Below, in pieces: positions 1-64,000 of a stretch of 64,000 nt of DNA. The stretch spans positions 1 to 64,000 of the forward strand of contig OX387610.1 of NCBI GenBank assembly GCA_947568835.1, read 5' to 3'. The stretch comes from Protonemura montana. Taxonomy: Eukaryota; Arthropoda; Insecta; Plecoptera; Nemouridae. Within the stretch, counting starts at the first letter, position 1. Each line of letters starts with the position of its first letter. Below the pieces are notes generated by a model that saw only the letters and a list, made by a program, of their open reading frames with translations, was not told where the DNA came from and ran no database searches. Position numbers and translations under genes: made by a program.

Positions 1-695
1 AAACCAAACCAAACCAAACCAAACCAAACCAAACCAAACCAAACCAAACCAAACCAAACCAAACCAAACCAAACCAAACCAAACCAAACCAAACCAAACC
101 AAACCAAACCAAACCAAACCAAACCAAACCAAACCAAACCAAACCAAACCAAACCAAACCAAACCAAACCAAACCAAACCAAACCAAACCAAACCAAACC
201 AAACCAAACCAAACCAAACCAAACCAAACCAAACCAAACCAAACCAAACCAAACCAAACCAAACCAAACCAAACCAAACCAAACCAAACCAAACCAAACC
301 AAACCAAACCAAACCAAACCAAACCAAACCAAACCAAACCAAACCAAACCAAACCAAACCAAACCAAACCAAACCAAACCAAACCAAACCAAACCAAACC
401 AAACCAAACCAAACCAAACCAAACCAAACCAAACCAAACCAAACCAAACCAAACCAAACCAAACCAAACCAAACCAAACCAAACCAAACCAAACCAAACC
501 AAACCAAACCAAACCAAACCAAACCAAACCAAACCAAACCAAACCAAACCAAACCAAACCAAACCAAACCAAACCAAACCAAACCAAACCAAACCAAACC
601 AAACCAAACCAAACCAAACCAAACCAAACCAAACCAAACCAAACCAAACCAAACCAAACCAAACCAAACCAAACCAAACCAAACCAAACCAAACC
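1..695. repeat. Perfect (AAACC)139 simple-sequence array
   Basis: 139 uninterrupted copies of the pentamer AAACC, with no mismatch seen. The array begins at the first base, so its true left extent is unknown. The C-rich strand reads 5' to 3' rightward, which is the orientation a left-hand telomere would have (G-strand GGTTT), but it is not the usual arthropod TTAGG motif. It could equally be an internal satellite. Confidence 0.97.
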
Positions 696-904
696 TACTA
701 CAATGATACTATACATTTTAAAACGTATTAATACAATATTCTACAAAATACAATGAACAATATTAATACAATTAAACTCAATGTATGCAATGGTATTTCA
801 GTTTGGAACCGTCTATACTCAATTTGTACAAAAATGTTTCGGGTGACCTTTCTTCTTAACTCAATTTCTACAGTGGTGACTAAGTGTGTGACCGTTTTAT
901 TTAC
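696..904. other. A/T-rich unique spacer
   Basis: Non-repetitive sequence between the AAACC array and the next minisatellite. I see no gene, tRNA or transposon end in it. Confidence 0.5.
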
Positions 905-2107
905 ATGTGTTAACTAAAATAAAGCTAGCCTAGAGCTGAACTTATTCAAGCTAACATGGACCTATCACTAAACTTAAATTAAACTTGCCTCGAACTAGAC
1001 CTATATTAAAACAAAGCCAGCCTTCACCAAGCTCTAAATTAAAACCAAGGTATCTTCAACCTAAACTTAACAAAGCCAGCCTACACCTCGCTCTAAACTA
1101 AACAAAGCTAGCCTCCACCCCAATCTTTAACTAAAATGAAGCTAGCCCAGAGCTAAACTAATACAAGCTAACCTGGACCTAGCACTAAACTTAAATTAAA
1201 CTTTCCTCGAACTAGACCTATATTAAAACAAAGCCAGCCTTCACCTAGCTCTAAATTAAAACAAAGGTATCTTTACCCTTAACTCAACAAAGCTAGCCTG
1301 CACCTAGCTCTTAACTAAACAAAGCCAGCCTACACCTAGTTTTAAACTAAACAAAGCTAGCCTTCACCCTACCCTTTAACTAAAATAAAGCTAGCCCAGA
1401 GCTAAACTTATACAAGCTAACCTGGACCTAGCACTAAACTTAACATAAACTTGCCTCGAACAAGACCTATATTAAAACAAAGCCAGCCTTCACCTAGCTC
1501 TAAATTAAAACAAAGGTATCTTTACCCTTAACTCAACAAAGCTAGCCTGCACCTAGCTCTTAACTAAACAAAGCCAGCCTACACCTAGTTTTAAACTAAA
1601 CAAAGCTAGCCTTCACCCTACCCTGTAACTAAAATAAAGCTAGCCCAGATCTAAACTTATACAAGCTAACCTGGACCTAGCACTAAACTTAACTTAAACT
1701 TGCCTCGAACAAGACCTATATTAAAACAAAGCCAGCCTTCACCTAGCTCTAAGCTAAACAAAGCCAGCCTACACCTAGCTCTAAACTAAACAAAGCTAGC
1801 CTACACCCTACCCTTTTACTAAAATAAAGCTAGCCCAGAGCTAAACTAATACGAGCTAAACTAATAAAAGCTAACATGGACCTAGCACTTAACTTAAAAT
1901 AAACTTGCCTCAAACTAGACCTATATTAAAACAAAGCCAGCCTTCACCTAGCTCTAAATTAAAACCAAGATATCTTCACTCTACACTAAACAAAGCCAAC
2001 CTACACCTAGCTCTTAACGAAAACAAAGCTATCCCAACCCTTAACTAAAACAAAGTTTGCCTAGACCTAGTCAAAAACTAAATTAAAACTAGCCCTTATC
2101 GAGCGTA
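905..2107. repeat. Diverged ~32-bp minisatellite with ~185-250-bp higher-order repeats
   Basis: Short subunits built around AAACAAAGCTAGCC and CACCTAGCTCTAAA recur throughout. A longer block starting with AAGCTAGCCCAGAGCTAAAC recurs near 925, 1140, 1389, 1639 and 1826, giving higher-order spacings of about 216, 248, 250 and 187 bp. No coding potential is seen. It sits directly inside the AAACC array, where a subtelomeric satellite would be expected. Confidence 0.85.
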
Positions 2108-2109
2108 CT

Positions 2110-2735
2110 GTTGGGGCACGAATTAAGTTTGAATAAAAGAAGTGCATCTACCTTGTCTTCAAGCAGCTGACAGCGACACCAACTGTTGATATCTTCCCCT
2201 GACACAGGAGGTGTTAGCTACGCTCCCAGCTGTCTGGTTATCACCAACACCCCCTTCCCCCTCTCTCCTTCAGCAGCGTCACGTGGCGGCCATTGTTGAC
2301 TCCCCTGCATCCTGCGCCCAGCGTCCAGCGGCAGGCAAACACGGCACTTGAAACTTTCACGGAGCACTTTGTCCTACACTTTGTCCTGCACTTTGTCCTG
2401 CACTTTGTCCTGCACTTTGTCCTGCACTTTGTACTACACTTTGTCCTACACTTTGTCCTACACCTTGTCCTTCACCTTGTCCTACACTTGCCGGTAACTT
2501 TCCGACCACTTTACACTTCACACACTATCGCAGCACTTTCAGCGACTGCTTTGTAAGACACTGCCCTGAAAGGAAAGTTCAATCAGAAATCATTAGCTTA
2601 TGTGGTAAGTTAGGCGCTTGAAAATACCTCTTATCGTCTCAGATGCAGGAAAAAGCTGCTGACTCCCTCAGTGTGATCCTACGAGGGGGAGGATGCGGGA
2701 TGCAGACTTAAAAAAACCAAAACTAACTCAAGTAA
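2110..2735. repeat. Module A, copy 1 (short type, no GC-rich spacer)
   Basis: First of six copies of a block that contains CTTCAAGCAGCTGACAGCGA, a C-rich ACACCCCC stretch, a CACGTGGC motif and a 12-bp minisatellite, and that ends with GGGGGAGGATGCGGGAT. In this copy the GTGTATAAAG motif of other copies is replaced by GAATAAAAG. It leads straight into the 41-bp minisatellite, as in the copy at 28.2 kb. Confidence 0.8.
2364..2489. repeat. 12-bp minisatellite (CACTTTGTCCTG)n
   Basis: About ten tandem copies of CACTTTGTCCTG with few substitutions. The length divides by three, so it reads as an FVLH repeat, but this is repeat translation and not evidence of a protein. Expanded copies also occur in the module A copies at 28.5 and 62.1 kb; the other three retain a single CACTTTGTCC. 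Confidence 0.9.
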
Positions 2736-3245
2736 CCTGGATAGAACATAGAATCCAGCCAGCTAAATGCAAATAAAAGAGCCAGAGCATAAAATCCAGT
2801 CAGTTGATCTAAAAGGACCTGAATGGAGTATAGGATCCAGCCAGCTGATCTCAAAAAAAACCTGGACAGAGCATATGATCCAGCCAGCTTATCTCAAATA
2901 ACCTGGATAGAGCATAGGAACCAGCCAGCTGATCTCAAATGACCTGAATGGAGCATAGGATCAAATCAGCTTATCTCTAATAGAATGGATGGCATAGGAT
3001 CCATCCAGCTGATCTCAAAAAACCTAGATAGAGCATAGGATGCAGCCCGCTGATCTTAAATAACCTGGATAGAACACAGGATTCAGCCAGCTGATCTCAA
3101 TAACCTGGATAGGATATAGGATCCAGCCAGCTGATCTCAAGTACCTGGATAGAGCAAAGAATCCAGCCAGCTGATCTCAGTATTCTGGATAGAGCATAGG
3201 ATCCAGCAAGCGGATATCAAATTACCTGGACAGAGCATGAGTTTC
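2736..3245. repeat. 41-bp minisatellite (module B), degenerate copy 1
   Basis: About 12 units related to CTGATCTCAAATAACCTGGA followed by TAGAGCATAGGATCCAGCCAG. Units here are more diverged than in the arrays at 22.7, 38.5 and 49.0 kb. Confidence 0.9.
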
Positions 3246-3794
3246 AGCCAGTAAAAAACAATGGGATTGTTCAGATGACTTAAAATCTACGATTGTTTAA
3301 TTGACAAAGAAAACTCACCACGTGGTTCAGTAGTAGATCCAGCTCGATGAAAGGATGTTGTCTCCAAGATCTCCCAGCTCGATGACAGGATGTTGTCTCC
3401 AAGATCTCTCAGCTTTGATTGACTGCTGTCTCTCAACATTGCAGTCCACCCGGCAATGAAACAACGTCATTAGTCACACAGTCAGGTGCCTCAGAATTGA
3501 CCACAGCCAGGAAAAGGGAGGCATCAAACTGACCGTGGAAAATTGGTGCCCGAATGGGAAATCGAACCCTGATCTCCACACGTGGTTATAATCACCTAAA
3601 TAGTTTTACATATTTGAGAGAGTAGCTGTGTTCATGATACTCCAATACTCGCCAAATGCAAGCAACGAGGAAGAGAGAATTTATTGAATTGTTGAATAAA
3701 TAACTTGATATTAGAGTTGATTGTACACAGCAGTAGACAAGTGAACCACGATGTATTTGACCCTGCTAGGGTAGACTAACCTGGTAATAAAATT

Positions 3795-4372
3795 GGTAAA
3801 ATTGTGCTAAGCCGCCGCACATGTGACCTCCAAAAATCAAGGTCAAACTTCGAAAAACAGCCATATATGAAACTGTTTTTGAAAACAATTAGAAGAAATT
3901 CTGGAAATTTCCAGAAAAACCCACTTTTCACCACATATTCCCGAAAAAAACGATTTCACCAGCAGAACACCCAATCCCAAACGCCATCTTTCCTAAAGCA
4001 ATCATCTTGAAGAACGCGCGCCAACTGAAATATACCCACCAAAAAAAAAACCCAGCTCACTACCAGAAAAATGGTAGGATGTGTGACCATGATACCTACA
4101 CACGACTTTCAGTGAATTCACCAAACAGTTGGCATCAATGATCGCACACCACCAACACACCACCACCTGTCAGATAGTCGCCATTCGGCACAGTACAACC
4201 CGACCAAAACGCAACAAACCATCAAATTCAAACAGCAACTACACCCAAAATAGCCGTCGCTACACAAGTTGCCACACCTATATCGACTCAAAATTGCACA
4301 AGGAATCCAAAACTACCATCAAAAAGGCGATCCGACAACAATTACCCGTGCGGCGGTATAGCACATTTAACC
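3795..4372. mobile_element. 578-bp non-autonomous DNA transposon (MITE), family uncertain
   Basis: This segment is present only in the first 1,340-bp unit. Its ends are inverted repeats: GGTAAAATTGTGCTAAGCC on the left pairs imperfectly with the reverse complement of the right end (GGTTAAATGTGCTATACC), and both continue into GCCGCAC. The flanks are ATAAAATT (3787-3794) and ATAAAATA (4373-4380), a 7/8 match to an 8-bp target duplication, and other units show a plausible empty site. An 8-bp duplication fits several superfamilies (Mutator-like, P, hAT), and the termini do not settle which. No transposase is visible. Confidence 0.75.
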
Positions 4373-6150
4373 ATAAAATAAAATGACAACGCACGCGAGT
4401 TGCAGATAGTGAACTAAATTCTAGCCGTTAGAGCGAAAATGATGATACCAGCCGGAATATTGTTTTAAAATTACCTAACATTTAATTAAACAAGGAGTAG
4501 CAGAATGAAATCATAGAACATTCCTCATAGATAATATGAACTACTAACTAGAACAAGATATTTGCTGTAAACCATACCAATCAGGAGATGACAAGCTTCA
4601 TACAATAGCACGCACGTGATGGTCAATGCATGACGCTATCATGGACTAGACACACTAAAATAACGTTCTTTGTTGGTCTGGATTGATAGTTGATGATCAA
4701 CAGGTAAATTAAGTCAGATTTATTAAATATGTCAGAGGAATGTCGGTACAGCCTTTACATGGCAAGGGCTGAAAACGATGCATGGTTACAAGTGCGTTTT
4801 ACACTGAATTACTACACATGTCCTCGTGGTCATACTAATTTATTTGCGAATAAAATGTATCCACTGGGCTCGGCTGGTAATAATATCGAGTTAAATAGCG
4901 CCATGCAACGAAACCATGCTTTGAAAAAAACTCAGTGCACGAGTAGAAGTAAAGCTTTAAAGAAGATGTTAGTTAGTAAAATTGGCTTACCGTGGTTATC
5001 GGCTGTACGGGCGACCCTTCCCGTCGATGCGCCCGGCACGAACTGGGTCCCGAACGTTACGGAACGGAGTAGATGCGCTACACTAGCGCAGCGGCGAGTG
5101 TTTCTCGTACTATCAAAGTTGAAAAGAGCGCCAAGAGTGCGCTCGCGGCACTGAAAACAAACCATGGAACCTTCTCAAACACAGCAAAAATGAGGCATGA
5201 ATGACTTTGAATCTACGATTGTTTAATTGACAAAGAAAACTCACCACGTGGTTCAGTAGTAGATCCAGCTCGATGAAAGGATGTTGTCTCCAAGATCTCC
5301 CAGCTCGATGACAGGATGTTGTCTCCAAGATCACCCAGCTTTGATTGACTGCTGTCTCTCAACATTGCAGTCCACCCGGCAATGAAACAACGTCATTAGT
5401 GACACAGTCAGGTACCTCAGAATGGACCACAGCCAGGACAAGAGAGGCATCAAACTGACCGTGGAAAATTGATGCCCGAATGGGAAATCGAACCCTGATC
5501 TCCACACGTGGTTATAATCACCCAAATAGTTTTACATATTTGAGAGAGTAGCTGTGTTCATGATACTCCAATACTCGCCCAATGCAAGCAACGAGAAAGA
5601 GAGAATTTATTGAATTGTTGAATAAATAACTTGATATTAGAGTTGATTGTACACAGCAGTAGACAAGTGAACCACGATGTATTTGACCCTGCTAGGGTAG
5701 ACTAACCTGGTAATAAAATTAATTGTCAACGCCCGCGAGTTGCAGATAGTGAACTAAATTCTAGCCTTTAGAGCGTAGATGATGATACCAGCCGGAATAT
5801 TGTTTTAAAACTACATAACATTTAATTAAACAAGGAGTAGCAGAATGAAATCACAGAACATTCCTCATAGATAATATGAACTACTAACTAGAACAAGATA
5901 TTTGCTGAAAACCATACCAATCAGGAGATGACAAGCTTCATACAATAGCACGCAAGTGATGGTCTGTGCATGACGCTATCAAGGACTAGACAAACTAAAA
6001 TAACGTTCTTTGTTGGTCTGGATTGATAGTTGATGATCAACAGGTAAATTAAGTCAGATTTATTAAATATGTCCGAGGAATGTCGGTAAAGCCTTTACAT
6101 GGCAAGGGCTGAAAACGATGCATGGTTACAAGTGCGTTTTACACTGAATT

Positions 6151-7527
6151 TCATTTCATTTCATTTTATTTTCTTCCATAATTGGTTACACAAAATAACA
6201 TTTGGAAAGTCAGGTACATAATAACATAATCTACATAGAGTGTATAAGTTACTCTTTATGTTCTAAAAAGGTGTCAACCGAATAAAAACAATTTTTTAAT
6301 AAATAATCCTTCAGTGCGTTTTTAAAAGCCAGGCCATCTTTACATTTGATCGATCCTGGTAATCTGTTAAAAAATTTGGCGCCCATTTCTGTTGGTCCTC
6401 TAGACCATTTGTCTATTTTATGCATGTTTTGCCTGATGTCCTTTTTATTTCTAAGATAATGATCGTGCACATCGTCAATGGTTTGTATATTGCTACAATT
6501 GTCAATGAGATATATAATTGTGCTATACATATATAGACACGGCAAAGTTAAAATTTCCAGTTTTTTAAAAAACGTAACGCACGAGTCCTTATAATAAAAT
6601 TCCGCACATGGATCCCGACTAGCCTTTATCATTATTCTAACCGCTCGCTTCTGTAATTTGAAAAGCCTTTTCGTGTGGGGAGACCACCCCCAAAGTGCTA
6701 TGCCGTATCCGAGAATTGCTTGGATATGGGAGAAATAAACCACTCTTACTAGGCTTAGCGATATGACATCCATTAATTTTTTTATAAGAAAACAATTGCT
6801 TGCAATCTTTTTACATACCATGTTGATGTGACTTTTCCAGTTTAGTTCTTTGTCTATCATTATCCCCAGCAGTTTAGTTTCAGCTCCTTCCACAATACTT
6901 CTGTTATTCATCCAGATAAGCGTGCTACTTTCCTCTTTTTGATTTGCCTTAAATCTTATTACAACTGTTTTTTCATGGTTCAGAAATAGATTGTTCTTGC
7001 GGGCCCACTTCTCAATTTGAGAGACCGCTGAATTTGTTTCCATACATAATTTGTCGGAATTAGAGGATTTAATCAGGTGGGTAGTGTCGTCCGCGAAGAG
7101 TGTTAGTTTGCCTTCTGTAATTTCGGTGGGTAGATCATTGGTGAACAGTGAAAACATTAAAGGAGCAATAACCGAGCCTTGCGGAAGTCCAACGTTGATT
7201 GTTAGTTCATTTGAGAGATAGTCATTACCCTCTCGTCTGATGTTCACAACTTGTTTGCGATCTTTTAAATACGACCTAATCCAGGCATTCGCAACGCCAG
7301 TAATACCAACGTTTTCCAATTTTTGTAGTAAAAGATTGTGATCTACCGTGTCGAAAGCTTTCATAAAATCGTAAAAAACTCCCGAGACATGTAGATTTTT
7401 CTCCCGCGATTCTAATACTGCCTCAATAAAGCTAGCTATAGCTGTTGTCGTAGATTTCCCCTTTTGGAACCCATGCTGGTTATTATTTAAAATATCGTGC
7501 TTTTTTATAAACTTTAAAATCCTATCG
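6151..7527 (-). mobile_element. 5'-truncated CR1/L2/Jockey-like non-LTR retrotransposon
   Basis: This 1,377-bp insert interrupts the second 1,340-bp unit. On the minus strand it runs from mid reverse transcriptase to a short 3' UTR and a microsatellite-like tail of TGAAA repeats (6151-6175), as in L2/CR1-type elements rather than plain poly-A. Against the uninterrupted unit at 10.1-11.5 kb, the host loses about 10 bp (ACTACACATG) at the junction and no target duplication is seen, so the integration was deletion-associated. Flanking unit variants match the 10145 unit, so insertion happened after these subtypes diverged. Confidence 0.9.
6249..7526 (-). pseudogene. Reverse transcriptase, C-terminal 425 codons (ORF2 fragment)
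   Basis: Copies element RNA into DNA during target-primed reverse transcription. The frame is open from the truncation point at 7526 to the stop at 6249; the first ATG (7364) is internal and not the true start. Visible in order: the NNNQHGFQKGKST finger motif (residues ~14-26), the motif A aspartate in FYDFMKAFDTVDH (~51-63), GLPQGS (~113-118), the catalytic FADD (144-147), an LGIMIDKELNW block, and the conserved C-terminal tail ending near LLKNCFYSVD. No stop or frameshift is seen, which suggests a young insertion. The endonuclease, ORF1 and the first RT motifs are missing, so it cannot act alone. Confidence 0.9.
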
Positions 7528-10500
7528 TCTTCGTGGTCATACTAATTTATTTGCGAATAAAATGTATCCACTGTGCTCGGCTGGTAATAATATCGAGTTA
7601 AATAGCGCCATGCAACGAAACCATGCTTTGAAAAAAACTCAGTGCACGAGTAGAAGTAAAGCTTTAAAGAAGATGTTAGTTAGTGAAATGGCTTACCGTG
7701 GTTATCGGCTGTACGGGCGACCCTTCCCGTCGAAGCGCCCGGCACGAACTGGGTCCCGAACGTTCTCGAACGGAGTAGATGCGCTACACTAGCGCAGCGG
7801 CGAGTGTTTCTCGTACTATCAAAGTTGAAAAGAGCGCCAAGAGTGCGCTCGCGGCACTGAAAACAAACCATGGAACCTTCTCAAACACAGCAAAAATGAG
7901 GCATGAATGACTTTGAATCTACGATTGTTTAATTGACAAAGAAAACTCACCACGTGGTTCAGTAGTAGATCCAGCTCGATGAAAGGATGTTGTCTCCAAG
8001 ATCTCCCAGCTCGATGACAGGATGTTGTCTCCAAGATCACCCAGCTTTGATTGACTGCTGTCTCTCAACATTGCAGTCCACCCGGCAATGAAACAACGTC
8101 ATTAGTGACACAGTCAGGTACCTCAGAATGGACCACAGCCAGGACAAGAGAGGCATCAAACTGACCGTGGAAAATTGATGCCCGAATGGGAAATCGAACC
8201 CTGATCTCCACACGTGGTTATAATCACCCAAATAGTTTTACATATTTGAGAGAGTAGCTGTGTTCATGATACTCCAATACTCGCCCAATGCAAGCAACGA
8301 GGAAGAGAGAATTTATTGAATTGTTGAATAAATAACTTGATATAAGAGTTGATTGTACACAGCAGTAGACAAGTGAACCACAAGGTATTTGACCCTGCTA
8401 GGGTAGACTAACCTGGTAATAAAATTAATTGTCAACGCCCGCGAGTTGCAGATAGTGAACTAAATTCTAGCCTTTAGAGCGTAGATGATGATACCAGCCG
8501 GAATATTGTTTTAAAATTACATAACATTTAATTAAACAAGGAGTAGCAGAATAAAATCACAGAACATTCCTCATAGATAATATGAAAAACTAACTAGAAC
8601 AAGATATTTGCTGTAAACCATACCAATCAGGAGATGACAAGCTTCATACAATAGCACGCACATGATGGTCAATGCATGACGCTATCATGGACTAGACACA
8701 CTAAAATAACGTTCTTAGTTGGTCTGGATTGATAGTTGATGATCAACAGGTAAATTAAGTCAGATTTATTAAATATGTCTGAGGAATGTCGGTAAAGCCT
8801 TTACATGGCAAGGGCTGAAAACGATGCATGGTTACAAGTGCGTTTTACACTGAATTACTACACATGTCCTCGTGGTCATACTAATTTATTTGCGAATAAA
8901 ATGTATCCACTGGGCTCGGCTGGTAATAATATCGAGTTAAATAGCGCCATGCAACGAAACCATGCTTTGAAAAAAACTCAGTACACGAGTAGAAGTAAAG
9001 CTTTAAAGAAGATGTTAGTTAGTAAAATTGGCTTACCGTGGTTATCGGCTGTATGGGAGACCCTTCCCGTCGATGCGCCCGGCACGAACTGGGTCCCGAA
9101 CGTTACGGAACGGAGTATATGCGCTACACTAGCGCAGCGGCGAGTGTTTCTCGTACTATCAAAGTTGAAAAGAGCGCCAAGAGTGCGCTCGCGGCCCTGA
9201 AAACAAACCATGGAACCTTCTCAAACACAGCAAAAATGAGGCATGAATGACTTTGAATCTACGATCGTTTAATTGACAAAGAAAACTCACCACGTGGTTC
9301 AGTAGTAGATCCAGCTCGATGAAATGATGTTGTCTCCAAGATCTCCCAGCTCGATGACAGGATGTTGTCTCCAAGATATCCCAGCTTTGATTGACTGCTG
9401 TCTCTCAACATTGCAGTCCACCCGGCAATGAAACAACGTCATTAGTCACACAGTCGGGTACCTCAGAATGGACCACAGCCAGGACAAGGGAGGCATCAAA
9501 CTGACCGTGGAAAATTGGTGCCCGAATGGGAAATCGAACCCTGATCTCCACACGTGGTTATAATCACCTAAATAGTTTTACATATTTGAGAGAGTAGCTG
9601 TGTTCATGATACTCCAATACTCGCCCAATGCAAGCAACGAGAAAGAGAGAATTTATTGAATTGTTGAATAAATAACTTGATATTAGAGTTGATTGTACAC
9701 AGCAGTAGACAAGTGAACCACGATGTATTTGACCCTGCTAGGGTAGACTAACCTGGTAATAAAATTAATTGTCAACGCCCGCGAGTTGCAGATAGTGAAC
9801 TAAATTCTAGCCTTTAGAGCGTAGATGATGATACCAGCCGGAATATTGTTTTAAAACTACATAACATTTAATTAAACAAGGAGTAGCAGAATGAAATCAC
9901 AGAACATTCCTCATAGATAATATGAACTACTAACTAGAACAAGATATTTGCTGAAAACCATACCAATCAGGAGATGACAAGCTTCATACAATAGCACGCA
10001 AGTGATGGTCTGTGCATGACGCTATCAAGGACTAGACAAACTAAAATAACGTTCTTTGTTGGTCTGGATTGATAGTTGATGATCAACAGGTAAATTAAGT
10101 CAGATTTATTAAATATGTCCGAGGAATGTCGGTAAAGCCTTTACATGGCAAGGGCTGAAAACGATGCATGGTTACAAGTGCGTTTTACACTGAATTACTA
10201 CACATGTCTTCGTGGTCATACTAATTTATTTGCGAATAAAATGTATCCACTGGGCTCGGCTGGTAATAATATCGAGTTAAATAGCGCCATGCAACGAAAC
10301 CATGCTTTGAAAAAAACTCAGTGCACGAGTAGAAGTAAAGCTTTAAAGAAGATGTTAGTTAGTGAAATTGGCTTACCGTGGTTATCGGCTGTACGGGCGA
10401 CCCTTCCCGTCGAAGCGCCCGGCACGAACTGGGTCCCGAACGTTCTCGAACGGAGTAGATGCGCTACACTAGCGCAGCGGCGAGTGTTTCTCGTACTATC

Positions 10501-13500
10501 AAAGTTGTAAAGAGCGCCAAGAGTGCGCTCGCGGCCCTGAAAACAAACCATGGAACCGTCTCAAACACAGCAAAAATGAGGCATGAATGACTTTGAATCT
10601 ACGATTGTTTAATTGACAAAGAAAACTCACCACGTGGTTCAGTAGTAGATCCAGCTCGATGAAAGGATGTTGTCTCCAAGATCTCCCAGCTCGATGACAG
10701 GATGTTGTCTCCAAGATCTCCCAGCTTTGATTGACTGCTGTCTCTCAACATTGAAGTCCACCCGGCAATGAAACAACGTCATTAGTCACACAGTCAGGTG
10801 CCTCAGAATGGACCACAGCCAGGACAAGGGAGGCATCAAACTGACCGTGAAAAATTGGTGCCCGAAAGGGAAATCGAACCCTGATCTCCACACGTGGTTA
10901 TAATTACCCAAATAGTTTTACATATTTGAGAGAGTAGCTGTGTTCATGATACTCCAATACTCGCCCAATGCAAGCAACGAGGAAGAGAGAATTTATTGAA
11001 TTGTTGAATAAATAACTTGATATTAGAGTTGATTGTACACAGCAGTAGACAAGTGAACCACGAGGTATTTGACCCTGCTAGGGTAGACTAACCTGGTAAT
11101 AAAATTAATTGTCAACGCCCGCGAGTTGCAGATAGTGAACGCAATTCTAGTCGTTAGTGCGAAGATGATGATACCAGCCGGAATATTGTTTTAAAATTAC
11201 CTAACATTTAATTAAACAAGGAGTAGCAGAATGAAATCATGGAACATTCCTCATAGATAATATGAACTACTAACTAGAACAAGATATTTGCTGAAAACCA
11301 TACCAATCAGGAGATGACAAGCTTCATACAATAGCACGCAAGTGATGGTCTGTGCATGACGCTATCAAGGACTAGACAAACTAAAATAACGTTCTTTGTT
11401 GGTCTGGATTGATAGTTGATGATCAACAGGTAAATTAAGTCAGATTTATTAAATATGTCCGAGGAATGTCGGTAAAGCCTTTACATGGCAAGGGCTGAAA
11501 ACGATGCATGGTTACAAGTGCGTTTTACACTGAATTACTACACATGTCTTCGTGGTCATACTAATTTATTTGCGAATAAAATGTATCCACTGGGCTCGGC
11601 TGGTAATAATATCGAGTTAAATAGCGCCATGCAACGAAACCATGCTTTGAAAAAAACTCAGTGCACGAGTAGAAGTAAAGCTTTAAAGAAGATGTTAGTT
11701 AGTGAAATTGGCTTACCGTGGTTATCGGCTGTACGGGCGACCCTTCCCGTCGAAGCGCCCGGCACGAACTGGGTCCCGAACGTTCTCGAACGGAGTAGAT
11801 GCGCTACACTAGCGCAGCGGCGAGTGTTTCTCGTACTATCAAAGTTGTAAAGAGCGCCAAGAGTGCGCTCGCGGCCCTGAAAACAAACCATGGAACCGTC
11901 TCAAACACAGCAAAAATGAGGCATGAATGACTTTGAATCTACGATTGTTTAATTGACAAAGAAAACTCACCACGTGGTTCAGTAGTAGATCCAGCTCGAT
12001 GAAAGGATGTTGTCTCCAAGATCTCCCAGCTCGATGACAGGATGTTGTCTCCAAGATCTCCCAGCTTTGATTGACTGCTGTCTCTCAACATTGAAGTCCA
12101 CCCGGCAATGAAACAACGTCATTAGTCACACAGTCAGGTGCCTCAGAATGGACCACAGCCAGGACAAGGGAGGCATCAAACTGACCGTGAAAAATTGGTG
12201 CCCGAAAGGGAAATCGAACCCTGATCTCCACACGTGGTTATAATTACCCAAATAGTTTTACATATTTGAGAGAGTAGCTGTGTTCATGATACTCCAATAC
12301 TCGCCCAATGCAAGCAACGAGGAAGAGAGAATTTATTGAATTGTTGAATAAATAACTTGATATTAGAGTTGATTGTACACAGCAGTAGACAAGTGAACCA
12401 CGAGGTATTTGACCCTGCTAGGGTAGACTAACCTGGTAATAAAATTAATTGTCAACGCCCGCGAGTTGCAGATAGTGAACGCAATTCTAGTCGTTAGTGC
12501 GAAGATGATGATACCAGCCGGAATATTGTTTTAAAATTACCTAACATTTAATTAAACAAGGAGTAGCAGAATGAAATCATGGAACATTCCTCATAGATAA
12601 TATGAACTACTAACTAGAACAAGATATTTGCTGTAAACCATACCAATCAGGAGATGACAAGCTTCATACAATAGCACGCACGTGATGGTCAATGCATGAC
12701 GCTATCATGGACTAGACACACTAAAATAACGTTCTTTGTTGGTCTGGATTGATAGTTGATGATCAACAGGTGAATTAAGTCAGATTTATTAAATATGTCA
12801 GATGAATGTCGGTACAGCCTTTACATGGCAAGGGCTGAAAACGATGCATGGTTACAAGTGCGTTTTACACTGAATTACTACACATGTCCTCGTGGTCATA
12901 CTAATTTATTTGCGAATCAAATGTATCCACTGTGCTCGGCTGGTAATAATATCGAGTTAAATAGCGCCATGCAACGAAACCATGCTTTGAAAAAAACTCA
13001 GTACACGAGTAGAAGTAAAGCTTTAAAGAAGATGTTAGTTAGTAAAATTGGCTTACCGTGGTTATCGGCTGTACGGGCGACCCTTCCCGTCGATGCGCCC
13101 GGCACGAACTGGGTCCCGAACGTTACGGAACGGAGTAGATGCGCTACACTAGCGCAGCGGCGAGTGTTTCTCGTACTATCAAAGTTGAAAAGAGCGCCAA
13201 GAGTGCGCTCGCGGCCCTGAAAAAAAACCATGGAACCTTCTCAAACACAGCAAAAATGAGGCATGAATGACTTTGAATCTACGATTGTTTAATTGACAAA
13301 GAAAACTCACCACGTGGTTCAGTAGTAGATCCAGCTCGATGAAAGGATGTTGTCTCCAAGATCTCCCAGCTCGATGACAGGATGTTGTCTCCAAGATCTC
13401 CCAGCTTTGATTGACTGCTGTCTCTCAACATTGAAGTCCACCCGGCAATGAAACAACGTCATTAGTCACACAGTCAGGTGCCTCAGAATGGACCACAGCC

Positions 13501-15940
13501 AGGACAAGGGAGGCATCAAACTGACCGTGGAAAATTGGTGCCCGAATGGGAAATCGAACCCTGATCTCCACACGTGGTTATAATCACCTAAATAGTTTTA
13601 CATATTTGAGAGAGTAGCTGTGTTCATGATACTCCAATACTCGCCCAATGCAAGCAACGAGGAAGAGAGAATTTATTGAATTGTTGAATAAATAACTTGA
13701 TATTAGAGTTGATTGTACACAGCAGTAGACAAGTGAACCACGAGGTATTTGACCCTGCTAGGGTAGACTAACCTGGTAATAAAATTAATTGTCAACGCCC
13801 GCGAGTTGCAGATAGTGAACTAAATTCTAGCCTTTAGAGCATAGATGATGATACCAGCCGGAATATTGTTTTAAAATTACCTAACATTTAATTAAACAAG
13901 GAGTAGCAGAATGAAATCACAGAACATTCCTCAGAGATAATATGAACTACTAACTAGAACAAGATATTTGCTGTAAACCATACCAATCAGGAGATGACAA
14001 GCTTCATACAATAGCACGCACATGATGGTCAATGCATGACGCTATCATGGACTAGACACACTAAAATAACGTTCTTTGTTGGTCTGGATTGATAGTTGAT
14101 GATCAACAGGTGAATTAAGTCAGATTTATTAAATATGTCAGAGTAATGTCGGTACAGCCTTTACATGGCAAGGGCTGAAAACGATGCATGGTTACAAGTG
14201 CGTTTTACACTGAATTACTACACATGTCCTCGTGGTCATACTAATTTATTTGCGAATAAAATGTATCCACTGTGCTCGGCTGGTAATAATATCGAGTTAA
14301 ATAGCGCCATGCAACGAAACCATGCTTTGAAAAAAACTCAGTGCACGAGTAGAAGTAAAGCTTTAAAGAAGATGTTAGTAAGTGAATTTGGCTTACCGTG
14401 GTAATCGGCTGTACGGGCGACCTTTCCCGTCGAAGCGCCCGGCACGAACTGGGTCCCGAACGTTCTCGAACGGAGTAGATGCGCTACACTAGCGCAGCGG
14501 CGAGTGTTTCTCGTACTACTAAAGTTGTAAAGAGCGCCAAGAGTGCGCCCGCGGCTCTGAAAACAAACCATGGAACCTTCTCAAACACAGCAAAAATGAG
14601 GCATGAATGACTTTGAATCTACGATTGTTTAATTGACAAAGAAAACTCACCACGTGGTTCAGTAGTAGATCCAGCTCGATGAAAGGATGTTGTCTCCAAG
14701 ATCTCCCAGCTCGATGACAGGATGTTGTCTCCAAGATCTCCCAGCTTTGATTGACTGCTGTCTCTCAACATTGAAGTCCACCTGGCAATGAAACAACGTC
14801 ATTAGTCACACAGTCAGGTGCGTCAGAATGGACCACAGCCAGGACAAGGGAGGCATCAAACTGACCGTGGAAAATTGATGCCCGAATGGGAAATCGAACC
14901 CTGATCTCCACACGTGGTTATAATCACCTAAATAGTTTTACATATTTGAGAGAGTAGATGTGTTCATGATACTCCAATACTCGCCCAATGCAAGCGACGA
15001 GGAAGAGAGAATTTATTGAATTGTTGAATAAATAACTTGATATAAGAGTTGATTGTACACTGTAGTAGACAAGTGAACCACGATGTATTTGACCCTGCTA
15101 GGGTAGACTAACCTGGTAATAAAATTAATTGTCAACGCCCGCGAGTTGCAGATAGTGAACGCAATTCTAGTCGTTAGAGCGAAGATGATGATACCAGCCG
15201 GAATATTGTTTTAAAATTACCTTACCTTTAATTAAACAAGGAGTAGCAGAATGAAATCACAGAACATTCCTCATAGATAATATGAACTACTAACTAGAAC
15301 AAGATATTTGCTGTAAACCATACCAATCAGGAGATGACAAGCTTCATACAATAGCACGCACGTGATGGTCAATGCATAACGCTATCATGGACTAGACACA
15401 CTAAAGTAACGTTCTTTGTTGGTCTGGATTGATAGTTGATGATCAACAGGTGAATTAAGTCAGATTTATTAAATATGTCAGATGAATGTCGGTACAGCCT
15501 TTACATGGCAAGGGCTGAAAACGATGCATGGTTACAAGTGCGTTTTACACTGAATAACTACACATGTCCTCGTGGTCATACTAATTTATTTGCGAATAAA
15601 ATGTATCCCCTGTGCTCGGCTGGTATTAATATCGAGTTAAATAGCGCCATGCAATGAAACCATGCTTTGAATAAAACTCCGTGCACGAGTGGAATTAAAA
15701 CTTTAAAGAATATGTTAGTTAGCGAAATTGGCTTACCGTGGTTATCGGCTGTACGGGAGACCCTTCTTGTTCCAGCCCACGGCACCAACTGTCGTTCAAG
15801 CACGGTGTAGAAACGCTACAGTAGCGCAGTGGCGAGTGTTTCTCGTACTGTCATAGTTGTAAAGAGCGCCAAGAGAGTGCGCTCGCGGCCCTTAAAACAA
15901 GCCATGGAACCTTCGCAAAATAAGGCAGCAATAATAAGGC

Positions 15941-16168
15941 ACGAAAAAAACAAAGAATTTAACCCATTTCACAGTTTCTGCATGAATATATAATTATTAT
16001 AACCACGACAAACACGATTATACAATCGTTTAAACACATTGGGGTCTCTTCTGAAAGTTCCTCATTGCATCCAAAAACACTCGACGTTGTTATGAATGGG
16101 AAGAATCAAGCGACGTCTTCAATTCTCGTAAGCTTACCTACCTGAGTGAGGTGGATGCAATTTGACAT
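15941..16168. other. Unique spacer between module C and the inverted 5S-like block
   Basis: A/T-rich sequence that recurs at ~30,690 and ~41,720 with the same neighbours. No gene is seen. Confidence 0.5.
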
Positions 16169-16445
16169 GCCTAGAGGTTGAAGGGATAAGAATAAAACTA
16201 CACTGCGCAGGGTCAGGTCATAGTCACCCATCCAATACCTGACCCAGTGCAGTGTTGGTAACTTCCATCCCCCCCAACCTCTCTCCCGATCTGGTCATGT
16301 GTTTGATGGTCACCCATCCATTGATGGCCCAGCGCAGTGTTGCTTAACTTTCATCCCTCCAACCTCTTTCCCGAACAGATCAAGTCATGGGTACGATGGT
16401 CACCCATCCAATACCTGAACTAGCGCAGTGTTGCTTAACTCACTG
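16169..16445 (-). repeat. Inverted 5S-rRNA-derived units, copy 1
   Basis: Three units in minus orientation, each with GTCACCCATCCAATACCTGA (the complement of a 5S box C-like segment) and TTGCTTAACTT (the complement of box A). The block opens with the leader CCTAGAGGTTGAAGGGATAA, shared with the forward arrays, followed by a short head-to-head palindrome: CACTGCGCAGGGTCAGGT against ACCTGACCCAGTGCAGTG. On the minus strand it lies directly downstream of the tRNA-Leu head. Confidence 0.85.
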
Positions 16446-16462
16446 ATCATCAGATCAACACG

Positions 16463-16533
16463 ATCTGAACCCACGCCCTCCGAGGAGGACTGCGACCTGA
16501 ACGCAGCGCCTTAGACCGCTCGGCCATCCTGAC
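16463..16533 (-). pseudogene. tRNA-Leu(CAG) head, 3' end replaced
   Basis: The minus strand begins GTCAGGATGGCCGAGCGGTC, a eukaryotic tRNA-Leu 5' end with an A box (TGGCCGAGCGG). The anticodon arm is CTGCG-TTCAGGT-CGCAG (anticodon CAG), followed by a long variable arm as expected for Leu. Homology stops in the T arm: GTGGGTTCAG continues into a hairpin (CAGATC/GATCTG) and then the 5S-like units, with no acceptor 3' strand. It cannot form a mature tRNA. It looks like the head of a chimeric Pol III-type repeat. Confidence 0.85.
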
Positions 16534-16735
16534 TTAATGGTGATGTGATATATAATTTTGTACAATCACTGTCCAGATATGTAGAAATAGAAATGAGTGT
16601 CTAATTTAGAACCAGCAGCATAGCGAATGTGCTTTCAAAAAAGGGCAAATAAAAAATATATATGATTTTATAGGAAATAAAAAGTAGCCTCGTTGATGTA
16701 TGCAATATTGCAAGAGAAAATAAAATTCAAAAAGT

Positions 16736-16806
16736 TGCATTGGCTGGGAATCGAACCCGGGCCGCCCGCGTCGCAGGCGAGCATTCTACCACTGAACCAC
16801 CGCTGC
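16736..16806 (-). tRNA. tRNA-Gly-like gene with altered anticodon (GCG), probably pseudogene
   Basis: A 71-nt cloverleaf on the minus strand beginning GCAGCGGTGGTTCAGTGGTA. The A box, the B box GGTTCGATTCC and a TTTTT terminator five bases downstream are present. The anticodon loop reads CTGCGAC, so the anticodon is GCG instead of the GCC of Gly tRNAs and of the other two copies here. Two acceptor pairs (4-69, 5-68) and one T-stem pair are mismatched. Transcription signals remain, but charging as a normal Gly tRNA is doubtful. Confidence 0.75.
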
Positions 16807-17283
16807 AGATATAAGTTTTGCAGGCAGTAACTCATCTTACCAGTTGGGATTATTTCCTCTGACTGATAGGGACATTGACCAATCTAATCTAAATAATAAT
16901 TAAAGTACTATTTTTGCAGTGTTTTTTGATTTTCTGGAATTTCCACTAGGGAGCTTAAACCAGCAAGCGTATGATGGACAGGAAGCTAGACTGGAAAGTT
17001 TATTGATTGAAGTTCATTGATTATTGTTGATCCACAAATAACAGAGTTTGATTTGGTTTGATCGCGGCTCAGTTTTTACAGATTCACTTTATGATAATAT
17101 TCTAGCTTAACATGTTTCCAGGGTTCAAACCAGCGCCTACTTACAACACGCATCGCGTTGTTTGCTTTGTTATTGCTTGAATAAATCTGAAACCCTTTCA
17201 AATCACTGCATGCCTTGACTTGCAAAGCTCTTTACTAGCGTCAAGTACTTGCTTCTACCATAAAGAAAGACTTAGGTTAGGTT
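16807..17283. other. Unique spacer after tRNA-Gly
   Basis: No gene recognised. The sequence is repeated with high similarity at ~31,557-32,035 and ~42,596-43,073, as part of the macro-repeat. Confidence 0.5.
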
Positions 17284-17285
17284 TC

Positions 17286-17527
17286 AAGGTATCTGGTTAA
17301 AAGGTATCTGGTATAAAGGTACCTGGTATAAAGGTATCTGGTATAAATGTATCTGGTATAAATGTATCTGGTATAAAGGTATCTGGTATAAAGGTATCTG
17401 GTATAAAGGTATCTGGTATAAAGGTATCTGGTATAAAGGTATCTGGTATAAATGTATCTGGTATAAAGGTATCTGGTATAAAGGTATCTGGTATAAAGGT
17501 ATATGGTATAAAGGTATCTGGTATATC
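17286..17527. repeat. 15-bp minisatellite (GGTATCTGGTATAAA)n, copy 1
   Basis: About 16 units of GGTATCTGGTATAAA with scattered substitutions. Copy number differs among the three occurrences (about 16, 12 and 10). Its minus-strand translation is a YQIPL repeat and is not taken as a gene. Confidence 0.95.
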
Positions 17528-18917
17528 GGCACTGGGGTTTGACAGAAAGCTTAGAGCATGACGGATGGTGGCGGCGCTAGTTGTAGCAAACCGCTGTACG
17601 TGCCGCGGAGTTGGAAAAATCCGTAGTGCATGTGACTTTCGTAAACGCGCTAGTAGCTTAGAGAAAAGAATACGGGTTAGGTAGTGTTAAAGTTTCTGCC
17701 AACTTTTTGGACCTTCTTAGGAACCACACCATGATCACAGCAGTCGTTTGGGGTGCCAGCAGCTAGCGATTGCGGGATTTTAGTGGCACTGCCTAGGAAC
17801 TCCATGAATACCTTACCGACTCGGCTCAGGCTGTCAGAAAATGCGAAATTTGTGAGCCTGTCGGCGGGATCGCGATTGACAGGTAGCGAAAAGGGTGTGT
17901 TATTTTTAGAAGCGGGTAGCAACCAATCTGTTAACCAGTTCCACAAAACCACATGCGTGAGACGATACCAAATGTTTACATGGACTCTGTGAATTGAAAC
18001 AAGGAAATCCATTTCATCCTTGTCGATGGTTACTTTTAATCTTAAGAGAAATTAACCATCAGGCTCATTTAGGTTCTTTACTTGTATGCTATAAAAGTGG
18101 AATTTAATCTTTGACTGCGGTATTTTCTTTCTGCAACTAATTGTTTTAAAAAAAAATCGAAATCTGAAAAATGTTGGTAGGTTTCTGAATAACGTTTTAT
18201 TTTTAAGTTTTATGCTTTAAAATATACAATCAACAGAAATAATGGCGGTAATTAACTTTGTAAGTAAAAATGACGATCGACAGCCCGGTTAAAGGAAAAG
18301 AATATACCTAATGACATTCTAGGCCCAGATTTAGCGATTTGACATAATTTCTCACCCAACAATTTCAATGTGACACGGTCATGTTCGTGAATGCATGGTA
18401 TGAGAGACTTACAGCGAATTCAAGCGGCACAAAGTGTTTTTATGAAAAATATCCGCAGAGAACTATGTCTGTATTGGACTGCTAGATGGTATTACAATTT
18501 AGTTCAGTAGTAATCATTTTTTCTCTCCCCCCCCCCCCCCCCCCCGCCACAAAAACTTTAGCAGCTGACTATATTTGCCGCATTTTTACATGGCAAATCG
18601 TGTAGGAGTGATAGATGATGCAGAGTTTAACGTGTCATACTCGTGAAAACTTACGCGATTTTTGTGGGTTCGTGAATGGCCAAAACTGACTTTGATCATG
18701 TCTACGCGGCAATGTTTTAGTAAGCATATAAAGAACAGGGGTTATTTTTCAAGAAAAAGGAAGAGACACTATCAGACAGAAAATTGAAGAAAAATTAAGA
18801 TTTATCAATCCTCAAGGTAAGCATTCCACTTTGTTTTCATTCACAATCACCTTCAATATGCACCATTCGCAATACACACACGGCCAATGCTAAAAGGGTA
18901 CTACATTACTACATTTT
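17528..18917. repeat. Macro-repeat spacer 1 with poly-C tract
   Basis: About 1.4 kb shared with 32,218-33,600 and, after a transposon insertion, 44,192-45,440. It contains frames open on both strands at 17,677-18,012, a 19-base C run at 18,527-18,545 and a TATA/splice-donor-like segment near 18,724-18,825. No known protein was recognised. The minus-strand frame is intact in all three copies, but the copies are too alike to show selection. Confidence 0.6.
18724..18825 (+). promoter_or_regulatory. Possible TATA box, first exon and splice donor
   Basis: GCATATAAAGAAC is followed ~90 bp later by CCTCAAGGTAAGC, a good splice-donor match. The arrangement is retained in all three macro-repeat copies just before the 5S-like arrays. 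In this copy the ATG seen in the 33.4-kb copy (AAAATGAAG) is changed to ATT. This is a motif call only. Confidence 0.25.
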
Positions 18918-21434
18918 CGACATTCCTAGAGGTCGAAGGGATAAGAATAAAACCAAGCTGCGCTGGGTCACCGTATTGCATGGGTGACTATCATACACAT
19001 GACCAATTCTGTTCGGGAGAGAGGTTAGAGGGATGAAAGTTAAGCAACACTGAGCTGGGTCAGGTATTGGATAGGTGACCATCATACACATGACCAATTA
19101 CGTTCGGCAGAGGTTGGAGGGCTGCAAGTTAAGCTACACTACGCTGGGTCAGGTATTGGATGGGTAACCGTCAGACCAGTTCTGTACGGGAGAGGTTGGC
19201 AGAATGAAAGTTAATCAACCCTGCGCTAGGTCATGTTTTGAATGGATAACCATCATACACATGACCATTTCTTTTAGGGAGAGAGGTTAGTTGGAGGGCT
19301 GAAAGTCAAGAAACACTGCGCTGCGTCAGGGATAGGATGGGTGACCATCATACACATGTCCAGTCTTATTTGGGAGAGGTTGGAGGAATGAAAGTTAAGC
19401 AACACTGCGCTGGGTCAGGTGTTGGATGGGTAACCGCCAGACCAGTTCTATACGGGAGAGAGGTTGGAGAGATGAAAGTTAAGCAACACTGCGCTGGGTC
19501 AGGTATTGGATAGGTGACCATCATACACATGACCAATTCCGTTCGGGAGAGGTTGGAGGGCTGCAAGTCAAGCAACACTACGCTGGGTCAGGTATTGGAT
19601 GGGTGACTATCAAACAAATGACCAGTTTTATTTGGGAGAGAGGTTGGAGGGATGAGAGTAAAGCAACACTGTTCTGGGTCAGGTATTGGATAGAAAACCA
19701 TTATACACATAACTAGTTCTGTTCGGGAGAGAGGTTGAAGGGTGAAAGTTAAGCAGCACTGCGCTGGGTCAGGTATTGGATGGGTGACTATCAAACACAT
19801 GACCAGTTTTGTTTGGGAGAGAGGTTGGAGGGATGCAAGTTAAGCAACACTACGCTGGGTCAAGTATTGGATGGGTAACCGCCAGACCGGTTCTGTACGG
19901 GAGAGAGGTTGGAGGGTTGAAAGTAAAGCAACACTGCGCTGAGTCGGGTATTGGATGGGTGACTATCATACACATGATAGGTTCAATTCGGGAGAGAGGT
20001 TGGAGGGATGCAAATTAAGCAACACTGCGCAGAGTCGGGAATTGGATGGGTGACCATCACACAAATGACCAGTTCTGTTAGGGAGAGAGGTTGGAGGGAT
20101 GCAAGTAAGGCAACACTACGCTGGGTCAAGTATTGAATGGGTAACCACCAGACCGGTTCTGTACGGGAGAGAGTTTGGAGGGTTTAGAGTAAAGCAACAC
20201 TGCGCTGAGTCAGGTATTGGATGGGTGACCATCACACATACCATCAGCTCTATTCGGGAGAGACGTTGGAGGGATGCAAGTTGAGCAACACTACGCTGGG
20301 TCAGGTGTTGGATGGGTAACCGCCAGACCAGGTTTATACGGGAGGGAGGTTGGAGGGATGAGAGTTAAGCAACACTGCGCTGGGTCAGGTATTGGATGGA
20401 TGACTATCATACACATCAGCAATTCTGTCCGGAGGAGAGGTTGGAGGGATGAAAGTAAAGCAACACTGTTCTGGGTCAGGTTTTGAATGAATGACCATCA
20501 TACACATGACCATTTCTTTTAGGGAGAGAGGTTAGTTGGAGGGATGAAAGTCAAGGAACACTGCGCATGGTCAGGTATTGGATTGGTAAGCGCCAGACCA
20601 GTTCTGTACGGGAGAGAGGTTGGAGGGATGAAAGTAAAGCAACACTGCGCTGGGTCAGGTTTAGGATGGGTGACAATCATACACATGTCCAGTCCTATTT
20701 AGGAGAGGTTGGAGGGATGCAAGTTAGGCAACACTACGCTGGGTCAGGTATTGGATGGGTAACCGCCTGACCAGTTCTGTACGGGAGAGAGGTTGGAGGG
20801 ATGCATGTTAAGCAACATTCCGCTGAGTCAGGCATTGGATGGGTACCTGCTAGACCAGTTCTGTACGGGAGAAAGGTTGGAGGGATGAAAGTAAACCAAC
20901 ACTGCGCTGGATTAGATAATGGATGGGTGACCATCATACACATGAATAGTTATTTTCGGGAGAGAGGTTGGAGGGATGCAAGCTAAGCAACACTGTACAG
21001 AGTCGGGTATTGAATAGGTACACATCATTCACATGACCAGTTCATTTTCGGAGATAGGTTGGAGGGATGAAAGTAAGGCAACACTGCGCAGGGTCAGGTA
21101 TTGGATAGGTAACCGCCAGACCAGTTCTTTACGGGAGAGAGGTTGGAGGGATGAAAGTAAAGCAACACTGCGCTGGATCAGGTAATGGATGGGTGACCAT
21201 CATACACATGACCATTTCTATTCGGGAGAGAGGTTAAAGGGATGCAAGTTAAGCAACACTCCGCTGAGACTGGTATTGGATGGGTGACCAACATACACAT
21301 GACCAATTCTGTTCGGGAGAGAGGTTGGAGGGATGCAAGTTGAGCAACACTACGCTGGGTCAGGTATTGGATGGGTAACCGCCAGACCAGTTCTGAACGG
21401 GAGAGAGGTTGGAGGGATAAAAGAAAAGCAACAC
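18918..21434 (+). repeat. 5S-rRNA-derived satellite array 1 (~28 units)
   Basis: Head-to-tail units of two lengths, ~91 and ~84 bp. Each has AAGTTAAGCAACACTGCGCT (5S box A-like) and TTGGATGGGTGACC (box C-like), separated as in the 3' half of eukaryotic 5S rRNA. The 84-bp class keeps a 5S-like ACCGCC after the box C region; the 91-bp class has ACCATCATACACATG instead. The 5' half of 5S is missing, so no unit encodes 5S rRNA. The array ends at the CGTCGTGTGGGG junction with module A. Confidence 0.9.
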
Positions 21435-21880
21435 TGGCGTCGTGTGGGGCATGAAATGAGTGTATAAAGTATTTGCACGTACCTCGTCTTCAAGCAGCTG
21501 GCAGCGACACCAACTGTTGATATCTTCCCCTAACACAGGGGGTGTTAGCTACGCTCCCAGCTGTCTGGTTATCACCAACACCCCCCCTCCGCCTCGCTCC
21601 TTCAGCAGCGTCACGTGGCTGCCATTGTTGACTCCCCTGCATCCTGCGTCCAGCGTCCTGCGTCCAGCGGCCAGCAATTACGGCACTTGAAACTTTCACG
21701 GAGCACTTTGTCCGACTCTTTCCCCGAGTCCCTGCAAGAAAAAACAAACAATATTAGCTGATGTTGTAAATTAGGCGCTTGAAAATACCTCTAATTGTCT
21801 CAGATGCAGAGAAAAGCTGCAGACTCACTCAGTGTGGTACTGCAAGGGGGAGGATGCGGGATACAGACTTTAACTAACCC
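21435..21880. repeat. Module A, copy 2 (long type)
   Basis: Begins GTGTGGGGCATGAAATGAGT and has a TATA-like GTGTATAAAG, the C-rich stretch and CACGTGGC. The 12-bp minisatellite is reduced to one unit followed by GACTCTTTCCCCGAGTCC. It leads into the GC-rich spacer. Confidence 0.85.
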
Positions 21881-22727
21881 AAAATCTGCTTACAAACAAA
21901 ACCTATTATCTCCACAAACAAAATAAGTACATAGATTCTGAAGTCCCTTCCTAGCTTTGTAGCTAGAATAAAAATATAAATGATAATTGAGTACGATAGC
22001 GTCTATATAGCGGTGCGTCATGTCGAGCTGGCGTCGTGGCGGCTCACAACTCAGGGGCAGTGTCCTTCAATACGCAGTCTGATGATCGGCGACTCACGTC
22101 CACTTGGTCTTGCGATGTTTGACTGTTACGTCTCCCTTCTTGCGTCCGCTCGGTTCACCGGCCTCGAGCAGTTTCTCCTGACACGTCTTGTCGCGTTCCC
22201 GACCTCGGGCTGACTCCCTGCTCCTTCGTTGGTCTTCCTCGCGCGTTCCTCAAGCTCCCCCTCCGGATTACACAACTCGTGACTCAGTCGACCAATCATT
22301 GGCTCGCATTTAGTTTGTGACCATATTTGGAGATGTTCGTCCACAGGGATCCCCCATGTCGCTATTAGCCACCGTACTCAAATATTCCTCTACTTTACAT
22401 TTAATATGCATTGCAAATAATTGGGAGAGTCAGTTTGGAACGGATAGTAGGACCAGAACCGCACTGCGAGCGTCAGCACATTCCGCTGATAAATAGTCAT
22501 TCAGTATCGCCACCTGGAGCTTAACCATGGGGCAATTTGCAAACAGAGGCAAGAACGCTGGCGCCCCAACGGAGACTTATCAGAGATATTTCACAGACGC
22601 ACGTGGCTAGAAGCCTGTGACCCAATATGTGCATTTCACAATGTAAACAAATGACACATCCATGCAAATGTTGGTACCAATAAGATCTGATAGCAGCAAT
22701 TCATGGATCATGTTCATCAAGTGTCAA
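21881..22727. repeat. GC-rich conserved spacer of module A, copy 1
   Basis: Shared, nearly unchanged, with ~37,640-38,476, ~48,130-48,966 and ~62,370-63,020. The core (about 21,995-22,350) is CpG-rich and open on both strands (77 and 72 codons). No protein family is recognised. The near-identity of the copies suggests recent duplication; a promoter or CpG-island role is only a possibility. Confidence 0.6.
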
Positions 22728-23616
22728 ATGATCCAGCCAGCTGATCTCAAATAACCTGGATAGAGCATAGGATCCAGCCAGCTGATATCAAATAACCTGG
22801 ATAGAGCATAGGATCCAGTCAGCTGATCTTAAATAACATGGATAGAGCATAGGATCCAGCCATCTGATCTCAAATAACCTGAATCGAGCATAGGTTCCAG
22901 CCAGCCGATCTTAAATAACCTGGATAGAGCATAGGATCCAGCCAGCTGACTAAAATAACCTGGATAGAGCTTAGGATACAGCTAGCTTATCTCAAATAAC
23001 CCGGATAGAGCATATGATCCAGCCAGCTGATCTCAAATAACCTAATAGATCATAAGATCCAGCCAGCTGATCTCAAATAAACTGGATAGAGCATAGGATC
23101 CAGCTAGCTGATCTCATATAACCCGGATAGAGCATAGAATCCAGCCGGTTGATTTCAAATAATTCGGATAGAGCATAGGATTCAGCCAGCTGATCACAAA
23201 TAACCTGGATAGAGCATAAGATCCAGTCAGCTGATCTCAAATAACCTGGATAGACAATAGGATCCAGCCAGCTGATCTCAAATAACCTGGATAGAACATA
23301 GGATCCAGCCAGCTGATCTCAAATAACATGGATAGAGCATAGGATCCAGCCAGCTGATCTCAAATAACCTAGATATAACATAGGATCCAGCCAGCTGATC
23401 TCAAATAACCTGGATAGAACATAGGATCCAGCCAGCTGATCTCAAATAACACGGATAGAACATAGGATCCAGCCAGCTGATCACAAATAATGTGGAAAGA
23501 GCATAGGATCCAGTAAGCTGATCTCAAATAACCCGGATATAACATAGGATCTAGCTAGCTGATCTCAAATAACATGGATAGAACATAGGATCCAGCCAGC
23601 TGATCTCAAATAACAT
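22728..23616. repeat. 41-bp minisatellite (module B), copy 2
   Basis: About 21 well-conserved units of CTGATCTCAAATAACCTGGA plus TAGAGCATAGGATCCAGCCAG. Here it runs directly into a forward 5S-like array, skipping module C and the tRNA block. Confidence 0.95.
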
Positions 23617-26600
23617 TGATACATGACCGTTTATTTTTGAGAAAGGTAAGTTGGAGGGATGAAAGTCAAGCAACACTTCGTTGGGTCAGGTTTAGGGTGG
23701 CTGACCACCATACACTTGACCCGTTTTACTTGGGAGAGAGGTTGGAGGGTGAAAGTTAAGTAGCACTGCGCTGGTTCAGGTATTGGATGGGTAAATATCT
23801 AATACATGACCAGTTTTGTTTGGGAGAGAGGTTGGAGGGATGCAAGTTAAGCAACACTACGCTGGGTCAGGTATTGGATGGGTAACCGCCAGACCAGTTC
23901 TGTACGGGAGAGAGGTTGGAGGGATGAAAGTAAAGCAACACTGCGCTGGGTCAGGTATAGGATGGGTGACCATCATACACATGTCCAGTCCTATTTAGGA
24001 GAGGTTGGAGGGATGCAAGTTAGGCAACACTACGCTGGGTCAGGTATTGGATGGGTAACCGCCAGACCAGTTCTGTACGGGAGAGAGGTTGGAGGGATAA
24101 AAGTTATGCAACACTGCGCCGAGTCTGGTATTAGATGGGTGAACATCTTACACATGATCAGTTCTGTTCGGGAGAGAGGTTGGAGGGATAAAAGTAAAGC
24201 AACACTGTTCTCGGTCAGGTTTTGGATAGATAACCATCATACACATGACAATTTCTTTTTGGGAGAGAGGTAAGTTGGAGGGATGAAAGTCATGCAACAC
24301 TGCGTTAGCTCAGGAATTTGATGGGGGACCATCAAACACACGACTGTTCTATTTGGGAGAAAGGTTAGTTGGAGGGATGAAAGTCAAGGAACACTGCGCA
24401 TGGTCAGGTATAAGATGGGTGACCATCATATACATGTCCAGTCCTATTTGGGAGAGGTTGGAGGAACGAAAGTTAAGCAACACTACGCTGGATCAAGTAT
24501 TGGATGGGTAACCGCCAGACCGGTTCTGTACGGGAGAGAGGTTGGAGGGTTGAAAGTAAAGCAACACTGCGCTGAGTCGGGTATTAGATGGGTGACCATC
24601 ATACACATGATAAGTTCAATTCAGGAGAGAGGTTGGAGGGATGCAAATTAAGCAACACTGCGCTGAGACGGGAATTGGATGGGTGACCATCACACAAATG
24701 ACCAGTTCTGTTAGGGAGAGAGGTTGGAGGGATGCAAGTTAAGCAACACTACGCTGGGTCAAGTATTGAATGGGTAACCGCCAGACCGGTTCTGTACGGG
24801 AGAGAGTTTGGAGGGTTTAAAGTAAAGCAACACTGCGCTGAGTCAGGTATTGGATGGGTGACCATCACACATACCATCAGCTCTATTCGGGAGAGACGTT
24901 GGAAGGATGCAAGTTGAGCAACACTACGCTGGGTCATGTGTTGGATGGGTAACCGCCAGACCAGTTCTATACGGGAGAGAGGTTGGAGGGATGAAAGTTA
25001 AGCAACACTGCGCTGGGTCAGGTATTGGATGGATGACCATCATACACATAAGCAATTCTGTCCGGAGGAGAGGTTGGAGGGATGAAAATAAAGCAACACT
25101 GTTCTGGGTCAGGTTTTCAATGGATGACCATCATACACATGACCATTTCTTTTAGGGAGAGAGGTTAGTTGGAGGGATGAAAGTCAAGGAACACTGCGCA
25201 TGGTCAGGTATAAGATGGGTGACCATCAGATACATGTCCAGTCCTATTTGGGAGAGGTTGGAGGAACGAAAGTTAAGCAACACTGCGCTGGGTCAGGTAT
25301 TGGATGGGTGACCATAATTCACATTACCAGTTCTGTTCGTGAGAGAGATTGGAGGGATGAAAGTTAAGGAACACAGTGCTGGGTCAGGCATAAGATGAGT
25401 GACCATCGAACACACGGCCAGTTCTGTTCAGGAGAGAGGTTGGAGGGATGAAAGTATTGCAACACTGCGCTGAGTCCGGTATTAGATGGGTGACCATCAT
25501 ACACATGATCAGTTCTGTTCGGGAAAAGGGTTGGAGGGATGAAAGTAAATAACACTGTTCTCGGTCAGGTTTTGGATGGATAACCATAATACACATGACC
25601 ATTTATTTTTGAGAGAGGTAAGTTGGAGGGATGAAAGTCAAGCAACACTTCGTTGGGTCAGGTTTAGGGTGGCTGACCACCATACACTTGACCCGTTTTA
25701 TTTGGGAGAGAGGTTGGAGGGTGAAAGTTAAGCAGCACTGCGCTGGTTCAGGTATTGGATGGGTGAATATCAAATACATGACCAGTTTTGTTTGGGAGAG
25801 AGGTTGGAGGGATGCAAGTTAAGCAACACTACGCTGGGTCAGGTATTGGATGGGTAACCGCCAGACCAGTTCTGTACGGGAGAGAGGTTGGAGGGATGAA
25901 AGTAAAGCAACACTGCGCTGGGTCAGGTTAGGAATGGGTGACCATCATACACATGTCCAGTCCTATTTAGGAGAGGTTGGAGGGATGCAAGTTAGGCAAC
26001 ACTACGCTTGGTCAGGTATTGGATGGGTAACCGCCAGACCAGTTCTGTACGGGAGAGAGGTTGGAGAGATAAAAGTTATGCAACACTGCGCTGAGTCAGG
26101 TATTAGATGGGTGAACATCTTACACATGATCAGTTCTGTTTGGGAGAGAGGTTGGAGGGATAAAAGTAAAGCAACACTGTTCTCGGTCAGGTTTTGGATG
26201 GATAACCATCATACACAAGACAATTTCCTTTTGGGAGAGAGGTAAGTTGGAGGGATGAAAGTCATGCAACACTGCGTTAGCTCAGGAATTGGATGGGGGA
26301 CCATCAAACACACGACTAGTTCTATTTGGGAGAGAGGTTGGAGGGATGAAAGTTAAGCAACACTGTTCTGGGTCTGGTATTGGATGGATAACTATTATAC
26401 ACATAACCAGTTCTGTTCGGGAGAGAGGTTGGATGGATGAATGTTAAACACTGTGCTGGGTCAGGTATTGGATTGGTGGCCATCACACATACCATCAGCT
26501 CTATTCGGGAGAGAGGTTGGAGGGATGCAAGTTGAGCAACACTACGCTGGGTCAGGTGTTGGATGGGTAACCGCCAGACCAGTTCTATACGGGAGAGAGG

Positions 26601-28078
26601 TTGGAGGGATGATAGTTAAGCAACACTGCGCTGGGTAAGGTATTGGATAGGTGACCATCATACACATGACCAATTCCGTGCGGGAGAGGTTGGAGGGCCC
26701 CAAGTTAAACAACACTACGCTGGGTCAGGTATTGGATTGGTAACCGTCAGACCAGTTCTGTACGGGAGAGATTGGCAGAATAAAAGTTAATCAATCCTGC
26801 GCTGGGTCAGGTATTGGATGGATGACCATAATACACATAAGCAGTTCTGTCCGGAGGAGAGGTTGGAGGGATGAAAGTAAAGCAACACTGCGCTGGGCCA
26901 GGTATTGGATGGGTACCTGCTAGACCAGTTCTGTACGGGAGAGAGGTTGGAGGGATGAAAGTAAAGCAACACTGCGCTGGATTAGGTAATGGATGGGTGA
27001 CTATCATATACATGACCAATTCTGTTCGGGAGAGAGGTTGGAGGGGTGCAAGTAAAGCATGATTGAGCTGGGCAGATATTTAGGATAGGTGACCATCATA
27101 CACATGACCAGTTCTGTTCGGGGGAGAGGTTGGAGTGATGAAAGTTAAGCAAGACTGCGTCGGGTCAGGTATAAGATGGGTGACCAGCATACACATGACC
27201 AGTTCTGTTCGGGAGAGAGGTTGGAGGGATGATAGTTAAGCAACACTGCGCTGGGTCAAGTATTGGATGGGGGACTACATACACATGACCAGTTCTGTTC
27301 GGGAGAGAGGTTGGATGGAAGAAAGTTGAGGAACACTGCACAGGGTCAGGTATTGGATTACACATACCATCAGCTCTATTTGGGAGACAGGTTGGAGCGA
27401 TGCAAGTTAAGCAACACTACGCTGGATCAGGTATTGGATGGGTAACCGCCGGACCAGTTCTGTACGGGAGAGAGGTTGGAGGGAACAAAAGTTATGCAAC
27501 ACTGCGCTGAGTCAGGTATTAGATGGGTGAACATCTTACACATGATCAGTTCTGTTTGGGAGAGAGGTTGGAGGGATAAAAGTAAAGCAACACTGTTCTC
27601 GGTCATGTTTTGGATGGATAACCATCATACACAAGACAATTTCCTTTTGGGAGAGAGGTAAGTTGGAGGGATGAAAGTCATGCAACACTGCGTTAGCTCA
27701 GGAATTGGATGGGGGACCATCAAACACACGACTAGTTCTATTTGGGAGAGAGGTTGGATGGAAGAAAGTTGAGGAACACTGCACAGGGTCAGGTATTGGA
27801 TCACACATACCATCAGCTCTATTTGGGAGACAGGTTGGAGGGATGCAAGTTTAGCAACACTACGCTGGATCAGGTATTGGATGGGTAACCGCCGGACCAG
27901 TTCTGTACGGGAGAGAGGTTGGAGGGATAAAAGTTTAGCAACACTGCGCTGAGTCAGGTATTGGATTGATGGCTATAATACAAACATTGCCAGTTCTGTA
28001 CGGGAGAGAGGTTGGATGGATGAATGTTAAGCAACACTGAGCTGGGTCAGGTATTGGATGGGTGACTACGGAATGGTT
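23617..28078 (+). repeat. 5S-rRNA-derived satellite array 2 (~50 units)
   Basis: The longest 5S-like array in the window, mixing 84- and 91-bp units. Multi-unit blocks recur within it, for example ~26,040-26,330 against ~27,460-27,750, showing higher-order duplication. It ends at TGGGTGACTACGGAATGG. No TTTT terminators are regularly spaced and no complete 5S gene is present. Confidence 0.9.
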
Positions 28079-28214
28079 TGGTGAAGTGTATACACCGGTC
28101 CTCGTGAAATCATCGAGGTTAAAGAGGCGTGAAGCTAAAAAATGTATGTTTTTTTTGTTTAACATTGGTTGCATTTAACATTGGCTCAGTTCTTTCAGAT
28201 TCACTACGATCATA
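28079..28214. repeat. Short linker repeated at 61.6 kb
   Basis: Sequence with AAATCATCGAGGTTAAAGAG and AACATTGGTTGCATTTAACA recurs at 61,564-61,720 in the same position between a 5S-like array and module A. Nothing coding is recognised. Confidence 0.6.
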
Positions 28215-28794
28215 CGTGTGGGGCATGAAATGAGTGTATAAAGTATTTGCACGTACCTCGTCTTCAAGCAGCTGGCAGCGACACCAACTGTTGATATCTT
28301 CCCCTAACACAGGGGGTATTCGCTACGCTCCCAGCTGTCTGGTTATCACCAACACCCCCCCTCCCCCTCGCTCCTTCAGCAGCGTCACGTGGCTGCCATT
28401 GTTGACTCCCCTGCATCCTGCGTCCAGCGTCCTGCGTCCTGCGTCCTGCGTCCAGCGGCCAGCAATCACGGCACTTGAAACTTTCACGGAGCACTTTGTC
28501 CTGCACTTAGTCCTGCACTTTGTCCTGCACTTTGTCCTTCATTTTGTCCATCACTTGCCGGTAACTTTCCGACCACTTTACACTTGTCACACTATCGCAG
28601 CACTTTCAGCGACTGCTTTTTAGACACTGCCCTGCAAGGAAAGTTTAAGACAGCGTTAGCTTATGTTGTAAGTTAGGCGCTTGAAAATACCTCTTATCGT
28701 CTCAGATGCAGGAAAAAGCTGCTGACTCACTCAGTGTGATCTTACGAGGGGGAGGATGCGGGATACAGACTTTAACTAACCAAAACTAACTCAA
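28215..28794. repeat. Module A, copy 3 (short type)
   Basis: TATA-like GTGTATAAAG at ~28,234, the C-rich stretch, and about five 12-bp units at 28,489-28,556. As in copy 1, the GC-rich spacer is absent and the 41-bp minisatellite follows immediately. Confidence 0.85.
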
Positions 28795-29150
28795 ATAACC
28801 TGGATAGAACATGAGATCCAGCCAGCTTATCGCAAATAAAATAGACAGAGCATAGGATACAGGCAGCTGATCTCAAATTACCTGAATGGAGCATAAGATC
28901 AAATCAGCTTATCTCTAATAATATGCATGGCATAGGATACAGTCAGCTGATCTCAAAAAACCTGGATGGAGCATAGGGTCCAGCCAGCTGGGCACTAATA
29001 TCCTGGAAAGAGCATTGGATCTAGTCAGCTGATCTAAAATAATCTAGATAGAGCATAGGGTCGAGCCAGCTGATCTCAATAACCTAAATAGAGCATAGGA
29101 TCCAGCGAGCTGATCTCAAATGACCTGGACAGAGCATGAGTTTCAGCCAG
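28795..29150. repeat. 41-bp minisatellite (module B), degenerate copy 3
   Basis: About eight diverged units, similar in decay to the array at 2.7 kb, which has the same neighbours. Confidence 0.85.
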
Positions 29151-30918
29151 TAAAACAGATGGGATTGTTCAGATGATTTTAAATATACGATTGTAAAATT
29201 GACAAAGAAAACTCACCACGTAGTTCAGTAGTAGATCCAGCTCGATGACAGGATGTTGTCTCCCAGATCTCCCAGATCGATGACAGGATGTTGTCTCCAA
29301 GATCTCCCAGCTTTCATTGACTGCTGTCTCTCAACCTTGAAGTCCACCCTGCAATGAAACAACGTTATTATTTACACAGTCAGGTGCCTCAGAGTGGACC
29401 ACGGCCAGGACAAGGGAGGCATCCAACTGGCCGTGGCAACATAAATTGTCTTGCAATGCCCTCAGTATTTTATCTTTAGGAACACTAATAATCTCTCATA
29501 ATTTGGTGCCCGAATAGGGAATCGAACCCTGATCTCCACACGTGGTTATAATCTTCTAAAGAGTTACACATATTTGAGAGAGTAGCTGTGTTCATGATAC
29601 TGCAATACTAGCCCAATGCAAGCGACGAGGGAGAGAGAATTTGTTGAATAAATAACTTGATATTTGAGTTGATTGTACACTGCAGTTGTCAAGTGAACCA
29701 CGAGGTATTTGACCCTGCTAGGGTAGACTAACCTGGTAATAAAATTAAATGTCAACGCCCGCGAGTTGCAGATAGTGAACTTAATTCTAGCCGTTAGAGC
29801 GAACATGATGATACCAGCCGGAATATTGTTTTACACAAACGATTGATTTTATTAGTTGAGGCATTGCTATCCACTGACCATTCATTCACTAACAATTGGA
29901 TCTAAGCTTCCATATCCATTTGAATAAACAAGGAGTAGCAGAATGAAATCACGGAACATTCCTCATAGATAATAAGAACTATAAACTAGAACAAGATCTT
30001 TGCTGTAAATCAAACTAATCAAGAGATGACAAGCTTCATACAAGATCACACACGTGTTGGTCTATGCATGATGCTATCATGAACTAGACACACTATCTTT
30101 GTTAGTATCAACAGGTGAGTTAATTCTGATTTATTAAAATGTCTGGCAAATGATTCTCCTTCGAATGAGAGCAGACGTGTGATAGTATTGCTACTTAATA
30201 CACGAGACTTGTCTGGTGGTCCGAGGCATGTCGGTACATACTTTACATGGCAAGCACTGAACACGAGCAACGATACAAGTACTGAATTACTACACATGTC
30301 CTCGTGGTCATACTAATTTATTCGCGAATAAAATGTATCCCCTGTGCTCGGCTGGTAATAATATCGAGTTAAATAGCGCCATGCAATGAAACCACGCTTT
30401 ATATTAAACTCAGTGCACGAGTAGAAGTAAAGCTTTAAAGAAGATGTTGGTTTGTGAAATTAGTCTTACCGTTGGTTACAGCTATGTGAGCGACCCTTCC
30501 CTTCCCGCGCGTAGCAAACTAGTCCCAGTGTTCTCGATCGTTCTAAAACGTTGTTACACTACGTGCTACACTAGCGCAGCGGCGAGTGTTTCTCGTACTG
30601 TCATAGTTGTAAAGAGCGCCAAGAGAGTGCGCTCGCGGCCCTGAAAACAAGCCATAGAAGCTTCTCAAAATAAGGCGGCAATAATAAGGCATGAACAAAT
30701 CATAAAATTTAACCCATTCCACAGTTTCTGCATAAATATATAATTATTATAACCACGACAAACACGATTATACAATCGTTCAAACACATTGGAGTCTCTT
30801 CTGAAAGTTCCTCATTACATCCAAAAACACTCGACGTTGTTATGAATGGGAATAATCAAGCGACGTCTTCAATTCTCGTAAGCTTACCTACCTGAGTGAG
30901 GTGGATGCAATTCGACAT
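29151..30918. repeat. Single diverged copy of the 1,340-bp unit (module C)
   Basis: Carries the 35-bp repeat (29,236-29,312), the tRNA T-arm-like motif near 29,519-29,530, and the GCGAATAAAATGTATCCCCT and AGCGCAGCGGCGAGTGTTTC landmarks. It has a ~65-bp addition before the T-arm motif and another after TTGTTTTACA compared with the tandem units. This is likely the ancestral, unamplified state. Confidence 0.85.
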
Positions 30919-31198
30919 GCCTAGAGGTTGAAGGGATAAGAATAAAACCACACTGCGCAGGGTCAGGTCATAGTCACCCATCCAATACCTGACCCAGTGC
31001 AGTGTTGGTCACTTCCATCCCCCCCAACCTCTCTCCCGATCTGGTCATGTGTTTGATGGTCACCCATCCATTGATGGCCCAGCGCAGTGTTGCTTAACTT
31101 TCATCCCTCCAACCTCTTTCCCGAACAGAACAAGTCATGGGTACGATGGTCACCCATCCAATACCTGAACTAGCGCAGTGTTGCTTAACTCACTGATC
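30919..31198 (-). repeat. Inverted 5S-rRNA-derived units, copy 2
   Basis: Same three-unit inverted block, leader and head-to-head palindrome as at 16.2 kb, with only scattered differences. Confidence 0.85.
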
Positions 31199-31212
31199 AT
31201 CAGATCAACACG

Positions 31213-31283
31213 ATCTGAACCCACGCCCTCCGAGGAGGACTGCGACCTGAACGCAGCGCCTTAGACCGCTCGGCCATCCTGAC
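31213..31283 (-). pseudogene. tRNA-Leu(CAG) head, copy 2
   Basis: Matches the 16.5-kb copy: intact 5' half, CAG anticodon arm and variable arm, with the T arm and acceptor 3' strand replaced by the CAGATC/GATCTG hairpin and 5S-like units. The identical breakpoint shows that all copies descend from one fusion. Confidence 0.85.
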
Positions 31284-31485
31284 TTAATGGTGATGTGATA
31301 TATAATTTTGTACAATCACTGTCCAGATATGTAGAAATAGAAATGAGTGTCTAATTTAGAACCAGCAGCATAGCGAATGTGCTTTCAAAAAAGGGCAAAT
31401 AAAAAATATATATGATTTTATAGGAAATAAAAAGTAGCCTCGTTGATGTATGCAATATTGCAAGAGAAAATAAAATTCAAAAAGT

Positions 31486-31556
31486 TGCATTGGCTGGGAA
31501 TCGAACCCGGGCCGCCCGCGTGGCAGGCGAGCATTCTACCACTGAACCACCGCTGC
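31486..31556 (-). tRNA. tRNA-Gly(GCC)-like gene
   Basis: A 71-nt cloverleaf on the minus strand with anticodon loop CTGCCAC (GCC), the A and B boxes of Gly tRNAs and a TTTTT terminator just downstream. Acceptor pairs 4-69 and 5-68 and one T-stem pair are mismatched, as in copy 1. It could be transcribed, but the acceptor mismatches make function uncertain. Confidence 0.8.
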
Positions 31557-32037
31557 AGATATAAGCTTTGCAGGCAGTAACTCATCTTACCAGTTGGGAT
31601 TATTTCCTCTGACTGATAGGGACATTGACCAATCTAATCTAAATAATAATTAAAGTACTATTTTTGCAGTGTTTTTTGATTTTCTGGCATTTCCACTAAG
31701 GAGCTTAAACCAGCAAGCGTATGATGGACAGGAAGCTAGACTGGAAAGTTTATTGATTGAAGTTCATTGATTATTGTTGATCCACAAATAACAGAGTTTG
31801 ATTTGGTTTGATCGCGGCTCAAGTTTTTACAGATTCACTTTATGATAATATTCTAGCATAACATGTTTCCAGGGTTCAAACCAGCGCCTACTCACAACAC
31901 GCATCGCGTTGTTTGCTTTGTTATTGCTTGAATAAATCTGAAACCCTTTCAAATCACTGCATGCCTTGACTTGCAAAGCTCTTTACTAGCGTCAAGTACT
32001 TGCTTCTACCATAAAGAAAGACTTAGGTTAGGTTTCA
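31557..32037. other. Unique spacer after tRNA-Gly, copy 2
   Basis: Same sequence as 16,807-17,283 with few changes; no gene seen. Confidence 0.5.
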
Positions 32038-32217
32038 AGGTATCTGGTTAAAAGGTATCTGGTATAAAGGTACCTGGTATAAAGGTATCTGGTATAAATG
32101 TATCTGGTATAAATGTATCTGGTATAAATGTATCTGGTATAAAGGTATCTGGTATAAAGGTATCTGCTATAAAGGTATCTGGTATAAATGTATCTGGTAT
32201 AAAGGTATCTGGTATAT
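32038..32217. repeat. 15-bp minisatellite, copy 2
   Basis: About 12 units of GGTATCTGGTATAAA; shorter than the 17.3-kb array. Confidence 0.95.
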
Positions 32218-33600
32218 CGGCACTGGGGTTTGACAGAAAGCTTAGAGCATGACGGATGGTGGCGGCGCTAGTTGTAGCAAACCGCTGTACGTGCCGCGGA
32301 GTTGGAAAAATCCGTAGTGCATGTGACTTTCGTAAACGCGCTAGTAGCTTAGAGAAAAGAATACGGGACAGTCTGTGTTAAAGTTCCTGCCAACTTTTTG
32401 GACCTTCTTAGGAACCACACCATGATCGCAGCAGTCGTTTGGGGTGCCAGCAGCTAGCGATTGCGGGATTTTAGTGGCACTGCCTAGGAACTCCATGAAT
32501 ACCTTACCGACTCGGCTCAGGCTGTCAGAAAATGCGGAATTTGTGAGCCTGTCGGCGGGATCGCGATTGACAGGTAGCGAAAAGGGTGTGTTATTTTTAG
32601 AAGCGGGTAGCAACCAATCTGTTCACCAGTTCCACAAAACCACATGCGTGAGACGATACCAAATGTTTACATGGACTCTGTGAATTGAAACAAGGAAATC
32701 CATTTCATCCTTGTCGATGGTTACTTTTAATCTGAAGAAAAATTAACCATCAGGCTCATTTAGGTTCTTTACTTGTATGCTATAAAAGTGGAATTTAATC
32801 TTTGACTGCGGTATTTTCTTTCTGCAACTAATTATTTAAAAAAAAATCGAAATCTGAAAAATGTTGGTAGGATTCTGGATAACGTTTTTTTTTTAAGTTT
32901 TATGCTTTAAAATATACAATAAACAGAAATAATGGCGGTAATTAACTTTGTAAGTGAAAATGACGATCGACAGCCCGGTTAGTGGAAAAGAATATACCTA
33001 ATGACATTCTAGGCCCAGATTTAGCGATTTGACATAATTTCTCACCCAACAATTTCAATGTGACACGGTCATGTTCGTGAATGCATGGTATGAGAGACTT
33101 ACAGCGAATTCAAGCGGCACAAAGTGTTTTTATAAAAAATATCCGCAGAGAACTATGTCTGTATTGGACTGCTAGATGGTATTACAATTTAATTCAGTAG
33201 TAATCATTTTTTCTCCCCCCCCCACCCCCCAAACTTTAGCAGCTGACTATATTTGGCGCATTTTCACATGGAAAATCGTGTAGGAGTGATAGATGATGCA
33301 GAGTTTAACGTGTCATACTCGTGAAAACTTACGCGATTTTTGTGGGTTCGTGAATGGCCGAAACTGACTTTGATCATGTCTACGCGGCAATGTTAAAGTA
33401 AGCATATAAAGAACAGGGGTTAATTTTCAAGAAAAAGGAAGAGACACTATCAGACAGAAAATTGAAGAAAAATGAAGATTCATCAAGCCTCAAGGTAAGC
33501 ATTCCACTTTGTTTTCATTCACAATCACCTTCAATATGCACCATTCGCAATACACACACGGCCAATGCTAAAAGGGTACTACATTACTACATTTTCGACA
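32218..33600. repeat. Macro-repeat spacer 2
   Basis: Counterpart of 17,528-18,917. The poly-C tract is interrupted by an A (33,215-33,230). A TATA-like GCATATAAAGAAC lies near 33,403, and CCTCAAGGTAAGC near 33,489 is preceded by an ATG (33,472) absent from the other copies. No recognised protein. Confidence 0.6.
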
Positions 33601-36600
33601 TTCCTAGAGGTCGAAGGGATAAGAATAAAACCACGCTGCGCTGGGTCACCGTATTGCATGGGTGACTATCATACACATGACCAATTCTGTTCGGGAGAGA
33701 GGTTGGAGGGATGAAAGTTAAGCAACACTGAGCTGGGTCAGGTATTGGATAGGTGACCATCATACACATGACCAATTACGTTCGGCAGAGGTTGGAGGGC
33801 TGCAAGTTAAGCAACACTACGCTGGGTCAGGTATTGGATGGGTAACCGTCAGACCAGTTCTGTACGGGAGAGGTTGGCAGAATGAAAGTTAATCAACCCT
33901 GCGCTAGGTCATGTTTTGAATGGATAACCATCATACACATGACCATTTCTTTTAGGGAGAGAGGTTAGTTGGAGGGATGAAAGTCAAGAAACACTGCGCT
34001 GGGTCAGGTATAGGATGGGTGACCATCATACACATGTCCAGTCTTATTTGGGAGAGGTTGGAGGAATGAAAGTTAAGCAACACTGCGCTGGGCCAGGTAT
34101 TGGATGGGTACCTGCTAGACCAGTTCTGTGTTGGAGGGATGAAAGTCAATAACACTGTTCTCGGTCAGGTTTTGAATGGATGACCATCATACACATGACC
34201 ATTTCTTTTAGGGAGAGAGGTTAGTTGGAGGGATGAAAGTCAAGGAACACTGCGCATGGTCAGGTATAAGATGGGTGACCATTATATACATGTCCAGTCC
34301 TATTTGGGAGAGGTTGGAGGAACGAAAGTTAAGCAACACTGCGCTGGGTCAGGTATTGGATGGGTGACCTTAATTCACATTACCAGTTCTGTTCATGAGA
34401 GAGATTGGAGGGATGAAAGTTAAGGAACACAGTGCTGGGTCAAGCATAGGATGGGTGACTATCAAACAAACGACCAGTTTTATTTGGGAGAGAGGTTGGA
34501 GGGATGAAAGTTAAGCAACACTGCGCTGGGTCAGGTATTGGATAGGTGACCATCATACACATGACCAATTCCGTTCGGGAGAGGTTGGAGGGCTGCAAGT
34601 CAAGCAACACTACGCTGGGTCAGGTATTGGATGGGTGACTATCAAACATATGACCAGTTTTGTTTGGGAGAGAGGTTTGAGGGATGCAAGTTAAGCAACA
34701 CTACGCTGGGTCAAGTATTGGATAGGTAACCGCCAGACCGGTTCTGTACGGGAGAGAGGTTGGAGGGTTGAAAGTACAGCAACACTGCGCTGAGTCGGGT
34801 ATTGGATGGGTGACCATCACACATACCATCAGCTCTATTTGGGAGAGACGTTGGAGGGATGCAAGTTGAGCAACACTACGCTGGGTCAGGTGTTGGATGG
34901 GTAACCGCCAGACCAGTTCTATACGGGAGAGAGGTTGGAGGGATGAAAGTTAAGCAACACTGCGCTGGGTCAGGTATTGGATGGATGACCATCATACACA
35001 TAAGCAATTCTGTCCGGAGGAGAGGTTGAAGGGATGAAAGTAAAGCAACACTGCGCTGGGCCAGGTATTGGATTGGTACCTGCTAGACCAGTTCTGTACG
35101 GGAGAAAGGTTGGAGGGATGAAAATAAAGCAACACTGTTCTGGGTCAGGTTTTGAATGGATGACCATCATACACATGACCATTTCTGTTGGGGAGAGAGG
35201 TTAGTTGGAGGGATGAAAGTCAAGGAACACTGCGCATGGTCAGGTATAAGATGGGTGACCATCAAATACATGTCCAGTCCTATTTGGGAGAGGTTGGAGG
35301 AACGAAATTTAAGCAACACTGCGCTGGGTCAGGTATTGGATGGGTGACCATAATTCACATTACCAGTTCTGTTCGTGAGAGAGATTGGAGGGATAAAAGT
35401 TAAGGAACACAGTGCAGGGTCAGGCATAGGATGGGTGACCATCGAACACACGGCCAGTTCTGTTCAGGAGAGAGGTTGGAGAGATGAAAGTATTGCAACA
35501 CTGCGCTGAGTCAGGTTTTAGATGGGTGACCATCATACAAACCATCAGCTCTATTCGGGAGAGACGTTGGAGGGATGCAAGTTGAGCAACACTACGCTGG
35601 GTCAAGTATTGGATGGGTAACCGCCAGACCGGTTCTGTACGGGAGAGAGGTTGGAGGGTTGAAAGTAAAGCAACACTGCGCTGAGTCGGGTATTGGATGG
35701 GTGACTATCATACACATGATAGTTCCAATTCGGGAGAGAGGTTGGAGGGATGCAAATTAAGCAACACTGCGCTGAGTCGGGAATTGGATGGGTGACCATC
35801 ACACAAATGACCAGTTCTGTTAGGGAGAGAGGTTGGAGGGATGCAAGTTGAGCAACACTACGCTGGGTCAGGTGTTGGATGGGTAACCGCCAGACCAGTT
35901 CTATACGGGAGAGAGGTTGGAGGGATGAAAGTTAAGCAACACTGCGCTGGGTCAGGTATTGGATGGATGACCATCATACACATAAGCAATTCTGTCCGGA
36001 GGAGAGGTTGGAGGGATGAAAGTAAAGCAACACTGCGCTGGGCCAGGTATTGGATTGGTACCTGCTAGACCAGTTCTGTACGGGAGAGAGGTTGGAGGGA
36101 TGAAAATAAAGCAACACTGTTCTGGGTCAGGTTTTGAATGGATGACCATCATACACATGACCATTTCTGTTAGGGAGAGAGGTTAGTTGGAGGGATGAAA
36201 GTCAAGGAACACTGCGCATGGTCAGGTATAAGATGGGTGACCATCAAATACATGTCCAGTCCTATTTGGGAGAGGTTGGAGGAACGAAATTTAAGCAACA
36301 CTGCGCTGGGTCAGGTATTGGATGGGTGACCATAATTCACATTACCAGTTCTGTTCGTGAGAGAGATTGGAGGGATAAAAGTTAAGGAACACAGTGCTGG
36401 GTCAGGCATAGGATGGGTGACCATCGAACACACGGCCAGTTCTGTTCAGGAGAGAGGTTGGAGAGATGAAAGTATTGCAACACTGCGCTGAGTCCGGTAT
36501 TAGATGGGTGACCATCATACAAATGATCAGTTCTTTTTGGGAAAAGGGTTGGAGGGATGAAAGTAAATAACACTGTTCTCGGTCAGGTTTTGGATGGATA

Positions 36601-37199
36601 ACCATCATACACATGACCATTTATTTTTGAGAGAGGTAAGTTGGAGGGATGAAAGTCAAGCAACACTTCGTTGGGTCAGGTTTAGGGTGGCTGACCACCA
36701 TACACTTGATCCGTTTTACTTGGGAGAGAGGTTGGAGGGTGAAAGTTAAGCAGCACTGCGCTGGTTCAGGTATTGGATGGGTGAATATCAAATACATGAC
36801 CAGTTTTGTTTGGGAGAGAGGTTGGAGGGATGCAAGTTAAGCAACACTACGCTGGGTCAGGTATTGGATAAGTAACCGCCAGACCAGTTCTGTACGGGAG
36901 AGAGGTTGGAGGGATGAAAGTAAAGCAACACTGCGCTGGATCAGGTAATGGATGGGTGACCATCATACACATGACCATTTCTATTCGGGAGTGAGGTTGG
37001 AGGGATGAAAGTAAAGCAACACTGCGCTGGATCAGGTAATGGATGGGTGACCATCATACACATGACCATTTCTATTCGGGAGAGAGGTTGGAGGGATGCA
37101 AGTTTAGCAACACTACGCTGGGTCAGGTATTGGATGGGTAACCGCCAGACCAGTTCTGAACGGGAGAGAGGTTGGAGGGATAAAAGAAAAGCAACACTG
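33601..37199 (+). repeat. 5S-rRNA-derived satellite array 3 (~40 units)
   Basis: Opens with the TTCCTAGAGGTCGAAGGG leader and ends at the same CGTCGTGTGGGG junction as array 1. It contains a nearly duplicated multi-unit block (~34,880-35,460 against ~35,845-36,440), consistent with unequal exchange. Confidence 0.9.
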
Positions 37200-37640
37200 G
37201 CGTCGTGTGGGGCATGAAATGAGTGTATAAAGTATTTGCACGTACCTCGTCTTCAAGCAGCTGGCAGCGACACCAACTGTTGATATCTTCCCCTAACACA
37301 GGGGGTGTTAGCTATGCTCCCAGCTGTCTGGTTATCACCAACACCCCCCCTCCGCCTCGCTCCTTCAGCAGCGTCACGTGGCTGCCATTGTTGACTCCCC
37401 TGCATCCTGCGTCCAGCGTCCTGCGTCCAGCGGCCAGCAATTACGGCACTTGAAACTTTCACGGAGCACTTTGTCCGACTCTTTCCCCGAGTCCCTGCAA
37501 GAAAAAACAAACAATATTAGCTGATGTTGTAAATTAGGCGCTTGAAAATACCTCTAATTGTCTCAGATGCAGAGAAAAGCTGCCGACTCACTCAGTGTGG
37601 TCCTACGAGGGGGAGGATGCGGGATAAAGACTTAAACTAA
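37200..37640. repeat. Module A, copy 4 (long type)
   Basis: Nearly the same as copy 2, including the GTGTATAAAG motif and the collapsed 12-bp minisatellite. Confidence 0.85.
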
Positions 37641-38476
37641 CCCAAAATCTGCTTACAAACAAAACCTATTAACTCCACAAACAAAATAAGTACCTAGATT
37701 CTGAAGTCCCTTCCTAGCTTTGTAGCTAGAATAAAAATATAAATGATAATTGAGTACGATAGCGTCTATATAGCGGTGCGTCATGTCGAGCTGGCGTCGT
37801 GGCGGCTCACAACTCAGGGGCAGTGTCCTTCAATACGCAGTCTGATGATCGGCGACTCACGTCCACTTGGTCTTGCGATGTTTGACTGTTACGTCTCCCT
37901 TCTTGCGTCCGCTCGGTTCACCGGCCTCGAGCAGTTTCTCCTGACACGTCTTGTCGCGTTCCCGACCTCGGGCTGACTCCCTGCTCCTTCGTTGGTCTTC
38001 CTCGCGCGTTCCTCAAGCTCCCCCTCCGGATTACACAACTCGTGACTCAGTCGACCAATCATTGGCTCGCATTTAGTTTGTGACCATATTTGGAGATGTT
38101 CGTCCACAGGGATACCCCAGGTCGCTACTAGCCACCGTACTCAAATATTCCTCTGCTTTACATTTAATATGCATTGCAAATAATTGGGAGAGTCAGTTTG
38201 GAACGGATAGTAGGACCAGGACCGCACTGCGAGCGTCAGCACATTCCGCTGATAAATAGTCATTCACTATCAACCATGGGGCAATTTGCAAATAGGGGCA
38301 AGAACGCTGGCGCCCCAACGGAGACTTATCAGAGATATTTCACAGACGCACGTGGCTAGAAGCCTGTGACCCAATATGTGCATTTCACAATGTAAACAAA
38401 TGACACATCCATGCAAATGTTGGTACCAATAAGATCTGATAGCAGCTATTCATGGATCATGTTCATCAAGTGTCAA
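37641..38476. repeat. GC-rich conserved spacer, copy 2
   Basis: Same spacer as 21,881-22,727, lacking ~15 bp (GCCACCTGGAGCTTA) near 38,270 that is present at 22,510. No gene recognised. Confidence 0.6.
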
Positions 38477-40045
38477 ATGATCCAGCCAGCTGATCTCAAA
38501 TAACCTGGATAGAGCATAGGATCCAGCCAGCTGATCTCAAATATCCTAGATAGAACATAGCATCCACCCAGCTGAACTCAAATAACCTGGATAGAGCATA
38601 GGATACAACCAGCTGATCTCAAATAACATGGATAGAGCAAAGGATCCAGCCAGCTGATCTCAAATAACCTGGATAGAGCATAAGATCGAGCCAGCTGATC
38701 TCAAATAACCTGGATAGAGCATAAGATCGAGCCATCTGATCTCAAATAACCTAGATAAAGCTTAGGATCCAGCCATCTGATCTCAAATAACCTGAATCGA
38801 GCATAGGTTCCAGCCAGCTGATCTTAAATAACCTGGATAGAGCATAGGATCCAGCCAGCTGACTAAAATAACCTGGATAGAGCTGAGGATACAGCCAGCT
38901 TATCTCAAATAACCCGGATAGAGCATATGATAGAGCCAGCTGATCTCAAATAACCTAATAGATCATAAGATCCAGCCAGCTGATCTCAAATAAACTGGAT
39001 AGAGCATAGGATCCAGCTAGCTGATCTCATATAACCCGGAAAAAGCATGGAATCCAGCCGGTTGATTTCAAATAATTCGGATAGAGCATAGGATTCAGCC
39101 AGCTGATCACAAATAACCTGAATAGAACATAGGATCCAGCCAGCTGATCCCAAATAACCTGGATAGACAATAGGATCCAGCCAGCTGATCTCAAATAACC
39201 TGGATAGAACATAGGATCCAGCTAGCTGATCTCAAATAACATGGATAGAGCATAAGATCCAGTCAGCTGATCTCAAATAACCTGGATAGACAATAGGATC
39301 CAGCCAGCTGATCTCAAATAACGTGGATAGGGCATAAGATCCAGTCAGCTGATCTCAAATAACCTGGATAGACAATAGGATCCAGCCAGCTGATCTCAAA
39401 TAACCTAGATAGAACATAGGATCCAGCCAGCTGATCTCAAATAACCTGGATAGAGCATAGGATCCAGCCAGCTGATCTCAAATAACCTGGATATAACATA
39501 GGATCCAGCCAGCTGATCTCAAATAACCTGGATAGAACATAGGATCCAGCCAGCTGATCTCAAATAACATGGATAGAACATAGGATCCAGCCAGCTGATC
39601 TCTAATAATGTGGATAGAGCATAGGATCCAGTCAGCTGATCTCAAATAACCCGGATATAACATAGGATCTAGCTAGCTGATCTCAAATAACATGGATAGA
39701 ACATAGGATCCAGCCAGCTGATCTCAAATAACCTGGATAGAGCATAGGATCCAGCCAGCTGATCTCAAATAACATGGATAGAACATAGGACCCAGCCAGC
39801 TGATCTCAAATAACCTGGATAGAACATAGGATCCAGTCAGCTGATCTCAAATAACATGGATAGAGCATAGGATCCAGTCAGCTGATCTCAAATAACCCGG
39901 ATATAGCATAGGATCCAGCCAGCTGATCTCAAATAATGTGGATAGAGCATAGGATCCAGTCAGCTGATCTCAAATAACCTGGATATAGCATAGGATCCAG
40001 CCAGCTGATCTTAAATAACCTGGATAGAACATAGGATCCAGCCAG
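38477..40045. repeat. 41-bp minisatellite (module B), copy 4 (~38 units)
   Basis: The longest array of this family, with well-conserved units. A two-unit subrepeat with ACAATAGGATCC recurs at ~39,170, 39,290 and 39,370, showing local higher-order expansion. Confidence 0.95.
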
Positions 40046-41949
40046 TAAAAAATATGGGATTGTTGAGATGACTTTAAATCTACGGTTGTATATTTGACAA
40101 AGAACCACGATGTTGAGAAACTTACCACGTGGTTTAGTAGTAGATCCAGCTTGATGACAGGAAGTTGTCTCCAAGATCTCCCAGCTTGATGACAGGATGT
40201 TGTCTCCAAGATCTCCCAGCTTGATGACAGGATGTTGTCTCCAAGATCTCCCAGCTTGATGACAGGATGTTGTCTCCAAGATCTCCCAGCTTGATGACAG
40301 GATGCTGTCTCCAAGATCTCCCAGCTTGATGACAGGATGTTGTCTCCAAGATCTCCCAGTTTTGATTGAGTGCTGTCTCTCAACATTGAAGTCCACCTTG
40401 CAATGAAACAACGTCATTAGTCACACAGTCAGGTGCCCCAGGATGGACCACGGCCAAGACAAGGGAGGGATTCAACTGACCGTGGCAACATAAATTGTCT
40501 GCCAATAGATCGACTGCCAGCGCCAGGGCTTAGAGCTTGCAACGCCCCAAGTATTTTATTATTAGGAACACTATTAATCGCTCATAATTTGGTGCCAGAA
40601 TGGGAATTGGAACCCTGATCTCCACACGTGGTTATAATCTCTAAAGAGTTTCACATATTTGAGAGAGTAGCTGTGTTCATAATACTGCAATACTCGCCCA
40701 ATGCAAGCAACGAGGAAGAGAGAATTTATTGAATTGTTGAATAAATAACTTGATATTAGAGTTGATTGTACACTGCAGTAGTCAAGTGAACCACGAGGTA
40801 TTTGACCCTGCTAGGGTAGACTAACCTGGTAATAAAATTAATTGTCAACGCCCGCGAGTTGCAGATAGTGAACTAAATTCTAGCCTTTAGAGCGTAGATG
40901 ATGATACCAGCCGGAATATTGTTTTAAAATTACATAACATTTGAATAAACAAGGAGTAGCAGAATGAAATCATGGAACATTCCTCATAGATAATATGAAC
41001 TACTAACTAGAACAAGATATTTGCTGTAAACCATACCAATCAAGAGATGACAAGCTTCATACAATAGCACGCACGTGTTGGTCAATGCATGATGCTATCA
41101 TGACCTAGACACACTAAAATAACGTTCTTTGTTAGTATCAACAGGTGAATTAATTCTGATTCAATGTCTGGCAATGTCTGGCAAATGATTCTCCTTCGAA
41201 TGAGAGCAGACGTGTGATAGTATTGCTACTTAATACACGAGACTTGTCTGGTGGTCAGAGGCATGTCGGTACATACTTTACATGGCAAGCACTGAACACG
41301 AGCAACGATACAAGTACTGAATTACTACACATGTTCTCGTGGTCATACTAATTTATTCGCGAATAAAATGTATCCCCTGTGCTCGGCTGGTAATAATATC
41401 GAGTTAAATAGCGCCATGCAATGAAACCACGCTTTGAATTAAACTCAGTGCACGAGTAGAAGTAAAGCTTTAAAGAAGATGTTGGTTTGTGAAATTAGTC
41501 TTACCGTTGGTTACAGCTATGTGAGCGACCCTTCCCTTCCCGCGCGTAGCAAACTAGTCCCAGTGTTCTCGATCGTTCTAAAACGTTGTTACACTACGTG
41601 CTACACTAGCGCAGCGGCGAGTGTTTCTCGTACTGTCAGTTGTAAAGAGCGCCAAGAGAGTGCGCTCGCGGCCCTGAAAACAAGCCATAGAAGCTTCTCA
41701 AAATAAGGCAGCAATAATAAGGCATGAAAAAATCATAAAATTTAACCCATTCCATAGTTTCTGCATAAATATATAATTATTATAACCACGACAAACACGA
41801 TTATACAATCGTTTAAACACATTGGGGTCTCTTCTGAAAGTTCCTCATTACATCCAAAAACACTCGACGTTGTTATGAATGGGAATAATCAAGCGACGTC
41901 TTCATTTCTCGTAAGCTTACCTACCTGAGTGAGGTGGATGCAATTCGAC
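40046..41949. repeat. Single diverged copy of the 1,340-bp unit (module C), copy 3
   Basis: Same landmarks as the 29.2-kb copy, including the additions absent from the tandem units. The T-arm-like motif is eroded (GGGAATTGGAACCC). It differs by an expanded 35-bp repeat. Confidence 0.85.
40148..40362. repeat. 35-bp minisatellite inside module C
   Basis: About six tandem units starting AGCTTGATGACAGGATGTTG and ending TCTCCAAGATCTCCC, against about two units in each 1,340-bp repeat. Confidence 0.95.
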
Positions 41950-42237
41950 ATGCCTAGAGGTTGAAGGGATAAGAATAAAACCACACTGCGCAGGGTCAGG
42001 TCATGGTCACCCATCCAATACCTGACCCAGTGCAGTGTTGCTAACTTCCATCCCCCCCAACCTCTCTCCCGATCCGAACTGGTCATGTGTTTGATGGTCA
42101 CCCATCCAATACCTGGCCCAGCGCAGTGTTGCTTAACTTTCATCCCTCCAACCTCTTTCCCGAACAGAACAAGTCATGTGTACGATGGTCACCCATCCAA
42201 TACCTGAACTAGCGCAGTGTTGCTTAACTCACTGATC
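41950..42237 (-). repeat. Inverted 5S-rRNA-derived units, copy 3
   Basis: Three units with the same leader and palindrome. The middle unit is more complete here (CCCATCCAATACCTGGCCCA) than in the other two copies, where it is shortened to CCCATCCATTGATGGCCCA, so this copy is probably closest to the ancestor. Confidence 0.85.
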
Positions 42238-42251
42238 ATCAGATCAACACG

Positions 42252-42322
42252 ATCTGAACCCACGCCCTCCGAGGAGGACTGCGACCTGAACGCAGCGCCT
42301 TAAACCGCTCGGCCATCCTGAC
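42252..42322 (-). pseudogene. tRNA-Leu(CAG) head, copy 3
   Basis: Same truncated tRNA-Leu with a D-loop substitution (GCGGTTTAAGG instead of GCGGTCTAAGG). The 3' breakpoint and hairpin are the same as in the other copies. Confidence 0.85.
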
Positions 42323-42524
42323 TTAATGGTGATGTGATATATAATTTTGTACAATCACTGTCCAGATATGTATAAATAGAAATGAGAGCCTAATTTAGAA
42401 CCAGCAGCATAGCGAATGTGCTTTCAAAAAAGGGCAAATAAAAAAAATATATGATTTTATAGGAAATAAAAACTAGCCTCGTTGATGTATGCAATATTGC
42501 AAGAGAAAATAAAATACAAAAAGA

Positions 42525-42595
42525 TGGATCGGCTGGGAATCGAACCCGGGCCGCTCGCGTGGCAGGCGAGCATGCTACCACTGAACCACCGCTGC
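42525..42595 (-). tRNA. tRNA-Gly(GCC)-like gene, copy 3
   Basis: A 71-nt cloverleaf on the minus strand with anticodon GCC. The anticodon stem is fully Watson-Crick (CTCGC/GCGAG). The acceptor has mismatches at 2-71 and 4-69, while 5-68 is paired, unlike copies 1 and 2. B box and downstream TTTTT terminator are intact. This copy has diverged most from the other two. Confidence 0.8.
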
Positions 42596-43073
42596 AGATA
42601 TAAGCTAGTCAGGCAGTAACTCATCTTGCCAGTTGGGATTATTTCCTCTGACTGATAGGGACATTAACCAATCTAATCTAAATAATAATTAAAGTACTAT
42701 TTTTGCAGTGTTTTTTGGTTTTCTGGCATTTCCACTAGGGAGCTTAAACCAGCAAGCGTATGATGGACAGGAAGCTAGACTGGAAAGTTTATTGATTGAA
42801 GTTCATTGATTATTGTTGATCCACAAATAACAGAGTTTGATTTGGTTTGATCGCGGCTCAGTTTTTACAGATTCACTTTATGATAATATTCTAGCATAAC
42901 ATGTTTCCAGGGTTCAAACCAGCGCCTACTCACAACACGCATCGAGTTGTTTGCTTTGTTATTGCTTGAATAAATCTGAAACCCTTTCAAATCACTGCAT
43001 GCCTTGACTTGCAAAGCTCTTTACTAGCGTCAAGTACTTGCTTCTACCATAAAGAAAGACTTAGGTTAGGTTT
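42596..43073. other. Unique spacer after tRNA-Gly, copy 3
   Basis: Same as 16,807-17,283; no gene seen. Confidence 0.5.
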
Positions 43074-43225
43074 CAAGGTATCTGGTTAAAAGGTATCTGG
43101 TATAAAGGTATCTGGTATAAAGGTATCTGGTATAAATGTATCTGGTATAAAGGTACCTGGTATAAAGGTATCTGGTATAAAGGTACCTGGTATAAAGGTA
43201 TCTGGTATAAAGGTATCTGGTATAT
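43074..43225. repeat. 15-bp minisatellite, copy 3
   Basis: About ten units of GGTATCTGGTATAAA, some with GGTACCTGG. Confidence 0.95.
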
Positions 43226-43723
43226 CGGCACTGGGGTTTGACAGAAAGCTTAGAGCATGACGGATGGTGGCGGCGCTAGTTGTAGCAAACCGCTGTACGT
43301 GCCGCGGAGTTGGAAAAATCCGTAGTGCATGTGACTTTCGTAAACGCGCTAGTAGCTTAGAGAAAAGAATACGGGTTAGGTAGAGCCTTAAGGCTCGTTC
43401 ACAATTGCAGTAGCAGTAGCAGTAGCAGTAAACGTGAAAGTTTGGCTTATGGGCATGCGTATCACCGTTCACATCACCATGCTGTAAACGCAACGACGCA
43501 AACGCTAACGTAAAGTTTGCAAACTTCTAACTTTACGGTTACGTCCTGCGTCGACCGTAAGAATGAACCAATTAGATGTTAGTGTTGGCGCGCGAAAACA
43601 TTCACCAGCTGACATATCCAACTAACAACATAACCTAGACATCACAATTTGCGCCAATTTTGTTGTTGTTAGCTTTGTGGTTCGCTTTGTTTGCTTTGTA
43701 ATTGTTCTTCCGAATTAGGTGCT

Positions 43724-43786
43724 ATGGAAAATTTTGATGAAAATTTGATTAATTTATACATAAGTTGCCCAGCGCTATATGATCTC
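43724..43786 (+). pseudogene. MADF/Myb-like protein N-terminus (PIF/Harbinger accessory gene)
   Basis: From the ATG at 43,724 about 20 codons read MENFDENLINLYISCPALYD, matching the start of MADF DNA-binding domains (Leu-Ile then Pro-x-Leu-Tyr-Asp spacing). PIF/Harbinger elements usually carry a second DNA-binding protein gene besides the transposase, so the context fits. After this point the frame runs into the antisense of the transposase fragment, which marks the deletion junction near 43,786. It is non-functional, and the match is short. Confidence 0.55.
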
Positions 43787-43963
43787 ATGGAGAAGATTAT
43801 TAAAATCCCCTTGCTCATGCCGACGTTGGTTGATTGGACGAACCCACCACCTTCGAGGCCTTTGTTGTCTCCGTTTTTTTAATAAATATGTACAGGCAAG
43901 CGTAACTGTTACACAGCATTGAAATGCGGCAACCGTTTGATTTTTATCCATTACTAGTATCAA
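43775..43963 (-). pseudogene. PIF/Harbinger transposase N-terminus (HARBI1-like)
   Basis: The minus-strand frame from the ATG at 43,963 has a basic stretch KKRRQQRPRRWWVRPINQRR (residues ~31-50) followed by HEQGDFNNLLHEI. This matches the conserved start of Harbinger transposases (RRxWVxPINxxRxxxGxxxxLxxE). The DDE catalytic domain and the remainder are deleted; the frame stops just after LLHEII. In intact relatives this enzyme cuts and pastes the element. Confidence 0.85.
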
Positions 43964-44191
43964 TATTTATCTCTGCGGTTATTACTTCGAAACTTGTGCG
44001 TGCTGTTGGAAACCAAACTATCAGCTGTCACCCGCATCCAAAATGGCAGCCACTGACTTTCTATTGGCTCATTTTCTCGTTTTCTATTGGCTGGTGGCTT
44101 ACTGCTACTGTTGTTGTGAATGCCTCAATTCGAATTCTGCGTCTGCGTTACTGCTACTGCTACTGCTACTGCAATTGTGAACGGGCCTTTA

Positions 44192-45440
44192 CAGTCTGTG
44201 TTAAAGTTTCTGCCAACTTTTTGGACCTTCTTAGGAACCACACCATGATCGCAGCAGTCGTTTGGGGTGCCAGCAGCTAGCGATTGCGGGATTTTAGTGG
44301 CACTGCCTAGGAACTCCATGAATACCTTACCGACTCGGCTCAGGCTGTCAGAAAATGCGAAATTTGTGAGCCTGTCGGCGGGATCGCGATTGACAGGTAG
44401 CGAAAAGGGTGTGTTATTTTTAGAAGCGGGTAGCAACCAATCTGTTAACCAGTTCCACAAAACCACATGCGTGAGACGATACCAAATGTTTACATGGACT
44501 CTGTGAATTGAAACAAGGAAATCCATTTCATCCTTGTCGATGGTTACTTTTAATCTTAAGAGAAATTAACCATCAGGCTCATTTAGGTTCTTTACTTGTA
44601 TGCTATAAAAGTGGAATTTAATCTTTGACTGCGGTATTTTCTTTCTGCAACTAATTGTTTTAAAAAAAAATCGAAATCTGAAAAATGTTGGTAGGTTTCT
44701 GAATAACGTTTTATTTTTAAGTTTTATGCTTTAAAATATACAATCAACAGAAATAATGGCGGTAATTAACTTTGTAAGTAAAAATGACGATCGACAGCCC
44801 GGTTAAAGGAAAAGAATATACCTAATGACATTCTAGGCCCAGATTTAGCGATTTGACATAATTTCTCACCCAACAATTTCAATGTGACACGGTCATGTTC
44901 GTGAATGCATGGTATGAGAGACTTACAGCGAATTCAAGCGGCACAAAGTGTTTTTATGAAAAATATCCGCAGAGAACTATGTCTGTATTGGACTGCTAGA
45001 TGGTATTACAATTTAGTTCAGTAGTAATCATTTTTTCTCTCCCCCCCCCCCCCCCCCCCCCCCGCCACAAAAACTTTAGCAGCTGACTATATTTGCCGCA
45101 TTTTTACATGGCAAATCGTGTAGGAGTGATAGATGATGCAGAGTTTAACGTGTCATACTCGTGAAAACTTACGCGATTTTTGTGGGTTCGTGAATGGCCA
45201 AAACTGACTTTGATCATGTCTACGCGGCAATGTTTTAGTAAGCATATAAAGAACAGGGGTTATTTTTCAAGAAAAAGGAAGAGACACTATCAGACAGAAA
45301 ATTGAAGAAAAATTAAGATTTATCAATCCTCAAGGTAAGCATTCCACTTTGTTTTCATTCACAATCACCTTCAATATGCACCATTCGCAATACACACACG
45401 GCCAATGCTAAAAGGGTACTACATTACTACATTTTCGACA
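44192..45440. repeat. Macro-repeat spacer 3 with poly-C tract
   Basis: Counterpart of 17,700-18,917 and extremely similar to it. It contains a 23-base C run (45,041-45,063), GCATATAAAGAAC near 45,242 and CCTCAAGGTAAGC near 45,330. The frame open on the minus strand (to ~44,526) is the same as in the other copies and unrecognised. Confidence 0.6.
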
Positions 45441-47690
45441 TTCCTAGAGGTCGAAGGGATAAGAATAAAACCAAGCTGCGCTGGGTCACCGTATTGCATG
45501 GGTGACTATCATACACATGACCAATTCTGTTCGGGAGAGAGGTTAGAGGGATGAAAGTTAAGCAACACTGAGCTGGGTCAGGTATTGGATAGGTGACCAT
45601 CATACACATGACCAATTACGTTCGGCAGAGGTTGGAGGGCTGCAAGTTAAGCTACACTACGCTGGGTCAGGTATTGGATGGGTAACCGTCAGACCAGTTC
45701 TGTACGGGAGAGGTTGGCAGAATGAAAGTTAATCAACCCTGCGCTAGGTCATGTTTTGAATGGATAACCATCATACACATGACCATTTCTTTTAGGGAGA
45801 GAGGTTAGTTGGAGGGCTGAAAGTCAAGAAACACTGCGCTGCGTCAGGGATAGGATGGGTGACCATCATACACATGTCCAGTCTTATTTGGGAGAGGTTG
45901 GAGGAATGAAAGTTAAGCAACACTGCGCTGGGTCAGGTGTTGGATGGGTAACCGCCAGACCAGTTCTATACGGGAGAGAGGTTGGAGAGATGAAAGTTAA
46001 GCAACACTGCGCTGGGTCAGGTATTGGATAGGTGACCATCATACACATGACCAATTCCGTTCGGGAGAGGTTGGAGGGCTGCAAGTCAAGCAACACTACG
46101 CTGGGTCAGGTATTGGATGGGTGACTATCAAACAAATGACCAGTTTTATTTGGGAGAGAGGTTGGAGGGATGAGAGTAAAGCAACACTGTTCTGGGTCAG
46201 GTATTGGATAGAAAACCATTATACACATAACTAGTTCTGTTCGGGAGAGAGGTTGAAGGGTGAAAGTTAAGCAGCACTGCGCTGGGTCAGGTATTGGATG
46301 GGTGACTATCAAACACATGACCAGTTTTGTTTGGGAGAGAGGTTGGAGGGATGCAAGTTAAGCAACACTACGCTGGGTCAAGTATTGGATGGGTAACCGC
46401 CAGACCGGTTCTGTACGGGAGAGAGGTTGGAGGGTTGAAAGTAAAGCAACACTGCGCTGAGTCGGGTATTGGATGGGTGACTATCATACACATGATAGGT
46501 TCAATTCGGGAGAGAGGTTGGAGGGATGCAAATTAAGCAACACTGCGCAGAGTCGGGAATTGGATGGGTGACCATCACACAAATGACCAGTTCTGTTAGG
46601 GAGAGAGGTTGGAGGGATGCAAGTAAGGCAACACTACGCTGGGTCAAGTATTGAATGGGTAACCACCAGACCGGTTCTGTACGGGAGAGAGTTTGGAGGG
46701 TTTAGAGTAAAGCAACACTGCGCTGAGTCAGGTATTGGATGGGTGACCATCACACATACCATCAGCTCTATTCGGGAGAGACGTTGGAGGGATGCAAGTT
46801 GAGCAACACTACGCTGGGTCAGGTGTTTGATGGGTAACCGCCAGACCAGGTTTATACGGGAGGGAGGTTGGAGGGATGAGAGTTAAGCAACACTGCGCTG
46901 GGTCAGGTAATGGATGGATGACTATCATACACATCAGCAATTCTGTCCGGAGGAGAGGTTGGAGGGATGAAAGTAAAGCAACACTCTTCTGGGTCAGGTT
47001 TTGAATGAATGACCATCATACACATGACCATTTCTTTTAGGGAGAGAGGTTAGTTGGAGGGATGAAAGTCAAGGAACACTGCGCATGGTCAGGTATTGGA
47101 TTGGTAAGCGCCAGACCAGTTCTGTACGGGAGAGAGGTTGGAGGGATGAAAGTAAAGCAACACTGCGCTGGGTCAGGTTTAGGATGGGTGACAATCATAC
47201 ACATGTCCAGTCCTATTTAGGAGAGGTTGGAGGGATGCAAGTTAGGCAACACTACGCTGGGTCAGGTATTGGATGGGTAACCGCCTGACCAGTTCTGTAC
47301 GGGAGAGAGGTTGGAGGGATGCATGTTAAGCAACATTCCGCTGAGTCAGGCATTGGATGGGTACCTGCTAGACCAGTTCTGTACGGGAGAAAGGTTGGAG
47401 GGATGAAAGTAAACCAACACTGCGCTGGATTAGATAATGGATGGGTGACCATCATACACATGAATAGTTATTTTCGGGAGAGAGGTTGGAGGGATGCAAG
47501 CTAAGCAACACTGTACAGAGTCGGGTATTGAATAGGTACACATCATTCACATGACCAGTTCATTTTGGGAGATAGGTTGGAGGGATGAAAGTAAGGCAAC
47601 ACTGCGCAGGGTCAGGTATTGGATAGGTAACCGCTAGACCAGTTCTGAACGGGAGAGAGGTTGGAGGGATAAAAGTAAAGCAACACTGGC
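45441..47690 (+). repeat. 5S-rRNA-derived satellite array 4 (~25 units)
   Basis: Nearly the same as array 1 at a constant offset of about 26,518 bp, then shorter by ~266 bp (three units) near its end. It ends at the CGTCGTGTGGGG junction. Confidence 0.9.
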
Positions 47691-48130
47691 GTCGTGTGGG
47701 GCATGAAATGAGTGTATAAAGTATTTGCACGTACCTCGTCTTCAAGCAGCTGGCAGCGACACCAACTGTTGATATCTTCCCCTAACACAGGGGGTGTTAG
47801 CTACGCTCCCAGCTGTCTGGTTATCACCAACACCCCCCCTCCGCCTCGCTCCTTCAGCAGCGTCACGTGGCTGCCATTGTTGACTCCCCTGCATCCTGCG
47901 TCCAGCGTCCTGCGTCCAGCGGCCAGCAATTACGGCACTTGAAACTTTCACGGAGCACTTTGTCCGACTCTTTCCCCGAGTCCCTGCAAGAAAAAACAAA
48001 CAATATTAGCTGATGTTGTAAATTAGGCGCTTGAAAATACCTCTAATTGTCTCAGATGCAGAGAAAAGCTGCCGACTCACTCAGTGTGGTCCTACGAGGG
48101 GGAGGATGCGGGATAAAGACTTAAACTAAC
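47691..48130. repeat. Module A, copy 5 (long type)
   Basis: Same organisation as copies 2 and 4, with GTGTATAAAG near 47,714 and a collapsed 12-bp minisatellite. Confidence 0.85.
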
Positions 48131-48966
48131 CCAAAATCTGCTTACAAACAAAACCTATTAACTCCACAAACAAAATAAGTACCTAGATTCTGAAGTCCCT
48201 TCCTAGCTTTGTAGCTAGAATAAAAATATAAATGATAATTGAGTACGATAGCGTCTATATAGCGGTGCGTCATGTCGAGCTGGCGTCGTGGCGGCTCACA
48301 ACTCAGGGGCAGTGTCCTTCAATACGCAGTCTGATGATCGGCGACTCACGTCCACTTGGTCTTGCGATGTTTGACTGTTACGTCTCCCTTCTTGCGTCCG
48401 CTCGGTTCACCGGCCTCGAGCAGTTTCTCCTGACACGTCTTGTCGCGTTCCCGACCTCGGGCTGACTCCCTGCTCCTTCGTTGGTCTTCCTCGCGCGTTC
48501 CTCAAGCTCCCCCTCCGGATTACACAACTCGTGACTCAGTCGACCAATCATTGGCTCGCATTTAGTTTGTGACCATATTTGGAGATGTTCGTCCACAGGG
48601 ATACCCCAGGTCGCTACTAGCCACCGTACTCAAATATTCCTCTACTTTACATTTAATATGCATTGCAAATAATTGGGAGAGTCAGTTTGGAACGGATAGT
48701 AGGACCAGAACCGCACTGCGAGCGTCAGCACATTCCGCTGATAAATAGTCATTCACTATCAACCATGGGGCAATTTGCAAACAGAGGCAAGAACGCTGGC
48801 GCCCCAACGGAGACTTATCAGAGATATTTCACAGACGCACGTGGCTAGAAGCCTGTGACCCAATATGTGCATTTCACAATGTAAACAAATGACACATCCA
48901 TGCAAATGTTGGTACCAATAAGATCTGATAGCAGCAATTCATGGATCATGTTCATCAAGTGTCAAA
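48131..48966. repeat. GC-rich conserved spacer, copy 3
   Basis: Almost unchanged from 37,641-38,476. No gene recognised. Confidence 0.6.
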
Positions 48967-49292
48967 TGATCCAGCCAGCTGATCTCAAATAACCTGGATA
49001 GAGCATAGGATCCAGCCAGCTGATATCAAATAACCTGGATAGAGCATAGGATCCAGTCAGCTGATCTCAAATAACATGGATAGAGCATAGGATCCAGCCA
49101 TCTGATCTCAAATAACCTGGATAGAGCATAGGATCCAGCCAGCTGATCTCAAATATCCTAGATAGAACATAGCATCCACCCAGCTGAACTCAAATAACCT
49201 GGATAGAGCATAGGATACAACCAGCTGATCTCAAATAACATGGATAGAGCAAAGGATCCAGCCAGCTGATCTCAAATAACCTGGATAGAGCA
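48967..49292. repeat. 41-bp minisatellite (module B), truncated copy 5
   Basis: About eight units, then an abrupt stop mid-unit at GAGCATAAG, where unrelated sequence begins. This is the right breakpoint of the continuous macro-repeat domain. Confidence 0.95.
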
Positions 49293-50159
49293 TAAGCGCC
49301 ATGTGGACATGATTATTCAACCATCCGTTCCATGAGGAATAAGGAAAGCGTTTCCAGCTCTGCCTCTGAGTCGGCAAATTGCAAAGGACTGTCTGTTCCT
49401 TTACTACCGCGCTTGCCGCCCTACCGCACTTGCAAATAGTTGTTGTCCAAAACACAACAAAGCGTTCAGGGTGCCCGTGAAACCTTTTTCTCACCGAAAT
49501 CTATCGATGACTAGTTTATTGTACCCGTCCCTTCGCTTTCATCCCGCCAGATAAAAGCTTGATCGCAGCCGACGGGATGGGAGGCCGTGGGGTCAAAATC
49601 CGGTGGGTGTTTGCGACAACACTAGCTAATTGCTTAGGTTTCGCGGCGGTGGCTGAACCGGGGCCCCGTTTGTGTCGGTGTCGCGAGGCCCGAATGACAG
49701 GCGTACAATGTTATTCCGTAAGTCTACAAAAGTGTTCTTAGAAATTTTCCCAAAATTCTGTTTGGAACCCTGATTTGTGGGTTTAAGCACGAAAATCAAA
49801 TTTAAAAAATCCAGCCGGCTGGGGCCCCAGGGGCCCCGGCCGGATGAAGGCCCCGGCGGCATTTGCCGCCTGGCTGCCCTGGCCAGTCCGACACTGGACA
49901 TGAGTCTTAAAACCATAATGTGTGTGTGTTTGTTTGTTCGCGCTTCAGCGGCCAAACGCTTGCGTTGCTTTGAACCGAATTTGCAGAGCACATTTTTATG
50001 TTCTCAACTTCGACCCCCCATGCGTTTTTTCAGAATAATCGGTCAAATAGTTATGATAAAATAAGCACATTTTTAGATTTTGAATACACTTTTCGGAGTA
50101 CATATTATTTTGTTCGTCTCACATGCTTATTTCAGTAATTTCTGTCCCGTCTTCTAATT
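49293..50159. other. Unrelated sequence with a GC-rich palindromic patch
   Basis: No gene recognised. A GC-rich patch at 49,810-49,880 has repeated GGGGCCCC motifs and a GGCGGCATTTGCCGCC hairpin; a related GGGGCCCC occurs near 49,660. The open frames across it are compositional and show no family motif. Confidence 0.4.
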
Positions 50160-50410
50160 GTCCATATATTTCCTCCCCTATACAGTATAATATGCAGTCC
50201 CTTGGATCTCAATGCTCTAAATCTATCATCCTTACTCAACCTGTAGCCACATCGATGTGTATAATTGAATTTGTTATTGATTTTTTTTTTTATTAGAACA
50301 CGTGTGAGACTGAAATATTTGCGTTCTCGTCATGTGGAGAAAGCCCAAATTTCCCGACACGGAAAAAAAATAGTGCAACTGCTCGCAAACATTACCCGTA
50401 CTTCGTTGGT
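50160..50410 (+). repeat. Left arm of an old inverted repeat pair
   Basis: Landmarks AGAACACGTGTGAGACTGAA, GCCCAAATTTCCCGACAC and CTCGCAAACATTACCCG reappear inverted at 51,915-52,175 with substitutions and small indels. Confidence 0.75.
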
Positions 50411-51914
50411 GCCCATACGAATAATGTCCTTGTTGACAAGACCCATGTCGTCCTTCGGGGTCTTTTCCGACTTAAACTGAGTCAAAACGAAGCTTTTCTG
50501 CTGGCTTCTAAGAGAAAAATCCAAGACGGGATTAAATCTTATTTGCTGATAGAAAAAAGACAAATAGCTGTCTAAATAAAGGGATGCGCCTGAGGTGCAG
50601 AACAGTCTTGGCGCGATTTATGAAAAAAATTCGCTAATTTCACAATCTTTGAGTGGATTTAGTGTCGTTTGCAAAATAACCTCGTCAGCTTTGCTCCCTG
50701 ACCGGGGCAAAGGTTTGGCCCGTTGCGCTCGTGGGAGTAAGTCATGCATGGTTTGATACGCACTTGAATCCGATATTCAAATCCATCTCGATATAAATCT
50801 TCAAAGTCGCCGGGTAAGCACGCACGAGTCACGTTAAGGGAAATTACAATTTGGGTGTTGATGTCAGATTTGTCAACATGTGTGGAGTCAGGCGTGAGAG
50901 TGATCGACTTCTAGAGGACTCTGAGTGGATGGCGAAAGGTGGATTATTACAACTACATGGATATTTGCTGTGAATTGAGTTGCGTATTGCGCGAATGAGT
51001 GGCATAAAAAAATCCATGTAAGCAAACGTAATCTCACGCAGTTCTTGATTAACGCCCGGCGTCGCTTAGGGCATCTTGTAACGTTCCCGCCACTTTGTGC
51101 GGTTAGTAACCTGTCCCTCCACCGGGGCAGGTAGGTAGGGACAGAGACGATCCGAAAGGGCTGCGACCCCAAGGAGAGGCAGTTGACTTCGGTCCTCCGA
51201 ATGTACCACCGGTCCGCCGGATTAACATCTCTTTGAATAAATCATTGTTTTCATCCTATCTCTTGGCTTCGTTCTTTATTGTGATAAGCGAAACCTTACA
51301 ATCTCAAAGGGCACATCGACACCGTCACTACAAAATCAGTTCCTTGGATCGCAATTTTGGTTACTACCTCAGTCTTGTTCTGTCATTTTCCTGGTCACAT
51401 AGTGCCTTTTTGTAATAACAACATTCAGAATACCTAGTATGTATCATATACATTCGCTGTTTTGTCGGCTTTCGGCACTCGACTCAAAGGCTAGCGGCTT
51501 AGAGAGATGTGGAAATTTGAACTAGCTTTAAACAGTAACTGAGAGTGCCGTCCCAAGAATTGTAGTCCAAAGTTTGGGTAGGGATGGTCATAAATGTACT
51601 GTAAGAAGAGGTCACTTTTGCTGAGATATAGTAAATTCAGGATAGGAATCGCCAATGACAGAAACACTGTCTTGCAAAATTCACCCATAAGGGCCAATGA
51701 TTTCATCCTAATATGTATACGTCCTCTTCGGGTAAGTGACACCCTAGTTACACAAAGTATTTTTGCCGACAATAAACCACAACTATCAACCAATGATTCC
51801 ACTATTTACTTATAAAAAACAAGAAGAGCTACCCCCCCCCCCCCCCCACCCCACACACAAAAGAAGATCGTCAAGCGTCCACCCACCTTTTTTTTTTTTT
51901 AGAAATTAACCACT
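50411..51914. other. Interior between inverted arms
   Basis: About 1.5 kb. No protein family is recognised in the open frames (for example 50,888-51,172 minus and 51,491-51,802 minus). A 16-base C run lies at 51,832-51,847. It may be the interior of a foldback element or simply DNA between two opposed repeat copies. Confidence 0.35.
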
Positions 51915-52175
51915 GCGGGTAATGTTTGCGAGCAGTTGGATTATTCATTCTTTCATCGTGTCGGGAAATTTGGGCTTTCCCCACATGACGAGAACGCAAA
52001 TATTTCATTCTCACACGTGTTCTGAGACAGCTAAAAAATAGCGATATCAAACTCAATTTTCAGTGATATTCACATCGAAGTGACCACAGATTGAGAAAGT
52101 ATGATAGATTTAAGAACCAAAGGACTGCTTACTATACCTTATATGGGAGGAAATCGAACAAGATACCTTGCGCTA
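51915..52175 (-). repeat. Right arm of the old inverted repeat pair
   Basis: Contains CGGGTAATGTTTGCGAGCAG, GTGTCGGGAAATTTGGGC and TCTCACACGTGTTCTGAG, the inverted counterparts of the left arm. Divergence of the arms implies age. Confidence 0.75.
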
Positions 52176-52512
52176 AATTTGATTGAGAATAACTTTAACT
52201 GGGATTATTATTATATACACCCGCATTATAAAAGTATAATCTAATATATTCTTTCTTATCACATTTTCTGGAAGTGCACGTCAGGCAAATTTCCAGTGTT
52301 ATTGGGACTTTCTTTTATCACGGCCAAACTATCGCTGCATACCGGAAAACTTGAAGCAGTAGGCACGAAAAAACTACTGATATTAGGAATTTTCTTCACT
52401 GTCTTGTTATTGTCACATTTACTACGCCTTTCTTGCGCCCCGCGATGGCCCCGTGGTGACTGCCGTAAGCCACCTAAAAGCATTTTTTCCCATGATTGAG
52501 AAAAATTAGCTA

Positions 52513-55500
52513 TAGTCTAGGAATATCGAGCGGCTATCTCTTCAAATAGAAAAGTTAGGATATTCGGTGTTATATAAAGCTGAAATTTTGATATTATGTG
52601 CATAACACCATGACACAACTATTGTCACAAACCCGGACAAAAAATTTTCATCGGAAGACATTCAAAAAAATTACCAAAGTCAAAATTTCTTAAAAAATGA
52701 AAATTTCTTAAAAGTTGAATAAGTATGTCATTTTTTAATTTATAAACGTCTAGTTTCCGCAGAAGCCTAGGCATTAATACGTTATATCGATGCCGTTTTT
52801 AAAAAACATCAAAAAGTTTTTTCTAACCTATGATATGAGCCAAAAAGTAGCTAAAAAAACGCAAAAAAAATATATACCACTTTTCACTTACTGCCACGGA
52901 ACTAAATATTGGCCAAATGTTATAAAACGAGTTTGTGAAGATAGCTCAAATCATTGTCTACAAGACTGCAGATCTAACTTTTTGAACACGTCAAGTTCAC
53001 AACTGAGATTTTTGCTTTTCCCTACGAGAGGTAACTCTTGGCGCGCTGCCAAGCGCCGATAAGCCGTGCGGCATGCTATTGCTTGGAACGCTCTTGATAC
53101 ATCCATGCGTGCGTACATCATTGAAGCGTTTCTTCGTCGGCATTGTCGATCATGTCACTATAGGCATTGTAGCATTCCCTATCACACCTGCATACGTCGA
53201 TGCATCCAATTCCATTGCTATTGCACGTGCAAGTGGGGTTTATGCTGCAGGATTTCTTGGACTTGACTGAAATTTTGCAACGTTTCCATGGCTGTTAGAC
53301 CCTCGAAATATACAGGTAAGACAAACTTTCTGCCCAGGCTCTGACACCAGCCACTGTCTTCGGGACCTATCACCACAAATAATAAAAAAAATAATAAGAA
53401 GAAGAAAAATAGAGACGACATTTAAATTCTAGTTCAAAAACCTCTGATAGCTTTGAATATTACTTTGGCAAACTTAAGCCACATTTTTGGAAATTGCACG
53501 TGCGAGTTTACCTAAGTGCTACATTGCCATGCAGCTCGTCGAAGGTGCTGATGAAATGCCCCTTCGCTCGGGAGTATTTTGGCAATTGAGATAGGTCGCG
53601 ACACTGCTATCTTAAAACGCAGCGCATTTAGCGAGTAATTATACTGTCGGAATTTCTTGTTTGTATCGTACAATTTAACCACCAAACTTCGAGCAGTGCT
53701 GACCTTTTCCAAAATGTCTGAAAAATTGGCCAAAAGTGACAACTCGTCTCGGGTCATTTTATTCAGTTGACGCCAGATCCTGTTTTTACCGATTCCGAAA
53801 AACGTTTAAAACAGTGTCACAGCCGGACAGTGCATGGGGCTGCAGGTAAAGCGATGCTTATTGGGAGCCCAATTTTCAATGCAATTTCGTGTACAGGAAT
53901 GAACCGATGTGCATCGGTGCTTTTCCCGACTGATCCCGTTTTTGCTGATATAACAGCTCAATAGAAAGAAAATCTGAGCACATGATGCCTGGGAGGTTTC
54001 CTGTGCAATAGTGGAATGAGATGGTTTGGTCTTTGCTGTTGCTAATTAGTTTATTGTGTATTAAATACTTGTAGGTGACACGAACTTGCCACTTTAGTGT
54101 CTACACCCTCAGCAATGAGGAATTCCCTGTATTTTTCGCAAACGTTGGGAATTGGTATAATTTTCCATCTCCTCATTTTATCCGAAATAAACGCTTGTGT
54201 GTTGACAGCAGCGCGATCGTATTGTGAGACGGTTTGGACCTTTTTACATGCCTCTATGCTGTTAGCACTCAGATATTTCGACAAACAATCTGCATGGTAG
54301 CTGGCGTTTACCTCAAAGAGGGAACCGAATGTCATTCGATTTAAAATTACCTCGTCATTTCTCTCTTTGGTTGCTTTCAATACATTTTCCCTAAGAGACT
54401 CCGGATTCATGTCAACGAGAGAAACTTTACGTCCTGTCTTGTTTGTATCTCTTAATTGATGGATAATGAAACGGTATATGCTCCAGTCAAACTCTGGCAT
54501 TGTTGAACGCAATACCCGTTTGTTTGGGGGTGGTGTTTCACCTCTGTTTAAGTTAGGGGACTCGAGCCTACGTTTTTTGCCATGTCAATATTTTTTTTGT
54601 TGGTGTACTGCTCTCTGCAACTTCCTTGCCTTGATATTTGCAAGGAAAAATTTGATACCCTTTCTTGCTTGCTTGATTTATTGTTCTTGCAATATCATTG
54701 TCTTTTGCTTATTAGACCCTTTTCTGTTATATTAGGAACATTCTCGCTGGTTAGGAACGCTAACTGAAAAAAATTTCCAATACCTGTGGTGGAAATTATT
54801 TTTCTAGATTCTGTTGTGGAGGGTTCGCAGCTATCTCCTGTTTTCTCTGCTAAGTGAAAATAGTGAATAAAATTAACTGTCATGTTAACATGGATCTAGT
54901 ATGAGGAAGCATGCATTACTACATACCCATACGTATTGCTAGTTATTCCGTTTTGTAGGCGATCTTTTCACTTGCACAAATAAACAAAATCATTGCTGAG
55001 TAACTAGTGAATTAGTGAGTAAACAAGTGAGTTTACGCGCATGTTATTTATCTTCATGCCATTTGCATTCCATATATTTGGGAGAATTTTCAGAAATTAT
55101 CAATAATATTCGTCGTCCTGCTTTGAAAGTGAGTAGGAAACTAACTGGCAAGCCAGCAAACTAACCCTGCAAGCCATCGAAACCCATGTCAAGTGGATAT
55201 ACCTCGACAAATCTGTTCGCAGTCTTATTGAAAATCATTATCTCGGATTCTGTAGATCCTCAAACCTCTGCACGTGGTTAAAACAGAGTAAGGTATGGTT
55301 GATATAAACGAATATATAACTTTTTTTTTATGTAAAAATCAAGAAACAGACCAAATTTACAGACAAAAAACAAAAAGCCTCCAATTTTAGGTAAATAATA
55401 TGAAATCAAGTGCGGACCTAACGTAGTATCAATGAGCCTGCGCACTCAACGCTAGTATGCCATTCAAAGCAAACTACGCATGCTATTTACCAGCCAGCCG

Positions 55501-56048
55501 CACGGCTTATCGGCGCTTGGCAGCGCGCCAAGAGTTACCTCTCGTAGGGAAAAGCAAAAATCTCAGTTGTGAACTTGACGTGTTCAAAAAGTTAGATCTG
55601 CAGTCTTGTAGACAATGAATTGAGCTATCTTTACAAACTCGTTTTATAACATTCGGCCAATATTTAGTCCCGAGCAATTAAGTGAAAAGTGGTATATATT
55701 TTTTTTTGCGTTTTTTTTAGCTACTTTTTGGCTCATGTCATAGGTTAGTAAAAACTTTTTGATGTTTTTTAAAAACGGTATCGATATAACGTATTAATGC
55801 CTAGGCTTCTGCGGAAACTAGACGTTTATAAATTCAAAAATGACATGCTTATTAAACTTTTAAGTAATTTTCATTTTTTAAGAAATTTTGACTTTGATAA
55901 TTTTTTTGAATGTCTTCCGATGAAAATTTTTTGTCCGGGTTTGTGACAATAGTTGTGTCATGGTGTTATGCACATAATATCAAAATTTCAGCTTTATATA
56001 ACACCGAATACGGACACGCCCCTTTTTGCCGTCGATATTCCTAGACTA
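52513..56048. mobile_element. 3.5-kb DNA element with ~555-bp terminal inverted repeats
   Basis: The left arm 52,513-53,072 and right arm 55,497-56,048 are inverted copies of each other with scattered differences. The outer end is TAGTCTAGGAATATCGA and the inner end GCCGATAAGCCGTGCGGC. The flanking triplet CTA occurs on both sides (52,510-52,512 and 56,049-56,051), a possible 3-bp target duplication. The left arm has a local difference near CGGCTATCTCTTCAAATAG against CACGCCCCTTTTTGCCG on the right. The interior carries minus-strand pieces of an unclassified protein gene. The superfamily is not clear. Confidence 0.8.
53512..54512 (-). pseudogene. Broken gene for an unclassified transposon-associated protein
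   Basis: Two minus-strand frames look like parts of one gene. Upstream, 54,512-54,051 encodes ~153 residues with a YHADC motif (~residues 72-76, in the pattern Tyr-His-x-x-Cys) and a Lys/Arg-rich approach to it. Downstream, 53,757-53,512 encodes ~81 residues ending in LPSEGAFHQHLRRAAWQC. Both halves resemble, from memory, a multi-copy family of uncharacterised invertebrate proteins with a YHxxC segment and a C-terminal LPxT-A-xxH-R-xxxQ stretch. The ~290 bp between are out of frame and too short for the usual central part. It is probably internally deleted and inactive; the function is unknown. Confidence 0.45.
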
Positions 56049-56160
56049 CTACCCATACCCGCAGAAATAACGCAAATTCGGTCAAATGCACCGATGAAGA
56101 GTTTGGCAGTAGCGTAGAATGTGTAGCCTACGCCAGGGACCCGAACCGAAATGATTAAAG

Positions 56161-56360
56161 GTTCTGGTTCCGGTTCCGGTTCCTAATTTTTTCAAATTAG
56201 GGTTCTGGTTCTGGTTCCGGTTTTACGTTTTTAAAGGTTCCGGTTTCGGTTCCGGTTCCATATTGTGAAGAGGGGTTCCGGTTCCGGTTCCGGTTCCTAA
56301 TTTTCTCAAATAAGGGTTCTGATTCCGGCTTTAAGTTTAAAAAGGTTCCGGTTCCACTTA
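56161..56360. repeat. GGTTCC-rich subterminal repeat, left
   Basis: Degenerate (GGTTCCGGTTCC)n, interrupted by TAATTTTTTCAAATTAGGG and related spacers. The matching tract lies near the right end at 57,240-57,385; both read GGTTCC on the plus strand. Confidence 0.85.
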
Positions 56361-56725
56361 ATAAATAAAGCGTTATTTTTTAAAATTTTGCTGTTGTACA
56401 GGTTCAAGTTTTAGTGGTTTTTAGTGACACTTAGTTTTGTTTTTCCATCTGCCAGGGACAGGTCTTTTTCCTCACGTTGGGTTTCAAAGCACACGAAGCC
56501 AGTTGCATAAAACATAGGGGTGTAACGAAGTCGTAATAATTTGTTTGATTCAATTTCTCAGCACCAGTAGAGTTAAAGAGTAGTAGTAGTAGTTACAGAG
56601 TATGTACGGAGTAAAAAAGGCAGGCTAGTCCATCTCTATAAGACAAAGCATGCACGACAAGGGGTTAGTTTGTTTGAGGCTTTCAAGTAAAAAATGTAAA
56701 GAAATGGATTTACGGTTACACTCTG

Positions 56726-57022
56726 ATGGGGACAGACAAAGGGTTATTTAACACTAGACATAAAATTAACTATAAACTGGATAAACCAGCATTTAAAAAT
56801 TATAAAAGGGGGCCCACCTATGCGGGTGAGCTTTATAGGGCATTGCCGGCGGATCTTCAAATCAAAAAGGACAAGAAATTCAAAATTGTGCTCAAGAATT
56901 TTCTACTTGAAAAATGTTTTTATACTGTAAAAGATTTTTTATTGTATAAGGTAGAGACGATGAAAAATTGTTTTGTAAATGTAAATATTATAGTACCTAA
57001 AAATGTTGCTATAGATACATAA
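56726..57022 (+). pseudogene. Non-LTR reverse transcriptase C-terminal fragment
   Basis: About 99 codons whose second half reads like the end of CR1/Jockey-type ORF2 proteins: an LYRALPADLQ segment, then KKFKIVLKNFLLEKCFYTVK. It is comparable to the end of the 6.2-kb element (LPGSIKCKDG, then LKDYLLKNCFYSVD) but too different to be the same family copy. Catalytic motifs are absent. It lies inside the hAT-type element, so it was either inserted there or captured. The frame is intact, but the upstream RT is gone. Confidence 0.7.
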
Positions 57023-57235
57023 GACGTATAAGTTGTTTAAAATGCCTTGTGTTTTCCCCAAACAAAATCGTGGATACAAGATGATTCAATGGATGTTTTC
57101 GGAACAAACCAGTGAAACATTTTTTTTTCGTGTGGAAAAATTAAAAACAAAAAAGTTGTAAACAAAATAAGCAAGTAATTTTAATCTGAATTTCTGAAAT
57201 CACAATATAACTTCGGAACCTTTATGGAACCTTTA

Positions 57236-57385
57236 AGGAACCGAAAAGAACCCATGATTTAATAAGGGTTCCGGTTCCGGTTCCGGTTCTTGGAAATTAA
57301 TAATAACGGTTCTGGTTCCGGTTTCGGTTCCAAGAAAATACGGGTTTTTTCGGGTTCCGGTTTCGGTTCCGGTTCCGGTTCGGGT
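57236..57385. repeat. GGTTCC-rich subterminal repeat, right
   Basis: Runs of GGTTCCGGTTCCGGTTC just inside the right terminus of the hAT-type element, preceded by a short stretch in the opposite sense (GGAACCTTTATGGAACC). Confidence 0.85.
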
Positions 57386-57398
57386 CCCTGGCCTACGC

Positions 57399-57910
57399 AC
57401 TCAGCGGCAGTAAAAACGTTGTAACTATGTTACCATTGGCAGGAGTAGGCTAGTCCCACAGCCTCAGTGGGATAGTGAGATTGCTTAAAATGCAACTTTT
57501 TGGCAAACACAAGAAATAAATTTGTAATGTGTCGTCGGTACGAGCTCGTCGGCCGGCCTGAGGACGACACGCGCCGGGCCTCTCGGCCCGAGGGCGGTCG
57601 CCCTGACCGTCCCGCCGGTAGTTACGCCACTGATATCAATTTTAAACCTTGCATATATTAAATATTAATAACCTAATATTATCGTTAAAGACAACAGGGA
57701 ATGGGTAAAAGATTTCATGTCAAATCCGCTAATACAATCATGTACTAATGCCATTTTATCAGTGTCACATGGCCCGGCAAAAACAGTGGGTCGTTTAACC
57801 CCCTAATCAATCATTAACCATCTTACGTCTACCGATCCCTGTGAGCAGTTAGATCCTCCACCCACAACATTGATGTATGTTGGGTTGCCACGGGCAAGGG
57901 GTAGTCTGGG
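57399..57910. other. Unique segment with a GC-rich patch
   Basis: A GC-rich, hairpin-prone patch lies at 57,536-57,640 (GGGCCTCTCGGCCCGAGGGC). No gene recognised. Confidence 0.4.
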
Positions 57911-58262
57911 AACCCTAGAGGCGCAGTATATGAGCTGAGCAAGAGGCGGAGCTTAAAAGCGAATTTTGTCGGGGACGAGAAAACGTAGTTGAATGCCGGG
58001 GACGAGAAAACAGAGGCGCAGTATATGAACCTTGCAACGTTTGAAAAATAACTGTCAATCAGGGGACGAGAAAACAGAGGCGCAGTATATGAACCTTGCA
58101 AAGCTTGAGAAATTAAAGTGAATCAGGGGACGAGAAAACAGAGGCCCAGTTAATGGAGGCGCAAAAACCGATGCAGCGAGTCTCGCTATTTTAGATCAGC
58201 TGACCGTAGGGCCGCAGTTTAGTAACGTTGGGGACGAGAATATAGAGGCGCAGTATATGGTT
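57911..58262. repeat. ~66-bp minisatellite (GGGGACGAGAAAACAGAGGCGCAG...)
   Basis: Units contain GGGGACGAGAAAACAGAGG followed by CGCAGTATATGAACCTTGCA. Two units are near-complete (58,002-58,130) and others are partial. The array abuts 5S-like units on its right. Confidence 0.85.
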
Positions 58263-58284
58263 TCCCGATGGGAACAGTTGCATG

Positions 58285-58697
58285 TAGGTTGGAGGGATGA
58301 AAGTTAAGCAACACTGTTCTGGGTCAGGTATTGGATGGATAACCATTATACACATAACTAGTTCTGTTCGGGAGAGAGGTTGGAGGGTGAAAGTTAAGCA
58401 GCACTGCGCTGGGTCAGGTATTGGATGGGTGACTTTCAAACACATGACCAGTTTTGTTTGGGAGAGAGGTTGGAGGGATGCAAGTTAAGCAACACTACGC
58501 TGGGTCAGGTATTGGATGGGTAACCGCCAGACCAGTTCTGTACGGGAGAGAGGTTAGAGGGATGAAAGTAAAGCAACACTGCGCTGAGTCAGGTATTGGA
58601 TGGGTGACCATCATACACATGATAAGTTCAATTCGGGAGAGAGGTTGGAGGGATGCAAGTTAAGCAACACTGCGCTGAGTCGGGTATTGGATGGGTG
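58285..58697 (+). repeat. 5S-rRNA-derived satellite array 5 (~5 units)
   Basis: Short forward array with the same 84/91-bp units, entered at GTAGGTTGGAGGGATGAAAG and left mid-unit at GATGGGTGAGTCTAGC. Both edges are abrupt, suggesting a transposed or recombined fragment. Confidence 0.9.
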
Positions 58698-60125
58698 AGT
58701 CTAGCAGTTGCTTATTTTGAAAAGATACTAACACGGGTATTAGCAATTAGCAGTAAGAGATGTGTTTGCATTTTCGAATCGAGCTTTAGCTGGATAATGG
58801 CGATTGACTAATTCGGAATGAGCTGTGTGTGCGCTCAGGGGCGGATCTAAGACTCAAAAGGCTGTCAGCAAACCTTTCCAATGGGCCCTTGTTCGTAGGA
58901 TGGGGGGGGGGGGGGGGGGGTTATGCCAAAAATCCTAAACGGCAATATATCCTATCAAGCATAAAATTCTTCTTAAACGTTCTATTTTGGCTACAATTTC
59001 TCATTCAGTAACTAGAAAAAATCCACCCTATACCCAGCAGTTGTCTTTGTTCCATACCGTCGCGTTGCTTTGTCGGCGCTGACCGACAAAGGGTAGAAGC
59101 GCGATAAGCGAGTCGATGGTACTCCGAGTTCAATGGATATTCAAGAGAATCCACGAATACGCTGCTAGCCAAGCTATAGACCTAACGTTACAAGTTACAG
59201 TTCGCAGGTTGAGTTATCTGCTGAAATTTCATAACATTTCTCTATCACCGATGTCAACCATAGAAAATATTTCTCACATTTTTCGTATATAAGGTGCTCT
59301 TAACTAACTTTTAATTTCATCAAATGTGGCACGGTTGTACCACTGAGAATTTCCACCCACTCGTTGCTCCCGCTTGGTCGAAGCAAGCCATGTTTAATTT
59401 TTTTTTAATTAAATGATTTCGATTGATTCGGGTGACGGAGACAAAGTGGTCAATCACGATTTCGCGGCCACGGAGACCAATGCTCTGCCGTGGGGAAATT
59501 TAAAGAAATTCTTTTTTCTCCACGAGGGAAATGTTTCCGATCTCGAGGTGGTTTTCAAAGTAAAGTTTTATTATGGATGCCGGTGCATAAGGAAATTGCA
59601 GCTAACAGCGCCAGCTCTTCAAATTTGAAAAGGTACTTGAAGGTAAGAGTGAATGGCCAGAGAATTTTAACAATATATCCTAAACTTTTTCCGATAAACG
59701 GTAGGTAACGATATAAACATTATGAAATCTTAGTGGGACCCAATCGGTGTTTTCAACGTAACTTCAAGTTCCCCGAGGTTTGAAATAGTTTGACACTTAG
59801 AACATTCGCGATTAAACGTAGGAAACACCATTACACGCCGATATGCGTGCATCATCTCGCTTTCAAGACTTTTCATGCTCAAATAATCTCCGTCAATGTT
59901 TACCTCAACGATTGATAAACACGTAACGATATTAAAAAGCGAGTAACCTACGATTGCATACGACAGTGGCTCCACTTAACGTGATGTTCCGAAAATCTGC
60001 ATTTTTGTCGGTAAAGTAGTCATTTGGTGGCTATCTTTCACGCAGAGACTGTACCATTGACGTTGTTTCTTTACCTAGAACCTACACTCAACGGTTTTAC
60101 TTTTATTGGTTTTATTGATCACATG
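58698..60125. other. Unique segment between 5S-like arrays
   Basis: Includes a 19-base G run (58,902-58,920) and a BED-finger relic. A minus-strand 81-codon frame at 59,730-59,975 is unrecognised; it has a Cys-x-x-Cys pair and no repeat character. Confidence 0.4.
59500..59640 (+). pseudogene. Decayed BED zinc finger (hAT transposase-type N-terminus)
   Basis: One frame gives WGNLKKFFFL (59,494-59,523), the aromatic start of a BED finger. After a frame change near 59,577 the second frame gives HKEIAANSASSSNLKRYLKV (to ~59,643), the SSSNLKRHL-type second half. The expected Cys-x-x-Cys between them is replaced by Val and Trp, and the final His is missing. A frameshift plus lost metal ligands means no working finger. 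AAGGTAAGA directly after could be an old splice donor. It is probably a relic of a hAT-like transposase. Confidence 0.55.
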
Positions 60126-60296
60126 ATTTTTTTTCGAAAACGATCTTTTAAACGATCTTGATCTTTTATAGAAACGAATTTGAATTTGATCGTAAAAAAA
60201 AACGATCGCGAACTTCGATCTTCGATCGCGATCGTTTTTTGACGACGATCTTGATCTTTTTAAAAGATCGATTTCAAAACGATCTTCCCCAACTAT
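60126..60296. repeat. GATC/AAACGATCTT simple, hairpin-forming repeat
   Basis: Degenerate repeats of AAACGATCTTGATC and the palindromic CGATCGCGATCG, with strong local inverted symmetry around 60,205-60,235. It ends exactly where a 5S-like unit begins (CTATGACCATCATACACACG). Confidence 0.8.
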
Positions 60297-61563
60297 GACC
60301 ATCATACACACGACTAGTTCTATTTGGGAGAGAGGTTGGAGGGATGAAAGTTAAGCAACACTGTTCTGGGTCAGGTATTGGATGGAAAACCATTATACAC
60401 ATAACTAGTTCTGTTCGGGAGAGAGGTTGAAGGGTGAAAGTTAAGCAGCACTGCGCTGGGTCAGGTATTAGATGGGTGACCATAATTCACATGACCAGTT
60501 CTGTTCGTGAGAGAGATTGGAGGGATAAAAGTTAAGGAACACTATGCGGGGTCAGGCATAGCATGGGTGACCATCGAACACACGGCCAGTTCTGTTCAGG
60601 AGAGAGGTTGGAGGGATGCAAGTTGAGCAACACTACGCTGGGTCAGGTATTGGATGGGTAACCGCCAGACCAGTTCTGTACGAGAGAGAGGTTGGAGGGA
60701 TGAAAGTAATGCAACACTGCGCTGAGTCAGGTATTAGATGGGTGACCATCATACACATGACCAGTTCTGTCCGGAGGAGAGGTTGGAGGGATAAAAGTAA
60801 AGCAACACTGTTCTGAGTCAGGTATTGGATGGATAACCATTATACACATAACTAGTTCTGTTCGGGAGAGAGGTTGGAGGGTGAAAGTTAAGCAGCACTA
60901 CGCTGGGTCAGGTATTGGATGGGTGACTATCAAACACATGACCAGTTCTGTTCGGGAGAGAGGTTGGAGGGATGCAAGTTAAGAAACAATACGCTGGGTC
61001 AAGTATTGAATGGGTAACCGCCAGACCAGTTCTGTACGGGAGAGAGGTTGGAGGGATGAAAGTAAAGCAACACTGCGCTGAGTCAGGTATTGGTCAGGTA
61101 TTGGATGGGTGACCATCACACAAATGACCAGTTCTGTTAGGGAGAGAGGTTGGAGGGATGAAAGTTAAGCAACACTGCGCTGGGTCAGGTATTGGATGGA
61201 TGACCATCATACACGTTACCAGTTCTGTTCGGAAGAAAGGTTGGAGGGTGAAAGTTAAGCAACACTGCCCAGAGTCGGGTATTGGATGGGTGAACATCAT
61301 ACACATGAACAGTTTTTTTCGGGAGAGAGGTTGGAGTGATGCAAGTTAAGCAACACTGTGCTGAGTCAGGTATTGGATGGGTGACTGCCACACAAATGAC
61401 TAGTTCTGTTCAGAAGAGAGGTAAGAGGGATGAAAGTTAAGCTACACTGCGCTGAGTCAGGTATTGGATGGGTGACCATCATACACATGACCAGTTCTGT
61501 TATCGGGAGAGAGGTTGGATGGATGAATGTTAAACAACACTGGCTAGGTAAGGTATTGGATAG
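60297..61563 (+). repeat. 5S-rRNA-derived satellite array 6 (~14 units)
   Basis: Forward array mixing 84- and 91-bp units, entered mid-unit and ending at GATAGGTGACCACAGAACTG. The linker that follows matches the one after array 2. Confidence 0.9.
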
Positions 61564-61794
61564 GTGACCACAGAACTGTTTGGCGAGTTGTATACACTGG
61601 TCCTTGGGAAATCATCGAGGTTAAAGAGGAGTGAAGCTAAAAAATTATGTTTTAGTTTAACATTGGTTGCATTTAACATTGGCTCAGTTCTTTCAGATTC
61701 ACTACGATCATATTCTAGCATTATATGTTTCCATGGTGCAAACCAGCGCCTACTCTCAACGAACTTGACGGCTAAACTGCATGCAGCGGAGTTG
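61564..61794. repeat. Linker between array 6 and module A
   Basis: The first ~160 bp match 28,079-28,214. The rest contains CAGCGCCTACT, also found near 17,131 after tRNA-Gly, so it is pieced from macro-repeat parts. No gene. Confidence 0.5.
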
Positions 61795-62369
61795 TGTCGG
61801 GCATGAAATGAGTGTATAAAGAATTTGCACGCACCTTGTCTTCAAGCAGCTGACAGCGACACCAACTGTTGATATCTTCCCCTAACACAGGGGGTGTTAG
61901 CTACGCTCCCAGCTGTCTGGTTATCACCAACACCCCCCTCCCCTTCTCTCCTTCAGCAGCGTCACGTGGCGGCCATTGTTGACTCCCCTGCATCCTGCGT
62001 CCAGCGTCCTGCGTCCTGCGTCCAGCGGCAGGCAAACACGGCACTTGAAACTTTCACGGAGCACTTTGTCCTGCACTTAGTCCTGCACTTTGTCCTGCAC
62101 TTTGTCCTGCACTTAGTCCTGCACTTTGTCCTGCACTTTGTCCTGCACTTAGTCCTGCACTTTGTCCTGCACTTTGTCCTGCCCTTAGTCCTGCACTTTG
62201 TCCGACGCTTTCCCCGAGTCCCTGCAAGAAAAAACAAACAATATTAGCTGATGTTGTAAATTAGGCGCTTGAAAATACCTCTAATTGTCTCAGATGCAGA
62301 GAAAAGCTGCCGACTCACTCAGTGTGGTACTGCAAGGGGGAGGATGCGGGATACAGACTTTAACTAACC
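61795..62369. repeat. Module A, copy 6 (hybrid: minisatellite and long-type end)
   Basis: Has about 12 units of the 12-bp minisatellite (62,061-62,204; CTTTGTCCTGCA and CTTAGTCCTGCA variants) and then the CCCGAGTCCCTGCAAGAAAA end of the long type. It combines traits of the short and long module A classes. Its TATA-like motif is GTGTATAAAG near 61,812. Confidence 0.85.
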
Positions 62370-63020
62370 CAAAATCTGCTTACAAACAAAACCTATTATC
62401 TCCACAAACAAAATAAGTACATAGATTCTGAAGTCCCTTCCTAGCTTTGTAGCTAGAATAAAAATATAAATGATAATTGAGTACGATAGCGTCTATATAG
62501 CGGTGCGTCGATGTCGAGCTGGCGTCGTGGCGTCGTGGCGGCTCACAACTCAGGGGCAGTGTCCTTCAATACGCAGTCTGATGATCGGCGACTCACGTCC
62601 ACTTGGTCTTGCGATGTTTGACTGTTATGTCTCCCTTCTTGCGTCCGCTCGGTTCACCGGCCTCGAGCAGTTTCTCCTGACACGTCTTGTCGCGTTCCCG
62701 ACCTCGGGCTGACTCCCTGCTCCTTCGTTGGTCTTCCTCGCGCGTTCCTCAAGCTCCCCCTCCGGATTACACAACTCGTGACTCAGTCGACCAATCATTG
62801 GCTCGCATTTAGTTTGTGACCATATTTGGAGATGTTCGTCCACAGGGATCCCCCAGGTCGCTACTAGCCACCGTACTCAAATATTCCTCTACTTTACATT
62901 TAATATGCATTGCAAATAATTGGGAGAGTCAGTTTGGAACAGATAGTAGGACCAGGACCGCACTGCGAGCGTCAGCACATTCCGCTGATAAATAGTCGTT
63001 CAGTATCGCCACCTGGAGCT
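62370..63020. repeat. GC-rich conserved spacer, copy 4
   Basis: Same as 21,881-22,510, with a 9-bp duplication GGCGTCGTG near 62,522. It ends at GCCACCTGGAGCT, where unrelated sequence begins, so the 41-bp minisatellite does not follow here. Confidence 0.6.
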
Positions 63021-64000
63021 GAAGGATATGCTACAGCGATTATTTTTGATTATAATCATCTAATCCTCTCCATCGATTCACAATGCAACATTTCGCTACA
63101 ATTTCACATCTTTTGTTCACAGCTGCCGTATCGTTTAGCCTAAAAATATGATTCAAAATTCTTTGGATAGGTGCATGTGTTCTCCTACCGCCCTGTACGT
63201 TTCAATCGATTCCAATCAATATTCTTTATGCAATTGACCGAAGAAGAAGAGACTGTTTTTCAGCTTATGCCAAGATTGCCACGAAACGACTTGAGCTACA
63301 AACTTGAAATTAAACACTTATGTTGTTGACACAGAAACCATGTTTTGTGCCCACGACTTTCTCGAAATTCGATTTGGTTCACACATAAATGCATTTTATA
63401 TTTTTTTATCAAAATTGCTGATATCTTTTTTCGGAGTGCAAACTTCGTATAAAAACGAAGACCGAACACTAGATTATGTAAATATTTGTTTTGAAAAAAA
63501 TCACGAACGCTCTATCTTTAATGAGCTAGGCGGTACACGAGCATTACCTAATTGTAAACATAGAGGTGAATCGATGCAATTCTCTGTCCAAAAACTGCTA
63601 GTTTTTCCCCTGTCGCGGCTGTCGAAGCAGCGTTATCGCATTCGAATTCCTAGCGCACGACGGAAATAGCTCAGGATTATAATAATTGCCGAGCGACTGC
63701 AGTGACTGAGCGAGCAACACATTCAATCCTTCCAGATTCAGAGGCTGCCCGAGTCTTGAGAAATATCATCGGCAAAATTTAGCGTCAACTTGTGCGGCAT
63801 AATGGGATGGCAGTGGTCTGTTCAATTACTAACTTCATGCCTAATGTCGTCATGATACGTAAAATCCAATGAAAACGTTTGGACTTTCGGCCTGTTAGAC
63901 TATTCAAATTGCCGGTCTTTCATTAGCGCCATGTGCATACAGTTTTGGTGCTGCGTGGTTCAATAAGAAATCAATAAAAAATAGTAATAAGTATAGAAAG
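63021..64000. other. Unrecognised sequence at window end
   Basis: Non-repetitive within this window. It holds a 121-codon plus-strand frame at 63,304-63,669 and an overlapping short frame near 63,230-63,310 (EEETVFQLMPRLPRNDLSY). Neither shows a family motif I can name. They could be remnants of a host or transposon gene. Confidence 0.35.

Follow-up and report, generated by a model that had tools for sequence, protein, structure and literature searches.

A cut tRNA-Leu joined to 5S-like repeats at chromosome ends of Protonemura montana looks like a local joint, beside a satellite that appears to descend from a 5S-headed SINE

Near the chromosome ends of Protonemura montana, a tRNA-Leu(CAG) gene cut within its T-loop is followed by a short linker and 5S-like units, and this junction looks like a by-product of chromosome-end shuffling, that is, a local joint. 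Very probably, subtelomeric duplication of DNA followed by a break and a join accounts for the junction, and the repeat has a separate history that led from a SINE to a satellite. This view comes from a stretch of 64,000 nucleotides (hereafter the window), which forms the left end of contig C13 (OX387610.1, positions 1 to 64,000), and from searches of the whole genome (258 Mb in 34 contigs). Read on the minus strand, the junction block at 16.2 kb consists of 67 nt of tRNA-Leu(CAG), a 27-nt linker, about 2.5 5S-like units and an inverted half-unit. The parts of this block, its two further copies in the window and the accompanying tRNA-Gly copies are the following, with the basis of each assignment in brackets:

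16173..16218, plus strand: inverted half-unit, in which the minus strand has its first TTTT after the tRNA-Leu start
16220..16439, minus strand: about 2.5 units of the 91-bp 5S/SINE-derived repeat (unit matches)
16440..16466, minus strand: 27-nt linker with the CAGATC/GATCTG hairpin (sequence)
16467..16533, minus strand: tRNA-Leu(CAG) truncated to nt 1-67 by a break in the T-loop/B box, with an intact A box (67/67 identical to the native C3 gene)
16734..16807, minus strand: tRNA-Gly-derived gene copy with a changed anticodon, read as tRNA-Arg(GCG) (tRNA prediction, C3 comparison)
16467..16913, minus strand: entire segment, a copy of the tRNA-Gly/tRNA-Leu locus native to C3 (88.2% match to L023 1611-2067 in an alignment of 458 columns)
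30970..31189, minus strand: 5S-like units, second copy (unit matches)
31217..31283, minus strand: truncated tRNA-Leu, second copy (same breakpoint)
31484..31557, minus strand: tRNA-Gly(GCC)-like, second copy (tRNA prediction)
42003..42228, minus strand: 5S-like units, third copy (unit matches)
42256..42322, minus strand: truncated tRNA-Leu, third copy (same breakpoint)
42523..42596, minus strand: tRNA-Gly(GCC)-like, third copy (tRNA prediction)

The initial annotation had described a tRNA-Leu 5' half with a good A box. The gene, its strand and the intact A box (TGGCCGAGCGG) were recovered, but the retained part is no 5' half, as it extends over 67 nt, or about 80% of the gene, through the 'GGGTTC' of the T-loop. 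The B box, whose consensus is GGTTCRANYCC, is cut at this point (GGTTCAGATCG, two mismatches to that consensus), and the fragment scores 18.8 bits against the Rfam tRNA model, under the gathering score. The predicted CAGATC/GATCTG hairpin indeed sits between tRNA-Leu and the 5S units, in the linker (16466-16440), and the breakpoint said to recur at 31.2 and 42.2 kb was found at 31217 and 42256. The 5S ancestry proposed for the units following tRNA-Leu was likewise corroborated, with a local score of 51 for the 91-bp unit against the genome's 5S gene, compared with a maximum of 28 in 2000 mononucleotide shuffles. For the linker, comparison with five candidate sources (including the 5S head, the unit and the tRNA 3' end) gave shuffle p values of 0.056-0.57, the lowest being that for the 5S gene. 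At low threshold, Rfam returned, besides two tRNAs, three sub-threshold matches to unrelated families between 15800 and 28500. Of the three tRNA-Gly copies in the window, the one nearest the telomere reads as tRNA-Arg(GCG) and the other two as Gly(GCC).

A 104-nt query located nine tRNA-Leu-like places inside chromosomes, and ARAGORN predicted eight tRNA-Leu(CAG) genes in the eight loci fetched there, none of them in L028. Six of these eight native loci were compared with the window, using matches longer than 60 nt at E 1e-8. At 19.07 Mb on C3 (L023), tRNA-Gly(GCC) and tRNA-Leu(CAG) lie in the same order and at similar spacing as in the window, and the two are colinear over 458 bp at 88% identity. 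Averaged over the 31 junction copies found in the genome (see below), the substitutions relative to C3 amount to 12.5/104 in the upstream part, 3.6/71 in tRNA-Gly, 22.0/201 in the spacer (a divergence of about 11%) and 0.3/67 in tRNA-Leu, where 24 of the 31 copies have none at all. Directly past the break at nt 67, a mean of 7.0 of the 16 aligned bases differ from C3 in these copies, with gaps. A gradual decay of the tRNA-Leu 3' end in place of a break was discarded, given that 67 unchanged bases are followed at once by seven differing ones in 16. Since the native spacer, tRNA-Gly and the upstream flank all accompany tRNA-Leu, the segment was copied as DNA; judged by its sequence, the tRNA part is no SINE head but reproduces the C3 pair at the DNA level. 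Unlike a tRNA-headed SINE, the block includes genomic flank, has a cut B box and lacks dispersed copies at up to three mismatches.

The break itself could have another cause, namely the insertion of a 5S-headed SINE or another mobile element into the T-loop of a subtelomeric tRNA-Leu copy, which we regard as improbable. Dada and Mutsu, target-site-specific LINE families that insert in tRNA or 5S genes, were also considered, and no such element was noticed at the junction. The 5S-like units begin at most 27 nt from the break, and two (L022 and L026) of the eight fetched native loci have 91-bp repeats of the same family within 2 kb of tRNA-Leu, as an insertion would have it. The far side of such an insertion is what the data speak against: a search of the window and of the adjoining 40 kb, allowing 1 mismatch, gave no match to the missing 16-nt 3' part of tRNA-Leu, no renewed similarity between the window and C3 was seen downstream of the break (2 kb of C3 flank, E 1e-8), and neither a SINE body nor a SINE tail was found in the window. 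Shorter 11-mers of the B box matched the tRNA-Gly copies and one place near 29.5 kb.

To describe the genomic distribution of the junction, we took contig ends as chromosome ends, a telomeric repeat being seen at C13 only. A 40-nt junction pattern matched 31 places in the genome at three mismatches or fewer, 30 of them exactly, and its reversed control matched none (40 of 51 candidates were scored in a first-look search; the count relied on is 31). Thirty of these copies sit on nine large contigs, no further than about 82 kb from a contig end, and each of them reads outward; the remaining one is on the 65-kb contig C28, a fragment of undefined orientation. This placement on nine contig ends in a single orientation, plus the C28 copy, is that of a subtelomeric segmental duplication. 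Dispersed copies of the tRNA-Leu/5S junction, as envisaged in the initial annotation, did not materialize, none of the 31 matches being away from contig ends. The spacer between tRNA-Gly and tRNA-Leu gave 33 matches, namely 31 at contig ends, one on C28 and one on C3, and a copy at a contig end of C4 (L072) is without the junction, its tRNA-Leu being cut after about 20 nt. The number of 5S-like units differs among the junction blocks, and the distance from the tRNA start to the first TTTT is 336-359 nt in 21 of the 31 copies and 433-434 nt in the other 10. One copy (L029; G000:C16:16224-20344) carries a palindromic insertion, in which a second, inverted version of the tRNA-Leu 5' part sits inside the first; this suggests template switching.

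Could the block be retained for a function? If the block were an active Pol III unit, transcription would be driven by the tRNA-Leu A box together with the 5S internal control regions and would give a structured RNA of about 340-440 nt, terminated in the inverted half-unit by the first TTTT; either the RNA or bound TFIIIC/TFIIIA would then act at chromosome ends, for example as a boundary. The intact A box and the position of the first TTTT, 336-434 nt from the tRNA start in 31/31 copies, agree with such a unit, and none of 100 shuffles folds as stably as the predicted 340-nt RNA (MFE z -4.1), an extra stability that arises in part because of the inverted half-unit. The unchanged tRNA-Leu of 24 copies, next to a tRNA-Gly with its mean of 3.6 changes, points the same way: in a hand calculation, half of the spacer rate of 22/201 would give 3.7 expected changes over 67 nt, and the Poisson P(0) is about 0.026. 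Also in line with it, the 94-nt windows of lowest diversity in the core overlap the junction: they start 20-22 nt into tRNA-Leu and run through its 3' part and the linker into the beginning of the 5S units. Against it, the B box is broken, the diversity of the 5S units (0.016) is near that of the spacer (0.019), and the 94-nt window from the tRNA-Leu start ranks only 78th of 848 for low diversity (diversity was calculated from 30 of the 31 copies, L029 being left out for its palindromic insertion). In the arrays, conservation of the 5S-derived part is 0.914 versus 0.862 for the rest, a small excess that is matched in 10 of the 91 circular shifts (counting the observed one), and the idea of a special conservation of the 5S promoter boxes was dropped on that ground. 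Moreover, gene conversion from the eight near-identical tRNA-Leu genes would also preserve the head; by sequence alone, either mild constraint or gene conversion would yield both the unchanged head and the low-diversity windows. We thus consider an active Pol III unit unlikely, about as much so as the insertion, and a function of the block in general possible but unlikely; we infer that it has none. Slightly less probable still is the joint claim that the block of cut tRNA-Leu and 5S-SINE units would be retained, as a Pol III unit or a TFIIIC/TFIIIA landing site oriented towards the telomere, its tRNA-Leu head staying the same while the neighboring tRNA-Gly decays. The DNA-copy explanation has its own difficulties, among them the near absence of changes in tRNA-Leu next to a spacer about 11% off C3, the low-diversity windows at the junction, the stable predicted fold and the 27-nt linker, which it leaves unaccounted for.

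The 5S-like sequence leads to a different element. The head of this element (GAACGGTTTGGCGTG...) has 4,020 genome matches at three mismatches or fewer in 37, spread over C1, C2 and most of C3 among the matches listed. In the first dispersed copies read, the outermost unit was preceded by more 5S gene sequence, and eight copies (L064-L071) share one architecture, in which a 5S-derived head is followed by a body of about 285 nt and the whole ends in an AAT tail. The tail is present in 8/8 copies and the head lies 418-424 nt before it in the six copies with one unit; in L071, the head is identical to the genome's 5S gene at 67 of 78 positions, the match starting at nt 17 of 5S. Six of the seven testable copies are bordered by exactly matching flanks, 14, 10, 9, 11, 13 and 11 bp long; in a control of 42 mismatched flank pairs the mean was 4.7 and the maximum 10, above which the flanks of L067 and L068 (10 and 9 nt) do not rise. 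The shared flank of L065 is 5, and L066 is without a 5' flank, hence the seven testable copies. These eight were picked from the listed heads with 0 mismatches, and L061-L063, described below, as listed inverted pairs, so that neither set is random. With its 5S-derived head, its dispersed copies with shared flanks and its simple 3' tail, the dispersed element is, by its sequence features, a 5S-headed SINE of the SINE3 type. Compared with the window, the SINE gave no match beyond its head.

At L061, L062 and L063, arrays of this SINE stand tail to tail in inverted orientation, 2.5-3.3 kb apart, with an interior that is partly common to them and that lies in L063 in the opposite orientation to L061 and L062. 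The inverted pairs had raised the idea of a foldback transposon with 5S terminal inverted repeats, which was rejected, as a SINE body lies behind the array in 6/6 arms; an AAT-like end seen at one locus (L061) is a second point against it.

The 91-bp unit is the inner part of the SINE head. A 45-mer of the unit has 26,665 matches in the genome at two mismatches or fewer, which run along C1 into C2 among the matches listed. The window holds six plus-strand arrays of about 5 to 49 units, two of which adjoin a decayed SINE head (all delimited by unit matches):

18928..21436, plus strand: array of about 28 units
23621..28066, plus strand: array of about 49 units, followed by a decayed SINE 5S head at 28076-28112 (78% over 37 nt)
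33606..37199, plus strand: array of about 40 units
45446..47688, plus strand: array of about 25 units
58286..58698, plus strand: short array of about 4.5 units
60296..61570, plus strand: array of about 14 units, followed by a decayed SINE 5S head at 61578-61614 (78% over 37 nt)

Dispersed copies show intermediate numbers. By motif count, six of the eight SINE copies have one unit, L066 has none and L068 has four, and the six arms of L061-L063 have 10, 13, 9, 6, 5 and 4; L026 has one unit, and L022 has eight without a recognized body. Between head and body there are accordingly 0 (one copy), 1, 4, 5, 6, 9, 10 or 13 units across 14 arms or copies, counted with L026. L061 and L062 go back to the same composite (96% alike over 4,664 bp) and yet differ in unit number; the counts of these two therefore do not stand for independent insertions. 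With a tandem unit that is part of a SINE and with intermediates in the same genome, the repeat is built like other SINE-derived satellites, and it appears from sequence comparison to descend from the 5S-headed SINE through internal expansion of the 91-bp piece, in the direction from SINE to satellite. The earlier idea of a SINE turned into a tandem repeat is upheld to this extent, with the correction that the SINE in question is 5S-headed with AAT tails and not tRNA-headed. What speaks against this route is that the arrays of the window have decayed SINE heads and no body.

Divergence from 5S was compared using 220 of 250 unit matches (at least 81/91 positions), and 217 of these entered the conservation profile, with the three core units kept apart. 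The mean match to the 5S 45-mer is 82% in L022 and 84% in L026 and L061-L063 among the dispersed units (48 units together), 78% in the core units (three units only), 75-77% in the four largest arrays of the window, 79 and 81% in its two smaller ones and 82 and 83% in the C13 arrays at 64-84 kb. Since the smaller C13 arrays (58-84 kb, 79-83%) are nearer to 5S, divergence is no simple mark of subtelomeric position. The core was discarded as founder of the satellite, on account of its 78% match (three units) versus 82-84% for dispersed units and of the SINE copies with graded unit numbers. A tRNA-Leu-headed chimeric SINE whose 5S body founded the satellite, the Pol III-type origin first put forward, has in its favor the tRNA-5S order in one orientation and the A box, but it is very improbable and was abandoned, because its copies are confined to contig ends (zero of 31 elsewhere) and carry the native C3 spacer and tRNA-Gly along, the three core units are further from 5S than the dispersed ones, and a separate 5S-headed SINE accounts for the satellite.

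We propose that a segment with tRNA-Gly(GCC) and tRNA-Leu(CAG), still present on C3, would have been duplicated as DNA into a chromosome end, where the tRNA-Leu copy would have broken in its T-loop and been joined to the 5S-like repeat, presumably by end joining or template switching. Microhomology may have aided the joining, as GGTTC is common to the tRNA B box and the SINE 5S head. The joined block might then have spread with the subtelomeric macro-repeat via recombination between chromosome ends. The 5S-headed SINE would have spread by retrotransposition before the 91-bp piece of its head expanded in tandem; the longest arrays among those read are the subtelomeric ones. A Pol III-like composite can thus arise by plain subtelomeric rearrangement, and for such composites the source locus should be searched for before a new retroelement is called. 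One genome also seems to hold the steps from SINE to satellite, with 1-13 head units in SINE copies and arrays of up to about 49 units, and these graded copies make the proposed route directly measurable, in a 5S-headed SINE.

A satellite derived from 5S rDNA, PcP190, is reportedly present in the frog Physalaemus cuvieri; the satellite described here likewise has 5S rRNA ancestry and differs in that its route appears to have passed through a SINE. SINE-derived subtelomeric satellites are already known in reptiles. Work on squamates describes SINE-derived satellites (sSats) as tandem repeats from part of the Squam1/2/3 SINEs, with longer arrays favoring subtelomeres (PMC10702118). Common to both systems are tandem repeats made from part of a SINE and, in the same description, a longer terminal unit that reaches the SINE end (PMC10702118), whereas the source SINEs there are Squam1/2/3 and here a 5S-headed family, with the array inside the SINE between head and body. 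SINEs with 5S heads (SINE3) are reported from fish, mammals and insects (PMC3272025), and HaSE3 of Helicoverpa, for example, has a 5S-derived head with box A/IE/C, a separate body and target duplications like the family found here (PMC3272025). The difference is the tandem expansion of the head in P. montana: the term 'tandem' is absent from PMC3272025. The Cassandra and Ajax TRIMs carry 5S sequence in their LTRs (PMC7215508, PMC10886601). They resemble the present family as retroelements with 5S promoter sequence, and Cassandra also as an element in long tandem arrays; in contrast, no LTR structure was seen in the eight copies studied here, which end in an AAT tail and whose shared flanks measure 9-14 bp, unlike the 5-bp duplications of Ajax (PMC10886601). 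Within the accessible portions of the open-licence literature, we came across neither a satellite traced to a 5S-headed SINE nor this tRNA/5S joint.

Several further features of the subtelomere were observed. The window starts at a chromosome end, with a telomere-like repeat identified by a repeat scan:

1..695, no strand assigned: telomere-like (AAACC)n

This motif, i.e. TTTGG, is the same as that proposed for Sitophilus oryzae (PMC12134996). From 3339 to 16000, the window consists of a tandem 1340-bp subtelomeric unit with an embedded 35-bp repeat, and one copy of the 1340-bp repeat contains, on the minus strand at 6249-7541, a reverse transcriptase frame (Pfam RVT_1, E 2e-28) that seems to belong to a non-LTR retrotransposon. 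Real 5S genes occur at the beginning of C11 (G000:C11:70-105743, represented in part by L012-L020) in both orientations, recurring about every 9.5 kb through the first 50 kb.
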